Part shown: piece after piece, positions 1-64,000 of the stretch
Numbering within the stretch: the stretch's first letter is position 1
Layout of the letters: each line of letters opens with the position of its first letter
From: Pseudomonas brassicacearum subsp. neoaurantiaca
GTDB taxonomy: Bacteria > Pseudomonadota > Gammaproteobacteria > Pseudomonadales > Pseudomonadaceae
Length of the DNA stretch: 64,000 nt
Direction: 5' to 3'
Assembly (NCBI RefSeq): GCF_013608025.1
Contig: NZ_VDLV01000007.1
Coordinates: forward strand, 1 to 64,000
Notes under the pieces: model-generated
What the model was told of the DNA's origin: nothing
The model's input: only the letters and a program-made list of their open reading frames with translations
Database searches by the model: none
Translations under genes and position numbers: made by a program

Positions 1-681
1 AACATCAATGGCCAGGTTTACCGTGGAGAGCTCCGCCAAGGGCGTCTGGCTCGGGCACAAGGTAATCAGCGAGGCACCGCTTTCACGCACCAGATTGGCG
101 GTGATCAACAGGTCTTTGGAACGTCCGGACTGGGAAATGCAGATTGCCACGTCGGTCGGCTTCAACGTGACGGCTGACATGGCCTGCATGTGCGGGTCGG
201 AATAAGCCGCTGCCGTAAGCAACAATCGGAAGAACTTGTGCTGGGCATCGGCTGCCACCGCGCCCGAGGCACCGAAGCCATAGAACTCGACGCGCTGGGC
301 CTGGGACATGGCCGTAACGGCTTTCTGCAACGCCACCGGGTCGAGCTTTTCACGAACCTCCATCAACGTGTGCAGGGTCGTATCGAAGATTTTCAGGCTG
401 TAGTCGGCGACCGAATCGTCTTCATGAATTGCGAACTGGCCAAAGCTCGCACCGGCCGCCAGGCTTTGCGCCAACTTGAGTTTCAGGTCCTGGAAACCCG
501 AACAACCAATGGCCCGGCAAAAGCGCACGATGGTCGGTTCGCTGATGCCAACGCTGTGGGCAAGATCGGCCATGGAACTGTGCATCACGGCCGCAGGATC
601 GAGCAGTACATGATCGGCGACTTTCAGCTCCGACTTGCGCAGCAGGTGGCGTGACTGGGCGATGTGTTGCAACAGGTTCAA
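1..681 (-). CDS. RpiR/HexR-family transcriptional regulator (3' end cut by window edge)
   Basis: Transcription factor with an N-terminal helix-turn-helix (residues about 1-75, with SMADLAHSVGISEPTIVRFCRA as recognition region) and a C-terminal SIS sugar-phosphate-binding domain starting near residue 115 (FYGFGASGAVAADAQHKF). 227 residues are visible of roughly 285 usual for the family; the C-terminus lies outside the window. The start is a TTG at 681, because the reading begins LNLLQHIAQSRHLL and no ATG is in frame upstream; AAGAG lies about 10 bases ahead of it. The family normally controls Entner-Doudoroff or glucose-6-phosphate dehydrogenase genes. This protein differs from canonical HexR (no MDRVRNLLEQI N-terminus), so it is probably the paralogue of that regulator and I give no symbol. 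A strong inverted repeat at 725-743 is the likely autoregulatory operator. Confidence 0.85.
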   Translation of the reverse strand, partial: MNLLQHIAQSRHLLRKSELKVADHVLLDPAAVMHSSMADLAHSVGISEPTIVRFCRAIGCSGFQDLKLKLAQSLAAGASFGQFAIHEDDSVADYSLKIFDTTLHTLMEVREKLDPVALQKAVTAMSQAQRVEFYGFGASGAVAADAQHKFFRLLLTAAAYSDPHMQAMSAVTLKPTDVAICISQSGRSKDLLITANLVRESGASLITLCPSQTPLAELSTVNLAIDV

Positions 682-724
682 AGGGCTGGACTCTTGTTAT
701 GGGCAGGTGCCGGGATGTAGCAAT

Positions 725-743
725 CTTGTAGTTATACTACAAG
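725..743. promoter_or_regulatory. Perfect inverted repeat, probable operator of the RpiR-family regulator
   Basis: CTTGTAGT-TAT-ACTACAAG: two perfect 8-base arms around a 3-base centre, 44 bp upstream of the TTG start. It fits the TTGT...ACAA layout reported for HexR-type sites in pseudomonads. On the minus strand it contains a -10-like TATAAC, so a bound repressor would cover the promoter. Autoregulation is inference. Confidence 0.6.
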
Positions 744-884
744 AAGTGTCTTTATGCCTGTCCAATACGTAACTGATTTAGCCCTGCCAACCTTTGTTTT
801 GGCGGGGAACGCTTCATGTAGCCGCGCCGCGAGGCAAGCGGGGAAAGTTTGAAACGATTCCTCGATCCAAACCGGCGTGCTGTC

Positions 885-3749
885 CTATTTTTGCGCCCCC
901 AACAAGCGAGCCAAGCCTTCAGCGCCGACCGGCCGACTGATGAGATACCCCTGGACTTCATCGCATTGTTCGTTTTTCAGGAAATCGAGCTGCCCTTGCC
1001 GCTCCACGCCCTCGGCCACTACCTTGAGTGAAAGCCCATGGGCCATCGCAATGATCGCGCGGGTAATGGCCGCGTCCTCGCCGCCCTCCTCCAGGCCGCG
1101 AATGAAGGCTTGGTCGATTTTCACGTAGTCCACCGGAATACGCTTGAGGTAGCTCAGGGAAGAATAGCCGGTGCCAAAATCGTCGATGGCCAGCTTGACC
1201 CCCAAATCCCGTAGCTGCTGGAAGGTCGCGATAATGTGTTCAACGCTGTCCAGCAGTTGGCTCTCGGTTAATTCCAGCTCAAGAAATTGCGGCTCCAGGC
1301 CGGTTTCTTCCAGCACTTGCCGCACAAGGCTGACTAGCTTGCCCTGGCGCAATTGATGCACCGACAAATTGACCGACACCCTGATCGGCGCGAGCCCCTG
1401 GCGCTGCCATTCACACGCCTGCCAGCAGGCCTGGCGCAATACGAACTCACCAATCGGACCGATCAACCCGGTCTCTTCGGCCAGGCCAATGAAATCTCCC
1501 GGAGGGACTTGGCCCATGCTTGGGTGGTCCCAGCGCACCAGGGCCTCAGCGGCATTCAGACGACCGGTCGCCAGGCACAATTTGGGTTGGTAAAACACCT
1601 TCAATTGCTGTTCTTCCAATGCCTTGCGCAATTGGTTTTCCAACTGCAAGCGCTCTAGTGTGCTGGCCTGCAGGCTATCGGTATAAAACTGAAAGTTATT
1701 TCCGCCCAAGTGTTTTGCATGCTGCATGGCCATGTTGGCCTGGCTGACCAGCATGGAAATTTCCCGCGCGTTATCGGGCAACAGGCTGATGCCAATGGAT
1801 GCGCTGACCACCAGTTCGTGGCCATCGATGGTCACCGGCACGCGGAGTTTGGTTGCCAGCCGGGTCGCAACGCGCGCCAGGCTCGAAAGATTGCCGTAGG
1901 CGTCGAACAGCACCGCGAACTCGTCTCCGGACAGCCGGGCGATGGTATCGGCCTCCGGCAGTGCATTGATCAGGCGCCGAGCCATTTTTTGCAGCAACTG
2001 GTCGGCGATGTCATGACCGAGGCTGTCGTTGAGCAGCTTGAAACGATCCAGATTGATATGCAGCAGCGCCAGGCTCCGTCGTCCACCCTGACGCACCCGC
2101 TGATGGGCTTCTTGCAGGCGCTCGCGGAACAGTGAACGGTTCGCCAGACCGGTCAGTTCGTCGTAATGCGTGAGATAGCGCATCCGCTCCTCGGACTCGC
2201 GTCGGGCCGAGAGATCCGCGAAGAAGCCGACGATATGGCTGACGTTGCCCCGCAGATCGCGGACCACGTTCAGCTGCAGCCACTGCGGATAAAGCTCGCC
2301 GTTGGCGCGAGCCTCCACCAGTTCGCCCTGCCAGGTGCCGTGTTGCTTGAGCGCTTGGCGAATGATCGAATAGTGTCGGCGGGCATCGCGGCTGCATGGC
2401 AGGTCAACCACATTGCGCCCCAGCATGTCGGCGATATTGAACCCGGTCACCCGCGTGAACGCCTGGTTGGCAGCCAGCAACGCGTAGTTCGGGTCGAAGA
2501 TCACGATGCCTTCGCTGGCCGCCTCGAACACCGTGGCCGCCAGTTGCCGCTGCTGTTCAAGTTCTTTGCTTGCGCTGATGTTTCGCCGGGTGCCGACCAT
2601 GCGTAGAACCCGACCGCCAGCGCTACGCTCCACGGCTCGACCGCGATCTTCGATCCAGACCCAATGGCCATCGCCGTGACGGACACGGTATTCGATCTGG
2701 TAATCCTCGCTACGGCCCTTCAGGTGCTCGACAAGCGCACGCTTGAGCGCAGGAAGGTCTTGCGGATGCAGCCGCGGGGTCAGATGGCTGAGCATCGCCG
2801 TGACGTATTCGGGCTCCAGGCCAAACAGTTCCTTGAGTTGGGTGTGGTGGACTTCGTCAGTCTGCAGGTTCCAATCCCAGAGCCCCAGCTCGCTGGCTTT
2901 CAGGGCCAGGGCCAGGCGCGCCTCGCTTTTACTCAGGGCTTGGCTGGCCGCGTCCAGCTCCAGGCTGCGTTGCGCCACGCGTTCTTCCAGGCCAACCTGG
3001 GCCGCACGCAGCCGGGCTTCGGCAGAACGGCGCTGTTCGACCTCACGCGCCAAGGCCTCGTTAAGCTGCGCGCCACGGGCTTGCGCCTGCTGCAAATGCT
3101 CGATCAGGGCCTGGTTCTGAAACCGTCGCAGCATGCCGTTGCGTATCAGCCGGTTGACCTGCCAGGCCACCACACTGAGGAAAACCAGCAGGACCAGCCC
3201 AAGCCAGCCCCAACCGAGCTGCTGTTCATCACCGCCCCAGAAAAGATAACCGATTGCCGGCAACAGGCACGGCAAGGTGAAGGACAGGTACGCTGAAAGG
3301 CTGACGGCGTAGGCAACGCTGGCCGACAACGTAGCCGCGCCGATCAGGCCAAACGCCCAGGCCTGTTGTTGGAAGCTGTCCGCCGGAACCAGCGCAATGC
3401 CGGCCCCGGCCAGCGTCAGGCCGGTCATGGCCGAGCCCAGCAAAAACATGCGCAACCAGATCGGGTGCGCCTGGCGGCTTGGCATCGCCGAATCGAACGC
3501 TGCCACCTGGATCACCCGCAGCGCTACCAGCGACAACAACCAGACCAGCCATACGCTGACCAGGAAATAGCGCGATGGCTGCCACAACAGTGCGGCACAG
3601 ACCAGACCGTTGATCAGCATGAACAGCGTGGGCAGCAGTGAGCCCTGATACAGCAGCCTTGTGCGTTCGACCGCCATTTCCGTGGCGTACTGCTTGTAAA
3701 TGACCCGCGGCTCAACACAAGGGCCAGCCAGATCGGAATTGAAGGTCAT
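885..3749 (-). CDS. Membrane-anchored PAS-PAS-GGDEF-EAL c-di-GMP protein
   Basis: 954 residues. Five to six membrane segments lie in residues 38-196, then a coiled coil (about 210-280), two PAS/PAC modules (about 283-395 and 405-515), a GGDEF domain (about 525-690) and an EAL domain (about 705-950). The diguanylate cyclase signature is SGDEF (607-611), with the first glycine replaced. The phosphodiesterase motifs are complete: EALVRW (735-740), NLS, ELTES, DDFGTGYSSL (856-865), KIDQ, EGVE (913-916) and QGYLISRP. I infer mainly c-di-GMP hydrolysis, with the GGDEF domain weak or regulatory, and sensing through the membrane and PAS regions. It is co-oriented with the regulator downstream and divergent from uvrD. 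The start is ATG at 3749; no strong Shine-Dalgarno sequence precedes it. Confidence 0.9.
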   Translation of the reverse strand: MTFNSDLAGPCVEPRVIYKQYATEMAVERTRLLYQGSLLPTLFMLINGLVCAALLWQPSRYFLVSVWLVWLLSLVALRVIQVAAFDSAMPSRQAHPIWLRMFLLGSAMTGLTLAGAGIALVPADSFQQQAWAFGLIGAATLSASVAYAVSLSAYLSFTLPCLLPAIGYLFWGGDEQQLGWGWLGLVLLVFLSVVAWQVNRLIRNGMLRRFQNQALIEHLQQAQARGAQLNEALAREVEQRRSAEARLRAAQVGLEERVAQRSLELDAASQALSKSEARLALALKASELGLWDWNLQTDEVHHTQLKELFGLEPEYVTAMLSHLTPRLHPQDLPALKRALVEHLKGRSEDYQIEYRVRHGDGHWVWIEDRGRAVERSAGGRVLRMVGTRRNISASKELEQQRQLAATVFEAASEGIVIFDPNYALLAANQAFTRVTGFNIADMLGRNVVDLPCSRDARRHYSIIRQALKQHGTWQGELVEARANGELYPQWLQLNVVRDLRGNVSHIVGFFADLSARRESEERMRYLTHYDELTGLANRSLFRERLQEAHQRVRQGGRRSLALLHINLDRFKLLNDSLGHDIADQLLQKMARRLINALPEADTIARLSGDEFAVLFDAYGNLSSLARVATRLATKLRVPVTIDGHELVVSASIGISLLPDNAREISMLVSQANMAMQHAKHLGGNNFQFYTDSLQASTLERLQLENQLRKALEEQQLKVFYQPKLCLATGRLNAAEALVRWDHPSMGQVPPGDFIGLAEETGLIGPIGEFVLRQACWQACEWQRQGLAPIRVSVNLSVHQLRQGKLVSLVRQVLEETGLEPQFLELELTESQLLDSVEHIIATFQQLRDLGVKLAIDDFGTGYSSLSYLKRIPVDYVKIDQAFIRGLEEGGEDAAITRAIIAMAHGLSLKVVAEGVERQGQLDFLKNEQCDEVQGYLISRPVGAEGLARLLGAQK

Positions 3750-3974
3750 AGTCGATGTTCTTGTTCTTATTCAGGGGCGCATGGTGCACCCGAAACGAGA
3801 ACCGAGCATACACAAGCCAAAGGCCATCCCACACTGCTCTCGCTCATAAAAATGCTGAAAAAATGGCCATTCCACTGGGCATTGGTGACGCCAGGCGAGC
3901 GCCATCCATGCCTGTAGAGGCTGACCAACCGGTCGTCACCAAGCGGTGTTTTGTCGGTTGATGCAAAGCTCGGT

Positions 3975-4003
3975 TTGCCCGGGGTGGCGCCGCACCCTAG
4001 AAT
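3975..4003 (+). promoter_or_regulatory. Putative sigma70 promoter of uvrD
   Basis: TTGCCC (3975-3980), a 17-bp spacer, and TAGAAT (3998-4003). Transcription would be expected to begin about 7 bases after the -10, which is the A of the uvrD ATG at 4010. No Shine-Dalgarno-like sequence occurs between the -10 and the ATG, so the transcript looks leaderless. No LexA box of CTGT-N8-ACAG form was seen in the 260-bp gap 3750-4009, which otherwise shows nothing notable. Confidence 0.45.
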
Positions 4004-4009
4004 GCGCCG

Positions 4010-6193
4010 ATGCGCGATGATCTCTCCCTTCTGCTGAACTCCCTTAACGATGCCCAACGCCAGGCAGTTGCTGCCTCCGTTGGCCGTCAGTTGGTCCTGG
4101 CCGGTGCCGGCTCCGGCAAGACCCGAGTGCTGGTGCACCGTATCGCCTGGTTGATCCAGGTCGAGAACGCCTCGCCCCATTCGATCCTGTCGGTGACCTT
4201 TACCAACAAGGCTGCCGCCGAGATGCGTCATCGCATCGAACAGCTGATGGGCATCAATCCCGCCGGCATGTGGGTCGGTACGTTCCACGGTCTGGCGCAT
4301 CGCCTTCTGCGAGCCCACTGGCAGGAAGCCGGCTTGAGCCAGACTTTCCAGATCCTGGATAGCGATGACCAGCAACGCCTGGTCAAGCGGGTCATCCGCG
4401 AGCTGGGCCTGGACGAACAACGCTGGCCGGCCCGTCAGGCCCAATGGTTCATCAACGGCCAGAAAGACGAGGGCCTGCGCCCACAACATATCCAGGCCAG
4501 CGGCGACCTTTTCCTGGCGACCATGCGCAGCATCTATGAAGCCTACGAGGCGGCGTGCCAGCGTGCCGGCGTCATCGACTTCTCCGAGCTGCTGCTACGG
4601 GCCCTGGATCTCTGGCGTGACCACCCTGGCCTGCTGGCTCATTACCAGAAGCGCTTCCGGCATGTCCTGGTGGACGAATTCCAGGACACCAACGCCGTTC
4701 AATATGCATGGTTGCGCCTGCTCGCCAAGGGCGGCGACAGCCTGATGGTGGTGGGTGACGACGACCAGTCGATTTATGGCTGGCGTGGCGCGAAGATCGA
4801 GAACATCCACCAGTACTCGGCGGACTTTCCCGACGCCGAGGTCATTCGCCTCGAACAGAACTATCGCTCCACCGCCGGCATCCTCAAGGCTGCCAACGCC
4901 CTGATCGCCAACAATACCGGGCGCCTGGGCAAGGAACTGTGGACCGACGGCAGCGAAGGCGAGGCGATCAATCTCTACGCCGCCTTCAACGAACACGATG
5001 AGGCCCGCTATGTAGTGGAAACCATCGAGAGCGCCTTGAAGACCGGCCTGGCCCGCAGCGACATCGCCATCCTGTATCGCTCCAACGCCCAGTCGCGGGT
5101 GCTTGAAGAGGCCTTGTTGCGCGAACGGATCCCTTACCGGATCTATGGTGGACAGCGCTTCTTCGAGCGCGCCGAAATCAAGAACGCCATGGCCTACCTG
5201 CGCCTGATCGAAGGCCGTGGCAACGACGCGGCCCTGGAGCGGGTAATCAACGTGCCGACGCGGGGCATCGGCGAGAAAACCGTCGAGGCGATTCGCGAAC
5301 ATGCCCGTCACAGCCATGTGTCGATGTGGGAAGCCATGCGCCTGCTGGTCGACAACAAGGGCGTGACCGGTCGCGCCGCCGGCGCCCTGAAGGCCTTCAT
5401 GGATTTGATAGAAGACCTGGCTGCCAAGTGCGGGGAAATGCCGCTGCACCTGATGACCCAGACCGTCATCGAGCAATCCGGCTTGATCGCTTATCACGAA
5501 GCGGAAAAAGGCGAGAAAGGCCAGGCCCGGGTGGAGAACCTTGAGGAACTGGTCAGCGCCGCGCGCAACTTCGAAACGACCGAAGAAGACGAAGACCTGT
5601 CGCCCTTGTCGGCCTTCCTCGGCCATGCCTCCCTGGAGGCGGGCGACACCCAGGCTGACGAGCATGAAGACAGCATCCAGCTGATGACCCTGCACAGCGC
5701 CAAGGGCCTGGAATTCCCGTATGTGTTCCTGGTGGGCATGGAGGAAGGCCTGTTTCCGCACAAGATGAGCCTGGAAGAACCCGGACGCCTGGAAGAAGAA
5801 CGCCGCCTCGCCTACGTTGGCATCACCCGCGCCATGCAGAACCTGGTGATGACTTACGCGGAAACCCGACGTTTATATGGCAGCGAGACCTACAACAAGG
5901 TGTCGCGCTTCGTACGAGAAGTGCCGAAAGGTCTTATCCAGGAAGTACGGCTTTCCAACAGCGTCAGCCGTCCGTTCGGCGGCAGCCAGCAGCAAGGCAC
6001 CAGCAGCCTGTTCGGCGGAAGTGATATTCCGGAAACCGGCTTCAGCCTTGGCCAGGCGGTACGGCATTCGGTGTTCGGCGACGGTGTGATCCTCAACTTT
6101 GAAGGCGCCGGTGCCCAGGCTCGGGTGCAGGTCAACTTCAGCGAAGGCAGCAAATGGCTGATGCTGGGGTACGCCAAGCTCGAGGCGATCTAG
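4010..6193 (+). CDS. uvrD: DNA helicase II UvrD
   Basis: 727 residues, usual length for UvrD (E. coli 720). It is a superfamily 1A 3'-5' helicase that unwinds DNA behind UvrABC and MutHLS incision and removes recombinase filaments. Visible motifs: Q-motif region LNDAQRQAV, Walker A GAGSGKT (32-38), motif II DEFQDT (about 222), motif III DDDQSIYGWRGA (about 249), motif V LHSAKGLEFPYVF and motif VI YVGITRAM. The C-terminus ends in the UvrD Tudor-like segment. The start is well supported, since MRDDLSLLLNSLNDAQR aligns from the first residue with E. coli UvrD. The gene stands alone, divergent from the GGDEF-EAL gene. Confidence 0.97.
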   Translation: MRDDLSLLLNSLNDAQRQAVAASVGRQLVLAGAGSGKTRVLVHRIAWLIQVENASPHSILSVTFTNKAAAEMRHRIEQLMGINPAGMWVGTFHGLAHRLLRAHWQEAGLSQTFQILDSDDQQRLVKRVIRELGLDEQRWPARQAQWFINGQKDEGLRPQHIQASGDLFLATMRSIYEAYEAACQRAGVIDFSELLLRALDLWRDHPGLLAHYQKRFRHVLVDEFQDTNAVQYAWLRLLAKGGDSLMVVGDDDQSIYGWRGAKIENIHQYSADFPDAEVIRLEQNYRSTAGILKAANALIANNTGRLGKELWTDGSEGEAINLYAAFNEHDEARYVVETIESALKTGLARSDIAILYRSNAQSRVLEEALLRERIPYRIYGGQRFFERAEIKNAMAYLRLIEGRGNDAALERVINVPTRGIGEKTVEAIREHARHSHVSMWEAMRLLVDNKGVTGRAAGALKAFMDLIEDLAAKCGEMPLHLMTQTVIEQSGLIAYHEAEKGEKGQARVENLEELVSAARNFETTEEDEDLSPLSAFLGHASLEAGDTQADEHEDSIQLMTLHSAKGLEFPYVFLVGMEEGLFPHKMSLEEPGRLEEERRLAYVGITRAMQNLVMTYAETRRLYGSETYNKVSRFVREVPKGLIQEVRLSNSVSRPFGGSQQQGTSSLFGGSDIPETGFSLGQAVRHSVFGDGVILNFEGAGAQARVQVNFSEGSKWLMLGYAKLEAI

Positions 6194-6210
6194 CGATCTG
6201 CATAGAACCT

Positions 6211-6300
6211 GTGGGAGCGAGCTTGCTCGCGATAGCGGTAGATCAGCCACTATTGATGCTGACTGACACGCCGCCATCGCGAGCAAGCTCGCTCCCACAG
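6211..6300. repeat. REPIN (paired REP palindromes), CTTG-loop type
   Basis: GTGGGAGCGAGCTTGCTCGC at the left and GCGAGCAAGCTCGCTCCCAC at the right form a complete inverted repeat around a central 40-odd bases. Each arm is itself a short palindrome. This is the standard two-REP unit of fluorescens-group pseudomonads, spread by a RAYT transposase that is not in this window. It lies between uvrD and the Tim44-like gene. The rest of the gap 6194-6497 shows no further structure. Confidence 0.9.
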
Positions 6301-6497
6301 TTCGTTCTGGGGAAGCCAGAACATTTCCGATAGAACTTGTCCCTCTTTCCTACAGCCCAAAGCGAACTGGCCTGCTTGCACAGCCGAACCTGAACCTCAG
6401 CTGTCACGCAAAAGCCCGAAACACTCTGCCGCTAGCCAGCAACAGTTCAGCTGTGCAACATGGCGCGCGTGCTATCCACAAATGGGAATGCCTTTAT

Positions 6498-7370
6498 ATG
6501 AAACGTTTTCTTAGCATCGCCATGGCCTTGTGCATCGGCCTGACGATGGCCATCGACGCCAATGCCGCCAAGCGTTTTGGCGGTGGTAAAAGTTCGGGCG
6601 CAGCCCCGACTCACCAGACCAGCCAGATGGCGCCGTCCTCTGCCGCCGGGTCCACTGCCGCCACCGCAGGCGCGGCCGGTGCTGCTGGCGCCGCTACCAA
6701 GGCCAGCGGTGCTTCGCGTTGGCTCGGCCCCCTGGCCGGTATCGCCGCCGGTGGCCTGCTCGCTTCCATGTTCATGGGCGACGGTTTCCAGGGCATGCAG
6801 ATCTTCGACATCCTGATCATGGCGGTCATCGCCTTCCTGGTTTTCCGTTTCATCGCAGCCCGTCGTCGCAAGCAGCAGGAGCAGTTCGCTCCGGCCGGTC
6901 ATGCGCCGATGCAGCGTGAAGTGTTCAACCAGCAGCCTGCCGGCGGTTCGATCTTCGGTGGCGCGGCCGCTCCAGTGGCGCGTCCAGTGATCAATGCGCC
7001 CGCCTGGTTCAACGAGCAGCGCTTCATCGAAGCGGCGCGCAGCCACTTCATGTCGTTGCAGCAGCACTGGGACGCGAACGAAATGGACAAGATCGCCGAG
7101 TTCGTAACCCCGCAACTGCTGGAGTTCCTCAAGCGCGAGCGGACCGAGCTGGGGGACGGCTACCAGTCCACCCACATCGAGAACCTGCAGGTGCAACTGG
7201 ACGGCGTCGACGACCGCGCCGATAAGACCATCGCCACCCTGACCTTTATCGGTGTGTCGAAAGATTCCCGCTTCGACCAGGGTGAGGCGTTCAGCGAAAG
7301 CTGGAACATGGAACGTGCCCAAGGCGAGAACCAGCCTTGGCTGGTGGCTGGTATCCGCCAGAACGGTTGA
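6498..7370 (+). CDS. Tim44-like domain membrane protein
   Basis: 290 residues. A signal peptide (MKRFLSIAMALCIGLTMAIDANA) is followed by an Ala/Gly/Ser/Thr-rich linker, a membrane region (about 75-125, with ILIMAVIAFLVFRFIA) and a C-terminal Tim44-like domain (about 160-290; a fold related to NTF2/lipid-binding modules). The bacterial family has no settled biochemical role. The start is set at ATG 6498 rather than the earlier in-frame Met at 6453, because the signal peptide begins there and GGGAA lies about 9 bases ahead. It is followed by an intrinsic terminator and appears monocistronic. Confidence 0.8.
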   Translation: MKRFLSIAMALCIGLTMAIDANAAKRFGGGKSSGAAPTHQTSQMAPSSAAGSTAATAGAAGAAGAATKASGASRWLGPLAGIAAGGLLASMFMGDGFQGMQIFDILIMAVIAFLVFRFIAARRRKQQEQFAPAGHAPMQREVFNQQPAGGSIFGGAAAPVARPVINAPAWFNEQRFIEAARSHFMSLQQHWDANEMDKIAEFVTPQLLEFLKRERTELGDGYQSTHIENLQVQLDGVDDRADKTIATLTFIGVSKDSRFDQGEAFSESWNMERAQGENQPWLVAGIRQNG

Positions 7371-7402
7371 ACCTTTCCGCGTTTCGCATGTTGAAATAAA
7401 AG

Positions 7403-7426
7403 AACCCCGGCACTTGCCGGGGTTTT
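7403..7426 (+). terminator. Rho-independent terminator of the Tim44-like gene
   Basis: AACCCCGGCA-CTT-GCCGGGGTT stem followed by TTTTCTATTT, 32 bp after the stop codon. Confidence 0.85.
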
Positions 7427-7508
7427 CTATTTCGCAGTTGCATCTACGGCGGGCTACTGTATAAACCGCCCATATAAAACCGCGCCATCGAGAAAGAGGA
7501 TCCCGGAC

Positions 7509-7916
7509 GTGGAAGAAATCATCGAACAATTACGCGAAGCCAACGAACCCGTACCGGTTCCGCTGGAGTTACCTGATGAAGATCTGCTGGTAGAAATCGA
7601 AGAGCAGCTATTCATCGATATCCCATTCGTGTTCAGGGAGTTTTTGCTGACCGTCAGCGATGTCGTCTATGGCAGCCTGGAGCCGGTGACCGTTACCGAT
7701 CCGCAATCCCATACCTACCTGCCGGATGTCGCGGCCAACGCATGGGACGCTGGCGTCGATCGGAGCCTGATTCCGATTTGCCAGGACGGCGACGATTATT
7801 ATTGCGTCGAAGAAGACGGCACCGTGGTGCTGTGGCAGGCCGAGGAAGAGCTGATCGCCGAGGAGACCTGGGAGTCGGTCTGGCATTGGGCTCGGGACGT
7901 CTGGTTGGAAAGCTGA
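7509..7916 (+). CDS. SMI1/KNR4-family protein
   Basis: 135 residues, acidic, composed of a single SMI1/KNR4 (SUKH) fold: LPDEDLLVEIEEQL, IPFVFREFLLTVSDVVYGSLEPV, DVAANAWDAGV, PICQDGDDYYCVEEDGTVVLW and WESVWHWARDVW. In bacteria such domains occur both as immunity proteins for polymorphic toxins and as stand-alone housekeeping proteins. No toxin gene is adjacent, so a housekeeping role is likelier here. The start is GTG at 7509, with AGAGGA about 9 bases upstream. The convergent antiporter gene ends 19 bp away. Confidence 0.75.
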   Translation: MEEIIEQLREANEPVPVPLELPDEDLLVEIEEQLFIDIPFVFREFLLTVSDVVYGSLEPVTVTDPQSHTYLPDVAANAWDAGVDRSLIPICQDGDDYYCVEEDGTVVLWQAEEELIAEETWESVWHWARDVWLES

Positions 7917-7935
7917 TCCGCCAGCCCGTCGCTGG

Positions 7936-9699
7936 TCAATGCCCGGACGATTCCTTGTGATTGTCCAGCGTATCGAGCAACGCCACCTGCATCCGCGTGT
8001 GCAGGCGGACGAACCAGCGCGAGAGCAACGCCGCCACGGCAGTCGCTACCACGGCAATCAGCAACAGCAACTTGTTGGTCGGCAAGATACTGGCCGACAA
8101 GGCTGCCAATAGCAGGAAGATCACCAGCAGCGACAGGATCGGGATCACTTCGGCAATCACCCGACGCACGCGCTGGGTGTGGCGGCCGGCCATCTCCGGC
8201 TTTACACCCATCTCCGCCAACAACATCGACAATGCCTTGAGCTTGCGGTACGCCGCGATCAGGAACGGCAGCGACAGCAGCAGCGCTGCGCCCCAAATCA
8301 GCGCCTTTTGCCAGCTCGGGTCGCTGATCCACGCTTGCAGATAAGCAGCCATCCGCTCGGCGAAGTACCCTCCCGAAACAAAAATAGCGATGACCAACGC
8401 CAAGTTGACGCCGACTTGCAGCAGGATTCGCCTGATCATGGAAGCCAGCATGGCGCCCTCGCCCTGGGGCTGGATACTGCGCAACCACTCGCCATACATG
8501 CCCAGCACGCGCGCCAGACGTTGCGGTATTACCGATGCCAGCCTGACGGACAACGGATCAGCGGCCCGTATCAGATAAGGCGTCAACAGCGTGGTCAGCA
8601 CCGAGACAGCCACCGCCACCGGATAAAGGAAATCGCTGGTGACCTGCAAGGTCATCCCCAGCGACGCGATGATGAAGGAAAATTCGCCAATCTGTGAAAG
8701 CCCCATCCCAACGCGCAGTGAGGTGCGTCCATCATTGCCGGCGATAAAAGCACCGAGACCACACGAAAGCACCTTACCCAGCACCACCGCACAGGTGATC
8801 ACGGCGATCGGCCAGGCGTACTGAAGCACTATGGCCGGATCGAGCATCAGCCCGATGGCCACGAAAAAGATTGCGCTGAACAGGTCGCGCACCGGCTCTA
8901 CCAGCCGCTCGATTTTCAACAGCTGTTGGGACTCGGCCATGATCGCGCCGATCAGGAATGCCCCGAGCACCATGCTGTATTCCAGCTTCACCACCAACAG
9001 GCAAAAGCCGAAACAAAGCCCCAATACCGTAATCAACAGCATCTCGTTACTGTCGAATTTCCCCACATAAGCGAGCAACCGCGGTACCAACAGGATGCCG
9101 ATGACCAACGCCACGACCATGAACAGCGACAGCTTGCCGACCGTCGATAACACCTCGCCCGAACTCACCGTACCGCTGACCGCGATGCTTGAGAGCAATG
9201 CGATGATGCCGATGCCAAGGATGTCCTCGACAATGAGGACTCCGAATATCAACTGCGCAAAGCGCTCGTTCTTCATCTTCAGGTCATTCAGCGCCTTGAC
9301 GATAATCGTGGTCGAGGAAATGGCAAGGATGGCACCGAGGAACAGCGAGTCCATGGCATTCCAGCCGAACCAGCGCCCAATCTCATAGCCGATCCAGATC
9401 ATCAAGACGATTTCCAGGAACGCCGCGATAAACGCTGTGGCCCCCACCTTGAACAATTTGCGCAGGCTGAATTCCAGGCCCAGGCAGAACATCAGGAAGA
9501 TCACCCCGAGCTCGGCCAGGGTCTTGATCGTTTCTTCGTCATGGATAAAGCCGAACGGCGGCGTATGCGGGCCGATGATGAAGCCGGCGACAATGTAGCC
9601 AAGCACCACCGGTTGCTTGAAACGATGAAACAGTACCGTCACCAACCCCGCCGCCAGCATGATGATCGCCAGGTCTTGTATGAAACTGATGGCATGCAT
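7936..9699 (-). CDS. CPA2-family cation:proton antiporter (KefB/YbaL-like)
   Basis: 587 residues. The first ~390 form a Na+/H+ exchanger domain with 12-13 hydrophobic segments. Family hallmarks include GYIVAGFIIGPHTPP, LGVIFLMFCLGLEFSLRKL, SSTTIIVKAL and the LIVEDILGI proton/cation site. Further hydrophobic helices occupy 425-575. Unlike KefB or KefC there is no C-terminal TrkA-N/RCK nucleotide-binding domain, so glutathione gating of the Kef type is not expected. It probably exchanges K+ or Na+ for H+ across the inner membrane. AGGAGCC precedes the ATG at 9699. It is divergent from the thioesterase gene; the 264-bp gap 9700-9963 shows no recognisable site. Confidence 0.85.
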   Translation of the reverse strand: MHAISFIQDLAIIMLAAGLVTVLFHRFKQPVVLGYIVAGFIIGPHTPPFGFIHDEETIKTLAELGVIFLMFCLGLEFSLRKLFKVGATAFIAAFLEIVLMIWIGYEIGRWFGWNAMDSLFLGAILAISSTTIIVKALNDLKMKNERFAQLIFGVLIVEDILGIGIIALLSSIAVSGTVSSGEVLSTVGKLSLFMVVALVIGILLVPRLLAYVGKFDSNEMLLITVLGLCFGFCLLVVKLEYSMVLGAFLIGAIMAESQQLLKIERLVEPVRDLFSAIFFVAIGLMLDPAIVLQYAWPIAVITCAVVLGKVLSCGLGAFIAGNDGRTSLRVGMGLSQIGEFSFIIASLGMTLQVTSDFLYPVAVAVSVLTTLLTPYLIRAADPLSVRLASVIPQRLARVLGMYGEWLRSIQPQGEGAMLASMIRRILLQVGVNLALVIAIFVSGGYFAERMAAYLQAWISDPSWQKALIWGAALLLSLPFLIAAYRKLKALSMLLAEMGVKPEMAGRHTQRVRRVIAEVIPILSLLVIFLLLAALSASILPTNKLLLLIAVVATAVAALLSRWFVRLHTRMQVALLDTLDNHKESSGH

Positions 9700-9963
9700 G
9701 GCAGCGGCTCCTTGCTGAACACGACTCCATGCGGAGTCGGATAGGTCCGTTTCTCTTGTAGGAAATACCTAGGTGATGGGCGTTTGCAGGTTAACACCAG
9801 GACTTCTGGCAAAAAGACGGTGCAATATATGGAAACAGATCCACCGGAGCGTGACGGCTTGCAGCGGCGCAGCGTCCCGATATGAGTGGTTTGTTGTGTC
9901 ACCACAACCCAACGCCCGCAGAGGCGCCCATCCTGAAATGCTGCCTTGAACCGTGAGAACGTT

Positions 9964-10449
9964 ATGGAACCCGGAAACGCCCAGCTGTCGATGACGGTGT
10001 TGATGACCCCCGACATGGCCAACTTCTCTGGCAATGTCCATGGCGGCACCCTGCTCAAATACCTCGATGAAGTGGCCTACGCTTGTGCCAGCCGTTACGC
10101 CGGCCGCTACGTGGTGACGCTGTCGGTCGACCAGGTGATTTTCCGCGAGCCGATTCATGTCGGCGAGTTGGTGACTTTCCTGGCTTCGGTGAACTACACC
10201 GGCAACACTTCGATGGAAGTGGGCATCAAGGTCGTGACTGAGAACATCCGTGAGCGCTCGGTGCGCCACACCAATAGCTGCTTCTTCACCATGGTCGCGG
10301 TGGATGACCAGCGCAAGCCGGCCCCCGTCCCGCCGTTGCAACCGCAGAACAGCGAAGAAAAACGTCGCTATGAACAAGCCCAGCAACGCCGGCAGATTCG
10401 CCAGGAGCTGGAGAAGCGCTATCAGGAAATCAAGGCGGACGGGCCTTAA
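9964..10449 (+). CDS. Hotdog-fold acyl-CoA thioesterase
   Basis: 161 residues. It has the cytosolic acyl-CoA hydrolase pattern: MTPDMANFSGNVHGGTLLKYLDEVAYACASRYAG with the central helix and catalytic Asp/Glu region, then VTLSVDQVIFREPIHVGELVTF and NTSMEVGIKV. It hydrolyses acyl-CoA to free acid and CoA, and chain length cannot be read from the sequence. The last 40 residues are a charged coil rich in Arg, Gln and Glu. The start is placed at ATG 9964 (MEPGNAQLSMTV), with GTGAGAA about 5 bases ahead; a TTG 18 bases upstream is a less likely alternative. Transcribed alone, with a REPIN behind it. Confidence 0.88.
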   Translation: MEPGNAQLSMTVLMTPDMANFSGNVHGGTLLKYLDEVAYACASRYAGRYVVTLSVDQVIFREPIHVGELVTFLASVNYTGNTSMEVGIKVVTENIRERSVRHTNSCFFTMVAVDDQRKPAPVPPLQPQNSEEKRRYEQAQQRRQIRQELEKRYQEIKADGP

Positions 10450-10464
10450 CCAGCCAGAAATCCC

Positions 10465-10552
10465 TGTGGGAGCGAGCTTGCTCGCGATGACGATGTCACA
10501 GCAACTCTATGTTGAACGTGAGACCCTCATCGCGAGCAAGCTCGCTCCCACA
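10465..10552. repeat. REPIN, CTTG-loop type
   Basis: TGTGGGAGCGAGCTTGCTCG at the left and CGAGCAAGCTCGCTCCCACA at the right, forming an inverted repeat. It is the same class as the copy at 6211-6300. It sits between the converging thioesterase and pdxY genes and could protect both 3' ends. Confidence 0.9.
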
Positions 10553-10566
10553 ACGGCTAGCATCGA

Positions 10567-11439
10567 TCAGAGGCTGATCGGCACCGCCTCGAACCGTACG
10601 CGGGGGTGGGCGATACGGTCCTGGGCGCGGATCAACTGCAGCTCGTAACTTACGCACGCTTGGGTTTCCAACAGCACCTCATGCACGGCCGCAGCGGTGA
10701 ATTCGAACGCCGCCACCAAGCTATCCCCCAACAATATCCGCGCCAGGAACAACCCCGACGTGAGGTCGCCCACCCCCACTGGTTGGCGCGGGAACGCCAG
10801 CAGCGGACGGCGCAAATGCCAACTGCCATCAGCCGTGACCAGCAGCATCTCGAAGCTGTCTTCGGGCTTGCCGGGGTAGGCCAGATGCTTGACCAGCACG
10901 ACCTTCGGACCGCGGGCCAGCAGCGCACGGGCCATGGCCAGACAGTCGAGCAATGATTGCGCCTTGCGCCCAGAGAAACTGTCCAGTTCCAGTTGGTTCG
11001 GGCACATGATATCGGCCACTGCGGCGGCCTCCTCCAACAGGAACTCGCTGACCTCGGGCGCCACGATACAACCCTTCTCCGCATGTCCCATGACCGGATC
11101 ACACAGATACAACGCCTTGGGATTGCAACGTTTTATCCGCGCCACACCCGCCAGAATTGCCTGCCCCTGGGCGGCGCTGCCCAGATAACCGGAGAGCACC
11201 GCGTCGCAATTGCCCAGCTCGCCTATGGCGGCGATGCCTTCAACCAACAGCGGTATCTGAGCGGGCGCAAGCACTTCACCGGCCCATTGTCCGTATTGGG
11301 TGTGATTGGAAAACTGCACGGTATTGAGCGGCCATACGTTTACGCCGACCCGCTGCATGGGAAACACGGCAGCGCTGTTGCCGGCATGGCCAAATATCAC
11401 ATGGGACTGGATGGCAAGCAGATGAGGCGTACGTTTCAT
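10567..11439 (-). CDS. pdxY: Pyridoxal kinase PdxY
   Basis: 290 residues, matching PdxY (E. coli 287). It is a ribokinase-fold enzyme that phosphorylates pyridoxal to pyridoxal 5'-phosphate in the B6 salvage pathway. Visible: [44 protein letters not shown] (substrate region), [24 protein letters not shown], and the anion-hole/catalytic segment [19 protein letters not shown] with catalytic Asp in GVGD. The start is the ATG at 11439 (MKRTPHLL), not the in-frame Met at 11472, because homology begins there. The product is cytoplasmic. Confidence 0.95.
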
Positions 11440-11558
11440 GCGGGAAGTTTCCGTAAAACGATTGAAATTCAAGCCGCGCAGTATGCGACTAAACGCAGCC
11501 TGTACGACAGACCGGCGACACAGTTAAGCTGATGGCAACTTGTTGGAGCTTTTCGTTC

Positions 11559-11981
11559 ATGCTGACCCTTGGAAATATTTTCGTGCTGATGCTGCTGGCT
11601 ACCGGTGGCGCCTGGCTGTGGCACAACCATGGCTTGCGCGAGCGCGCCTTGGCGAGGGTTATGCAACATTGCGCCAACCTGAAGATCGAGCTGCTGGACG
11701 GCAACGTGGCGCTGCGAAAGATTGGATTCGTAAAGGACGCCAGCGGACGACGGCGCCTGGCACGTGTCTACAACTTCGAGTTCACAGTGACGGGCGAGAC
11801 CCGTCATTCAGGTACGATCACTCAGTTTGGCGCCCATAGCGCACACATCGAATTGGCGCCTTACCCGATGCCATTCGAAGAAACCCCGCCTACGCCGATT
11901 GAATCGGTCCAGACCCGCCCCAGGGCTGAGGTCATCGAGCTCAGCCAATGGCGTCAGGAGCACAATAAATGGAAGCCTTGA
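11559..11981 (+). CDS. DUF3301 membrane-anchored protein
   Basis: 140 residues: one N-terminal membrane helix (LTLGNIFVLMLLATGGAWLW), then a soluble basic domain with CANLKIELLDGNVALRK and RLARVYNFEFTVTGETRHSGTI, and a proline-rich stretch near residue 105. This matches the DUF3301 family of gammaproteobacteria, which has no known function. The start is ATG 11559, with GGAG 11 bases ahead; an upstream in-frame ATG at 11532 lacks such a site. The convergent GTPase gene ends 12 bp downstream. Confidence 0.75.
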   Translation: MLTLGNIFVLMLLATGGAWLWHNHGLRERALARVMQHCANLKIELLDGNVALRKIGFVKDASGRRRLARVYNFEFTVTGETRHSGTITQFGAHSAHIELAPYPMPFEETPPTPIESVQTRPRAEVIELSQWRQEHNKWKP

Positions 11982-11993
11982 AACGCGACTGAC

Positions 11994-12959
11994 TCACGGG
12001 AGCCGGCAATTTGCCAAGCTCGTTTGCAGCGCCACCACGTCCTGCGGTTCAGCGAAGATCAATTCGATCCTTGAATCCTGTCGCCACTCGCTGACCTGCC
12101 ACGTCAACGGCCCACCCTCCATCGCATTGGCCGAGACCCAACCGTCAGCGCTGTGGATAACCATCTTCGCCCGTTTCCATTGCTCGCCGTTGAGCCAGCG
12201 CGTCATCGCGGCCGCATCGAAACGCTGGGTGGGATGCCAGCGCCAACCAATACTCCAACCTTCCCCCTGCTGTTGATACAGGCAAATCGGCACCGTCGGA
12301 TCGGTCCAGATAGCCGGGATTTGCCCTAGCGCTTCAGGTAAGCGCAAGTTATCCACAGCACCATCGCCCCGAGCAGCAATGCCCGGCAATTGATTAATCG
12401 GCAATGCAGCCTTGTGCGTCCAATACAAGCCAAGCGCAGGCAACTGGGCGATAACGCGCGCCCGATCGTTGTCGGTGAGGCCTTCGGATTTGTTCAGCAC
12501 CAGCAATCCGGCATCAACCAACGCCTGTCGTTGTGTATCCGGCAGTGACTTGCCGTCCGCCATCGCTCGGGCATCCAATACCATCACGCAGGGCTGGACA
12601 GCCAGCACGCCGAGCCAAGGCGCCGCGTTCAATTGACGCAATAGTTGCGCCGGATGGCCCAGCCCGGAAGGTTCGATGAACAGCCTGTGGGGCCTGGCCT
12701 TTTGCAGCAAGCGACCCAGGCCGATCTGAAACGGTGCGCCGTTGACGCAACATAGGCAGCCCCCGGCCACTTCGCCCAATGCGATACCATCGGCGGCCTG
12801 GGTCAGCAGCGCGGCATCCAGGCCGACCTGGCCGAACTCATTGATCAGCACCGCCCAGCGCTCATCCGCCGGGCGCTGGGCCATCAGCTGCCTGATCAGG
12901 CTGGTCTTGCCGGCACCCAATGGACCGGCGATGACATGGGTGGGGATGTCCTGCAGCAT
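11994..12959 (-). CDS. COG0523 metallochaperone GTPase (CobW/YjiA-like)
   Basis: 321 residues. A P-loop GTPase with Walker A GPLGAGKTS (12-20) and the metal-binding CxCC motif of the family, GGCLCC (66-71). Further marks are FIEPSGLGHP (Walker B region) and LNKSEGL (guanine-specificity NKxD-like). A C-terminal CobW_C domain runs from about 225. Members deliver zinc or other metals to target proteins. Its position 450 bp from a second COG0523 gene and the folE2 zinc island suggests a zinc role, but no Zur box lies in the 27-bp gap to the divergent secreted-protein gene, so it may not be zinc-regulated. Confidence 0.88.
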   Translation of the reverse strand: MLQDIPTHVIAGPLGAGKTSLIRQLMAQRPADERWAVLINEFGQVGLDAALLTQAADGIALGEVAGGCLCCVNGAPFQIGLGRLLQKARPHRLFIEPSGLGHPAQLLRQLNAAPWLGVLAVQPCVMVLDARAMADGKSLPDTQRQALVDAGLLVLNKSEGLTDNDRARVIAQLPALGLYWTHKAALPINQLPGIAARGDGAVDNLRLPEALGQIPAIWTDPTVPICLYQQQGEGWSIGWRWHPTQRFDAAAMTRWLNGEQWKRAKMVIHSADGWVSANAMEGGPLTWQVSEWRQDSRIELIFAEPQDVVALQTSLANCRLP

Positions 12960-12986
12960 AATGAATGGCTTTGAGTGGAGGTGAAG

Positions 12987-13340
12987 ATGCGAATGATCGG
13001 CTGGCTGTTACTGGCTTTGACTTCGAGCCAGGCCATGGCCCAGGCGTGTATCGTACACAGCCAGGCGGAACGGCTCGACGTGAAGGTCTGCCAACAGAAC
13101 CGCAACATTCCGCAAAAACTGTTCGCCGACGGTTTCTGCCAGCCGAGCCTGGCCGGGCAAAAAGTCGACGTGCAATACGTGGATCAATGCCCTGGCGGCG
13201 CATTTGGCATCTGCAGCAACGCCCAAGTCGCCAATATGCCTTATCACCAGGATATTCACTATTACGGCGTGGCAACCGATGCGGCCTATCTCAAGCCGTT
13301 TTGCGAAGAGAAAAGCCAGGGCACCTGGCTCAAGCCTTGA
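12987..13340 (+). CDS. Small secreted Cys-containing protein of unknown function
   Basis: 117 residues. Signal peptide MRMIGWLLLALTSSQAMAQA, then a mature domain of about 97 residues with six cysteines (ACIVHS, KVCQQN, GFCQPS, DQCPGG, GICSNA, KPFCEE), an even number consistent with disulphides in the periplasm. I do not recognise a family. A GGAGGTG sits just before ATG 12987; an alternative ATG at 12993 is possible. It is divergent from the first COG0523 gene, and the next gene (second COG0523) converges on it. Location in the zinc island suggests, but does not show, a link to metal homeostasis. Confidence 0.7.
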   Translation: MRMIGWLLLALTSSQAMAQACIVHSQAERLDVKVCQQNRNIPQKLFADGFCQPSLAGQKVDVQYVDQCPGGAFGICSNAQVANMPYHQDIHYYGVATDAAYLKPFCEEKSQGTWLKP

Positions 13341-13403
13341 GCCAGGTTATCCAGCCTGACGACAATTGGCGCGGCCCGGAACAGAGCCCAGGGAAGCAAC
13401 GAA

Positions 13404-14612
13404 TCAAGCCGCGACCTCGTCATGCCACGAACCGAACGGGTCCGGTAACAGACGCCAGGCCTCCATGCCCAGCGCCATTTCCGCATCGGTAAGCAGGCAG
13501 GCGTCCAGCTCTTCGGTGAGTTGGTCAAAGTCTACATTTTGGCCGATGAACACTAGCTCCTGACGGCAATCGCCTGTCGCCGCCAGCCAGTTCTTCATGA
13601 TCGTGGTGGTACTGTCCTCATCCTGCGGCCATTGATGTTTCGGCACAAACCGCCACCAACGTCCGGCGAACCCATAACGCATCAAACCGCCGGCCTGGGA
13701 CCAATTCCCTGCTTCTTCAGGTTTGCTCGCCAACCAGAAAAAACCCTTCGAGCGCAGGAGCCTGCCATTAGGCCAAGGGCGGTCGATAAACGTGAAAAAG
13801 CGCTCGGGATGAAACGGCCGACGTGCCCGGTACGCTGTCGAGGCGATGCCATACTCCTCGGTCTCCGGTACAGCCTCGCCTCGCAAAGCTTGCAGCCAAC
13901 CGGGTGCCTGGGCGGCGCGTTGAAAGTCGAAAAGGCCGGTGTCGAGGATGCTGGCCAGCGGCACCTGGCCCATTACCATGGGGACAATTCGCGCGTGGGT
14001 GTTGAGACGCTCCAGGATCGCGATAAGCTCCTCTCGCTCCTGTTGGCTGATCAAGTCGATCTTGCTGATCAGAATCACGTCGGCAAATTCGATCTGTTCA
14101 ATCAGCAGCTCAGTGATTGAGCGCTCGTCCTCTTCCCCCAGGGTTTCGCCCCGGGACGCAAGGCTCTCGGCGGCGTGGTAATCCAACAGAAAATTAACAC
14201 CGTCGACCACCGTCACCATTGTGTCCAGACGTGCGACATCGGCAAGGCTCCGGCCTTCGTCATCGCGAAACGTGAAGGTTTCCGCCACCGGCAGCGGCTC
14301 GGATATGCCTGTGGATTCGATCAACAGGTAATCAAAACGCCCTTCCCTGGCAAGTTGCCCGACTTCTTCAAGCAAGTCCTCGCGCAATGTACAACAGATG
14401 CAGCCGTTGCTCATTTCCACCAGCTTCTCTTCGGCACGATTCAGGGAGACATCTCGCTGGACTTCGGTGCCATCGATGTTGATCTCGCTCATATCGTTGA
14501 CGATCACCGCTACACGCAAATTGTCCCGGTTGCGCAGGATGTGGTTGAGCAACGTGCTCTTACCGGCACCGAGGAAGCCGGAAAGCACGGTTACGGGAAG
14601 GCGATTGGGCAT
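13404..14612 (-). CDS. COG0523 zinc metallochaperone GTPase, Zur-controlled (ZigA/ZagA-type)
   Basis: 402 residues, the long subclass of COG0523 proteins. Walker [10 protein letters not shown] (12-20), metal motif NGCICC (69-74), [19 protein letters not shown] (guanine recognition) and a C-terminal CobW_C domain (about 265-400, RPFHPERF...FFWLASKP). It is expected to hydrolyse GTP and hand zinc to client enzymes during zinc starvation. The start is ATG 14612 (MPNRLPVT), since AGGATA is correctly spaced; an earlier Met at 14627 overlaps that ribosome site. A perfect Zur-type box lies 59 bp upstream and is shared with the divergent gene at 14729. Confidence 0.92.
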
Positions 14613-14670
14613 TGGGTATATCCTCATCGATGGCCGTTCCGGCTCGACATGTTGGGGCAGGCTTATTTAC

Positions 14671-14683
14671 GTTATACTATAAC
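14671..14683. promoter_or_regulatory. Zur box between COG0523 gene and small secreted gene
   Basis: GTTATACTATAAC, a perfect 6+1+6 palindrome of the Zur type found in gammaproteobacteria. It carries a -10-like hexamer on each strand (TATACT plus, TATAGT minus), so one bound dimer could shut both divergent promoters. An identical 13-mer occurs at 15188-15200. Confidence 0.85.
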
Positions 14684-14728
14684 AACTATTCCATACCTAC
14701 CTGCAAACCTTATTGACCGAGATGATCC

Positions 14729-15121
14729 ATGCGCAGCTCTGTGAGATTAATGACAGTAGGTTCGTTATTGCTTTGGACCGTCTACGCGTCAGCTCAAAAT
14801 CCCCTCTTGGCGAATTGCACCCGCAGCGCGAACTTGCTGGCGTGTGTCGATGGATATGGCAATGCCTACAGCGTCCAGACGAGCGGAAACACTATCTATA
14901 CGCGCGGATTTGAAGCTGTGAGCCACCGCTATTGGTCCCAAACGAATAGCCGTTATGGCCAGCTCACATTTTTTACTGGCCTGGCATCGGACGGAGAAAG
15001 TTGGGTTGGATATAACCGTCGAGTTGGTTGGACGACGATCAACCGCTTTTCAAGCTCTGGCGGGAGCAAAGGCGCGTTCGTGTGCGGTCGCCTCAACGGC
15101 TGTCAGGACTCGCCGCGCTGA
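14729..15121 (+). CDS. Small secreted protein of unknown function, Zur-controlled
   Basis: 130 residues. Signal peptide MRSSVRLMTVGSLLLWTVYA (cleavage after SAQ is plausible), then a mature domain with four cysteines (NCTRSA, LACVDG, FVCGRL, NGCQDS) and many aromatic and Gly/Ser residues. No enzyme motif was recognised. The start is ATG 14729, with GAG about 9 bases ahead. Its promoter region contains the Zur box at 14671-14683, and folE2 follows behind a second box. It is therefore probably made under zinc starvation; the function is unknown. Confidence 0.75.
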   Translation: MRSSVRLMTVGSLLLWTVYASAQNPLLANCTRSANLLACVDGYGNAYSVQTSGNTIYTRGFEAVSHRYWSQTNSRYGQLTFFTGLASDGESWVGYNRRVGWTTINRFSSSGGSKGAFVCGRLNGCQDSPR

Positions 15122-15187
15122 CGTTTCACGTGGAACAGGATTGACAAGTAAAACTCCTTTCATGGGAAAGCTATTCACAAAGATGAC

Positions 15188-15200
15188 GTTATACTATAAC
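15188..15200 (+). promoter_or_regulatory. Zur box upstream of folE2-ABC operon
   Basis: GTTATACTATAAC inside a longer 19-bp perfect palindrome (15185-15203, arms GACGTTATA/TATAACGTC). It is 31 bp ahead of folE2 and identical in core to the box at 14671-14683. It should repress folE2 and the metal importer when zinc is sufficient. Confidence 0.88.
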
Positions 15201-15230
15201 GTCGAGTTTTGAATTCTTTGCGGATCACTC

Positions 15231-16127
15231 ATGAATGCGTTAACGCTGCCCGACGTCGCTGCGCAGATTTCACGCCAAGCTCTTCCCCTCGATTGGGTCG
15301 GTATGTGTGGAGTTGCTATTCCCGTACTGATTGGCGGCCATCGTCTTCAGGCAAGGGCCGATGCGGGTGTCAGCCTGGATGATCGTGAGGCTCGCGGTAT
15401 CCACATGTCGCGCTTGTACCTGGCGCTGGAAACGCTCGAAGGTATTGAGCTTTCACCCAGGCTGCTACGCCGCATCCTGCAGCAGTTCCTTGATAGCCAC
15501 GAAGGCTTGTCCCAGGCGGCGTCATTGAGTATCCACACGGATCTAATGCTCAAACGCCCGGCAATGGTTAGCCCTCTCAGCGGCTGGAAGCGATATCCGG
15601 TGAGCTTGGAAGCTAGCTTGAAAGACGCTATGTTCCACGTGGAACTTCGAATTCAGATTCCCTACTCCTCCACCTGTCCGTGCTCGGCGGCACTCGCTCG
15701 GCAACTGATTCAGCAGCAATTCGTCGACGACTTCGCAAACAAAACGCTGAAGCACGCCGAGATTCTCGCCTGGCTGGGCTCGTCAAATGGCATCGTTGCC
15801 ACTCCCCATAGCCAGCGCAGCACGGCAACGCTGACCCTGCGGTTGAACAATGAGATCGAGGAATTACCGCTCCAATCATTCATCGACGCAGCGGAAGCAG
15901 CCCTCGGCACCGCGGTACAAACCGCCGTCAAGCGCGCCGACGAACAGGCATTCTCGCTAGCCAACGGCCAAAACCTGATGTTCTGCGAAGACGCCGCGCG
16001 GCGGCTCACCACAGCCTTGGCAAAGCCTTCTCTAATCGATGCGCTGACTGTAAGGGTCGTTCACGCCGAAAGCCTGCACGCCCATGACGCCGTGGCCGAA
16101 TGTAGCTGGACGCGAGGCGCATCATGA
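15231..16127 (+). CDS. folE2: GTP cyclohydrolase FolE2 (type IB)
   Basis: 298 residues. It converts GTP to 7,8-dihydroneopterin triphosphate, the first step of folate synthesis, using a promiscuous metal site instead of the strict zinc of FolE. Diagnostic segments: ARGIHMSRLYLALE, the catalytic cysteine in SSTCPCS (Cys149), and TPHSQRSTATL. Zinc-independent replacements of this kind are typically induced by Zur derepression, and a Zur box lies 31 bp upstream. The stop overlaps the next ATG by 4 bases, coupling it to the metal ABC importer. Confidence 0.95.
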   Translation: MNALTLPDVAAQISRQALPLDWVGMCGVAIPVLIGGHRLQARADAGVSLDDREARGIHMSRLYLALETLEGIELSPRLLRRILQQFLDSHEGLSQAASLSIHTDLMLKRPAMVSPLSGWKRYPVSLEASLKDAMFHVELRIQIPYSSTCPCSAALARQLIQQQFVDDFANKTLKHAEILAWLGSSNGIVATPHSQRSTATLTLRLNNEIEELPLQSFIDAAEAALGTAVQTAVKRADEQAFSLANGQNLMFCEDAARRLTTALAKPSLIDALTVRVVHAESLHAHDAVAECSWTRGAS

Positions 16128-16792
16128 TTAGCTGCCAAGCCCTGAGCTGGGGCGCTCCCGGACAACCGCTGACACCCCCGCTCACAATGGAGCGACCGGC
16201 AGGGAGCCTCACGGCGATCATCGGTGCCAACGGCTCAGGCAAAACCAGTCTTTTGAAGGTATTGGCGGGCCTGCAAAAACCTTTAGCCGGCAAAGCCACC
16301 ATCAACGTACCCAAGCGCGGCGGCGTTTCATTCCTGCCGCAACAGCAACATCTGGACCGACAATTCCCCATCAGCCTGCAGGAGTTGGTTGCCGCCGGCG
16401 CTTGGGGGAGCTCACACACACCGGCGATGCGGCGTCTTCGATTGAAGACCGCGCTAGAAGACTGGGCCCTGAGCGGACTCGAGCAACGCCCCTTGATGGC
16501 ATTGTCTGGAGGCGAATTGCAGCGCGCTCTGCTCGCCCGACTGAGTCTGGCTGATGCACCGCTGCTGTTGCTGGATGAACCTCATGCTGCCCTGGATGAA
16601 CAGGGCCAAGCGCTGCTGTGGAAACACCTCCACCGTTGGCATGCCGAGGGCAAGACCGTGGTGCTGGTGTGTCATGACCTGGGCGCCGTACGCGAACATA
16701 TTCCCCATACCCTGCTGGTGAGCAATTCACGCTGCGTACTGGGCCGAAGTGTCGACTTGATTGCGCAGCAACCCCGCGCTTGGGTGGCCTGA
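16124..16792 (+). CDS. Metal (zinc-type) ABC transporter ATP-binding protein
   Basis: 222 residues. Walker A GANGSGKT (34-41), signature LSGGE (127-131), Walker B LLLLDEP (147-153), H-loop CHDLG (His184). It belongs to the ZnuC/TroB/AztA group and powers import of a divalent metal through the permease encoded next. It lacks the C-terminal extension found in E. coli ZnuC. It overlaps folE2 by 4 bases and the permease gene by 1 base, so all are one operon under the upstream Zur box. This appears to be an accessory importer; a canonical znuABC-zur locus would be elsewhere. Confidence 0.9.
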   Translation: MISCQALSWGAPGQPLTPPLTMERPAGSLTAIIGANGSGKTSLLKVLAGLQKPLAGKATINVPKRGGVSFLPQQQHLDRQFPISLQELVAAGAWGSSHTPAMRRLRLKTALEDWALSGLEQRPLMALSGGELQRALLARLSLADAPLLLLDEPHAALDEQGQALLWKHLHRWHAEGKTVVLVCHDLGAVREHIPHTLLVSNSRCVLGRSVDLIAQQPRAWVA

Positions 16793-17658
16793 TGCTTGCG
16801 GCCACTCATTTTTGGCAACCCTTTCAGGAATTCGTCTTCATGCGCCGGGCCTTGCTTGGCGGCCTGGTGTTGGCATGCAGTACAGCGCCGCTGGGCGTAT
16901 TCCTGATTCTGCGGCGCATGAGTTTGATTGGTGATGCGGTGGCTCACGGCATTTTGCCCGGCGCCGCGCTGGGTTTCTGGATCGCGGGCCTGAGCCTGCC
17001 GGCTTTGACGTTAGGCGGCTTGGGCGCGGGTTTGAGCATGGCAGGGCTCGCCGCTTGGATTACCCGACGTACGGGTCTGCGGGAAGACGCCAGCCTCGCA
17101 GCGATTTATCCGATTTCCCTGGCGGCCGGCGTGTTGATTCTTGGCTTGGCCGGTAAACGCCTGGACCTGCTGCACTTATTGTTCGGCTCCGCATTGGCGG
17201 TGGACGGCCCGACCTTGACCGGCATGCTCTGGGTCTGCGGGGTCAGTCTTGTAACCATGGCATTGATTTATCGACCGCTGCTGCTCGACACCCTGGATCC
17301 CCTGTTCCTACAAACAGTCAGCCGCCTGGGTCCGTTGGCCCATGGTGTGTTTCTGACCCTAGTAGTGTTGAACCTGGTGATAGGTTTCCAGGCCATCGGC
17401 GCGCTGATGGTAGTCGGCTTGATGATGTTGCCGGCGGCCGCTTCACGGTTCTGGAGCCGACGCCTGCCCGTTCTGATGATGATCTCGGCACTGCTCGGTT
17501 GCGTCTCGGTGTGGCTGGGGTTGCTGTTGTCTTTCAATTTCTCGCTTCCAAGCGGGCCGGCCATCGTCCTGGTGGCCGGCGCGTCCTACCTGCTGTCCGT
17601 GGTATTCGGTCCGGTGCACGGTCTCCTGCGCCGCCCGCCCATGCTCACATCCCAATGA
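16792..17658 (+). CDS. Metal (zinc-type) ABC transporter permease
   Basis: 288 residues, ABC-3 family with 8-9 hydrophobic segments. Marks are the family start FMRRALLGGLVLACSTAPLGVFLILRRMSLIGDAVAHGILPG and the coupling-helix area IGFQAIGALMVVGLMMLPAAASRF. It forms the inner-membrane channel for a divalent metal, with the ATPase upstream and binding protein downstream. The start is ATG 16792, overlapping the previous stop by one base (TGATG). Confidence 0.92.
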   Translation: MLAATHFWQPFQEFVFMRRALLGGLVLACSTAPLGVFLILRRMSLIGDAVAHGILPGAALGFWIAGLSLPALTLGGLGAGLSMAGLAAWITRRTGLREDASLAAIYPISLAAGVLILGLAGKRLDLLHLLFGSALAVDGPTLTGMLWVCGVSLVTMALIYRPLLLDTLDPLFLQTVSRLGPLAHGVFLTLVVLNLVIGFQAIGALMVVGLMMLPAAASRFWSRRLPVLMMISALLGCVSVWLGLLLSFNFSLPSGPAIVLVAGASYLLSVVFGPVHGLLRRPPMLTSQ

Positions 17659-17669
17659 GGTGTTTCTCG

Positions 17670-18545
17670 ATGCGCGCCCTGCTCCTGCTCTTCAGCTTGA
17701 TGCTTTCAATGTCCCTGTCTGCCGCCGAAAAACTCAAGGTAGTGACCAGCTTCAGCATCCTTGCCGACATGACCCAACAAGTCGGCGGCGAACACGTCCA
17801 GATCATCAACATGGTTGGACCGGACGCCGATGCGCACACCTACGAACCCACGCCCGACGATGCCAAGTCGCTGCTCGGGGCCAAGTTGATTATCAAGAAT
17901 GGGCTGGGCTTCGAGCCGTGGCTCGATCGCCTGGTGACCAGCACGGAAACCAAGGCTGCGCTGATCAGCGCCAGTCGAGGCGTGATTCCGCGATCACTGA
18001 ACGAAGATGGCGAGACAGTCCCCGATCCCCACGCCTGGCACAACCTCGCCAACGCGCAGCTGTACGTCAGCAATATCACCAAGGCACTCGAAGCGGCGGA
18101 TCCAGACAACAAGGCTGATTACGAACGTAACAGCCAGGCGTACCTGAAAACGATCTATGCGCTGCTTGCCGAAGCGAAGGCAAAGTTCGGCGCGCTGCCA
18201 CCAGGTAATCGCAAGATCGTTACCTCTCACGATGCGTTCGGTTACCTGGGCCAGGCCTATGGCATCGAGTTCATGGCGCCGCAGGGCCTGTCCACCGAAC
18301 GTGAGCCCTCGGCTGCTGAAGTCGCGGCGCTGATTACCCAGATCCGCCAGGCGAAAGTCAAAGCAGTATTCATGGAGAACATCAAGGACGCGCGCCTGCT
18401 CAAACAAATCGCCGATGAAAGCGGCGCGCACATCGGCGGCACGTTGTACTCGGACGCCCTGGCGGCCAGCGGCCCTGCCAGTACGTTTACCGGGTTGTTC
18501 GAGTACAACCTCAACACGCTGTACGAGGCGTTGAGCCGGCCGTGA
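17670..18545 (+). CDS. Periplasmic metal-binding protein of zinc-type ABC importer
   Basis: 291 residues. Signal peptide through about residue 18 (SLSA/AEKLKV), then a cluster A-I (ZnuA/TroA-like) solute-binding fold. Predicted metal ligands by family position: His56 (AHTYEPT), His121 (DPHAWHN), His187 (TSHDAFGY) and Asp262 (YSDALA). The long His/Asp-rich loop of E. coli ZnuA is missing, so affinity or partner use may differ. The motif YSDAL and the Zur-controlled operon argue for zinc over manganese. TGAGGTG lies 8 bases before ATG 17670; it is 11 bp behind the permease gene and last in the operon. Confidence 0.9.
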   Translation: MRALLLLFSLMLSMSLSAAEKLKVVTSFSILADMTQQVGGEHVQIINMVGPDADAHTYEPTPDDAKSLLGAKLIIKNGLGFEPWLDRLVTSTETKAALISASRGVIPRSLNEDGETVPDPHAWHNLANAQLYVSNITKALEAADPDNKADYERNSQAYLKTIYALLAEAKAKFGALPPGNRKIVTSHDAFGYLGQAYGIEFMAPQGLSTEREPSAAEVAALITQIRQAKVKAVFMENIKDARLLKQIADESGAHIGGTLYSDALAASGPASTFTGLFEYNLNTLYEALSRP

Positions 18546-18577
18546 GAGCTCGCAGTTTTCTGAACTGCTAAACACCC

Positions 18578-18599
18578 AGCGGGAGCCAGCTCCCTCGCA
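18578..18599. repeat. Single REP palindrome
   Basis: CAGCGGGAGCCAGCTCCCTCGC, one unpaired REP-like hairpin (GGGAGC-CA-GCTCCC) downstream of the metal-binding protein gene, of the AGCGGGAGC class also present at 29646-29808. It may stabilise the operon 3' end. Confidence 0.65.
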
Positions 18600-18624
18600 A
18601 ACAACTCATTACGTCCAACCCGGG

Positions 18625-19146
18625 TCAGGCCCTCGGCTTGACCGTCCCGCAATCCTGCCCCAGCCAAACGGCACGGGTGTCCAGGCTACCGTTCTGCTGG
18701 ATACCCGTGGCGTTGAACGTGCCGTTGACCTTGGTGGTGAATTCGCGATCGCTTTGGAAGGTCGCAATACCATTGCCCTGGGCTTTCGGGCAACTGAAGC
18801 GAAACTTCCATTGATTGCCGGTGCGCTCGGTGATCTGTTGCTTGCACCCGGATTGCGGATCCTGCAGCGGAATATCATTGGTCTGCACTTGAGCAGGCGT
18901 CAGGCAGACCCGAATGCCCTTTCCGCCCATGGTAATGCCTTGTTTCTCGAGCATCGCCCGTTGCTCCGGGGTCATCTGGGTTTGTAGCTGCCCGAGGATC
19001 AATTGCAGATCCGGCAGATTCTGGTTATCGACTTTCATATTGCTGGTGGTCAATTCCCACAGTCCCGGTTGAAGCATCTGCGCCTGAGCCACCAGAGGAA
19101 CCGACAAGCCAACCGCCAAGGCCAAACCCAGCAGACGAACATTCAT
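18625..19146 (-). CDS. DUF3617 secreted protein
   Basis: 173 residues. Signal peptide MNVRLLGLALAVGLSVPLVAQA, then a DUF3617 domain opening with LQPGLWELTTSNMKV. Three cysteines follow (IRVCLTP, SGCKQQ, RFSCPK) plus one near the end (GQDCGT). DUF3617 proteins are exported and of unknown function. The start at 19146 is preceded by GGAG at 9 bases and begins the signal peptide; the longer frame to 19233 has no such support. Monocistronic, divergent from cls; the 141-bp gap to cls shows no special site. Confidence 0.85.
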   Translation of the reverse strand: MNVRLLGLALAVGLSVPLVAQAQMLQPGLWELTTSNMKVDNQNLPDLQLILGQLQTQMTPEQRAMLEKQGITMGGKGIRVCLTPAQVQTNDIPLQDPQSGCKQQITERTGNQWKFRFSCPKAQGNGIATFQSDREFTTKVNGTFNATGIQQNGSLDTRAVWLGQDCGTVKPRA

Positions 19147-19287
19147 TGCAAACACTCCAGAGGACAAGTGGCCGTTAGACGCCGCCCGCAGGCTTCGGTT
19201 CAGGCCTGCGGCGAGTGAATTAAATAGCGACAATCGTCATGGAACATGGTCTGTTAAGCATTGAAACTTCAGGAGCACGGCTGCCCT

Positions 19288-20727
19288 ATGGATTATTTCG
19301 GCCCGCATGTTTTCGGTTATTTGATCGCGCTGCTTCACACCCTGGGTTCAATTGCCGCCGTCCATGCGGTGCTGACAGTGCGAACCGCCCAAGGCTCGAT
19401 CGCCTGGGCCCTTTCGTTGGTGTTCATTCCCTACCTGACGTTGATTCCATATTTGGTATTTGGCCGCAGTACATTCGATGGCTACATCAAGGCACGCCGG
19501 CAAGCCAACGAAGAAATGCGCAAGGCCATCTCCGAGCTGAACTGGCGGCCATGGGTTGAAGAAGCGCTCACCGCGCGCGCCTCCCAGGCTTACGCGTCAC
19601 TCAGGGCGATGCCGAAACTGGGGCGAGCGCCATGTCTGGCGAACAATCAGGTGCGCCTGCTGGTGAATGGACAAGCCACGTTCGAGGCGATTTTCCAGGC
19701 CATCGATAACGCTCGGGAAGCGGTCCTGGTGCAGTTCTTTATCGTCCACGACGACCGACTCGGCCAGCGCCTGCAAGCGTTGCTCCTGAAGAAGGCTGCC
19801 GAAGGCGTGGCGGTGTACCTGCTCTATGACCGTATCGGCAGTCATTCCCTACCCCACCGTTATGTCCAGGCGCTGCGCGACGGCGGCGTACACGTCAAGG
19901 CTTTCGCCACCCGCAGCGGCTGGCTCAACCGCTTTCAAGTCAACTTCCGCAACCATCGCAAGATCGTCGCCGTGGATGGTGTCTTGGGGTTTGTCGGTGG
20001 CCACAACGTGGGCGATGAATACCTGGGCGAGAAACCGCCCTTGGCTCCTTGGCGCGACACTCATGTCGAAGTCCGCGGTCCCGTGGTGGCAAGCATGCAG
20101 GAATCGTTCGCCGAAGACTGGTTCTGGGCGGCCCGTTCATTGCCACCGCTGATCCTGCCCGACACCTACCCGGACGGCGGCGTGCTCTGCCAACTGCTAG
20201 CCAGCGGACCGGCCGACGCCTACGAAACCTGTTCGCTATTTTTCGTCGAGGCCATCCACGCGGCCAACGAGCGAATCTGGATCACCACACCGTACTTCAT
20301 TCCCGATGAAGCGGTGTTCGCCGCGCTGCGCCTGGCCGTGCTGCGCGGAGTGGATGTGCGCATCCTGTTGCCGTCGCGACCCGACCATAAGATTGTCTAC
20401 GCAGCATCCAGCCTTTATGCGTTCGAAGCCGTGCGCGCCGGCGTGCGGGTGTTTCGTTATGAGCCGGGATTCCTGCACCAGAAAGTCGTGCTGATCGATC
20501 AAGAGATCAGCGCCATCGGCAGCGCGAACCTGGATAACCGCTCGTTCCGACTGAATTTCGAAGTAATGTTGCTGACTGTCGACATCGGCTTTGCCAGCGA
20601 AGTGCAGCAGATGCTCGAGCAAGATTTCGCCCAGGCCCACGAAGTCGCCAAACAAGAAAGCCGGGAGACCCACCGCCTGCAGAAGATTGGCATGCGGATC
20701 GCCCGGCTTATTTCCCCGATTCTCTAA
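19288..20727 (+). CDS. cls: Cardiolipin synthase
   Basis: 479 residues. Two N-terminal membrane helices (about 8-28 and 36-58), then two phospholipase D domains. First HKD motif at [19 protein letters not shown], second at [25 protein letters not shown]. It condenses two phosphatidylglycerol molecules to cardiolipin and glycerol at the inner membrane. The start is ATG 19288, since CAGGAG lies about 10 bases ahead and homology begins with MDYFGPH. It converges with the cyclopropane fatty acid synthase gene and overlaps it by 4 bp, so two membrane-lipid enzymes share a terminus. Confidence 0.95.
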
Positions 20728-21911
20728 GGCGTATAGATATCGTCACGGGTCCAAGGCAAGTCATGGCTTCCATCGGCGTGGGCCTTGACCGCGAGAATCT
20801 GGTGCAGATTGATCCAGCCCTTGGCAAAGGCATAGGCGCAACCGGCGAGATAAAGCCGCCAGATCCGCAGGGCCTGTTCCGGCACTTCCTTGGAAGCAGC
20901 TTCGAGGTTGTCTTCCAGACGCTCGCTCCAATGATCGAGTGTCCGTGCATAGTGCATGCGCAGGCTTTCCACATCGACAATCTCCAGCCCCGCTTCACTG
21001 ATCTCGGCAGAGATCATCGACAGGTGCGGCAGCTCGCCGTTGGGGAAGACATATTTCTCGATGAAGTCGCCAGCGCCGCGACCTACCGGGCGGCCGTCGG
21101 TGTGCTTGGCCGTGATCCCATGATTCATCACCAAGCCACCTTCGCGCACGGCCCCGAACAGCGTCTTGCAGTACTGCGTCAAATTCGCGTGCCCCACGTG
21201 TTCGAACATGCCGACACTGACGACTTTGTCGAATCGACCGTCCTGAGGCAAATCCCGGTAGTCCAACAGCTGCAGCTCGACCTGGTTTTCCAGGCCTTCA
21301 GCCTTGACCCGCTCGCGAGCCAAATCCAGTTGAGCTTGGCTCAAGGTAATGCCGAACACCTTGGCACCGAACTCTCGAGCCGCATAACGCGCCAACCCAC
21401 CCCACCCGCAGCCAACGTCCAGCAGATAATCGCCGGGTTGCAGGCGCAGCTTGCGACAGAGGTGGCGAAACTTGGCCTGCTGCGCCTGTTCGAGGGTTTC
21501 GCTGCCGGTCTCGAAATAGGCGCATGAATACGCCATGTCGCTGTCGAGCCAGAGCTGATAGAACGCGTTGGATAAATCGTAATGGTAGGAGATCGCCTTG
21601 GCGTCGGTTTCCTTGTCATGGACCGTGCGCACCGGCAGGTTACTGTCGTCTTCGTCCACCAGGGCCTGGCTCAGCTCGTCACAGACTCGAATGACTTCGT
21701 GGATCGAGCCTTCAAGTTCGAGCTTGCCTTCGACAAACGCCGCTCCCAATGCATCCAGGCTGGGATGGTTGAATTGCGCAACCATTTGTGGGTCCTTGAC
21801 CACAATCGTCACGCTGGGGTCATCACCCAGCGCGAATTCATGGCCATCCCAGAGCCGCAGCCGAAGCGGTAGATGCAGATTCTGTAAGGCCGGTGGAAGT
21901 TGAGCGAGCAT
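20724..21911 (-). CDS. cfa: Cyclopropane-fatty-acyl-phospholipid synthase
   Basis: 395 residues. It methylates cis double bonds of membrane phospholipid acyl chains using S-adenosylmethionine. Visible: [29 protein letters not shown] motif [35 protein letters not shown] (catalytic region with bicarbonate-site Glu) and [13 protein letters not shown]. The first ~100 residues are the usual lipid-contacting N-domain. The start is ATG 21911; GGGGGA lies about 6 bases ahead. In pseudomonads such genes respond to RpoS and stress. Here a 16-bp perfect palindrome sits between promoter and start (21927-21942). Confidence 0.95.
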
Positions 21912-21926
21912 GAAAAATCCCCCTTG

Positions 21927-21942
21927 TTTCAGACGTCTGAAA
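21927..21942 (-). promoter_or_regulatory. Perfect 16-bp palindrome in cfa leader
   Basis: TTTCAGACGTCTGAAA, self-complementary over its whole length with no spacer, 16 bp upstream of the cfa ATG. Size and symmetry fit a dimeric repressor site (TetR-like in style), but I do not recognise the cognate factor. As an RNA it could also form a hairpin close to the ribosome site. The rest of the gap to 22099 is AT-richer and shows no other site. Confidence 0.5.
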
Positions 21943-22099
21943 TGAGGGTAGCCCATCGTAGAAAAATAGCTGGCTATCGAATTTATAGCCTTTTTCTATC
22001 GTTCTTCTAAATCTACTGTTTTGAGCAGTAACTGCCTGAAGTGGTGCTACCTCTCGTAGTGACTGCACGCGCCTTCAACAGTTCGCTTAAATGCACAGC

Positions 22100-23995
22100 C
22101 TAGATTTTTGGCAGCGGCTCCTGGAAGCGTAGCAGTCGCCCGGCATTGCCCAGTACCAACAGCGTGCTCAAGTTATGCAGCAACGCCGCGATCATCGCCC
22201 CCGCCGCCCCAAGCCAGCCGAATGCGGCGAAAGCAACGATGGCCAGCGTCCAGCCTAGACCAATGATTACGTTGACTTGCAATGTCCGCCGGCACTGCCG
22301 ACTCAGGCGCACGCAAGTCCCGAGGCGCCGCAGGTCGCTGCCGATCAACACGATGTCCGCCGACGCGAGAGCGATATCCGCGCCACCCGCGCCCATCGCC
22401 ACGCCGACCACGCCAGCCTTGAGAGCCAATGAGTCATTGATTCCGTCCCCCACCACCATGGGCCGGAAGCCGTGGTCAATCTCGGCCATGACCCGTTGGA
22501 GTTTATCTTCCGGCAAAGCCTGCGCTTGCAACTCCTGAATACCAACCTCTTGGGCCAACGCGTTGGCCACGCTCTGGCGATCACCCGTCAACAGCAATTG
22601 GCGTCCGAGGCCAAGCGTGCGCAACTCAGTCATTGCCAGCCGCGCTTCCGGCTTGACGCTGTCGGCCAGCAACAGCCAAGCGAGGAATTGTCCGTCCAGG
22701 GCCAAGCCGGCGATCGGGCCGTCATGGTTGGGTACGGTCGTGGTCTGAATGCCCAGCCGGGCAAACAACTCGGGACGGCCGAGCGCAGCTTCGCCCTCTC
22801 CAGTCATGGCGACCACACCCAAGCCCTGGCGCTCATGAATGTCCGTGAGCGGCAAATATTGATGTTGCTCCACCAGGCCGGCCAGCGCGCGGCTGACCGG
22901 ATGGCTACTGGCCGATCCAAGACTGGCGGCCAAGGGCAACCACACCTCTGGATCATCTTGGGCCCCTTCGATCGATTGCAAGCGCAAGGTGCCATAGGTC
23001 AGGGTGCCGGTCTTATCGATCACCAGCGAAGTCAGATCCGCCAGCTCTTCGAGGAACGCCGAGCTACGGATCAGGATTCCATGGCGAGCTGCAACCGCGA
23101 TGCCGGCGATCGCCGTGGCCGGCGCCGACAGCACCAAGGCGCAGGGGCACGCCGCCACCAGAACCGCGAGCATCGCCTGGGCATCGTTGGTGACAAACCA
23201 GGTCACCGCCGCCAGCAACAACACCAGCACCAGATAGCTGCCGGCGTAGCGCTCCAGCAAGCGAGTGATTGGCGGTTTGGAACGCTCCGCGTTTTGCATC
23301 AGCGCGATGACCTTGCCCAGCGTCGACTCATCGCCGATGCGGGTCACCTCAAGGCGCAGCAGACCGTCGAGGTTGATCGCGCCACCAAAGACTTCGACCC
23401 CCACCCCCGCCTCCAAGGGCACCGACTCGCCAGTGATGGGCGCGGTGTCGAGGCTCGCCTGGCCGGACAAGACCCGACCGTCCGCCGGCACTCGGTCACC
23501 GGCGCGCACCTCCACCACATCGCCGGGCCGCAACGTGCCGTTATCGACTTCGATGATCGAGCCGTCCGCCTGCACTTTGCGGCCCTGGCTGCGGGTCAGT
23601 TGACCGAGGGCGTGAATCGCTTCTTGGGAGCCGATGACGCTGCGCTCTTCCAGCACGTGGCCGAAGATCATGATGATCGGCAACAACGCAGCCGTCAGCA
23701 GATCGCCAGTGGCCCAGGCACCGAGCATCGCAAGAGCGATCAACTGATCAGTGATGCCATGCAGGCTCGGATAACGCAGGCTGTACCAGGCGGACCGCAT
23801 TACCGGAACCGCCACCAATAGCGAGGCTGCGCCCAACAGCAACTGACTGACGCCGCTCTGCTCCGGCGACCAGCCGCGCCAGGCCAGACCCAACGCGAGC
23901 AAACCGAGGGCGAGCATCGCCAGGGTCAGTTGCCGAGCGGCTGAACGCTGCTCGGCTGAAGACAACATGGGTGAAGCAGCGGCTTGAGCGGTCAT
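22100..23995 (-). CDS. P1B-type metal-transporting ATPase without N-terminal metal-binding domain
   Basis: 631 residues. Marks: TGES actuator loop (188-191), metal-site CPC (283-285), phosphorylation motif DKTGT (327-331), the heavy-metal HP motif (365-366) and GDGIND (516-521). Eight membrane helices are expected. Two features are unusual: the protein starts almost directly at the first helix, with no CxxC heavy-metal domain, and the last helix carries ALLHNLSTLLVLGNAGRLL where Zn/Cd pumps such as ZntA have an Asp-Gly motif. This His-Asn pattern recalls the CtpC/CtpD-like branch; metal specificity cannot be assigned. It is last of four genes overlapping by 4 bases each, behind three SPFH proteins, so its partner proteins likely assemble with it. 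Confidence 0.9.
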   Translation of the reverse strand: MTAQAAASPMLSSAEQRSAARQLTLAMLALGLLALGLAWRGWSPEQSGVSQLLLGAASLLVAVPVMRSAWYSLRYPSLHGITDQLIALAMLGAWATGDLLTAALLPIIMIFGHVLEERSVIGSQEAIHALGQLTRSQGRKVQADGSIIEVDNGTLRPGDVVEVRAGDRVPADGRVLSGQASLDTAPITGESVPLEAGVGVEVFGGAINLDGLLRLEVTRIGDESTLGKVIALMQNAERSKPPITRLLERYAGSYLVLVLLLAAVTWFVTNDAQAMLAVLVAACPCALVLSAPATAIAGIAVAARHGILIRSSAFLEELADLTSLVIDKTGTLTYGTLRLQSIEGAQDDPEVWLPLAASLGSASSHPVSRALAGLVEQHQYLPLTDIHERQGLGVVAMTGEGEAALGRPELFARLGIQTTTVPNHDGPIAGLALDGQFLAWLLLADSVKPEARLAMTELRTLGLGRQLLLTGDRQSVANALAQEVGIQELQAQALPEDKLQRVMAEIDHGFRPMVVGDGINDSLALKAGVVGVAMGAGGADIALASADIVLIGSDLRRLGTCVRLSRQCRRTLQVNVIIGLGWTLAIVAFAAFGWLGAAGAMIAALLHNLSTLLVLGNAGRLLRFQEPLPKI

Positions 23996-25044
23996 TGTCC
24001 GGCTCCCTGAATGATCAGACGGGAATCGTCCTTTGGGTCGACCGTGGTCACTGAGTCGGCCTGACGAAGAATGCCCGGCATGCGTTCACGGTACAGGCGC
24101 AGCAGCATTTGCGGATCGCTGCCTTGGGCCTTCGCCAACCCCGACACCGAGGCTGTGTCAGCCGACGCCTTGGCGAGCCGTTCGCTGGCCTGGGCATGAG
24201 CGACTTGTATCGCACGATCGGCCTCTTGGCGGGATGCCTGGCTTTGCTTCTCGGCTTCAGTGCGGGCATTGGCGACCGCTTTGTCGGCCTGCTGGCTGGC
24301 GGTGAGCACGGCGTTGAATGCGTTGACCGCCGGCCCCGGCAGGCTCGATTGCACATCGACCCGGACCACTTCGATGCCCAGGCCCTGCCCTGTCGCGGCA
24401 AGTTCAGCCAGCCGTCGGTTGATGCCTTGTACCAAATCGCCGCGCAAGCGTTCACGACGTTCGGCGGCCTGACTGTCGCTGCCCATCAGTTCAGGGCGAG
24501 CCACCAGAATGGTGTCCAGGTCCCGCGCGGCAGCAAGCGCCAAGGCACTGCGGGTCGCCAGGCGGTCGAGTGCCGGCAAGACATGCTCGCCCTGCAGAAC
24601 GAAGGCATAAGGCTCAGTGATCTTGTAGAACACCCGAACATCCAGTTGCACCACGCCCGAATCGCCGGTCAATAAATAACCGGAACCCGCCAGGGCATCA
24701 CTGACAGGAGAGGCAAAACTGGCCACACGATCCGCTTGCAACGCCGCATCCGAACGCAGCAGATTCTCTACCCTGCGCTCCAGGACTCGGTCCGCTGCCG
24801 GGAGCAAGATGACTTGTTCCACGGGACGCGGCCACGCCAATAAAAGTCCCGCATTCTGGATGCGATCAAGCGCACCGAAATGCAGGATCACCGCACGATC
24901 CTGCGGGTCGATTTGCCGAACATTCGAAAAGATCCAGGCCAACGCGGCCAGCACCGTGACGGCATAAAGAGCGAGATAAGCCAAGCGCCCCGCCTGGATC
25001 CATGGACTCGACAACTCATTTGTTCCACGTGGAACCAAACTCAT
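23992..25044 (-). CDS. SPFH/HflC-like membrane protein (third of triplet)
   Basis: 350 residues. A short cytoplasmic start, one membrane helix (about 22-40), then an SPFH/band 7 domain (about 44-260; IDPQDRAVILHFGALDRI...GLLLAWPRPVEQV, VQLDVRVFYKITEPYAF). A long helical Ala/Glu/Gln-rich region (about 230-300) follows, typical of oligomer-forming prohibitin/flotillin-like proteins. Relatives HflK/HflC modulate FtsH in the periplasm-facing inner membrane; no FtsH gene is nearby here. It overlaps the genes before and behind by 4 bases (ATGA), coupling it to the metal ATPase. True hflKC normally sit beside hflX and hfq, so this is a separate paralogue. Confidence 0.85.
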   Translation of the reverse strand: MSLVPRGTNELSSPWIQAGRLAYLALYAVTVLAALAWIFSNVRQIDPQDRAVILHFGALDRIQNAGLLLAWPRPVEQVILLPAADRVLERRVENLLRSDAALQADRVASFASPVSDALAGSGYLLTGDSGVVQLDVRVFYKITEPYAFVLQGEHVLPALDRLATRSALALAAARDLDTILVARPELMGSDSQAAERRERLRGDLVQGINRRLAELAATGQGLGIEVVRVDVQSSLPGPAVNAFNAVLTASQQADKAVANARTEAEKQSQASRQEADRAIQVAHAQASERLAKASADTASVSGLAKAQGSDPQMLLRLYRERMPGILRQADSVTTVDPKDDSRLIIQGAGQ

Positions 25045-26075
25045 GGTCGCTTACCGTCTTTCAATTCCTCGGTGGGAGGACCGTCCACCAAGACTCGGAA
25101 TGGCGCCGCGTCGGTGCGCAGGATCAGCTTGCTACTCGGGCTGACGATCGTGCCCAAGGTGTCCAGCGAGCGCAGCAGATTGTAGAGCTGCGGAGATCCC
25201 GCGTAGGCCTTGCCGTAGATTTCGGCCGCTTCGACTCGTGATTGCGCTTCTATGGCAGCGGCCTTGACGGTCGCGTCGGCCTGCAGGACCCGCGCGTCAC
25301 GTTCAGCCGCTGAGCGAATCTGCGCCGCTTCGCGCTTACCGATGGCCGTGCGCTCCGTGGCGATGGTCTCGCGCTCGGCGCGCATACGGTCCACCGTCGC
25401 GTTGAGCGTCACCGAGGGCAAGGTCAGGCGTTCGATGCCAACCTGCAGCACCCGCACGCCGTAGGTCGTGAGCAATTGCTGTTCGATCTGCCGGCGCAGT
25501 TGGGTTTCGAAATCGGCTATGCGGACTTTGTTCGCATCGGTATTGACCAGGTTCGCCAAGTCGAAACTGGCGGCCGTGGTTTCCAGGGCTGAGCCGACAA
25601 ACGTGCGAATCTGCCGCGCGGCTTCATCCGGCTGATTCTGCACTGCACGCATGAAACGCTGCACATTGTCAGGGTCGCCCTGCACCTGCCATGTCACATA
25701 AGCCTGGATGATGATTCGCAGACCGTCCCGCGTACCGACATCCTGCAATCCGCTGGAGGTGGTACGCAGCCGCAAGTCCACCGGGATCGCCGCTTCGAAC
25801 GGTGCCGGCCAGCGCCAGCCAAGGCCCGGCTGCAGCAATACCCGCGCGGGGTTGCCAAAACGCGTAATCACCGTGGCCTCGCCCGAGCGCACTTGCACCA
25901 GGCTCGCCGCCGCGATGGCAAACGCCACGAGCAGCCCCGCCCACCCCATCCGTCTCCAGGGAAATGGCCCGGCGGGCTGCGGATCGCCATGATGATGGTG
26001 GTGGTGTCCATGGTGATGGCCGGCATGGGCGTGATCGGTATGGTCGTGATGGCCGTGTGAAGAAGACTGGCTCAA
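25041..26075 (-). CDS. SPFH/HflC-like membrane protein with histidine-rich N-terminus (second of triplet)
   Basis: 344 residues. Residues 7-29 contain 15 histidines with Asp, Gly and Ala, a likely metal-binding tail ahead of the single membrane helix (about 43-61). The SPFH domain follows (VRSGEATVITRFGNPARVLLQPGLGWRWPAPFEAA, IIIQAYVTWQV), with the helical region TERTAIGKREAAQIRSAAE (about 240-300). The tail may supply the metal-capturing element missing from the P1B ATPase two genes downstream. With a topology like HflC it would face the cytoplasm. It is coupled by 4-base overlaps on both sides. HflC-like annotation is by fold only; a role in metal handling is inference from tail and operon. 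Confidence 0.85.
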   Translation of the reverse strand: MSQSSSHGHHDHTDHAHAGHHHGHHHHHHGDPQPAGPFPWRRMGWAGLLVAFAIAAASLVQVRSGEATVITRFGNPARVLLQPGLGWRWPAPFEAAIPVDLRLRTTSSGLQDVGTRDGLRIIIQAYVTWQVQGDPDNVQRFMRAVQNQPDEAARQIRTFVGSALETTAASFDLANLVNTDANKVRIADFETQLRRQIEQQLLTTYGVRVLQVGIERLTLPSVTLNATVDRMRAERETIATERTAIGKREAAQIRSAAERDARVLQADATVKAAAIEAQSRVEAAEIYGKAYAGSPQLYNLLRSLDTLGTIVSPSSKLILRTDAAPFRVLVDGPPTEELKDGKRP

Positions 26076-28033
26076 TGGGCAGCTCCTGGCTGGACAGGGT
26101 TACGTGGCGATACGGGGTCTGTCGGCAATGTGAAGGTTCGCAAATCAATGGTCGGCAGGCTGCCGTTGTCGCCGAGGCGGTGGTCGAGGATCAGCAGGCT
26201 CGCCTTGCCCAGCCCTTGGCTCAGTTGCCCGAGGTATTGCTCCAGCACAAAGGCATGGCCCGCTGTTGCGTAGGCTTTGCGTTCCGCCTCAAAGCGCAAG
26301 TCCGCAGCCTGCGCGGCAGCGTTGATTTCGCGGGCGGCGGCCTCGGCCTGGTCGTGTGCATTGCTGGCCTGCAGTTGCGCCTGGTTGGTTTGCTCCGCAG
26401 CGGCGCCGCGCTCCCGGGCGATGAGCGCCTGGGCACCGATCTGCGCGGCTTGTACGCCGTGGTAGGCATTGGCCGCGCCAGCCGGAGGGTGAATCGCCTC
26501 GACCACGGTTGCCAGGATTTCCACGCCGCTATCGAGTGACTGCAAGTCGGCCTGCACTGCCTTGCCGATTTCCTCGGCCAGGCTGACCCGGTCGGCACCC
26601 AACAATCCGTCCAATGTCCGCGACGCAAACTCATGAACGAGGATGCGGCTGGCGGTGCTGCGGATCAGCGTTGGCACATCGGTGCTGTTATAAGTCGCGG
26701 CCAGCGCCGCCGCATCCGTCAGGCCGATGCGGTAGACGAAACGTACATCCATGTTGACGATCTGGAAGCTCTGTTGATCGGCGCGCTGGCTGGCAATGAC
26801 CTGAGATTTGTCGTTCACGTGGCTAGCGTCCCACAACCTATTGGCAATGGCCGGAGCCGGTCCTTCCGCTGGCGCGGCCTCGGTAGTGACGCGAGCATCG
26901 CCGACGCTGGTTGCCAGTTCATGCACGACGCCGTTCTCGACACTCAATACCCTGCCCCACGGCCAAGGCAACCCGACGTGCAAACCCGGGCCGAAAACCT
27001 GCGCCGGTTCGCCGAAACGCTCATAAATGCCGCGCGCTTGCAGCGGCACTTCATGCACGCCCGTCAGCAACCAGCCGACCAGCGACACCACCGCCAATAC
27101 TGGCCAGAACGCCCGGCGCATGTAGCTGAACGCCCAGATCTGGCGCAGGTCGATGCCAAAGCGATTGTGCAACTCATGCTGCAGGGCCAATAGCGGCTGC
27201 GGTGGCCAGCGCAGCAGGTCGGCGAGCACACTTCGCCCCAACAATGTTGGCTCCAACGTATCGCGCCGCGGGCTGAATAACGCCAACGCTGCACGAAGCA
27301 ACAACTCCACCGCCACCAGCCCCGGCAATATGCCCATCAGCACCGCAAGGCGCGCCGGCCAGATCGACGTTTCCCCGGCGAAGAGCAGGCAAAAGGCACC
27401 AAGCACGAGGACGATGATCGCCACTCGTGCCAGTTGCGCCAGCGGCCGTGCTTCTGGCCATTCGATCACGGGTTGTTGCGCCAGGTGACGTTCAAACACC
27501 AACAAGCCAAACGCCACTGACAACGACAGCACCGCGCCAACACTGGCCGCGACACCGAGGGAAGCAGCCGGTAAAGCCAGGCTCCAGACTTGCTCCAGAC
27601 TCAGCAGGATCAGCAGCGCCCAGCCACCAAGCCATAAGACAGGCGCGCCGATTTGCTTCAACAAACCGCTCCACCGGGTGCTGATTCGCTCAAGCAGTCG
27701 CTCGTAAGCGCCCAGGTTATCAACAGGCTCGCGGGGTATAGGCGAGATATCCACAGCCGGCTGCAATGTCGTGCGGCGCCACTGCGTCACCCACCACGCC
27801 GATTGCAGGCCCGCCACCAGTACCCATAGGCCGGCGGTTTGACCGACCAACAAGGCCGGCCACACCGATTGTGGTGAGAACACGCCGATGAAAAACGCCA
27901 GCACCAGTGCGAAACCCGCCAGACCGCCCAACGCAAAAGCAATCCGCCTCAAGCGGCGCGCTTGGAAGGCGGCCTGCTGGAAGCGCGGCCATTCGGCCAC
28001 CTGTGCGTCTTCAACCTCAAGATCGACTTGCAT
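26072..28033 (-). CDS. Large SPFH/HflK-like protein with extra polytopic membrane domain (first of triplet)
   Basis: 653 residues, far longer than HflK (about 400). Residues 1-330 hold about seven hydrophobic segments (for example AFALGGLAGFALVLAFFIGVF, LLVGQTAGLWVLVAGLQSAWW, VAIIVLVLGAFCLLFAG). After the last one (FWPVLAVVSLVGWLLTGV) an SPFH domain begins (VPLQARGIYERFGEPAQVFGPGLHVGLPWPWGRV) and extends to about 560, followed by an Ala/Gln-rich helical region. Start: ATG 28033 (MQVDLEVED) is preferred to the TTG 24 bases upstream. A near-match to the Zur box lies 68 bp upstream. It overlaps the following gene by 4 bases; no FtsH or HflX is nearby. Confidence 0.82.
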   Translation of the reverse strand: MQVDLEVEDAQVAEWPRFQQAAFQARRLRRIAFALGGLAGFALVLAFFIGVFSPQSVWPALLVGQTAGLWVLVAGLQSAWWVTQWRRTTLQPAVDISPIPREPVDNLGAYERLLERISTRWSGLLKQIGAPVLWLGGWALLILLSLEQVWSLALPAASLGVAASVGAVLSLSVAFGLLVFERHLAQQPVIEWPEARPLAQLARVAIIVLVLGAFCLLFAGETSIWPARLAVLMGILPGLVAVELLLRAALALFSPRRDTLEPTLLGRSVLADLLRWPPQPLLALQHELHNRFGIDLRQIWAFSYMRRAFWPVLAVVSLVGWLLTGVHEVPLQARGIYERFGEPAQVFGPGLHVGLPWPWGRVLSVENGVVHELATSVGDARVTTEAAPAEGPAPAIANRLWDASHVNDKSQVIASQRADQQSFQIVNMDVRFVYRIGLTDAAALAATYNSTDVPTLIRSTASRILVHEFASRTLDGLLGADRVSLAEEIGKAVQADLQSLDSGVEILATVVEAIHPPAGAANAYHGVQAAQIGAQALIARERGAAAEQTNQAQLQASNAHDQAEAAAREINAAAQAADLRFEAERKAYATAGHAFVLEQYLGQLSQGLGKASLLILDHRLGDNGSLPTIDLRTFTLPTDPVSPRNPVQPGAAH

Positions 28034-28100
28034 ACCACCCCAGCTCGTGGCGACCAAAATCCGGACTGTGGTCTACGCCACCGCCGTTCCGTTACGTGTC

Positions 28101-28113
28101 GTTACCTTATAAC
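28101..28113 (-). promoter_or_regulatory. Candidate Zur box in front of the SPFH/P1B-ATPase operon
   Basis: GTTACCTTATAAC. It matches the two perfect boxes at 14671 and 15188 (GTTATACTATAAC) at 10 of 13 positions; the right half TTATAAC fits fully and the left half departs at two positions. It overlaps a minus-strand -10-like TATAAG, as the perfect boxes overlap theirs. Binding is unproven. Confidence 0.4.
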
Positions 28114-28162
28114 TATTGCTGTGAAATTTCTGTTTTGAATTCTTCACGATAGGCGTTGAGCC

Positions 28163-28203
28163 TTGACCGTGATCGTTCGACGCGCTCATATTATGATCAT
28201 AAT
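28163..28203 (+). promoter_or_regulatory. Putative promoter and 14-bp palindrome ahead of lpd
   Basis: TTGACC (28163-28168), 18-bp spacer and CATATT (28187-28192) form a fair sigma70 promoter. ATTATGATCATAAT (28190-28203) is a perfect palindrome over the -10 and start, 26 bp before the lpd ATG. The binding factor is not recognised. Confidence 0.4.
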
Positions 28204-28229
28204 TTTTTCAGCCATGCGGGAGATCGGTG

Positions 28230-29630
28230 ATGAGCAATTACGACGTGATCATTCTGGGCGGTGGACCCGGCGGCTATAACGCGGCCATTCGAGCCGGACA
28301 ACTGGGGTTGAAAGCCGCCTGCGTCGAAGGTCGCGCCACCCTGGGTGGCACCTGCCTGAACGTCGGCTGCATGCCCTCCAAGGCGCTGCTCCACGCGTCC
28401 GAACTCTACGACGCGGCCAAGGGCAACGAATTCGCTCATCTGGGCATCAACGTCAGCCCTACCCTCGACCTCGCACAGATGATGAAGCAGAAGGACGAAA
28501 GCGTGGCAGGCCTGACCAAGGGCATCGAGTTTCTGTTTCGCAAGAACAAGGTCGACTGGATCAAGGGCTGGGGCCATATCGATGGGCCCGGCAAAGTGAC
28601 TGTGACCGGCGAAGACGGCAACAAGGTTGAGCTAAGCGCCAAGGACATCATTATCGCCACCGGCTCGGAGCCGACGCCGCTGCCGGGCGTGGATATCGAT
28701 AACCGCCGCATCCTGGATTCCACCGGCGCGTTGTCCTTGGCCGAGGTGCCCCGGCATTTGGTGGTGATTGGCGCAGGCGTCATCGGCCTCGAGCTGGGTT
28801 CGGTCTGGCGACGCCTGGGTGCCCAAGTGACCGTGGTGGAATACCTCGATCGCATTTGCCCGGGGACGGATGGCGAGACCGCCAAGACCCTGCAACGGGC
28901 CTTGGCCAAACAGGGCATCGAATTCAAATTGAGCACCAAGGTCACTCGCGCGGAGTCCTCCGAAAACGGCGTGCAATTGCAGTTCGAACCCGCGTCAGGT
29001 GGCGAGGCACAGACCCTGGATGCCGACTACGTGCTGGTCGCCATCGGCCGTCGGCCTTATACCCAAGGGCTGGGCCTGGAGAACGTCGGCCTGGCGACGG
29101 ACAAACGCGGCATGCTCGCCAACCAGCGCCACCGCACCGAAGCCCTCGGCGTTTGGGTCATTGGCGACGTGACTTCCGGACCGATGCTGGCCCATAAGGC
29201 CGAGGATGAGGCCATGGCCTGCCTCGAACAGATCGTCGGTAAGGCCGGCGAGGTCAATTACGACCTGATCCCGAACGTCATCTACACCCGTCCGGAACTG
29301 GCCAGCGTCGGCAGGACCGAAGAGCAGCTCAAGGCCGAAGGCCGCGCCTACAAGGTTGGAAAATTTCCTTTTACCGCCAACAGCCGGGCGAAGATCAACC
29401 ATGAGACCGAAGGGTTCGCCAAGGTCCTGGCCGATGAACACACTGACGAAATTCTCGGCGTGCATCTGGTCGGGCCGAGTGTCAGCGAGATGATCGGCGA
29501 ATACTGCGTGGCCATGGAGTTTGGCGCCTCAGCCGAAGACATCGCGCTGATTTGCCACCCGCACCCCACACGCTCGGAGGCGTTGCGCCAGGCGGCGATG
29601 AATGTGGAGGGGATGGCGACGCAGATGTAG
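28230..29630 (+). CDS. lpd: Dihydrolipoyl dehydrogenase
   Basis: 466 residues, normal length for the E3 enzyme. It reoxidises dihydrolipoamide of 2-oxo acid dehydrogenase complexes or the glycine cleavage system with FAD and NAD+. Visible: FAD site GGGPGGYNAA, redox-active disulphide GGTCLNVGCMPSK, NAD site VVIGAGVIGLELG, FAD site 2 WVIGDVTSG, and the active-site His-Glu pair in HPHPTRSE. The start is ATG 28230, with GGGAGA 7 bases ahead. It stands alone without E1/E2 genes, so it is one of several Lpd paralogues usual in pseudomonads (this one resembles the stand-alone Lpd3 type). It is divergent from the SPFH operon. Confidence 0.93.
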   Translation: MSNYDVIILGGGPGGYNAAIRAGQLGLKAACVEGRATLGGTCLNVGCMPSKALLHASELYDAAKGNEFAHLGINVSPTLDLAQMMKQKDESVAGLTKGIEFLFRKNKVDWIKGWGHIDGPGKVTVTGEDGNKVELSAKDIIIATGSEPTPLPGVDIDNRRILDSTGALSLAEVPRHLVVIGAGVIGLELGSVWRRLGAQVTVVEYLDRICPGTDGETAKTLQRALAKQGIEFKLSTKVTRAESSENGVQLQFEPASGGEAQTLDADYVLVAIGRRPYTQGLGLENVGLATDKRGMLANQRHRTEALGVWVIGDVTSGPMLAHKAEDEAMACLEQIVGKAGEVNYDLIPNVIYTRPELASVGRTEEQLKAEGRAYKVGKFPFTANSRAKINHETEGFAKVLADEHTDEILGVHLVGPSVSEMIGEYCVAMEFGASAEDIALICHPHPTRSEALRQAAMNVEGMATQM

Positions 29631-29645
29631 CACGCGACGATCTCA

Positions 29646-29808
29646 TGGGAGCTTGCTCCCGCTGGGTCTGTAGGAGCTGCGGAGCGAAGCGAGGCTGCGA
29701 TCTTTCCCCAGCCACTTGAATCTCAAGCGAAAGATCAAAAGATCGCAGCCTCGCTTCGCTCGGCAGCTCCTACACAGTTCCTACAAAGCCCAGCGGGAGC
29801 AAGCTCCC
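29646..29808. repeat. Nested REP array: one REPIN inside the arms of another
   Basis: The outer pair is TGGGAGCTTGCTCCCGCTGG (from 29646) and CCCAGCGGGAGCAAGCTCCC (29789-29808). The inner pair is TGTAGGAGCTGCGGAGCGAA (from 29669) and TTCGCTCGGCAGCTCCTACA (ending 29774), itself a complete inverted repeat of a different REP class. The two classes thus fold as stems within stems. It fills the 216-bp gap between the converging lpd and repeat-protein genes. Confidence 0.88.
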
Positions 29809-29846
29809 TCGCCAAAGGGCCTGTGTTTTTTCTTCAATAAGCGGCG

Positions 29847-31994
29847 TTACCCCGCCATCCGCGCCTTGCGCTTGCGACGACTGATCAAGGCCAGCGCAAC
29901 GGCGACCACCAGCACTGCGCCTCCCACTTCCAACCAGATTTTGAATGGCCGCAACGCCGAGCGAACAGGCGCCAGCGCCTGGGTCACGTAGCGCTTGTTG
30001 GCCTGGTCGAACGCCGGTTCCGGGCATTGGTGGCCGAAATCCCACGCCCACTCCACATAAGGCCCCTCCTTCACATAACGCTGGTACAGCGCGCTTTGTT
30101 CTTCGAGGCTGGAGTTGTAGCCCACTGCCCTGCACAACACCGCCGCGAACGCCTGGCTGGTATGTGGCAAGTGATCGGCGGCCTGGCTCGCCAGCGCCGT
30201 GGCGACGAAACGATAGTGGTAGCGCACGTCCGGTTGGGCGGCGCTGGCCTGTTGCCGTTGCACTTCGCCTTCGGCCACCAGCGGACCGACCTTGAGCTCC
30301 ACCGGTTCAAAACTGTAGTTGCCTTCCAGGCTGGCGTAATCCGGCGCCATTTCGTAGCCCAGCAGCTGCATGCCGGACCGGCGCGCGATGACGGACGCAT
30401 TGAAATACGCCTCGGCTCGGCGGGTCGGCAACCATTTGGACTCGGCATCCTCACGCAGTTGTCCGTAGGCGCGGGCCTTGGCCTGCAGCTCGGGATTATC
30501 GAAATAAGCCGGGGCTTCATCGTAGCGACCTTCGCGCAGCAAACGACGACCCAAGAGGTTGCGCAGATTCGCCGCCACCGACAACGGTACGTAATTGTCT
30601 CGATCTTGCTGGCTCAACGGCGGTGGTGCCGGGACCTGGCCATCGACATATTGCTTGAGTTCATCGACGGTCAGCACCCGCTCGGCGACGGTCGCCGCGT
30701 CGTACCAATAATTGTACTGGCCGCGATAGAGCTGATCGAAAGCTTGCAGGTAGTCGCCCCGTTGCAGCGCCAGGATCGCGCTTTCGCCGTCGACCCGGCA
30801 CTTGGGTTGTACTGTTTCGTAGTCCCAGTCCGGTGTGCGTCGGCCGCCCCACGATTCGTCCTTGGGAAATGCCTGGGCGGCTTTGGCATAAGCCGCCGCC
30901 GCGGCAGCCTTGTCACCGTCGCGCAGGGCGAGCTTGGCTCGTACCCACCAGGCCAACCCGGTGTCGGCGGCCTTTTCCACAAAGGCTTTGGCACTGGCGT
31001 AGTCACCGTGTTGATAACTCACGGCGGCCAAGCGGTCGGCATCCTCCAGGTTGCCTTGGGCACTGGCTTGCAACAGCTTGACGAGGGTTTTCTCCCCGGA
31101 CGGCTCTTCACCGTCCCACCAGCCAACGCGACTGAGCAGATAAGCCGTCACCAGGCGCTGGACGGCTTTGGCCTTGAGCAACGTGCGCAGGCGTTCTTCC
31201 GGCTCGACGCTCAAGCCACCCGCCAACTGCAGCAACGAGCTGTAGCCCACCGGGGAGCCTTGCAGGTTTTGACTCGCGTACAGCCCGATGGCGCTGTCCC
31301 AGTCGTCGGCGGTATAGGCCACCCGGGCTTCCTCGCCAAGGCTGGCGACGCCCAACTCCAGCGGGTCGCTGAAACCGGCAATGCTCAGCTCGCGGACCTG
31401 GCGGAACGCCTGCCGCGCCTGATCCAGCAACACGGCGGGTTCGCCACTGCCGGCCTCGGCACTCATGGCAAACAATGCGCGGCCCAAGGAATACGCTGCC
31501 CAGGTGCTGCGCAGGCGACGCTCGTCGGCCGGCAACGCCAGCAATTGCTGGAATGCCTCGACGGCGCGCTGATGATCGCCCGCATTGAAGGCCGCCGCGC
31601 CAACGGCGTACAAGCGCAGCTCGGCGGGCAGATTCGCCGCTTCGGTGGCGACCTGTTCGACATCCCCCAACGCCCGCAGACGCTCGACCACGGCTTGTTG
31701 CGGTGGGGTCAGGCCAAGCTGTTCAGCCTTGGTGCGCTGTTCTATGTAGGAAGAGACGTCGTCGTAGCTGTAATCAGGATTGCTCGTTGCCTCCGTGGTC
31801 GGCTTCAACCCTGCAATGGCCTGGCCAAGACGGCTGATCTCGAAACGAAAGCTGCCTTCGGGCAGCTCCGCCAAGGATTGGGCGCGGTTATCCAGCAGGC
31901 GCAACGGGAATTCCGGTCCGCAGGCCCACGCGTGACCCAACGGCAAACTGAGGCTCAGGCACAGCAGGCGACGAGGCCACTTACGGGTAGACAT
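29847..31994 (-). CDS. Exported repeat (TPR-like) protein with C-terminal membrane anchor, unknown function
   Basis: 715 residues. A signal peptide (RRLLCLSLSLPLGHAWA) precedes CGPEFPLRLL. Helical repeats of TPR character then span most of the chain: LYAVGAAAFNAGDHQRAVEAFQQLLAL, AAVSYQHGDYASAKAFVEKAAD, KLALRDGDKAAAAAAYAKAAQAF and LLREGRYDEAPAYFDN. A C-terminal helix (LEVGGAVLVVAVALALI) ends in a basic tail, so most of the protein should lie in the periplasm. A textbook AAGGAGG lies 5 bases before ATG 31994. It overlaps the preceding DUF3142 lipoprotein gene by 14 bp, implying coupled expression and joint function. No biochemical role is known to me. Confidence 0.8.
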   Translation of the reverse strand: MSTRKWPRRLLCLSLSLPLGHAWACGPEFPLRLLDNRAQSLAELPEGSFRFEISRLGQAIAGLKPTTEATSNPDYSYDDVSSYIEQRTKAEQLGLTPPQQAVVERLRALGDVEQVATEAANLPAELRLYAVGAAAFNAGDHQRAVEAFQQLLALPADERRLRSTWAAYSLGRALFAMSAEAGSGEPAVLLDQARQAFRQVRELSIAGFSDPLELGVASLGEEARVAYTADDWDSAIGLYASQNLQGSPVGYSSLLQLAGGLSVEPEERLRTLLKAKAVQRLVTAYLLSRVGWWDGEEPSGEKTLVKLLQASAQGNLEDADRLAAVSYQHGDYASAKAFVEKAADTGLAWWVRAKLALRDGDKAAAAAAYAKAAQAFPKDESWGGRRTPDWDYETVQPKCRVDGESAILALQRGDYLQAFDQLYRGQYNYWYDAATVAERVLTVDELKQYVDGQVPAPPPLSQQDRDNYVPLSVAANLRNLLGRRLLREGRYDEAPAYFDNPELQAKARAYGQLREDAESKWLPTRRAEAYFNASVIARRSGMQLLGYEMAPDYASLEGNYSFEPVELKVGPLVAEGEVQRQQASAAQPDVRYHYRFVATALASQAADHLPHTSQAFAAVLCRAVGYNSSLEEQSALYQRYVKEGPYVEWAWDFGHQCPEPAFDQANKRYVTQALAPVRSALRPFKIWLEVGGAVLVVAVALALISRRKRKARMAG

Positions 31995-33174
31995 TGAATC
32001 CTCCTTGGTCAATTTTCGTACAGCGCGCCCAGCCGATCGCCCGCTGGGCACCGGCAGCCAAGCGGCCTTCCTGAATGCGGGTGAAGGTAAGCAGTCCGGG
32101 GGTTTGTTGCAACGTATAACCGGCCAGGGCATCGACCCCGTCACACGCGCTCACCGCCAGGGTCAGGCGCTGGGGCCAAGGCAGGTCGAGATTGCCTTGG
32201 TTCACCAGGCGGATATCGTAGAGGCCATCACGCTCCTCCAGCTGCACGGCCAGGCGGCTTTCCAGGCTGTCGCCACGGGCCACCGCGCCCAGGGTGGTCA
32301 GGCTCCAGACCCGCCGGTCCCCCACCAGCGGCAGGCGAAACCAGATCAACCCGCTCAAATGCCTGGGCGGTTCGGCGCGGAGCTTCATCACAAGCCCGGC
32401 CACTTGCTGCGGATCGGCCAGCAACTCCCGACGCTCGCCGCCCCGGTCGATCGGCACTTCGCTCTCCACCACAGGCACGCCGCTTTCCTGAGTCAGCAAC
32501 GCCACGCCGTAGGCCGGCAGCGCCAAGTAGAACGGTCGCGCCGTGACATCGCCCCAGCGCTCGGCCCAGCGCCTGGCCTGTTCAGCGTCAAACAGGCCTT
32601 GGCGCGGATCGCTGACCGCATGCACCTGCAGGACACTGCTGTCCACGATCTTCAACAGTTCGGGCAGTTCAGGGCTGCTGAGCCAGGCCGGCAACGCGGT
32701 AATGCTCAGTTGCAAGGTCGCTGGCAAGGTTTGCCGGAGCCGGGCGAGGAAGGTCCGATAGGCTGGCAGCCGTGCGTTGCCGGCGTCGTGGTCGATTTCA
32801 ATCCCCACCGGCGCCAGGCCCTGGGCTTGCCAATCGCCGAGCAATTGCTGGATCTGTGCGATGACATCGTCCTGGTCGAGGGATTTGAGTTGGCCGTCCA
32901 GGCGAATCACCGCAATCAGCGGTCGACCGTCAGCCTTGAGCAGCGCCGCATCGATACGCGCGCGACTCCAGCCGGCACCGGGAAACGCCTGCAACGCCAG
33001 CACCCGCAGGCTGGAGAAATCGCCACGGCTCTGCCGCAACGCGCCTTCGTGGGCCGGCGTCCATTGGCGTTGCCAGACATAGAGTTGTTGATCGAGTACG
33101 GTCGGCGCGGGCTGATCACAGCCGCTCAGAAGCAACGCGGCGAAAGCCAGCGAGAGCCTGTGGATAAAAGTCAT
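31981..33174 (-). CDS. DUF3142 lipoprotein (glycosidase-like barrel, unknown function)
   Basis: 397 residues. Lipoprotein signal with lipobox LLLSGC (Cys19). The mature part begins with LYVWQRQWTPAHEGAL, the mark of DUF3142, and has barrel-like segments: PLIAVIRLDGQL, PVGIEIDHDAGNARLPAYRTFLARLRQ, QLSITALPAWL and RPFYLALPAYGVALL. The EIDHD segment sits where glycosidase-like barrels keep acidic residues, but catalysis is not established. A C-terminal beta-rich domain follows. The start is ATG 33174, where the signal begins. It is first of a two-gene unit with the repeat protein, overlapping it by 14 bp. The 103-bp gap upstream to 33277 holds nothing recognised. Confidence 0.82.
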   Translation of the reverse strand: MTFIHRLSLAFAALLLSGCDQPAPTVLDQQLYVWQRQWTPAHEGALRQSRGDFSSLRVLALQAFPGAGWSRARIDAALLKADGRPLIAVIRLDGQLKSLDQDDVIAQIQQLLGDWQAQGLAPVGIEIDHDAGNARLPAYRTFLARLRQTLPATLQLSITALPAWLSSPELPELLKIVDSSVLQVHAVSDPRQGLFDAEQARRWAERWGDVTARPFYLALPAYGVALLTQESGVPVVESEVPIDRGGERRELLADPQQVAGLVMKLRAEPPRHLSGLIWFRLPLVGDRRVWSLTTLGAVARGDSLESRLAVQLEERDGLYDIRLVNQGNLDLPWPQRLTLAVSACDGVDALAGYTLQQTPGLLTFTRIQEGRLAAGAQRAIGWARCTKIDQGGFNVYP

Positions 33175-33277
33175 GAAGCGTAGCCACCCCGGGAAAGGCT
33201 GGCAGATTAACGCTTCCGTGGTCTTACAGAAACCAGCGGCGAAGGCGATTGCACCCTCGCCGCAACCGGGTCGATGC

Positions 33278-33904
33278 TCAAGCGTCTTTTTGCAAGCCCA
33301 CCGCGGTACGTGGCATGCCCACGAACCCTGGCAAGGCCTCGATTCGCGCCAGCCATGCGCGCACGTTGGCGTAGTCTTGCAGCGAAACATTGCCCTCGGG
33401 CGCGTGGGCGATATAGGTGTAGCCCGCGATGTCGGCAATGGTCGGCGCGTCGCCTGCCAGGTAGGCGCTGTTGCTCAGTTCCTGATCGATGACTTTGAGC
33501 AGATTGTGGGACCGGGCAATCACATCCTCGGCGTTGTTCGAAGCACCGAATACCGTAATCAGGCGCGCCGTGGCCGGACCGGCATGCAAAGGACCGGCAG
33601 CAACCGACAACCAACGCTGGACGCGGGCGGCGCCGACCGGATCCGTCGGCAGCCAGCGACCGTGGCCGTATTTGTTTGCCAGGTACACCAGAATGGCGTT
33701 GGAGTCCGCCAGCACCACACCGTTATCGTCCAGGACCGGCACCTGGCCGAACGAGTTGATCGCAAGGAACTCCGGTTGTTTGTGCGCACCCTTGGCCAAG
33801 TCTACGAAGACAATCTCGGTAGGCAGCTCGAGCAGCGAAAGCATCAACTGGACACGGTGTGCGTGGCCGGAGAGTGGGAAGTGATAGAGCTTGATTGGGT
33901 TCAT
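33278..33904 (-). CDS. Glutathione S-transferase family protein
   Basis: 208 residues. An N-terminal thioredoxin-like domain ([21 protein letters not shown], with Ser/His near the glutathione site; [25 protein letters not shown] carries the cis-Pro and the Glu/Asp-Ser glutathione contact) and a C-terminal helical domain with the N-capping box [14 protein letters not shown]. It probably conjugates glutathione to electrophiles; the substrate is unknown. The start is ATG 33904. It lies behind a LysR regulator gene on the same strand, 126 bp downstream of it, which may or may not control it. Confidence 0.9.
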
Positions 33905-34030
33905 GGGTCGACTCCGCTGAGAAATGACGCCATCGTTATGCGGCGTCGATGGAGTCATCTTCTGCTCATGCCCGGCCCTATAGAATCACCTGTAAACGCA
34001 ATCCATTATTTCTATCAGCGGAACAATGCC

Positions 34031-34933
34031 TCAACCTTTCAGGGCCGGATGTTCTCGCAGCGCGCTCACCATGAAATCCACGAAACTGCGAACCCGCGCC
34101 GGCGCATTGCGCCCGCCCTGGTACACCACATGGATCGGCAGGGGCGACAGCTCGAAGTCCGCCAGGACGATTTCCAGCTCGCCAGCGGCAATGTTGCTCG
34201 CCACTTGGTAAGACAGGACCCGCGTCATCCCCAACCCTTGGCACGCCGCGCCAATGGCAGCCTGGTTGGCCGTGACCACCAGTCGAGGCAAGGGCCGGAC
34301 CGACAGTGGCTGGCCGGCCTCGACGAAGGTCCAGTTCCTGACCTGGCCAATGGCCGAGGACGACACCACGGGCATCCGCTCCAAGTCCTGCGGGTGCTCA
34401 GGTCGGCCATGACGGGCGAAAAATTCGGGAGAGCCACACACCACCCGTCGCACCTCACCGACACGGACGGCGTGCAGGCTGCTATCGGGCAACTCGCCGA
34501 TGCGCACCGCAACGTCGATGCCCTCTTCCACCATGCTGACCGTGCGATCCAACAGCAAGGCGTTGACGCAAACCTCGGAAAAGCGCCCCAGGTAATCCAC
34601 CAGCACTGGCGTGACGAACAATTGCCCGAACAGCACCGGCGCGGTAATGGTCAGTTGCCCACGAGGCTGGGCGTGACTCCCCGCTGCCGAGTCCTCGGCT
34701 TCCTGCAAATCCCCGAGGATCCGTCGACAGTCATCGAGAAAGCGCTGGCCAGCTTCGCTCAGGTAGACATTGCGCGTGGTCCGCACCAGCAGCGGCGTAC
34801 CGATGCGTTGTTCCAGCGCCGCCACCGCCCGCGTCACGCTGGCGGCCGACAGGCCCAAGCGTCGCGCGGCCGCTGAAAATCCGGAATCCTGGGCCACGGC
34901 GACAAACACCTGCATCTCCTGGAACCTGTCCAT
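34031..34933 (-). CDS. LysR-family transcriptional regulator
   Basis: 300 residues. N-terminal winged helix (1-60) with MDRFQEMQVFVAVAQDSGFSAAARRLGLSAASVTRAVAALE, linker helix, then a type 2 periplasmic-binding-like effector domain (about 90-295). It belongs to the CrgA/AaeR-like branch by its N-terminus (MDRFQEM). GGAGGG lies 4 bases before the ATG at 34933. The target is unknown; the GST gene downstream is a candidate. Regulators of this type often act on divergent genes, but the gene to the right starts more than 300 bp away and is separated by a REPIN. Confidence 0.9.
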   Translation of the reverse strand: MDRFQEMQVFVAVAQDSGFSAAARRLGLSAASVTRAVAALEQRIGTPLLVRTTRNVYLSEAGQRFLDDCRRILGDLQEAEDSAAGSHAQPRGQLTITAPVLFGQLFVTPVLVDYLGRFSEVCVNALLLDRTVSMVEEGIDVAVRIGELPDSSLHAVRVGEVRRVVCGSPEFFARHGRPEHPQDLERMPVVSSSAIGQVRNWTFVEAGQPLSVRPLPRLVVTANQAAIGAACQGLGMTRVLSYQVASNIAAGELEIVLADFELSPLPIHVVYQGGRNAPARVRSFVDFMVSALREHPALKG

Positions 34934-35117
34934 CCACCCTCCGATGAGAAATCTTGAAACAAGATTAAACACGCCTGAAAGCCGCGCAGTACCGCCATTG
35001 TAGAGGTGTTGGCCAGCGAACCGCAGCCAACCGGAGGGTCATGGGCCAAAAATGGCTGCTGCGCTTGGTACCATCCCTCACAGTTTTGTGACTCTTTAAT
35101 GACCAAATGCAAAATCC

Positions 35118-35206
35118 TGTGGGAGCGAGCCTGCTCGCGAAAAGTTGTATGGGCCGATATCGATGTTGGCTGATACGACGTTTTCGCGAGCAGGCTCGCT
35201 CCCACA
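35118..35206. repeat. REPIN, CCTG-loop variant
   Basis: TGTGGGAGCGAGCCTGCTCG at the left and CGAGCAGGCTCGCTCCCACA at the right. It differs from the copies at 6211 and 10465 by one loop base, paired with a compensating change in the other arm. It occupies the centre of the 319-bp gap 34934-35252; the remainder shows no clear promoter. Confidence 0.9.
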
Positions 35207-35252
35207 GGGTTTGTGTGTTTGCTGGATTGGTTTGAACAAAAGGCCCGTTTCC

Positions 35253-37466
35253 GTGAAAGTTTTTTATCGAGCGCTGACTCATCCACTCGCGACCCTCCTC
35301 GCGCTGGCCGGATGCGTGCTCTTCGTCCCCATGGGGCTGCGCCTGGTTCTTGGCTGGTCCGACCTGCTGGGCTATCTGTCCGACATCGCCATCGGCACCT
35401 TGCTGATCGTATTGCTGCATCGACGCCCGTGGTGGCTGGCGTTACCACTATTGTTGGCCTGGACCACGCTGATGTTGGCCAGCAGCGAGCTGGTCAGCGC
35501 GGTCGGACGGATGCCAACGCCGTCGGACATCCAATACCTGACCGACCCGCAATTCGTCGAGAACTCCACCAGCGGGGGCTTCGCTCATCCCTGGCTCGCC
35601 GCCGTCCAACTGGTCGCGTTGGCGCTCTGGCTGGCGGTCCACTGGATCAATCGGAGCCGCCGGGCGCCCGGCTTGTCGCGCCATGCCTGGGCTCTGCCAG
35701 TGGTGTTTTTGCTGGCCCACGGCACGGTGCAAACCTGGCGGCCCAGCGAGGCGGACCAGTGGAACCTGTTCAACCTGCCCCACCAGCTCATGACGGCAGG
35801 CCTCGCCACCGGCCAGGCGCACATTCAACAATGGGTCGCTGGCGATACCGAGGAACCGCTTCCCCCCATGGAAGGGCTGACCCGACTGGATCTTGAAGGG
35901 CAAAAGCTGCTCGCCGCGCCGGGCCGCGCGCGCAACGTCCTGGTCATCACCCTGGAAGGCATTCCCGGCGCTTATCTGGAAACCAATCGCCTGGCCTTGA
36001 AAAGCAGCTATCAGGAAAACCTGATGCCACGCCTCAGCGCCTGGGCCGAGCGCGGAATGAATACGCCCGACTACGTGTTGCACAGCCACCAGACCATCCG
36101 CGGCCTGTACGCCATGCTGTGCGGCGACTACGACAAGCTCGACAACGGCACGCCCAAGGGCGTCGAAATGCTCAACCAGAGCCTGCGCAACCAGGCCTGC
36201 TTGCCTGCCCAATTGCGCCAGAACGGATTCTCGACCCACTTCCTGCAGGGCGCCGGCCTGCGGTTCATGGCCAAGGACCGGATCATGCCGCACATCGGCT
36301 TCGACACGACCCTGGGCATGGAATGGTTCACCCGGCCTGCCTACCTGGAGTTTCCCTGGGGCAAGGACGACAAGACCTTCTTCGAAGGCGCGCTGGATTA
36401 CGTCGGGCAACTGCAACAGGCGGATAAACCCTGGATGCTCACGCTGCTGACGGTAGGCACGCACCAACCCTATTCAGCGCCAGAGGATTACCTGGAGCGC
36501 TACGACACCGCCAAGCAGGCCGCCGTGGGCTATCTGGACGACGCGTTGGATAGCTTCCTCGCCGGCCTGGAACGCCAGGGCATCCTGGAAAACACCCTGG
36601 TGGTCATCACCTCGGATGAATCCCACGGCATCGACGACGTACGCCTGGCATCGTCCTGGGGCTTCAATCTCATGTTGGCGCCCGAGCCAATGCCGCGCCT
36701 CAAGCAAGGGGTTCACGGCCATGTCGACCTGACGGCTTCGGTGCTCGATTATTTCGGTTTCGAAGTGCCGGCTGCGCTGTCCGGTCGCTCGATGTTCAGG
36801 GACTACGCGACGGGCCGGGAAATCATGTCGTTCACCAACGGCAAGCTGCGCTATCACGATGGCAAGGGCACCTTCACCGAGTGTGACTTCCAACAACACT
36901 GCCTCGACTACAGCAGCGAAGGTTTCATCGCCGACAGCGCCACCTACCTGGGGCAATACAGCGGCCAGCGCGCGAGACTGGTCAGTGCGCGAGCGACAGC
37001 CCTGGACCAGACGCTGTTCACCACACCCTTGAACCAACGCTACCAGTTCGGCAGCGCGGAAAAGATCCCATTGCCGGCCCAGGTGTCCAACGACTGGACC
37101 GACAATCTGATCGGCGCCCAGTACCTGGAAATGCCCAAGGGCACCCGCACGCGCGTCAGCCTGAGCATCCGCGCGGTAGACGCGGACCACGCCGCGTACA
37201 TATCCCTCAAGGCCAAGGAGTTCGAGCGGGACGTGCCGATGGATTTGCCCAACGATGTCCAGGTGACCACCGATCAGCCGCTGGTGATGGACATCCATTT
37301 CGATAACCCGCAGCCACGCAAGGCGTTCTCCTTCCATCTGCTCGGTCATGGGACAGGCGCCATCGAAATCAGTGATTTCAGTGTCGTGACTGAACTGCCG
37401 GAACAGTTGGACCAGCCGGAATACCTGGACGATATGCGGGACGACAGCGAGGCCCAATCCAGTTGA
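35253..37466 (+). CDS. LTA synthase-like sulfatase-superfamily membrane protein
   Basis: 737 residues. Four to five N-terminal membrane helices (residues 10-180) are followed by a periplasmic alkaline-phosphatase/sulfatase fold: NVLVITLEGIPGAYL (metal site), SHQTIRGLYAMLCGDY with the probable catalytic Thr, and VVITSDESHG (metal site). After about residue 530 comes an extra C-terminal beta-rich domain. Relatives transfer phosphoglycerol or phosphoethanolamine to envelope glycans; the exact substrate is not readable. The start is taken as GTG 35253 (VKVFYRALTHP), with AAGG 10 bases upstream. Earlier starts would translate through the REPIN. It stands alone. Confidence 0.8.
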   Translation: MKVFYRALTHPLATLLALAGCVLFVPMGLRLVLGWSDLLGYLSDIAIGTLLIVLLHRRPWWLALPLLLAWTTLMLASSELVSAVGRMPTPSDIQYLTDPQFVENSTSGGFAHPWLAAVQLVALALWLAVHWINRSRRAPGLSRHAWALPVVFLLAHGTVQTWRPSEADQWNLFNLPHQLMTAGLATGQAHIQQWVAGDTEEPLPPMEGLTRLDLEGQKLLAAPGRARNVLVITLEGIPGAYLETNRLALKSSYQENLMPRLSAWAERGMNTPDYVLHSHQTIRGLYAMLCGDYDKLDNGTPKGVEMLNQSLRNQACLPAQLRQNGFSTHFLQGAGLRFMAKDRIMPHIGFDTTLGMEWFTRPAYLEFPWGKDDKTFFEGALDYVGQLQQADKPWMLTLLTVGTHQPYSAPEDYLERYDTAKQAAVGYLDDALDSFLAGLERQGILENTLVVITSDESHGIDDVRLASSWGFNLMLAPEPMPRLKQGVHGHVDLTASVLDYFGFEVPAALSGRSMFRDYATGREIMSFTNGKLRYHDGKGTFTECDFQQHCLDYSSEGFIADSATYLGQYSGQRARLVSARATALDQTLFTTPLNQRYQFGSAEKIPLPAQVSNDWTDNLIGAQYLEMPKGTRTRVSLSIRAVDADHAAYISLKAKEFERDVPMDLPNDVQVTTDQPLVMDIHFDNPQPRKAFSFHLLGHGTGAIEISDFSVVTELPEQLDQPEYLDDMRDDSEAQSS

Positions 37467-37500
37467 GTAAACGCGCCGCCAAGACAGCAACGCGTTTGGG

Positions 37501-38490
37501 TCAATCGCTGATCAATTGCATAATCTCGAAAGCGTTCAACGCCGCACCGCGCAGCAACTGGTCGCCGCTGATGAACAAATCCAGCCCATGCTCGCCGTAG
37601 ACCAGGTTGTAGCGAATCCGCCCGACCTCCACCGCGTGCTTGTAGGTCGAAGTCATGGGCATCGGATAAGCACCGAACTCGGGTTCGTCCACCACTTCTA
37701 CCCCCGGCGCGTTGCGCAGCAGCGCTCGCACCGCGTCCAGCGACGGGATGGGTTTGTTGAACCGCAGGCTGAGACTCTCCGCATGGGAGCGCAAGGTCGG
37801 CACCCGCACTGCGGTGGTGCTGATCGTCAGATCCGGTTCGTCCAGGACCTTGCGCAACTCCCACACCACTTTCATTTCTTCGCGGGTATAGCCATTAGCT
37901 TCGAACGAATCGACCTGGGGAATCACGTTGAATGCCAAGTTATGGGCGAAGTGCTCGCTGTCATCGCGGTCGCCGTAGTCGCTGAAGGATTTGGCCTTCT
38001 CGCGCAGTTCCAGCATTGCCGGCTGCCCGGCACCGCTGGCGGCCTGATACGTGGAGATGATCGCGCTCTGCAACCCGAACGCGTCATGCAGCGGCCCCAG
38101 CACCATCAATGCGATGGCCGAAGAGCAATTGGGATTGGCGATCAGTTTCTCACCCCCGTAACGCCGCCCATTGATTGGCGGTACGAGCAGTGGAATCTCG
38201 TTGTGGTAACGGAACGCCGAGGAGTTATCAATCACATGAGAGTTTTCAGCCAGGCGCTCACCGTATTCCAAGGCAAAGGTACCGGAAACACACAGGAAAA
38301 CGACATCGCATGAGGCGCAACCTTCAATCGAGAAAGGCTCGATCAGATGGCATGTCTTACCCACCGCCAAGCTCTTTCCGGCCGAACGTCCCGACGCCAT
38401 GCAGACCACTTCATAATCGGTATCTTCGAGCAATTGCAGCAGGGTCATGCCCACTGCACCCGTGCAGCCCACCACAGCGACTTTCTTCAA
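37501..38490 (-). CDS. Second aspartate-semialdehyde dehydrogenase-family protein
   Basis: 329 residues. NADP-binding start VAVVGCTGAVGMTLLQLLE, catalytic cysteine in ANPNCSSAIAL (Cys122), TYQAASGAGQPAMLEL and the His region RSHAESL. By family it reduces aspartyl phosphate to the semialdehyde for lysine, threonine and methionine synthesis. Pseudomonads keep their main asd next to leu genes, so this isolated copy divergent from an AraC regulator may serve a conditional or different acyl-phosphate reaction. The start is TTG at 38490, supported by AAGGAG at 8 bases and by MKKVAVVG homology. The 34-bp gap to the sulfatase gene has no terminator. Confidence 0.85.
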   Translation of the reverse strand: MKKVAVVGCTGAVGMTLLQLLEDTDYEVVCMASGRSAGKSLAVGKTCHLIEPFSIEGCASCDVVFLCVSGTFALEYGERLAENSHVIDNSSAFRYHNEIPLLVPPINGRRYGGEKLIANPNCSSAIALMVLGPLHDAFGLQSAIISTYQAASGAGQPAMLELREKAKSFSDYGDRDDSEHFAHNLAFNVIPQVDSFEANGYTREEMKVVWELRKVLDEPDLTISTTAVRVPTLRSHAESLSLRFNKPIPSLDAVRALLRNAPGVEVVDEPEFGAYPMPMTSTYKHAVEVGRIRYNLVYGEHGLDLFISGDQLLRGAALNAFEIMQLISD

Positions 38491-38620
38491 TTTCGTTCTC
38501 CTTGCCTTCTTTGCGAGGTTCCACCGTCGAGGTTTCGCCGATTTCCTGGCGACGATTGTAGGAAGGCAAAGCTGTCCGCTACAGTGCAGCGCAAGACAAT
38601 AAACGGTGGAATTTCGCCAA

Positions 38621-39634
38621 ATGCACGCTCATCCCGGAACCGTGGCGATCCTCGTTTACGAAGGCCTGTGCGTATTCGAGTTTGGCATCGCCCTGGAGAT
38701 ATTCGGCCTGCCTCGTCCGGAGCTGGACGTCCCGTGGTACGACCATCAGATCGTTGCCGTCGACCCAGGACCGATGCATGCGCTGGGAGGCCTTCGAATA
38801 GCCGTCGATGCCGGGCTCGAAGCCCTCGATCAAGCGCACACCATCATCATCCCGGGCTGGCGCAGCCACCACGAGCCGCCTCCCGAAGCGCTGTTGCAGG
38901 CACTGCTCCGCGCCCATGCCCGCGGCGCTCGCTTACTGTCCATCTGCTCAGGCGTGTTCGCACTGGCCGCTACCGGGCTGCTCGATGGACAGACCGCGAC
39001 CACGCATTGGCAATTTTCATCCGTGCTGGCCGAGCGATTTCCCCGGATCACCGTTGACCCGAACGTGCTTTACGTCGATGCCGGGCAGTTGATCACTTCA
39101 GCTGGCAGCGCCGCAGGCATTGACGCCTGCCTGCATCTGATCGCCCGGGATTTCGGTACGCATGTCGCCAACTCGGTGGCCCGGCGCCTGGTCATGGCAC
39201 CGCAACGAACCGGTGGCCAATCGCAATTCATCTTGGCACCTGTGGATAAGTCACCGCGCAACGAACTGACACGCATCCTGCAATGGGTCCGCGAGCATCT
39301 GGACCAGCCTCTGAACGTGTCCGACCTGGCTGCTCGCGTCGCCATGAGCGAGCGGACCTTCTCGCGGCGCTTTGTTGAAATCACCGGCCTGCCGCCCAAG
39401 GTCTGGCTGCAACAAGAGCGTTTGAACCGGGCAAGGGAGCTGCTGGAGAACACTGATCAGCGCACAGCCTGCATCGCCCAGGCCTGTGGGTATCGGTCGG
39501 TGGAGAGCTTCCGGGCGGCGTTCCGCAATGCGGTGGGTTTACCGCCCTCAGCCTATCGCGAGAGATTCGGTACCGCTGAGGCCCGCCGATTCAGTCCAGC
39601 AACCGATGCAACTTGGCGTACTGCAATAACATGA
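38621..39634 (+). CDS. ftrA: FtrA/GlxA-like AraC-family transcriptional regulator
   Basis: 337 residues. An N-terminal DJ-1/PfpI-type domain (about 8-185; VAILVYEGLCVFEFGIALEIFG, nucleophile-elbow-like LLSICSGVFALAATG) and a C-terminal AraC double helix-turn-helix (about 215-320; LNVSDLAARVAMSERTFSRRF and IAQACGYRSVESFRAAF). The group regulates amino acid-related metabolism from an unknown ligand; it may control the divergent semialdehyde dehydrogenase gene. The start is ATG 38621 (MHAHPGTV), with GGTGGA about 11 bases ahead; a GTG at 38606 is an alternative. Its 3' end overlaps nudK on the opposite strand by 44 bp. Confidence 0.8.
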   Translation: MHAHPGTVAILVYEGLCVFEFGIALEIFGLPRPELDVPWYDHQIVAVDPGPMHALGGLRIAVDAGLEALDQAHTIIIPGWRSHHEPPPEALLQALLRAHARGARLLSICSGVFALAATGLLDGQTATTHWQFSSVLAERFPRITVDPNVLYVDAGQLITSAGSAAGIDACLHLIARDFGTHVANSVARRLVMAPQRTGGQSQFILAPVDKSPRNELTRILQWVREHLDQPLNVSDLAARVAMSERTFSRRFVEITGLPPKVWLQQERLNRARELLENTDQRTACIAQACGYRSVESFRAAFRNAVGLPPSAYRERFGTAEARRFSPATDATWRTAIT

Positions 39635-40187
39635 TGGTCTTGCCGTCACAGATTTCACCGGTCTCGATCATGCCCAGGGCCTGATCGAGTGGCATTTCCA
39701 GCACTTCGATCTCCTCCCCCTCGGCCTCAAGCCCGCCACCTTCGTGTTGCTTGTCTTCGTCGAAGTATTCCCCGACAAAAAAATGGATCCGCTCGGTCAC
39801 CGAGCCCGGGCTCATGAACGCCTCGAATACCTTGCGCACGTCCTGGACGACATAGCCGGTTTCTTCCTGGGTTTCCTTGCGGACGCAGGTCTGCGGATCA
39901 TCGTTGTCCAGCAGGCCGGCGCAGGTTTCGATCAACAGGTCGTCGTGCCCATTGACGAACGCCGGGAAGCGGAATTGCCGGGTCAACACCACGGTCTGCT
40001 TGGCTTTGCTGTAAAGCAGGATGGTGGCGCCGTTGCCGCGGTCGTAGGTTTCGCGCGTCAGTTCGCGCCATTGGCCGTTACGGCCCAGGTAATCGTAGGT
40101 GGTCTTGCGCAGGATGTACCAATTGTCCGAGAGGACCTCGACGTGCTTGATGCGTACGCGGTCCTTGATGCTGCTTGCCTGGGTCAT
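39591..40187 (-). CDS. nudK: GDP-mannose pyrophosphatase NudK
   Basis: 198 residues, matching NudK (E. coli 191). It hydrolyses GDP-mannose, and ADP-ribose type substrates less well. The N-terminal strand region RIKHVEVLSDNWYILRKTTYDY is typical of this group. The Nudix box runs AGLLDNDDPQTCVRKETQEETGY, with KETQEETG giving the metal-binding glutamates; the usual upstream Glu is Asp. The start is ATG 40187 (MTQASSIKD). It converges with ftrA (44-bp overlap) and follows nadE by 39 bp on the same strand, so it may be read from the NAD operon; NAD-related nucleotide turnover would fit. Confidence 0.88.
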   Translation of the reverse strand: MTQASSIKDRVRIKHVEVLSDNWYILRKTTYDYLGRNGQWRELTRETYDRGNGATILLYSKAKQTVVLTRQFRFPAFVNGHDDLLIETCAGLLDNDDPQTCVRKETQEETGYVVQDVRKVFEAFMSPGSVTERIHFFVGEYFDEDKQHEGGGLEAEGEEIEVLEMPLDQALGMIETGEICDGKTIMLLQYAKLHRLLD

Positions 40188-40226
40188 TTTCCACTCCGTT
40201 CGAGACCAAAGCCCCATTTAAACCTA

Positions 40227-41060
40227 TTACAACGATACCGGAACGCGGGGCAGTGCTCGCTTGTGGGCGGTCTTGAGGTAAGCGCGCTCAATGATCTGTC
40301 GCGCCTTAGGCGACACCTCTTCGCCCATCAGGTACGCATCGATTTCCTCGTAGTTGCAGCCATACGCCACTTCATCCAACTTGCCGGGCGCCAGGTCCTC
40401 CAGATCAGCGGTCGGCGCCTTGCGCACCAGGTACGCCGGAGCGCCCATCGCGTCAGCCAATAATCTCACCTGGGTCTTGGTCAGCCCGGACAACGGCGCC
40501 AGGTCGCACGCGCCGTCGCCAAATTTGGTGAAAAAGCCCATCACCGCCTCTGCCCCATGATCGGTGCCGACCACCAATCCGTTGCTCAAATTGGCAATGG
40601 CGTATTGCGCCAGCATCCGGGCCCGGGCCTTGGCGTTGCCTTTGGCAAAGTCGGTGAGTTCGGCCGAAGGCTGCAGGCCATCGATGGCAACGCTGTCCAT
40701 CAAGCCGTCGACACACGCGGCGATGTTGCTGGTGGTGATCAAGTCCGGCCGGATGAAATCCAGGGATGCCTGGGCGTCCTGCTCGTCGGCCTGGGCCTTG
40801 TACGGCAGCCGGACGGCGATGAATCGCGCCGCGTAGTCTTCACTGCGCAATTGCTCCACCGCCAACTGGCACAGGCGGCCAGCGGTGAGCGAGTCGACGC
40901 CGCCACTGATCCCCAGGACTAGGGATTGGCAACCCGATTCGCGCAGGATCTGCTTGATGAACTCGACGCGGCGGGCGATTTCAGTGGCTTCGCCGCCCGG
41001 TCTGAGCTGGCGATCGATGCCCAGTTCCCGGGCAATGCGTTCTTGCTGAAACGAAGTCAT
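40227..41060 (-). CDS. nadE: NH3-dependent NAD+ synthetase
   Basis: 277 residues, the short ammonia-dependent form without a glutaminase domain. It adenylates and amidates nicotinate adenine dinucleotide to NAD+. The PP-loop is LGISGGVDS (47-55 or near), followed by [38 protein letters not shown], typical of NadE. It ends the pncA-pncB-nadE operon, 1 bp behind pncB. Cytoplasmic. Confidence 0.96.
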
Positions 41061-41061
41061 A

Positions 41062-42291
41062 TCAGGCTCCCAACTGTGGATTGATCAGGGCGACGTTGAA
41101 CACTTGAGCGGCGTACCGCAGGAACGAGGCGTCCTCGCAGACGTTCTTGATCGGATCATCGGAGAACTTCACCACCGGCTCGCCGTGGACCCGCACCAGT
41201 TTCATGACGATGCTCAGCGGTTCGACACCGTCGACATCGCAGGCCAGGCTGGTGCCCATGCCGAAACCGAACCTGGCCTTGCCGCGAACGTGACGCAGGA
41301 TCGGCAGGCATTTTTCAAAATTGAGGCCATCGGAAAACATCAGGTCCTTGGTCCGCGGGTCGATGCCCAATTCCTGGTAGCGCCCCAGCACCTTGTCAGC
41401 CCAGACGATCGGGTCACCGGAATCCTGGCGCAGGCCGTCATAGAGCTTGGCAAAGTACAGGTCGAAATCCTTGAGGAAAAAATCGGTGCTGATGCAGTCC
41501 GTCAGGGCGATACCGAGGCGGCCGCGATACTCGTGCACCCAGTTTTCCAACGCCGCGTTCTGGCTCTCGCGCAACCGCCCGAGTTGCTGGTGCACCATCA
41601 ACCACTGGTGAGCCATGGTGCCGATCAGGGGCAGATCGAATTCGTAAGCCAAGTGAGCGTTACTGGTGCCGACGAAGACCCCGGGAAAGTCGCTGCGCAT
41701 GACGTTCACCACTTCACGCTGGGCCCTGAACGACAGCCGCCGCCGGGTGGAGAAGTCTGAAACCCGAAACTCGGCGAGTTCTTCACGGCTGGCATTCTTC
41801 TCCAGCCATTCAAACTTCTGATACAGCTTGCGGGTCACGTCGTCCAGCTCGACTTCAGGGTATTTCTCGCGGTTGCGCAGCTCGCTGACCATCGCCAATA
41901 CCGGCTGCTCGAACATGATGCAGTGCAGCATCGGACCACGGACGCGGATGTGCAGTTGGCCGTCGACCTCCGAAACGTGGATGTAGCGCAGATTGAAGCG
42001 AAACAGTCCGAGAAACTGTTCGAAGTCCGGGGTCAGGTATTCACGGAAGCGCTTGTTGAACAGAAACCGCTGCTCGCCCTCGCGCAGTTGCAACCCGGCC
42101 AGTTTCTCCAATTCGACACGAATATCCGGAATCAGGTGACCGAGCCGCTCCTTGGAACGGACGATGAATTGGTATTCCACCTCGACATTCGGGTGCTGGT
42201 GCAAGACCGCCTGCATCATGGTGAAGGTGTAGTAGTCGGTATCCAGAAGACTCTGGATGGTGCCGCTGTTTGTATCGAATGCACTGTCCAT
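41062..42291 (-). CDS. pncB: Nicotinate phosphoribosyltransferase
   Basis: 409 residues (E. coli 400). It makes nicotinate mononucleotide from nicotinate and PRPP with ATP. Marks: [21 protein letters not shown] near the N-terminus, [18 protein letters not shown] (activation His region in related forms), [23 protein letters not shown] and [13 protein letters not shown]. It lies 9 bp behind pncA and 1 bp ahead of nadE, in one salvage operon. Confidence 0.96.
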
Positions 42292-42300
42292 GTCTCTTCC

Positions 42301-42948
42301 TTATGCGTTTGCCTGGCGGAGGGTTTCTTCACGCGTCGCGGCCACCGCGACGCCCGCTTGCTGCATGCCCTGAATGGCTTGAATGGCGCCCTCCTCACTG
42401 ATCGCTCGGCAGGCCGGGAGGTGAATGATCACCTTGAAGCCAGCGGCGGCCAGTTGCAGCGCGGTGGTCTTGACGCAGAAATCCAGCGCCAGCCCGCCGA
42501 CAATCACCTGCTCCACGCGCTGAACTCTGAGGTACTCGATCACCCCGGTGGACAGCTTGCCGTGCAGGTCGTGGTAGCAGGCGCCGTACGGGTGCAATTC
42601 CGGCTCGACGCCCTTCCAGACGAAATAGTCGTAGTCGTAAGGGGTCGGCAGTTGATCCAGCAAGGCGAAACCTTCGGTGCCTGGAACGCAGTGGCTGACC
42701 CAGGTGATGTCGGCGTGTTCAAGCCCGGTCGGCACGAACATCTTTGAATGATCGGCGACCACCCAAGGGGCCATGGGCGAATGGGCGTCCTTGCTACCGA
42801 TGCGGAGGCTGGCCAGGGATGCGATGAAATTCAGCTCACCGGCAATCTGGTCACCGCCCGGCACCGGAAGTTCGTCAGGGCATAGCGGTGTGAAGCTCTT
42901 TTGCGCGTCGACGTCGAAGGAAGCTGTTTTCCGGGTCAGGCTGTTCAT
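42301..42948 (-). CDS. pncA: Nicotinamidase
   Basis: 215 residues, isochorismatase-like hydrolase fold. It deamidates nicotinamide to nicotinate. Visible catalytic parts: DVDAQKSFTPL with Asp, SKDAHSP and the metal-binding GVEPELHPYGACYHDL, and the nucleophile region GGLALDFCVKTTALQL (Cys). The start is ATG 42948 (MNSLTRKTASF), since homology begins there. It is first gene of pncA-pncB-nadE, divergent from the nadD-like gene. A 15-bp palindromic site lies 31 bp upstream. Confidence 0.94.
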   Translation of the reverse strand: MNSLTRKTASFDVDAQKSFTPLCPDELPVPGGDQIAGELNFIASLASLRIGSKDAHSPMAPWVVADHSKMFVPTGLEHADITWVSHCVPGTEGFALLDQLPTPYDYDYFVWKGVEPELHPYGACYHDLHGKLSTGVIEYLRVQRVEQVIVGGLALDFCVKTTALQLAAAGFKVIIHLPACRAISEEGAIQAIQGMQQAGVAVAATREETLRQANA

Positions 42949-42978
42949 GCTGGGTCTCTCCTCTTCATGGGCACGAGA

Positions 42979-42993
42979 GTATATGTGATGTAC
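42979..42993 (-). promoter_or_regulatory. Candidate NrtR operator, pncA side
   Basis: GTATATGTGATGTAC, imperfect palindrome 31 bp upstream of pncA. It shares the frame GTAnAnGTnATGTAC with the site at 43098-43112 in the same divergent region. The regulator encoded at 43676 is the natural candidate to bind it. Confidence 0.5.
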
Positions 42994-43097
42994 TTTCATG
43001 ACAAGCCAGTCGCGTAAATATTTTTGATTAACCGTACCAACCCTTCTACAGATAACAGGGTAAATCAGGTTTACATCAAAAAGATTTTGCTTGTAGA

Positions 43098-43112
43098 GTA
43101 CACGTCATGTAC
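43098..43112 (+). promoter_or_regulatory. Candidate NrtR operator, nadD side
   Basis: GTACACGTCATGTAC, near-perfect palindrome (GTACA/TGTAC arms) 16 bp upstream of the nadD-like ATG, next to the ribosome site AGAGGA. It pairs with 42979-42993 across the 180-bp divergent gap; the AT-rich middle of the gap shows nothing else. Confidence 0.55.
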
Positions 43113-43128
43113 CAGAAGAGGATAAGCC

Positions 43129-43686
43129 ATGCTCGAGATTGCGCTTTATGGCGGCGCCTTCAATCCCCCGCACGCCGGCCATGCCCAGGTGATGATCGAG
43201 GCTTCACGCATGGCCAGGCGCGTGCTGGTGGTCCCCAGCTTTCGGCATCCCCACGGCAAGCAAATGGTCGACTATGAGGTTCGCCTGAAGTGGCTGGAAT
43301 CGATCGTGGAAAACGTTCAGCCGCTGTGCTGCGCCGAAGTGCGCGCAAGCCGGGTGGAACAGGTCGTGGCCCGTGGCGTTGAAGGCGCCATCTACAGCTA
43401 CACCCTGCTGGCCCATCTCGCCGACAGCCTGGCCCTGGACGGCAAGCGGATCGCGTTGGTGGTAGGTCGGGATGTCGCGGATCAGCTGACGACCTTCTAT
43501 CGCGGCCAGGAATTGCTGGAGCGCTTTTCCATTCTTTGCGTCGAGGAAAAGATCCATGTGCGCAGCACGGTGGTTCGCGAACGACTGGCCTTGGGCAAGC
43601 CGCTGCCCAGCGACTGGATAGCTCCGGGCATGAACCCGTTAAACTATGACCTTTACGCTACTCACGGAAATCGACATGCCCACTAG
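43129..43686 (+). CDS. NadD-like nicotinate/nicotinamide mononucleotide adenylyltransferase
   Basis: 185 residues. Nucleotidyltransferase fold with GGAFNPPHAGH (GxFxPxHxGH signature) at residues 8-18, and the C-terminal RSTVVRERL (STxxR signature). It should join NaMN (or NMN) to ATP, giving the dinucleotide used by NadE. It is shorter than the housekeeping NadD (about 215) and probably the second, salvage-dedicated copy. AGAGGA lies 9 bases before ATG 43129. Its end overlaps nrtR by 11 bp; together with pncA, pncB and nadE across the gap it completes the nicotinamide-to-NAD route. Confidence 0.9.
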   Translation: MLEIALYGGAFNPPHAGHAQVMIEASRMARRVLVVPSFRHPHGKQMVDYEVRLKWLESIVENVQPLCCAEVRASRVEQVVARGVEGAIYSYTLLAHLADSLALDGKRIALVVGRDVADQLTTFYRGQELLERFSILCVEEKIHVRSTVVRERLALGKPLPSDWIAPGMNPLNYDLYATHGNRHAH

Positions 43687-44383
43687 CACAGCCCCCGCGC
43701 GCGGTTATCTGCACACCATCGACCTTTGTGTGCTGCGCTTCTGCCGGGAGACCCAGGCGCTGGAAATCCTCCTGAACCGACGGGAAGCCGAGCCGTTCGC
43801 CGGTCATTGGGCGTTGCCCGGGATCGTGGTCAATGGGGACGTCGAAGATCTCACGCTGAATGACGCTGTGGAGCGCCTGCGCAATTCAAGCAAGGTTGGC
43901 ATGCCGCTGGCCTGGATCGAACAGGTCGGCACCGTCGGCGATGCGTTCCGCGATCCACGCTGCTGGTCGTCCTCGACGTTCTACCTGGCGATTGCCAGTG
44001 AGGCGGTCCAGCTCGCCGAACACCAGGGATTTTTTCCCCTCACGGACGTCGCTGACGCCTCGATCAAACTCCCTTTCGATCACAACAGCCTGGTGGCGGC
44101 GGTTCAGGAACGATTGTTGTCCAAAGCCCTCTACAGCAGCCTGCCGCTGATGTTCCTGGGCCCTGAATTCAGCGCGCCGGAAGCGGTGGATATTTTCTCC
44201 GTGGTGCTCGGCCGTCCGGTGCTCAAGACCAGCATGCGCCAGCGTCTGCTGAAAATGACCGAGGCAGGTTATCTGCAGGAAACCGGCCGCAAGAAAAGCG
44301 GCGACGGCGGGCGGCCGCAACGCACGGTGGAGAATCTCAAGCCGGCCAGCGTTTACCTTTTTGATCGGTGTTTTCTGGAGTAG
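43676..44383 (+). CDS. nrtR: NrtR, Nudix-related transcriptional regulator of NAD metabolism
   Basis: 235 residues. An N-terminal Nudix-like domain (about 8-150; LHTIDLCVLRFCRE, EILLNRREAEPFAGHWALPG) whose Nudix box is degenerate, so it likely senses ADP-ribose rather than hydrolysing it. A C-terminal winged helix follows (about 160-235; PVLKTSMRQRLLKMTEAGYLQETG with the following basic wing GRKKSGDGGRPQR). NrtR repressors control NAD salvage genes and release DNA when ADP-ribose binds. The start is ATG 43676, within the end of the nadD-like gene. It converges on hipA with only 3 bp between stops and no visible terminator. Confidence 0.9.
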   Translation: MPTSTAPARGYLHTIDLCVLRFCRETQALEILLNRREAEPFAGHWALPGIVVNGDVEDLTLNDAVERLRNSSKVGMPLAWIEQVGTVGDAFRDPRCWSSSTFYLAIASEAVQLAEHQGFFPLTDVADASIKLPFDHNSLVAAVQERLLSKALYSSLPLMFLGPEFSAPEAVDIFSVVLGRPVLKTSMRQRLLKMTEAGYLQETGRKKSGDGGRPQRTVENLKPASVYLFDRCFLE

Positions 44384-44386
44384 GGA

Positions 44387-45646
44387 TTAGCGGGCTAGCG
44401 TGAATGCTGGCGCCATCCGCTCCTGCTCATTGCCTGAGATTCCAAGATAACGCGCAATCCTGGGCCATTTACTGATGACGCCCCGGAACCTATCTATGGT
44501 TTGTCTGGCATCGTCAGCAGAGACGCGGAAGTAGCCAGCCACACTCATTGCCAAATCAAGGTCCATGGCGTTATCCACCTCTGAAACGTTTAGTCTCAAG
44601 CCAGTGTCGCCAGGGACAGGGTTCATGTCATATGCAGGCGAAAGACGCCAACCGCGTCCTGGCTCCAACAGGAAACCATGGTTGCGTAGATGGTCGTCAG
44701 TATTCGAAACCAGCATGTTGAAGACAATTCTTCGCCAAAGCTCGGGAAGATCTACGTTGGGGGCTGCTCCCTCCCTCACCAACACCTCTGCAATTTCCAG
44801 ATAGCTCGCCCCTGTCTCATGCCCGTCACCATCCTGGTGGTCCGTCAGGGTCATCGCTGAAGAAAAATGAAGTCGCCCACCCTTGGCTGTTCTGTCAAAG
44901 CGCTTGACCATGAAACAGTGATGCTCGCTCCCATACCGTTGCGCTTTTCCTTCAGCAACATTTAGCCCACACCCCTGGCCCAATGTATTGACGACCATCT
45001 CCCAGCCGCCCACGTCGTGAGTGTCCTTATTGCTGGGAAATTTCCCTATCCAGAGTGCTTGATCATCGTCTACCACACTTGCCTTGGGTCTTGCCCCACC
45101 CAACGAGCCACCAGGGGCAATGAGCATTCGAATCCAGTCCTGACCATGGGCCCCCCGATCCTCTCCAGCTTCAAATCGACGTGAAGCCTCTTCAAGCTCA
45201 CGCATACGGGCCATTGGTGGCGCGGCTTGCTCCACATGGTCGTCAAGAAACGCTCCTTCTTCCTCAACTTTGTAACGCAGCCCCCCTACCCGGTAAGCGT
45301 CATGAACGCCGATAAGGTAGTCCGAGTCAAATAGCCGCGCGTCCTGCGATACAAAGCCGGCTCTCTTATCTCGCTCCAAGCGACGATCCATCAGCAGCCG
45401 TCCCCATCGATCAGGCGAGGAATCCGATACGCACCCAAAGCAATTTCGCGCTGGATACTGCCGCCCTTCGTAAGGTTGAATTCGAGGGTCGATCGCAACC
45501 TGGGTATGAATCGTTTGAAGAGCAGCCTGCGCGTATTCGAACTCCATACGCTCGGATCCAGCCAATCTTCGAGAGTGGAGAGTCCCAAGCAGTACCGGTG
45601 CCGTGTCATTCCAGTCTGCGTAGACGAAAATCCTTTCAGGCATCAT
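44387..45646 (-). CDS. hipA: HipA-like serine/threonine kinase toxin
   Basis: 419 residues, normal HipA length. Kinase signatures are intact: ATP-loop GGARPKA (183-189), catalytic [11 protein letters not shown] (315-325) and metal-binding Asp340 in SPAYDMNP. HipA of E. coli phosphorylates glutamyl-tRNA synthetase and causes persistence; the target here cannot be told. It is translated from ATG 45646, overlapping hipB by 11 bp. Codon use and the AT-richer composition set the pair off from its neighbours, suggesting acquisition. The HipB partner and its operators lie upstream. Confidence 0.92.
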
Positions 45647-46097
45647 CGTCCCCTAGAAGCTTCTTAGCCAGTTCCGAGCTTGTCTGGCTCCGACTGACAA
45701 CCGCACTCGACATAGCGAGGTTTTCTTGCGCTGAGACGCTGATAAGGTTATCTCGATGAAATTGACCAGGTAGCTGTCCTTTCGGCTTGATGTGCTCGAC
45801 TGTGGAGCGCCTCTTCAATTCAGAATCTTGCAGATCACGGCCTAACTCATCCGTGTGTGCGAGTAACTCAAAGTCCTTCTCCAACCCCAGGACTACTAAC
45901 ACCGACATGTAAGCCCCGATGGTCACAGCAGGGCTGCCACTCTCCAAGGCCCTCAACGTAGGCGCGCTCATACCTGCCCGCGCAGCCATTTGCGCCGCAG
46001 TGATCTTACGGCGCTTACGAGCCAGCTCGATCCGTTCGCCAAACTGGCGCAGGAGCCGCTCAGCTGACGGCATGAGAGGTGCTGTTTTTTTTGGCAT
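45636..46097 (-). CDS. hipB: HipB-like antitoxin, XRE-family DNA-binding protein
   Basis: 153 residues, longer than E. coli HipB (88). A helix-turn-helix occupies about residues 18-72 ([49 protein letters not shown]). The added C-terminal half ([13 protein letters not shown]...[13 protein letters not shown]) is probably the flexible toxin-binding or protease-sensitive tail. The start is ATG 46097 ([11 protein letters not shown]); no Shine-Dalgarno sequence precedes it, and an operator arm begins only 3 bp upstream. A later ATG at 46073 is possible. It should neutralise HipA and repress its own promoter. Confidence 0.85.
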
Positions 46098-46100
46098 GTC

Positions 46101-46139
46101 AGTATTTTTTCAATTTCTTCGTTAATTTGAAAAAATACT
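46101..46139 (-). promoter_or_regulatory. hipBA operator: 13-bp perfect inverted repeat
   Basis: AGTATTTTTTCAA (46101-46113) and TTGAAAAAATACT (46127-46139) separated by 13 bp, immediately before hipB. The layout of paired arms fits a HipB dimer pair or two cooperating dimers. Confidence 0.7.
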
Positions 46140-46180
46140 AGCACAGCTATCGTCGAAGTACGCTGGATGAAGCTAAATAT

Positions 46181-46225
46181 GAAAGTATTTTTTCACAACC
46201 CATAGAATAATCGATAAATACTTTC
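46181..46225 (-). promoter_or_regulatory. hipBA upstream operator arms
   Basis: GAAAGTATTT (46181-46190) and AAATACTTTC (46216-46225) are exact complements. The first arm continues as AGTATTTTTTCA, copying the proximal arm at 46101. The region therefore holds at least two pairs of related half-sites about 80 bp apart, in an AT-rich stretch. Confidence 0.55.
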
Positions 46226-46276
46226 AGACCTCTGCATGTCTTTACTCGACCAGGAAGCCAGCAGCGACCGTCTGAA

Positions 46277-47710
46277 TCACTTCAGCCCGGCAGTAAAGAC
46301 CTTGCCCGGATTCATCAGCCCCGCCGGGTCCAATGTGCGCTTGATGGCCCGCATCAACTCGATCTCCAGTGGATCCTTGAAGCGAGCCGCCGCCTCAGGC
46401 TTGGCTTGTCCCAGGCCATGCTCGGCGCTGATGCTGCCGTTGAAGGCACTCGTCATCCGGTAGATGACCTGCATGATCGCCTGGTCCCGCGCCTTGAACG
46501 AGGCGTCTGCGTCGCCGATCGGCTTGCTGATGTTGTAGTGCAAATTGCCGTCGCCCATGTGGCCATAGGAAACGATGCGCACGCCCGGAAAGTCCTGTTG
46601 CAGCGCGCGATCGGTGCGCTCGATGAATTCCGGTATGCGGCTCACGGGTACGCTGATGTCATGCTTGAGGCTGGGGCCTTCATGGTTCTGCGCCTCGGAA
46701 ATACCTTCGCGCAGCGCCCACAGCGCGGCGGCCTGCGCCTGGCTGCTGGCCAATACCGCGTCGATAACCCAACCGCGCTCGAAGGCATGGGCCAGGCCGT
46801 TTTCCAGCAACAGCGCCAAAGGCGCATCGGGGACCGTGTCGCGCAGTTCGATCAAGGCGTACCAAGGGTGCTTCGCTTCCAGGGGATCCGTGCAGCCGGC
46901 CACATGGTCCAGGACGAAATCCAGGCTCTGGCGCGACATCATTTCGAAGCCCGTCAGGCGATCGGCGCAAAGGCTGCGGATATGACCGATCAAGTCCACC
47001 GCCGCTTGCGGCGAAGGCAGCGCGACCCAGGCTGTCGCCGTGCTGTGGGTTGCCGGAAACAGTTTCAGCACCGCCGCGGTGATGATGCCCAGCGTCCCCT
47101 CCGAGCCGATGAATAAATGCTTGAGATCGTATCCGGTGTTGTCCTTGCGCAAGCCCCGCAAACCGTTCCAGACGCGGCCGTCCGGCAGCACCACTTCCAG
47201 GCCGAGGGTCAACTCACGCATGTTGCCGTAGCGCAGCACCGCCGTGCCGCCGGCGTTGGTCGCCAGATTGCCGCCCACCGAGCAACTGCCCTCCGCGCCC
47301 AACGACAGCGGGAACAGACGATCGGCCTGGCTGGCGGCCTCTTGCAGTTGCTGCAGGATTACCCCGGCCTCGACCGTAATGGTTTCATTGGCCAGGTCGA
47401 TTTCACGGATGCGCTTCATCCGGGTCAAGGACAACACCACTTGGCTGCCTGAGGCATCGGGGATCGAGCCGCCACACAAGCCGGTGTTGCCGCCCTGGGG
47501 CACCAAGGCAACCTGGGCGTCATGGCAGATGCGCACAACCTCGGCCACTTCTTCAGTCGTGGCCGGGCGCACCACCAGCGCGGCCTGGCCTTGATAGGCG
47601 TTACGCCAGTCCGTCAGATAGCTGTGCATCAATTCAGGGTCGCGCACCAATCCCGCTTGCCCGACCACTTGCTCGATGCGCTGGAGCACTTGATCGCTCA
47701 ACGATGACAT
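46277..47710 (-). CDS. FAD-binding oxidase, GlcD/D-2-hydroxyglutarate dehydrogenase-like
   Basis: 477 residues. N-terminal FAD-binding type 4 domain (about 40-220; PQGGNTGLCGGSIPD, GAEGSCSVGGNLATNAGGTAVLRYGNMRELTLGLEVVLPDGRV, FIGSEGTLGIIT) and a C-terminal FAD oxidase domain with the substrate/metal-site segment SYGHMGDGNLHYN and SAEHGLGQ. These enzymes oxidise D-2-hydroxy acids such as D-lactate, glycolate or D-2-hydroxyglutarate. It is last in the aldarate operon, 13 bp behind the talarate/galactarate dehydratase, so a hydroxy acid of that pathway is the likely substrate. True substrate not determinable. Confidence 0.88.
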   Translation of the reverse strand: MSSLSDQVLQRIEQVVGQAGLVRDPELMHSYLTDWRNAYQGQAALVVRPATTEEVAEVVRICHDAQVALVPQGGNTGLCGGSIPDASGSQVVLSLTRMKRIREIDLANETITVEAGVILQQLQEAASQADRLFPLSLGAEGSCSVGGNLATNAGGTAVLRYGNMRELTLGLEVVLPDGRVWNGLRGLRKDNTGYDLKHLFIGSEGTLGIITAAVLKLFPATHSTATAWVALPSPQAAVDLIGHIRSLCADRLTGFEMMSRQSLDFVLDHVAGCTDPLEAKHPWYALIELRDTVPDAPLALLLENGLAHAFERGWVIDAVLASSQAQAAALWALREGISEAQNHEGPSLKHDISVPVSRIPEFIERTDRALQQDFPGVRIVSYGHMGDGNLHYNISKPIGDADASFKARDQAIMQVIYRMTSAFNGSISAEHGLGQAKPEAAARFKDPLEIELMRAIKRTLDPAGLMNPGKVFTAGLK

Positions 47711-47723
47711 CTCTTCCCCCCGG

Positions 47724-48878
47724 TTATGGACGCTGCCCGAACTCGGCCTGACCAGCCGTCCAGCCCGCCACGCGCTCGCTCAAGGACAGTCCAAGGCCAG
47801 GCCGGGTGGGCACCAACATGCGCCCATCACGGGTTTCCATACGTTCGTTGAACAGCGGCTCCAGCCATTCGAAATGTTCCACCCAAGGCTCGCGGCTGTA
47901 GGTGGCGGCCAGGTGGATATGCAGTTCCATGGCAAAGTGCGGGGCGATCATCAGCCCCGCTTGCTCGGCCAATGCCTGGACCTTGAGATAAGGGGTGATG
48001 CCGCCGACACGGGGCGCGTCGGGCATCAGGTAATCGGCCGCGCGCAGCTTGATGAACTCCCAGTGCTCGGCCACGCTGGTGAGCATTTCACCGGTGGCGA
48101 TCGGCGTGTCGAATTGCTGGGCCAGCGCGGCATGACCTTCGGCATCGTAGCAATCCAGCGGTTCCTCGATCCAGACCAGGTTGAACGGCTCGAGGCGTCG
48201 GCACATGCGCTGCGCGGTAGGTCGGTCCCATTGCTGGTTGGCATCGACCATCAAGGGGAAGTCATCCCCCAAATGTTTGCGGATGCTGCTGACGCGGTGC
48301 AGATCCAGCGCCTGGTCAGGCTGGCCGACCTTGAGCTTGATCCCGCCGATGCCTTTTTCCCTGGAGATGTCGGTGTTGAGCATGAGTTGATCAAGCGGTG
48401 TATGGAGGAATCCACCCGACGTGTTGTAGCACTGGACAGAATCGCGATGAGCGCCGAGCAAGCGCGCCAGCGAAAGATTGGCCCGCTTGGCTTTCAAGTC
48501 CCACAAGGCAACATCAAATGCACCGATCGCCTGGGTCGCCAGGCCGCTGCGCCCCACCGAGGCACCCGCCCAGCAGAGTTTGTCCCACAGTTTGGAGATG
48601 TCGCTGGGGTTTTCGCCGATGAGGCTGGGGGCGACTTCCTGGGCGTGGGCGAATTGCCCCGGGCCGCCAGCGCGCTTGGAGTAGCTGAATCCCAGGCCAT
48701 GGTGGCCGTCCCTGGTTTCGATTTCCACAAACAGAATGGCGATTTCGGTCATTGGCTTTTGCCGGCCGGTCAGCACCTTGGCGTCGCTGATGGGGTTGGC
48801 CAACGGCAGGTAAACCGAGGCCACGCGCACCCAGGCAATGCGGTCGTCGTCGGCGGACAGTTGAGGCGTGTCTTGCAT
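47724..48878 (-). CDS. L-talarate/galactarate dehydratase (enolase superfamily)
   Basis: 384 residues. It follows the Salmonella TalrD/GalrD closely: SDAKVLTGRQKP, FSYSKRAGGPG, WAGASVGRSG, VQCYNTSGGFLHTPLDQ, catalytic Lys in GGIKLKVGQPD, metal ligands in VDANQQWD, WIEEPLD and ATGEMLTS, and the general-base His in APHFAMELH. It removes water from galactarate or L-talarate to give 5-keto-4-deoxyglucarate. The start is ATG 48878 (MQDTPQLS), 13 codons inside the longest frame. Genes for the next steps (keto-deoxyglucarate dehydratase, semialdehyde dehydrogenase) are not in the operon. It sits between tctA and the FAD oxidase. Confidence 0.9.
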   Translation of the reverse strand: MQDTPQLSADDDRIAWVRVASVYLPLANPISDAKVLTGRQKPMTEIAILFVEIETRDGHHGLGFSYSKRAGGPGQFAHAQEVAPSLIGENPSDISKLWDKLCWAGASVGRSGLATQAIGAFDVALWDLKAKRANLSLARLLGAHRDSVQCYNTSGGFLHTPLDQLMLNTDISREKGIGGIKLKVGQPDQALDLHRVSSIRKHLGDDFPLMVDANQQWDRPTAQRMCRRLEPFNLVWIEEPLDCYDAEGHAALAQQFDTPIATGEMLTSVAEHWEFIKLRAADYLMPDAPRVGGITPYLKVQALAEQAGLMIAPHFAMELHIHLAATYSREPWVEHFEWLEPLFNERMETRDGRMLVPTRPGLGLSLSERVAGWTAGQAEFGQRP

Positions 48879-48946
48879 GGCTATGCTCCGAACGTTTGGG
48901 TTTGGCTGCTGCAACACGGGCGTGTTGCAGCAGCCAATGCGGTGGG

Positions 48947-50467
48947 CTAGCTGCGCATCAGTTCAATCGCAGCACTCTTGCGGTTGCGAATGACCGTCAC
49001 CAAATGCCAGGAAATGGAGGCGGCGGCCAGGATGAGGAAGCCTGCCGAAATGGGGTTGGTCAGGAAGCCGCCGAAATTGCCATCGGACAGCATCAGGCCT
49101 CGGCGCAAGTTGGTTTCGGCCATCGGCCCGAGGATGAAACCGATGATGAACGGTGCGATCGGCAAACCACTTTTGACGAACCCGTACCCCAACAAGCCAA
49201 ACAGCAGCACCGCCCAGACATCGAAGATCCGGCTGTTCAGGCCAAAGGCACCGACCACGCAAAGCACCAGGATAATCGGCAGCAGGATGTGCTTGGGCAC
49301 CGCCAACAGCTTGATGAACATGCGCAGGCCGTAGAACTCGAGCACCAGCATCAGCACGGAAGCGAGGATCAGCGCGGCGAAGATCGTGTAGACCAACGGT
49401 GCCTGGCTGATGAACAGCAGGGGGCCGGGCTGGATGCCATGGATCATGAAGCCACCGAGCATGACCGCCGTGGTGGTATCGCCGGGAATGCCCAGCGTCA
49501 GCAGAGGAATCATCGCGCCGCCGATACCCGCATTGTTTGCCGTTTCGCTGGCGACCACGCCGTCGATCTTGCCTTTGCCGAACTCCTCCGGCGTCTTGGA
49601 ACGTTTCTTCGCCACAATGTAAGAGACGATATTCGACGTGCCGGCACCGATGCCGGGCAAGATGCCGATGCCCAGGCCGATCAACGAAGAACGGGTGGCA
49701 TTAGGCAATTGGCCGACAAACTCTTTCATCGAGAAACCAAAACCTTTCACGCCTTTCATGCTGACGTGCTGGGGTTTGGCCCGGTGGCTCAAGCGCGCGC
49801 TCTCGGCGAACTTCAGCACTTCGGCGACGGCGAACATACCGATCATCACGGTCAGCATGGCGAAGCCGCCATTGAGGCTTGGCAAGTCAAAGGTGAAACG
49901 ACGGATCGCCTCGACCGGGGCGATACCCACGGTGGAGAAGGCGAAACCCAAGGCACCGGCAAACAAGCCTTTGACCAGCGAGCCGGTGGACAGCGTAGCG
50001 ATCAACGTCAGCGAGAAGATCGCGATGGAGAAGTATTCGTGCGGCCCAAAGCTCAGGGCCAGTTCCGCCAGGATCGGAGCGATAAACATCAGCGCCGCAA
50101 TACTGAAGATCGTGCCGAGGAACGAGAACACCACGCCAATCCCAAGGGCCTTGACGCCATGGCCTTGTTTCATCAGCGGCCAGCCATCGAACGTCGTCGC
50201 GATGGAGGCCGGCGTACCCGGTATGTTGAGCAATATCGCCGATATCAGCCCTCCCGAGGTGGCGCCGACGAACAGCGCCACCAACAACGCCAGGCCAGGG
50301 CCTGGTCCCATCGAATAAGTCAGTGGCAAGCACAACGCGATTGCCATGGTGGCCGACAGCCCGGGCACCGCACCAAAAACGATCCCCACCGCGACGCCGA
50401 GGGTGATCAGGAGAAAGACGTAGGGTGTCAGTACGGCTGCGAAGCCTGTTTGCATGAGCTCAATCAT
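48947..50467 (-). CDS. tctA: Tripartite tricarboxylate transporter, large membrane subunit TctA
   Basis: 506 residues with about 11-12 hydrophobic segments. TctA marks: GVAVGIVFGAVPGLSATMAIALCLPLTYSMGPGPGLALLVALFVGATSGGLISAILLNIPGTP (both conserved loops) and GLGIGILPGIGAGTSNIVSY with ANNAGIGGAMIPLLTLGIPGD. It carries the substrate through the inner membrane with TctB and the binding protein TctC. Neighbouring talarate/galactarate dehydratase implies an aldarate rather than citrate as cargo. ATG 50467 follows AGGGGA; 9 bp behind tctB. Confidence 0.92.
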   Translation of the reverse strand: MIELMQTGFAAVLTPYVFLLITLGVAVGIVFGAVPGLSATMAIALCLPLTYSMGPGPGLALLVALFVGATSGGLISAILLNIPGTPASIATTFDGWPLMKQGHGVKALGIGVVFSFLGTIFSIAALMFIAPILAELALSFGPHEYFSIAIFSLTLIATLSTGSLVKGLFAGALGFAFSTVGIAPVEAIRRFTFDLPSLNGGFAMLTVMIGMFAVAEVLKFAESARLSHRAKPQHVSMKGVKGFGFSMKEFVGQLPNATRSSLIGLGIGILPGIGAGTSNIVSYIVAKKRSKTPEEFGKGKIDGVVASETANNAGIGGAMIPLLTLGIPGDTTTAVMLGGFMIHGIQPGPLLFISQAPLVYTIFAALILASVLMLVLEFYGLRMFIKLLAVPKHILLPIILVLCVVGAFGLNSRIFDVWAVLLFGLLGYGFVKSGLPIAPFIIGFILGPMAETNLRRGLMLSDGNFGGFLTNPISAGFLILAAASISWHLVTVIRNRKSAAIELMRS

Positions 50468-50476
50468 GGCCGTCCC

Positions 50477-50950
50477 CTAGAAATCCAATAGACCGACTGG
50501 CAGGAGCAAGTCGAAACCATGACGAAAGATGTAAAAGATCAGGACCGCCGAGACGACGGCGATCAGCACGTATCGCAGGTGCTTGACCTTCTGATCCGCC
50601 GGGGTCAGCACGATGAACTGGACATACAGATAAAGCGCGGTCGTGATCAGGAAACCCACCGGCTCCATCAGCGCCGTGTAGAGCAGCACCAATGCCAAGG
50701 TCTTGAAGACGGTTGGATAGTCGATCGCCTCGGTTTTTTCCGAAGGTTCGGCGCGTTTATCCGGCAGCTTTCGCCACATCCACAACTGCAATGCGCCCAG
50801 CAGGCACAACGAGACGGCGAGCACCCACGGCACAAACGCGGCATCGATCGATCCGCGACGCGGCAGGTTCATGGTCAGGACCAGATAAGCCACGCCGGCG
50901 CCAAGCATCGCCAGGCCGGCGATCAGCTCGTTTCTTTTGTAGGAATCCAT
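50477..50950 (-). CDS. tctB: Tripartite tricarboxylate transporter, small membrane subunit TctB
   Basis: 157 residues, four hydrophobic helices (about 8-26, 38-58, 80-105 and 125-150), the TctB pattern. It partners TctA in the membrane. The start is ATG 50950 (MDSYKRNELIAG), with CAGGAG ahead; the longer frame to 50965 overlaps that site. Confidence 0.85.
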   Translation of the reverse strand: MDSYKRNELIAGLAMLGAGVAYLVLTMNLPRRGSIDAAFVPWVLAVSLCLLGALQLWMWRKLPDKRAEPSEKTEAIDYPTVFKTLALVLLYTALMEPVGFLITTALYLYVQFIVLTPADQKVKHLRYVLIAVVSAVLIFYIFRHGFDLLLPVGLLDF

Positions 50951-51025
50951 ACAGGCTCCTGTCATTGATAAGGACGGGGATCGGACGCCTGCCAGCGCGG
51001 CACGCGCCCGAACCGTTACGCAAAA

Positions 51026-51997
51026 TTATTTGGCTTTACGCATCTCGTCCTTGAACTGCATGAAGTTGTCGCGGGTCTTGTTCAACGTGGCGATGGCTTC
51101 TTCGGTGCCCTGGAAGCTGACCGGCTGCTTGAACGACTTCTTCAGCTCCTCGGCGTATTCCGGCTCTTCGGTGATTTTTTTCATGGTGTCGGCCATTTTC
51201 TTGACGATGGCCGGGTCAGTGCCTTTCGGGAAAGCGACAACGTAAGGCTTGTCCAGGACCAGGTCGACGCCTTGCTCCTTGAAGGTCTTGACGTCGCCCA
51301 GCAGCGCGTTGCGTTCGGCGTTGGGCTGGCCCAGGGCGCTCATCTTGCCGCTGGAGATATAGTCCTGGACCGAGCCATAGCTGATGGCGCCCAGATCGAT
51401 GCGCTTGCCCAGCAAGGCGACGATTTTTTCGGACACGGTGCCGCTGTCGACCATTTTCAGTTTCACGCCGGCGAGCTTCTCGAACATCAGGCCTTGCAGG
51501 TGCGAGAAGTTGCCCATCTCGGTGCCGTAAGTGATGGTGCCGGGCTTGGCCTTGGCCTTCTCGATCAACTGGTCGAGGGTGTCGATGCCCGAGCTTTTCG
51601 CCGAGACGAACACCGCGCCTTTGTCGACGCCGGCGATGCAGGAGATATCGAACGCATCGAAGCGGTCTTCGGACAGTCCAGCCACCTCGTTGACGATCAA
51701 CTGGCCAGTGTGGGTAAACAGAATGGTGTTGCCATCCGGCGCCGCGCTCTTGACCGCATCGGCAGCAATCGTCCCGCCCCCGCCGGCCATGTTGGTGACA
51801 ACCATGGTCTTGCCAGTGACCTTGGTGAAGTATTTGGCCATCATCCTTGCGTTGAAATCGGTGTCACCGCCGGCGTTGGCGATCACCACCACTTGCACCG
51901 GACGGCTTGGCCAGTTGCTGGCGTCGGCGGCCATTGCGGTGCCGGCGGTGAGGCTCAGAAACGAGGCGATCAAAGAGGCGCAGAGTGTTTTCTTCAT
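51026..51997 (-). CDS. tctC: Tripartite tricarboxylate transporter, periplasmic binding protein TctC
   Basis: 323 residues. Signal peptide MKKTLCASLIASFLSLTAGT (cleavage near AMA/AD), then the Bug/TctC fold: WPSRPVQVVVIANAGGDTDFNARMMAKYF (ligand loop 1), MAGGGGTIAADAVKSAAPDGNTILF, and YGTEMGNFSHLQGLMF. The loop GGDTD replaces the GGxxD/GGPxD seen in carboxylate binders and would clasp a dicarboxylate. The start is ATG 51997. First gene of the transporter-dehydratase operon, about 270 bp downstream of its promoter, which implies a long leader (51998-52269) without recognisable structure. Confidence 0.9.
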   Translation of the reverse strand: MKKTLCASLIASFLSLTAGTAMAADASNWPSRPVQVVVIANAGGDTDFNARMMAKYFTKVTGKTMVVTNMAGGGGTIAADAVKSAAPDGNTILFTHTGQLIVNEVAGLSEDRFDAFDISCIAGVDKGAVFVSAKSSGIDTLDQLIEKAKAKPGTITYGTEMGNFSHLQGLMFEKLAGVKLKMVDSGTVSEKIVALLGKRIDLGAISYGSVQDYISSGKMSALGQPNAERNALLGDVKTFKEQGVDLVLDKPYVVAFPKGTDPAIVKKMADTMKKITEEPEYAEELKKSFKQPVSFQGTEEAIATLNKTRDNFMQFKDEMRKAK

Positions 51998-52269
51998 TAT
52001 TGTTCTCCGGGTGCTGCCATTCATTGGGGGATTGAAGCTGAACGAGAAACGGACACGCCTGGTGGTAACGCCTGAAGGGACAGGCGAAGGCGCTTGGGTG
52101 TGTAAATCGAGAAGTTTGGCAGTAGCTGCGAGCCCGCTCGGGGCTCCTGGGATAGGAAAGAAAGCGTCCGGCGCACGGCGTTAAAGCGTGAGACCGATGG
52201 ACTGCGCCCTCTCTGGGCGGCAAATGCAGAAGACATGGCTGCACCTTTTGGTTTTTATTATTTTTTGAT

Positions 52270-52289
52270 GTCATACGTTGTCGTATGAC
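52270..52289 (-). promoter_or_regulatory. 20-bp palindromic operator of the aldarate operon
   Basis: GTCATACG-TTGT-CGTATGAC, two exact 8-bp arms. It begins 3 bp past the -10 hexamer on the minus strand and so covers the expected transcription start. The TCATAC/GTATGA style resembles sites of GntR-family (FadR-type) regulators; no such gene is in the window. Confidence 0.65.
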
Positions 52290-52292
52290 TGG

Positions 52293-52321
52293 ATATCATC
52301 ACCTCTACCCCATGTTGTCAA
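52293..52321 (-). promoter_or_regulatory. Sigma70 promoter of tctC-tctB-tctA operon
   Basis: On the minus strand TTGACA (52316-52321), a 17-bp spacer, and TGATAT (52293-52298). The -35 is a full consensus and the spacing ideal. It points toward tctC and abuts the palindrome at 52270-52289. Confidence 0.7.
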
Positions 52322-52435
52322 CGCAGTTGTTCCGCGACTCCCCGGGAATACGACGAACAGGGTTGGGTAAAAAGCTCGAATTCGGATTTCCTTGCTGATC
52401 CAAACGGCGAGACCCTTTTAATCGCGGCAATAAAA

Positions 52436-52457
52436 AACCCCCTGGATTCAGGGGGTT
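52436..52457 (-). terminator. Rho-independent terminator of glmS
   Basis: AACCCCCTGAATCCAGGGGG stem on the minus strand followed by TTTTTTATTG, 67 bp past the glmS stop. Confidence 0.88.
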
Positions 52458-52489
52458 AGTTCGGTCAGCGGGCCAGGCTCCAACCGTCA

Positions 52490-52560
52490 GGCTGGAAGAC
52501 TACTGTGCCGCCGCGCCACGCAGTTATTCAACCGTTACCGATTTTGCCAGGTTACGCGGC
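52490..52560 (-). other. attTn7 site (unoccupied)
   Basis: The 3' end of glmS (coding [11 protein letters not shown]) is the sequence recognised by TnsD, and Tn7-type elements insert about 25 bp past the stop, here near 52499. Nothing is inserted: the glmS terminator follows intact. This is a prediction from the conserved position. Confidence 0.6.
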
Positions 52561-54356
52561 TGGTCCACGTCGGTGCCCTTGAGCACGGCCACGTAGTAGG
52601 ACAACAACTGCAGCGGGATCGTGTAAAGGATCGGCGACAGGATGTCGTGGATATGTGGCATGTGCACCACGTGGGTACCTTCGCCATTAGTCATGCCAGC
52701 CTTCTCGTCCGCGAAAACCACCAACTGGCCGCCACGGGCGCGCACTTCCTGCAGGTTGGACTTGAGCTTTTCCAACAGCTCGTTGTTCGGCGCCACGGTG
52801 ACGACTGGCATGTCGTTATCCACAAGCGCGAGCGGGCCGTGCTTGAGTTCACCCGCCGGGTAGGCCTCGGCGTGAATGTAGGAGATTTCCTTGAGCTTCA
52901 AGGCCCCCTCCATCGCCACCGGGAATTGGGCGCCACGACCCAGGAACAGGGTGTGGTTCTTCTCGGCGAACAGCTCGGCGATTTTCTCGACGGTGCTGTC
53001 CATCGCCAAGGCTTCGCCCAGGCGAGCCGGCAAGCGGCGCAGCTCTTCTACAAGCTTGGCCTCGACGCCTTCCGCCAACGTGCCGCGCACCTGGCCCAGG
53101 GACAGGGTCAGCAACAGCAGGCCCACCAGTTGCGTGGTGAACGCCTTGGTCGACGCCACGCCGATTTCACGACCGGCCTGGGTCAGCAGCGTCAGGTCGG
53201 ACTCACGCACCAGCGAGCTGATGCCGACGTTGCAGATTGCGAGGCTGGCGAGGAAACCCAACTCCTTGGCGTTGCGCAGGGCGGCCAGGGTGTCAGCGGT
53301 TTCGCCCGATTGAGAGATGGTCACGAACAGGGTGTCGGGCTGCACGACCACCTTGCGGTAGCGGAACTCACTGGCGACCTCGACCTGGCACGGGATACCG
53401 GCCAGCTCTTCCAGCCAGTAACGCGCAACCATGCCGGCGTGGTAACTGGTGCCGCAAGCAACGATCTGTACATTGCGAACCTTGGCGAAGAGCTCGGCTG
53501 CCTGGGGGCCAAAGGCCTGGACCAGCACTTGTTCCTGGCTCAGGCGACCTTCGAGGGTGCGCTGCACAACGGCCGGTTGCTCATGGATTTCCTTGAGCAT
53601 GTAATGGCGGAACTCGCCTTTGTCGGCGGCTTCGGCGCCGTCGCGGTACTGCACGGTTTCACGCTCGACGCTTTTGCCATTGAGGTCCCAGATCTGCACG
53701 CTGTCGCGGCGAATCTCGGCGATATCGCCCTCTTCCAGGTACATAAAGCGGTCAGTGACCTGGCGCAGCGCCAGTTGGTCGGACGCCAGGAAGTTTTCGC
53801 CAAGACCCAGGCCGATGACCAACGGGCTGCCGCTGCGCGCCGCGACCAGGCGATCCGGTTGTTTGGCGCTGATCACCGCCAGGCCATAAGCACCATGGAG
53901 TTCCTTGACCGTGGCCTTGAGCGCCACGGTCAGGTCCGCCAGATCCTTGAGCTTGTGGCTGAGCAAATGGGCGATGACTTCGGTGTCGGTGTCCGAGGTG
54001 AACACATAGCCGAGTGCCTTGAGCTGTTCGCGCAAGGCTTCATAGTTCTCGATGATGCCGTTGTGCACCACCGCCAGGTCGCCGGAAAAATGCGGATGGG
54101 CGTTACGCTCACACGGCGCGCCATGGGTGGCCCAGCGGGTGTGGGCGATGCCTAGGCGACCGATCAACGGCTCAGCGTCCAGCGCTCGTTCCAGCTCGCT
54201 GACCTTGCCCGGACGACGCATGCGTTCGAGCGTCTCATCATTGGTGAACACCGCCACGCCGGCACTGTCGTAGCCGCGATATTCGAGACGCTTGAGGCCT
54301 TCAAGCAGGATGGCCGTGATGTTGCGTTCAGCAACGGCGCCGACAATTCCACACAT
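52524..54356 (-). CDS. glmS: Glutamine:fructose-6-phosphate aminotransferase GlmS
   Basis: 610 residues, standard length. It makes glucosamine-6-phosphate for peptidoglycan and LPS. After Met removal, Cys2 ([12 protein letters not shown]) is the glutaminase nucleophile; HTRWATHG and GHHN-like HNGIIENYE belong to the same domain (1-240). Two SIS isomerase domains follow (about 285-425 and 455-600; [30 protein letters not shown]), ending in [11 protein letters not shown]. The start at 54356 is fixed by the essential Cys2. It is 1 bp behind the DeoR-type regulator gene. No glmS ribozyme is present upstream. Confidence 0.97.
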
Positions 54357-54357
54357 G

Positions 54358-55134
54358 CTATTTCTCCTGGCTGACAGACGCGCAGATGACATTGATGCCG
54401 CGGGCCTGGATCTGATCGCGTGCCTCCACGGGCAAGCGTTCATCGGTAATTAAGGTATGGACGCTGCTCCACGGCAGTTCCAGATTGGGGATCTTGCGGC
54501 CGATCTTGTCGGCCTCCACCATCACGATCACTTCGCGGGCGACCTCAGCCATTACCCGGCTCAGGCCCAGCAGTTCGTTGAAAGTGGTTGTGCCACGCGC
54601 CAGATCGATACCGTCGGCACCGATGAACAACTGGTCGAAGTCATAGGAACGCAGCACTTGCTCGGCGACTTGGCCCTGAAAAGACTCGGAATGCGGATCC
54701 CAGGTACCGCCGGTCATCAACAACACCGGCTCATGCTCCAGCTCGCTCAAGGCATTGGCGACATGCAGGGAATTGGTCATCACCACCAGCCCCGGCTGAT
54801 TGCCAAGTTGAGGGATCATGGCGGCAGTGGTGCTGCCACTGTCGATGATGATGCGCGCATGTTCGCGGATCCGCTTCACGGCGGCCCGGGCAATGGCTTG
54901 TTTGTACTTGGAAACGGCCTGGGCGTTATCGGCCACCAGTTCCTGCGGCATCGGCACTGCGCCACCGTAGCGACGCAGCAGCAGACCGTTGGTTTCCAAC
55001 GCGGCCAAATCCTTGCGAATCGTAACTTCGGAGGTTTCGAAGCGCTTGGCCAATTCATCCACGCTGACTTCGCCCTGCTCCTGAAGCAAGGCAAGGATAT
55101 TGTGGCGACGCTGTGGTGTGTTGCGCTTTGACAT
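54358..55134 (-). CDS. glmR: DeoR-family regulator upstream of glmS (GlmR-type)
   Basis: 258 residues. An N-terminal DeoR winged helix (1-58; [39 protein letters not shown]) and a sugar-phosphate sensor domain (about 75-250) with the DeoR pattern [13 protein letters not shown] and [36 protein letters not shown]. It lies directly before glmS (1-bp gap) and after glmU, so it probably adjusts amino-sugar synthesis; this linkage is conserved in pseudomonads and the family member has been called GlmR. Effector unknown here. Confidence 0.85.
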
Positions 55135-55235
55135 GGCGGCTTAAGTTTCGATTCGAAAGATAACGTAAGCAATCAAAACCTATTGAAGCGATGTCGTCAA
55201 GGCGCCAGCAGAAAAATTCAGAAATTACGCGGCAC

Positions 55236-55323
55236 TGTGGGAGCGAGCCTGCTCGCGAAAGGGTGCGTCAGTAAAAACACTATGGACTGACGCTCCGCAT
55301 TCGCGAGCAGGCTCGCTCCCACA
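55236..55323. repeat. REPIN, CCTG-loop variant
   Basis: TGTGGGAGCGAGCCTGCTCG and, reversed at the right end, CGAGCAGGCTCGCTCCCACA. Same variant as 35118-35206. It lies between glmU and the DeoR-type regulator gene, so it may separate their transcripts. Confidence 0.9.
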
Positions 55324-55342
55324 GACGGGATTGTGGATAACT

Positions 55343-56710
55343 TCAGGGCTTCTTGATCTTCTCCGGTCGCTTCCAGCCATCGATATTGCGCTGGCGCGCC
55401 CGGGCCACAGCCAATTGGCCGTTATCCACATTCTGAGTAAGGGTCGAACCTGCCGCCGTGGTTGCACCGCTGGAGATATCCACAGGCGCCACCAAGGAAT
55501 TGTTGGAGCCAATGAAGACGTCTTCACCCAGCACGGTTTTCCACTTGTTGGCGCCGTCGTAGTTGCAGGTGATGGTACCGGCGCCAATGTTAGTGCGAGC
55601 GCCAACTTCAGCGTCACCCAGATAGGTCAGGTGTCCGGCCTTGGCGCCCTCGCCCATGTGGGCATTCTTCAGCTCGACGAAGTTACCCACATGCGCTCGG
55701 GCTTCCAGCACGGTACCGGGACGCAGGCGCGCAAACGGACCGGCATCACTGCCCTCTCCCATGACGGCGCCGTCAAGATGGCTGTTGGCCTTGACCACCA
55801 CGCCTTTGCGCAGGGTGCTGTCCTTGATGACGCAGTTAGGGCCGATGACCACGTCGTCTTCGATGACAACCTTGCCTTCGAGAATGACGTTGATGTCGAT
55901 GACCACATCGCGACCCACGCTGACTTCACCACGTACGTCAAAACGCGCCGGGTCGCGCAGGGTCACGCCTTGAGCCATCAGACGGCGAGATGTACGCAAT
56001 TGGTAGTGGCGCTCCAGCTCGGCGAGTTGCCGGCGATCGTTTGCGCCCTGCACTTCCATGGCATCAAGCGGCTGCTCGGTGGCGACCACCAGCCCATCGG
56101 CAACGGCCATGGCAATCACGTCGGTCAGGTAGTACTCGCCTTGGGCATTGTTGTTCGACAGACGACTCATCCAATCGCCGAGGCGCTCAGCCGGCACCGC
56201 GAGAATGCCGGTATTGCCTTCGGTGATCGCGCGCTGGGCTTCGTTGGCGTCCTTCTGCTCGACAATCGCCGTGACTTGGCCTTCAGCATTGCGCACGATG
56301 CGGCCGTATCCGGTCGGATCATCCAGCTCGACCGTCAACAGACCTAGCTGCTGTGGCGCAACATGCTTGAGCAAGCGCTGCAACGTTTCGACTTCGATCA
56401 GCGGCACGTCGCCGTAGAGAATCAGCACCGTGTCAGCCGTGATGAACGGCACGGCCTGGGCCACCGCATGGCCGGTGCCGAGTTGCTTGTCTTGCAGGAC
56501 AAAATTCAGATCATCCGCCGCCAGCTGTTCCCGCACCGCATCGGCACCATGGCCGATCACCACGTGGATGCGCTGTGGATCAAGTTGCCTCGCGCTGTGG
56601 ATAACATGACCAAGCATGGAATTACCGGCGACCGGGTGCAACACCTTGGGCAACGCCGAACGCATGCGGGTGCCCTGACCGGCCGCGAGAATAACGATTT
56701 CGAGAGACAT
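55343..56710 (-). CDS. glmU: Bifunctional GlmU (GlcNAc-1-P uridyltransferase / GlcN-1-P acetyltransferase)
   Basis: 455 residues. An N-terminal pyrophosphorylase domain (1-228; [21 protein letters not shown] with the GxGTRM..PK signature, YGDVPLI) and a C-terminal left-handed beta-helix acetyltransferase (about 250-445, hexapeptide repeats such as [15 protein letters not shown] and [23 protein letters not shown]; catalytic His in the region [16 protein letters not shown]). It makes UDP-GlcNAc from glucosamine-1-phosphate, downstream of GlmS and GlmM. It lies 115 bp behind the atp operon and has its own transcription after the atp terminator. Confidence 0.97.
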
Positions 56711-56772
56711 GACTGGCTACCAATCCTGGGTGGTCAGCGGCTGTGACCAGATGATGAATGTCGGAAAAAGAA

Positions 56773-56799
56773 AAAAGGGTAGCCGAGGCTACCCTTTTT
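56773..56799 (-). terminator. Terminator of the atp operon
   Basis: GGGTAGCC-GA-GGCTACCC stem (56777-56794), flanked by A and T runs on both sides, so it can act in both directions. It lies 27 bp past the atpC stop. No other feature is seen between atpC and glmU. Confidence 0.85.
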
Positions 56800-56825
56800 A
56801 ATCAATCGCACAGGAAGCAGACGGC

Positions 56826-57251
56826 TTAGCCGCCGAACTTCTTGCGGATCTGCTGGACGGTACGCAGCTGGGCTGCGGCCTCGGCCAGACGTGCGGCAGC
56901 AGAACCGTAATCGAAGTCCGCGCCTTTTTCATGCAGAGCCTTCTCGGCGGCCTTGACGGCCTCCTGAGCAGAGGCTTCGTCCAGGTCGGCAGCACGTTGC
57001 ACGGTGTCGGCAAGAACCTTGACCATGTTCGGCTGAACCTCGAGGAAACCACCGGAGATGTAGAACACCTCCCTGTCCCCGCCCTGCTTGGTCAGAGTAA
57101 TCGGACCTGGCTTCAAGCTGGTGATCAGCGGTGCGTGACCCAGGGCGATACCAAGATCACCCAGCTCACCGTGCGCAACCACAAACTCGACCAGACCGGA
57201 GAAGATTTCCCCTTCCGCACTGACGATATCGCAATGGACTGTCATAGCCAT
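56826..57251 (-). CDS. atpC: ATP synthase F1 epsilon subunit
   Basis: 141 residues. An N-terminal beta-sandwich ([44 protein letters not shown]) and a C-terminal helical hairpin (about 88-140). Part of the central rotor stalk, and able to inhibit ATP hydrolysis by extending its C-terminal helices. Last gene of atpIBEFHAGDC, 45 bp behind atpD with a hairpin in the gap. Confidence 0.97.
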
Positions 57252-57273
57252 CTGATTGCCTCAACCTAAATTA

Positions 57274-57291
57274 GCGCCCGTTTCCGGGCGC
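57274..57291 (-). other. Intercistronic hairpin between atpD and atpC
   Basis: GCGCCCG-GAAA-CGGGCGC on the minus strand: a 7-bp all-GC stem with a GNRA tetraloop, and no T tract, so not a terminator. A possible mRNA stabiliser or processing site. Confidence 0.6.
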
Positions 57292-57296
57292 CGGGA

Positions 57297-58700
<1,404 letters not shown>

Positions 58701-59561
58701 TTAAACCGCGGCAGCGCCGCCGACGATTTCCGAGATCTCTTGGGTGATCGCAGCCTGACGCGCCTTGTTGTAGATCAGCTGCAAATCGCTGATCAAATCA
58801 CCGGCGTTGTCGGTAGCGTTCTTCATCGCGATCATCCGCGCCGCTTGTTCAGCTGCGTTGTTCTCGACCACCGCCTGGTAGACCTGCGACTCCACGTAGC
58901 GGACCATCAAGCCGTCAAGCAGCTCCTTGGCATCCGGTTCGTAGAGATAGTCCCAGTGGTGCTTGAGTTCATGTTCCGGGGTCGCCACCAGTGGAATCAA
59001 CTGCTCCACGGTCGGCTGTTGCGTCATGGTGTTGATGAACTTGTTGGATACCACGGACAGGCGGTCGATCCGGCCTTCCAGGTAAGCATCCAGCATCACC
59101 TTGACGCTGCCGATCAGGTCATTGATCGACGGTTCTTCACCCAGGTGGCTGATAGCAGCGACGACGTTACCGCCGAAGTTGCGGAAGAAAGCCGCACCCT
59201 TGCTACCGACCACGCACAGATCGATCTCGACGCCTTGTTCGCGGTTTACCGCCATGTCCTTGACCAGGGCCTTGAACAGGTTGGTGTTCAAGCCACCGCA
59301 CAGACCACGGTCACTGCTCACCACAACGTAACCGACGCGCTTGACGGCGCGGTCGATCATGAACGGGTGGCGGTATTCCGGGTTGGCGTTGGCCAGATGA
59401 CCAATCACCTGGCGGATGCGCTCCGCATAAGGACGGCTAGCAGCCATGCGCATTTGTGCCTTGCGCATTTTGCTGACCGCCACTTTTTCCATGGCGCTGG
59501 TAATCTTTTGCGTGCTTTTGATGCTCGCAATCTTACTGCGAATCTCTTTTGCGCCTGCCAT
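58701..59561 (-). CDS. atpG: ATP synthase F1 gamma subunit
   Basis: 286 residues. Rotor shaft: N-terminal helix [20 protein letters not shown], the Rossmann-like core with [18 protein letters not shown], and C-terminal helix [41 protein letters not shown] (both coiled). Couples c-ring rotation to catalysis. A hairpin separates it from atpA. Confidence 0.98.
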
Positions 59562-59582
59562 GTAACACCTATCAGGTTAGCA

Positions 59583-59606
59583 AGCGGGAGCCTTGCGGCT
59601 CCCGCT
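59583..59606 (-). other. Intercistronic hairpin between atpA and atpG
   Basis: AGCGGGAGCC-GCAA-GGCTCCCGCT on the minus strand: a 10-bp stem closed by a GNRA-type tetraloop just after the atpA stop, without a following T run. It resembles a solitary REP in its AGCGGGAGC arm. Confidence 0.65.
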
Positions 59607-59611
59607 GCGGC

Positions 59612-61156
59612 TTACCAGGTTTGGGTGGCCTTGAACTTCTCGATACCGGCTTTCAGGCCAGCGTCGATTTCGTCATTGAAGTCACCTTTAACGTTGATCT
59701 TGGCCATCAAATCGGCGTGATCGCGGTTGAAGAAAGCAATCAGCGCTTGTTCGAAGCTGCCGATCTTGGCGATTTCAATGTCAGTCAGGAACCCACGCTC
59801 AGCGGCATACAGCGACAGCGCCATGTCAGCGATCGACATCGGCGCGTATTGCTTCTGCTTCATCAGCTCGGTAACGCGCTGACCATGCTCAAGTTGCTTA
59901 CGGGTCGCTTCGTCCAGGTCAGAAGCGAACTGGGCGAATGCCGCCAGTTCACGGTACTGGGCCAGGGCGGTACGGATACCACCGGACAGCTTCTTGATGA
60001 TCTTGGTCTGAGCGGCACCACCCACACGGGATACCGAAACACCAGCGTTAACTGCAGGGCGGATGCCCGAGTTGAACATGGCCGATTCCAGGAAGATCTG
60101 ACCGTCGGTGATGGAAATCACGTTGGTCGGAACGAACGCGGAAACGTCGCCAGCCTGGGTTTCGATGATCGGCAGAGCGGTCAGGGAACCGGTCTTGCCA
60201 GTCACGGCGCCGTTGGTGAACTTCTCGACGTACTCTTCCGAAACGCGGGATGCGCGCTCCAGCAGACGGGAGTGGAGATAGAACACGTCGCCTGGGTAGG
60301 CTTCACGGCCTGGTGGACGGCGCAGCAGCAGGGAAATCTGGCGGTAGGCCACTGCTTGCTTGGACAGATCGTCATAAACGATCAGCGCGTCTTCACCGCG
60401 GTCGCGGAAGTATTCGCCCATGGTGCAACCGGAGTACGGTGCCAGGAACTGCAGGGCAGCCGATTCGGAGGCGCTGGCGGCAACGATGATGGTGTTGGCC
60501 AGTGCACCGTTCTCTTCCAGCTTGCGAACCACGTTGGCGATGGTCGATTGCTTCTGACCGATTGCCACGTAGACGCAGAAGATACCGCTGTTCTTCTGGT
60601 TGATGATCGCGTCGATCGCCAGAGCGGTCTTACCGATCTGACGGTCACCGATGATCAGCTCACGCTGGCCACGGCCGACTGGGATCATGGCATCGACAGC
60701 CTTGTAGCCAGTCTGTACAGGCTGGTCTACCGACTTACGCCAGATCACGCCTGGAGCAACTTTCTCGACCGCATCGGTCTCGGTGTTGTTCAGCGGACCT
60801 TTGCCGTCAACTGGGTTACCCAGTGCGTCGACTACGCGACCCAGCAGTTCCTTACCGACTGGAACTTCGAGGATGCGGCCGGTGCACTTGGCGCTCATGC
60901 CTTCAGCCAGAGTCGTGTACGCGCCCAATACCACGGCACCTACAGAGTCTTGCTCCAGGTTGAGGGCCATACCGTAGACGCCGCCCGGAAACTCGATCAT
61001 CTCGCCGTACATGACGTCGGCCAGACCGTGAATCCGCACGATGCCGTCAGATACGCTGACGACAGTGCCTTCGTTACGGGCTTGGGAGGTCACATCGAGC
61101 TTTTCGATGCGGCCCTTGATAATTTCACTTATTTCGGAAGGATTGAGTTGCTGCAT
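59612..61156 (-). CDS. atpA: ATP synthase F1 alpha subunit
   Basis: 514 residues. Non-catalytic nucleotide-binding subunit: Walker A GDRQIGKT, the arginine-finger region near [39 protein letters not shown]-terminal [19 protein letters not shown] contacts delta. Follows atpH by 21 bp. Confidence 0.98.
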
Positions 61157-61177
61157 TGCTCTGCTGCCCCTTCAAAC

Positions 61178-61714
61178 TCAAGATTTCAATGCTTCGGCAA
61201 GTTTCGCGATTTTGCCGCGAATCGAGCCATCGATAACCAGGTCGCCGGCGCGGATTACAACGCCCCCTATGAGGGACTTGTCTTCCTCGACTTGCAGGCG
61301 CACTTCCCGGTTGAGTCGTGCACTGAGAACCTTGGCGAGTTTGTCTTGCTGTTCTTGGTTCAATGCAAAAGCACTGGTCACTTCCACGTCTACCGACTTC
61401 TCTTGCTCGGCCTTGTACAGGTCGAACAGAGCGGCAATCTCCGGCAGAAGCGGGAGACGGTCGTTTTCGGCAACGACGTGAATGAAATTCTGTGCCTTGG
61501 CATCGAACTTGTCGCCGCACACGTCAATGAACGTGGCGGCCTTTTCTGCGCTCGTCAGTCGCGGGGCCTTGAGCACGCGCTGCATGGTGTCGTCTTGCGA
61601 CACCGCTGCTGCCAGGCCGAGCATGGCTGACCAATTGGCCAGTTGCTGGTGGGCCTGAGCGTGCTCGAAGGCCGCCTTAGCGTAAGGTCGGGCCAACGTG
61701 GTCAGTTCTGCCAT
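61178..61714 (-). CDS. atpH: ATP synthase F1 delta subunit
   Basis: 178 residues, OSCP/delta family: [20 protein letters not shown] at the N-terminus and the C-terminal [19 protein letters not shown]. It joins the alpha3beta3 head to the b-subunit stator. 12 bp behind atpF. Confidence 0.97.
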
Positions 61715-61726
61715 GATCGCCCTCGC

Positions 61727-62197
61727 TTAGATTTCAGCAGCCAGTTGGTTTACCAGCTCTGCGTGCGCGTTTTGATCGATTGTGGCACCCAGGATCTTCG
61801 AAGCACCGCCAACGGCCAGGCTACCCACTTGGGCACGCAGCGCGTCTTTGACACTGTTGAGTTCCTGTTCGATCTCGGCTTGAGCCTGAGCCTTCACACG
61901 GTCAGCTTCGACGCGAGCCTGTTCACGGGCTTCGTCGACAATCTGGGTACCGCGTTTCTTGGCTTGCTCGATGATTTCAGCTGCCTGAGCTTTCGCTTCG
62001 CGCAGTTGCTGACCCACTTTCTCATGGGCCAACTCCAGGTCGCGAGCTGCACGGCTGGCAGCGTCCAGACCATCAGCGATCTTCTTTTGACGTTCGTGCA
62101 ATGCCGCAATGACCGGAGGCCATACGAACTTCATGCAGAACAGTACAAAAATCAGGAACGCAACGGACTGGCCAATCAGGGTCGCATTAATGTTCAC
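61727..62197 (-). CDS. atpF: ATP synthase F0 b subunit
   Basis: 156 residues (E. coli also 156). One N-terminal membrane helix ([23 protein letters not shown]), then a long charged helix (30-120; [27 protein letters not shown]) forming the dimeric stator stalk. Between atpE and atpH. Confidence 0.97.
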
Positions 62198-62255
62198 GCC
62201 AACACCTCGCAGTTACGTTGTCCATCACACCAATCTACTCGAGACATCCGAGTAA

Positions 62256-62528
<273 letters not shown>

Positions 62529-62597
62529 TTACGTCGTATGGTTTAGGTTTTTTAGATTAAAGCGGTAAAACAAATCGTTTCTCAGCCCGTACCGGGC

Positions 62598-62621
62598 TCC
62601 TTCCCGTGTGACCGGGAAGGA
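62598..62621 (-). other. Intercistronic hairpin between atpB and atpE
   Basis: TCCTTCCCG-6 nt-CGGGAAGGA: a 9-bp stem in the 131-bp gap ahead of atpE, with no T run. A candidate processing or stabilising element upstream of the gene whose product is needed in the highest copy number. Confidence 0.6.
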
Positions 62622-62644
62622 CATCAGACTAGTCGAGACTGGCC

Positions 62645-63938
<1,294 letters not shown>

Positions 63939-64000
63939 CGCTTTTGCTCTCCAATGGTCGGCTGCCTGAATTCACTAACTTGGCATAATTTGTGCCGACA

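Follow-up and report, generated by a model that had tools for sequence, protein, structure and literature searches.

Three SPFH genes co-inherited with an HmtA-type P1B ATPase in Pseudomonas and beyond: a candidate zinc-acquisition machine

The window analysed here is a stretch of 64,000 nucleotides from Pseudomonas brassicacearum subsp. neoaurantiaca (contig NZ_VDLV01000007.1). On its minus strand, from 28033 to 22100, four open reading frames code for three SPFH proteins and a P1B metal ATPase (Table 1). The first-pass annotation had read the genes in this way, and the Pfam and TIGR matches bear it out: all three SPFH proteins exceed the gathering score of Band_7 (PF01145; 23.6), and the ATPase reaches 519.4 bits with TIGR01525 (cut-off 346.25), which places it among the P1B metal ATPases, and passes the cut-off of TIGR01512. 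SPFH1 starts with an ATG at 28033; a TTG at 28057 is the alternative. In the window the frames do overlap by exactly 4 bp at every junction (26072-26075, 25041-25044 and 23992-23995), as had been stated, but the fixed proportion of products read from these overlaps does not stand. With start codons chosen mechanically throughout, the 4-bp overlap is present in 41 of 90 operons at the SPFH1-SPFH2 junction (49 have a gap of 11-12 bp), in 68 of 90 at the SPFH2-SPFH3 junction and in 73 of 90 at the SPFH3-ATPase junction, where 14 more score as 13 bp as a product of the mechanical choice of start codons. Since the overlap is not strictly conserved, a fixed proportion cannot be derived from it, and we rejected it as proof of stoichiometry on account of the SPFH1-SPFH2 junction.

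Table 1. Features of the SPFH-hmtA operon and of the zinc-related genes nearby (window positions)
Feature	Position	Strand	Remarks
SPFH1	26072..28033	-	653 aa; PaFlo5 / PA2439 type; Band_7 75.7 bits
SPFH2	25041..26075	-	344 aa; TTG start; PaFlo6 / PA2438 type; Band_7 111.5 bits
SPFH2 His-rich tail HGHHDHTDHAHAGHHHGHHHHHH and WRRM positive flank	25944..26072	-	codons 2-44
SPFH3	23992..25044	-	350 aa; PaFlo7 / PA2437 type; Band_7 59.4 bits
HmtA-type P1B ATPase	22100..23995	-	631 aa; TIGR01525 519 bits, TIGR01512 487 bits
Zur-like box GTTATAAGGTAAC	28101..28113	-	upstream of SPFH1; candidate repressor site
ZigA zinc metallochaperone GTPase	13404..14627	-	NF038288 678.7 bits, cut-off 600
Perfect Zur-like palindrome GTTATAGTATAAC	14671..14683		zigA side
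Perfect Zur-like palindrome	15188..15200		folE2 side
FolE2-type GTP cyclohydrolase	15231..16127	+	NF010200 317 bits, cut-off 215
Azt/Znu-like metal ABC transporter (ATPase, permease, ZnuA-family binding protein)	16124..18545	+	context genes

The first-pass annotation knew of no described system of this composition. The genes have, however, already been described as the hmtA cluster PA2434-PA2439 of Pseudomonas aeruginosa with the SPFH genes PaFlo5-7 (PMC4542158, PMC8531726, PMC11761036, PMC13086221). Judged from the table in PMC4542158, PA2439-PA2435 have the same content and order, that is, an HflK-type, two HflC-type genes and the pump. To go by the locus numbers, P. aeruginosa has a further gene, PA2436, separating the SPFH genes from the pump, whereas the window has a 4-bp overlap at this place, and our pump is likened to PA2435 by gene order, not by sequence identity. 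In P. aeruginosa, Zur binds to and shifts the promoter of the first gene of the cluster, the transcripts are raised in a znuA mutant and the proteins increase upon zinc depletion (PMC4542158, PMC8531726, PMC11761036). The hmtA mRNA was reported as constantly low and not repressed by zinc (PMC8531726), and according to a review Zur does not bind at hmtA (PMC10393844). In the accessible parts of the four papers on the cluster and its SPFH genes (PMC4542158, PMC8531726, PMC11761036, PMC13086221) the pump and the SPFH proteins are handled separately, and we found no joint complex proposed there. What is new here is the co-occurrence of all four genes, the spread of the cassette, the tails of SPFH2 and the pump, the histidines of SPFH1 and the Zur-like box.

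Within the genus, SPFH1 and the pump occur in the same 90 of 149 genomes, and in all 90 genomes which hold either gene the two share contig and strand, with 2018-2218 bp between them. SPFH2 and SPFH3 were likewise found in 90 of 149 genomes, the same ones when the genome handles are compared by eye (E limits 1e-60 for SPFH1, SPFH2 and the pump, 1e-25 for SPFH3). A one-off gene order is thus rejected, as the linkage recurs in every one of these genomes; the order of SPFH1 and pump is far beyond chance. Among 299 Pseudomonadota genomes both genes are present in the same 11. All four genes were found in order in 79 of 80 named loci (the best 80 of 369 relatives), in each of the 11 genomes of the G173 family that hold the pump and in the four plasmids opened, of ten found. 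The pump searches in Pseudomonadota and in this family took matches at E <= 1e-95; each search scored the best 4-15 candidates per genome, and the window's own genome is counted in the samples. Further copies of the cassette are present in Rhizobium, in a family recognised by eye as Enterobacteriaceae-like and on plasmids, including Burkholderiales ones, and plasmids typed as conjugative are among its carriers. Pairwise distances among the four proteins are correlated with r of 0.94-0.98.

Above the thresholds used and contig ends aside, no pump without the trio was found in the genus, in Pseudomonadota or in the further copies opened, nor did we find the trio without the pump in the genus (90/90) or Pseudomonadota (11/11) samples. 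The first-pass annotation had proposed a co-occurrence search across Proteobacteria and named genomes that routinely hold the SPFH genes without the ATPase as a finding that would speak against its reading; as trio and pump are inseparable in every sample searched, no such case came up. We consider it very unlikely that the operon is merely co-regulated, with the SPFH proteins acting as general membrane-stress scaffolds and forming no complex with the pump. SPFH proteins occur with many partners, which counts for such an arrangement, and the PA14 deletion of paFlo5-7 had no growth defect in LB and, in the tests reported, no strong phenotype (PMC13086221). In the accessible part of that paper the word zinc appears once, about FtsH, so that no zinc-limited test of the deletion is reported there. 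Against a purely co-regulated operon stand the four genes never separated in samples across classes and plasmids, the pump not found alone above the thresholds used, and the metal-binding tails on SPFH2, the pump or both. Co-inheritance as such is compatible with any obligate functional partnership.

SPFH1 has seven predicted transmembrane helices, followed by a C-terminal SPFH/Band_7 domain which hydropathy and the positive-inside rule place in the periplasm. Its residues His371, His405, His515 and His525 are kept in 102-103 of 103 operons. None of the four is found in 17 distant SPFH relatives (0/17 in the alignment; 19 loci were given and 17 yielded an aligned relative of SPFH1, with five gaps at His371 and nine at His405). 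The 103-operon set is dominated by Pseudomonas, contains at least two doubled records (L051 = L121, L048 = L175) and members with frameshifts or truncated at the end of a contig (L053, L137, L155, L192, L196, L200); L144 was left out, its contig being just 3.3 kb. SPFH2 is HflC-like and SPFH3 HflK-like, each with one transmembrane helix, and SPFH2 carries a His-rich N-terminal tail predicted to be cytoplasmic. All 103 operons have an N-terminal tail with at least five His/Cys, be it on SPFH2, on the pump or on both, a count with thresholds set after seeing the tails and with mechanically chosen start codons. The AlphaFold models have low confidence (mean pLDDT 58.6 and 50.3) and therefore give no reading of whether the four histidines of SPFH1 come together. 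With Foldseek the low-confidence SPFH2 model matches best 7vhq_G (E 2e-13), and the weak SPFH1 model has no match at E 0.001 or better. An NfeD domain is absent from the four proteins and from ten flanking genes (Pfam scan).

Could the trio instead be a zinc-starvation HflK/HflC which re-tunes the zinc metalloprotease FtsH, for example for sparing or recycling zinc, with HmtA in the same operon because it is needed at the same time? The closest structures and the low-confidence SPFH2 model do point to HflK/HflC, and P. aeruginosa homologues have been read as FtsH modulators (PMC11761036, PMC9431628). None of the three proteins, however, reaches the curated equivalog cut-offs: SPFH2 scores 94.5 bits with TIGR01932 hflC (cut-off 134.4), SPFH1 and SPFH3 score 55.3 and 97.6 bits with TIGR01933 hflK (cut-off 159.4). 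The canonical hflK-hflC are kept elsewhere in the genome, on contig C3, with hflX (recognised by eye) beside them. FtsH is near-universal, yet the trio never turned up apart from HmtA (90/90 and 11/11), which counts against a re-tuning of FtsH, and the His tails and the family-specific histidines point to metal. Moreover, the claim that no FtsH, HflX or hfq is nearby holds for the eleven flanking genes scanned (10570 to 29627), and the hfq-hflX-hflK-hflC neighbourhood is not present there. Thus, in our view, a role centred on FtsH is quite improbable.

The pump carries the motifs CPC and DKTGT and, in its last transmembrane helix, HNLST; Pfam finds no match to an HMA family. CPC and HN(L/F)ST are kept in 21 of 21 aligned orthologs, C283 and C285 in 103 of 103 operons and His607 in 100 of 100 aligned sequences. 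In the genus search these pumps score 803 bits or more, well clear of the remaining P1B ATPases (305). ZntA-type (P1B-2) exporters have a conserved Asp in the last transmembrane helix, and we rejected this class as the pump has His607 and HN(L/F)ST instead. CoaT-type (P1B-4) ATPases combine SPC with a His in the last helix; this class was rejected too, for the pump has CPC, though the position of the His agrees. The signature is mixed: CPC, yet a last-helix His like that of 7qbz, which we take to be a CoaT-like P1B ATPase and which has SPC. ZntA (4umv) and 7qbz share family and catalytic motifs with the pump, which differs from them by this mixed signature and by having no HMA domain.

HmtA is an odd P-type ATPase in being reported as an importer, and a review still asks that the direction be confirmed (PMC10393844). 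The same complex might accordingly work the other way round: HmtA, loaded by the cytoplasmic His tails, would export metal, either supplying zinc proteins of the envelope or ejecting a competing metal during zinc starvation. Known P1B pumps are mostly exporters (PMC8456098, PMC10393844). Yet cells overproducing HmtA accumulated more intracellular zinc and copper and were hypersensitive, as PMC10393844 reports, and expression induced by starvation fits uptake better. In the last helix a ZntA-like paralog of the same genome (recognised by eye) has ADMG where the pump has HNxST, a hint that the transport site is altered. Metal-binding N-termini in the cytoplasm commonly serve to load exporters; the tails themselves are compatible with either direction of transport. 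We regard export as unlikely.

The neighbourhood also points to zinc. In 61 of 63 named Pseudomonas loci SPFH1 is preceded by a Zur-like box of 10 of 12 or better, a candidate site for Zur; of 910 random 250-nt segments from the same loci, some of which may contain real boxes, 14 scored 10, 5 scored 9 and 78 scored 8. In the 6.17-Mb genome GTTATANNNTAAC occurs at three places, the box before SPFH1 being one; the reversed control pattern also occurs at three. The box is absent in the Rhizobium copies and in two Burkholderiales copies, and the Rhizobium palindrome has just one occurrence in the single genome searched. About 13 kb from the box of the operon lie two perfect boxes at zinc-starvation genes (Table 1). 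The ABC transporter among these scores 278 bits with ZnuA (PF01297) and 170 bits with ABC-3, its best NCBIfam models being AztA, AztB and AztC, below their cut-offs. A heavy-metal resistance (efflux) island was rejected, as the zinc-starvation neighbours (ZigA, FolE2 and the ZnuA-family ABC transporter) and the Zur-like box fit starvation better.

The best reading of these sequences is a dedicated SPFH assembly for the metal pump. The dedicated metal-transport platform proposed by the first-pass annotation is thus retained, the genes being inseparable, while its novelty is not. We suggest, and consider it on balance probable, that the hmtA operon encodes one zinc-acquisition machine in which an HflK/C-like cage surrounds HmtA. 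Upon zinc starvation Zur would leave the promoter and the operon would be expressed. SPFH1, SPFH2 and SPFH3 would then co-assemble, in some presumed stoichiometry, into a hetero-oligomeric cage with the SPFH domains facing the periplasm, and the membrane patch inside would hold HmtA rather than the protease FtsH. On the periplasmic side, scarce zinc could be concentrated by the family-specific histidines of SPFH1; HmtA would carry it across via its CPC / HNxST site, and on the cytoplasmic side the His-rich tails (of SPFH2, the pump or both) may take it over or buffer it.

With the HflK/HflC-FtsH cage (7vhp, 7wi3, 9cz1) the trio shares the SPFH family, a predicted periplasmic domain, the single transmembrane helix in SPFH2 and SPFH3 and, in the SPFH2 model, a long helix after the domain. 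That cage has two subunits, whereas the operon has three, one with seven predicted transmembrane helices; the operon further differs by a metal pump as partner gene, by its His tails, by scores under the hflK/hflC cut-offs and by the lack of FtsH/HflX among the neighbours scanned. A precedent for an SPFH dome round a transporter is human stomatin, which encloses AQP1 and UT-B (PMC12407830). There a single SPFH subunit surrounds a passive channel or transporter; here three would surround an ATP-driven pump. The stomatin dome lies on the cytoplasmic side, and we know of no metal-binding tails in stomatin. Mycobacterial PacL-CtpC also joins a P1B ATPase with membrane partners which carry metal motifs and form platforms (PMC9374683, PMC13043812), but with small proteins of another kind and for efflux under metal excess.

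More tentatively, the hetero-oligomeric SPFH dome might itself bind zinc on its periplasmic side, through His371, His405, His515 and His525 of SPFH1, and enclose an ATP-driven pump of inverted direction with a brush of cytoplasmic His tails, so that scarce zinc is captured, pumped and passed on while being kept from diffusing. If true, such a metal-relay cage would help to explain how a P-type ATPase works as an importer, and we know of no earlier SPFH assembly for which a chemical substrate has been defined. The role of bacterial SPFH proteins is a long-open question, and this trio has a partner that is both obligate and chemically defined, besides metal-binding motifs. Pumps of this type turned up only together with the trio, so work on HmtA by itself may have dealt with a fragment of the machine.

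Some minor observations may be added. The first-pass annotation had not noted the zinc-starvation neighbours, the His-rich tails or the family-specific histidines in the predicted periplasmic domain of SPFH1. Besides the zinc genes, an lpd-type oxidoreductase, cfaB and cls flank the operon; a small Cys-rich ORF and a 150-aa ORF have no Pfam match. Like the other names given by eye, ytfL, msrA and tamA were recognised without a family search. CfaB and Cls were not found in 18 Rhizobium/Rhizobiales loci or in L049, L050, L052 and L053 (the scan left out L218-L226), and they are not annotated in four plasmid regions. In Pseudomonas they lie beside the operon in 65 and 62 of 91 loci, and in view of their absence at the Rhizobium/Rhizobiales and plasmid loci we rejected them as parts of the system and regard them as its chromosomal address.

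In gene order the operon corresponds to the hmtA cluster of P. aeruginosa. Reading frames, Band_7 and TIGR01525 bear out the first-pass annotation of three SPFH genes and a P1B ATPase joined by 4-bp overlaps: all three gene junctions overlap in this way, SPFH1, SPFH2 and SPFH3 pass the Pfam model Band_7, and the ATPase passes both TIGR01525 and the cadmium-family model TIGR01512. The curated hflK and hflC cut-offs are reached by none of the three SPFH proteins; their closest solved structures by sequence are E. coli HflC/HflK, those of the pump 7qbz and ZntA (4umv). The whole genome holds seven Band_7 stretches, and the canonical hflK-hflC pair is sited on a different contig.

Features of the operon, its surroundings and compared loci
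Feature	Position	Strand	Remarks
Operon	28033-22100	minus	SPFH1, SPFH2, SPFH3, P1B ATPase
SPFH1		minus	first in operon, 653 aa
SPFH2		minus	second in operon, 344 aa, TTG start
SPFH3		minus	third in operon, 350 aa
P1B ATPase (pump)		minus	last in operon, 631 aa
Zur-like boxes	14671; 15188; 28101
zigA, folE2, ZnuA-family ABC transporter	13404-18545		zinc-starvation genes
Cardiolipin synthase, CfaB	19261-21956		adjoin operon
Klebsiella aerogenes plasmid (locus L205)			four genes; typed as conjugative; transposase genes close
Burkholderia ubonensis plasmid (locus L207)			four genes; typed as conjugative; transposase genes close
Rhizobium tumorigenes plasmid			four genes
Paraburkholderia sprentiae plasmid			four genes; GTP-binding protein and zinc ABC transporter nearby
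Broken SPFH2 (locus L053)	8208-8212	reverse
Broken SPFH1 (genome G331, contig C1)	about 935890
Broken SPFH3 (locus L196)
hmtA-cfaB cassette (locus L045)	2383-4316	minus	example
ORF between SPFH3 and pump (locus L049, genome G062)	12142-12594		150 aa, no Pfam match, possibly exported
GTAATAAC-core palindrome (Rhizobiales-set genome G107)	C18:38640-38657

The same annotation held that no system of this composition had been described. This has to be withdrawn, since the hmtA cluster is already in print and its SPFH genes have been named PaFlo5-7 (Garcia-Maldonado et al. 2026, PMC13086221). Pederick et al. 2015 (PMC4542158) list PA2439 (HflK family), PA2438 and PA2437 (HflC) and PA2435 (HmtA) together, report all four as 5.6- to 14.4-fold up in a znuA mutant and give a weak Zur site for the cluster. 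According to a proteomics preprint, zinc depletion raises the cluster proteins, significantly so PA2438 and PA2439 (PMC11761036). The members and the induction of the cluster are thus known; for the unit as a whole we found no description in the literature searched. HmtA and HflK are named together in, for example, PMC11761036 and PMC4542158, and no paper naming both "HmtA" and "SPFH" was found in that literature. Three findings are new as far as our searches show: the four genes are obligately linked in different classes and on plasmids, SPFH2 or the pump bears the tails, and SPFH1 has histidines specific to its family.

We looked for SPFH genes that routinely occur without the ATPase and found none in the 90 genus genomes and 11 Pseudomonadota genomes that carry them. 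SPFH1 is present in 90 of the 149 genus genomes (own genome included), and exactly these 90 also hold the pump, each time on one contig and one strand with 2018-2218 bp between them; SPFH2 and SPFH3 also occur in 90 each, the same genomes when the handles are read by eye. In this set the pump cluster scores at least 803 bits and the next P1B ATPase 305. Within the Pseudomonadota sample, the same 11 of 299 genomes hold both SPFH1, which scores above 500 bits where the next best reaches 57, and the pump at E of 1e-95 or lower. Among named genomes we analysed the best 80 of 369 SPFH1 relatives, that is, 17 Rhizobium/Rhizobiales and 63 Pseudomonas loci. The four genes stand in order at 79 of these 80, some broken or cut at a contig end, and the single exception is a contig of 3.3 kb. 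In the family of genome G173, judged Enterobacteriaceae-like by eye from the genes that flank two of the copies, the pump occurs in 11 of 246 genomes, always preceded by the SPFH trio. In the family to which the Rhizobium copy belongs, it is rare (1 of 247 genomes, the query genome itself). SPFH1 was found on 10 of 72,556 plasmid records, and all four that were examined carry the four genes. Pairwise distances among the four proteins correlate with r 0.94-0.98 (103 operons), as expected if the cassette is inherited whole. The operon is given as conserved in only two of ten reference species in PMC13086221, whose sampling is unlike that of our survey. Now and then an SPFH gene is broken in an otherwise complete operon, which could be due to sequencing errors or decay.

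Seven transmembrane helices are predicted for SPFH1, and positive loop charge places its N-terminus inside and hence, by prediction, its SPFH domain outside. By prediction SPFH2 and SPFH3 each cross the membrane once, as HflC and HflK do. The N-terminal tail of SPFH2, predicted to be cytoplasmic, is rich in histidine (LSQSSSHGHHDHTDHAHAGHHHGHHHHHHGDPQ in the window); canonical HflK and HflC of the same genome have no histidine in their first 45 residues. With thresholds chosen after the data were seen, an SPFH2 tail with at least six His/Cys is found in 99 of 103 operons, the other four having such a tail on the pump, and at least five His/Cys in one or the other of the two tails in all 103. 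In the SPFH domain of SPFH1, His371 is conserved in 102 of 103 operons and His405, His515 and His525 in all; histidine is found at these columns in none of 17 distant SPFH relatives (five gapped at 371, nine at 405) nor in the genome's own HflK/HflC. His352 is conserved but also present in 7 of the 17 and thus not family-specific. At 98% conservation, SPFH3 has a single histidine (His154) and SPFH2 none. The pump carries CPC and, in its last helix, HN(L/F)ST in all 21 aligned orthologs, where the ZntA-like paralog of the genome has ADMG; Pfam found no HMA domain in it. AlphaFold models from 22 sequences each were weak (pLDDT 58.6 for SPFH1, 50.3 for SPFH2) and are therefore used only for the family fold of SPFH2, which matched HflC/HflK best (7vhq, E 2e-13), then prohibitin and stomatin. 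The SPFH1 model, itself weak, gave no significant structural match.

Known SPFH complexes form domes, and HflK/C encloses FtsH. The stomatin dome is reported to surround aquaporin-1 or UT-B, with one AQP1 tetramer in the membrane patch or UT-B at the centre (PMC12407830). By analogy, the SPFH proteins of the operon most likely build an enclosure reserved for its P-type metal pump. Together they would make a dome above a membrane patch with HmtA inside, the SPFH1 histidines lying within the dome and the His/Cys tails beneath. The dome could capture zinc, HmtA would pump it inward and the tails would take it over; we infer every physical step of this scheme. Import by HmtA is claimed from overproduction experiments, as retold in reviews. 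The main reservation concerns direction: HmtA may instead be an exporter, and cytoplasmic tails would suit that role equally. The main rival reading of the trio is that it modulates FtsH when zinc runs short. The main text of PMC13086221 mentions zinc once, about FtsH, and HmtA nowhere; PA14 with PaFlo5-7 deleted is reported there to grow in LB without defect.

In the window, zigA scores 678.7 bits against a cut-off of 600, and the ZnuA-family transporter is akin to AztABC but below the AztABC cut-offs. Three sites in the 6.17-Mb genome match the pattern GTTATANNNTAAC, a number that alone means little because a reversed control pattern also gives 3 matches. The placement does not look accidental: two perfect Zur-like palindromes lie between zigA and folE2, and the third box lies upstream of SPFH1, about 13 kb away. 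A candidate box matching at least 10 of 12 positions precedes SPFH1 at 61 of the 63 named Pseudomonas loci and, counting every region, in 69 of 91; of 910 control segments, 14 reach a score of 10 and 5 a score of 9. Such a box also precedes SPFH1 in 8 of 11 copies of the G173 family. It is absent there from 18 Rhizobium/Rhizobiales regions and two Burkholderiales plasmids (scores 7-9). Purified Zur shifted the PA2439 promoter, and hmtA mRNA is described as constantly low, without repression by zinc (Ducret et al. 2021, PMC8531726); according to a later review, Zur bound every zinc-uptake promoter except that of hmtA (PMC10393844). In place of the Zur-like box, 16 of the 17 Rhizobium/Rhizobiales loci carry a palindrome built on a GTAATAAC core, either GATACGTAATAACGTATC or a variant of it; in G107 this is its only site when one mismatch is allowed.

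Most of the Pseudomonas loci that were scanned have the genes for cardiolipin synthase and CfaB beside the operon, membrane-lipid genes next to a putative microdomain scaffold; neither was seen in the Rhizobium loci scanned. At locus L049 the additional reading frame sits where PA2436 would fall by locus number in P. aeruginosa, and the pump has a His-rich N-terminus of its own. Between hmtA and cfaB, 30 of the 91 loci that we scanned, 27 of them among the 63 named Pseudomonas, carry a co-directional cassette, a putative metal-binding peptide system immediately downstream of the zinc pump. It comprises a small Cys-rich reading frame of about 83 aa (CYGVTSCKGMNDCKT...CKGQAVCKGHGF type, in 29 of 30) and an MbnB/TglH/ChrH-family RiPP enzyme, joined in L045 by a DUF2063 protein.
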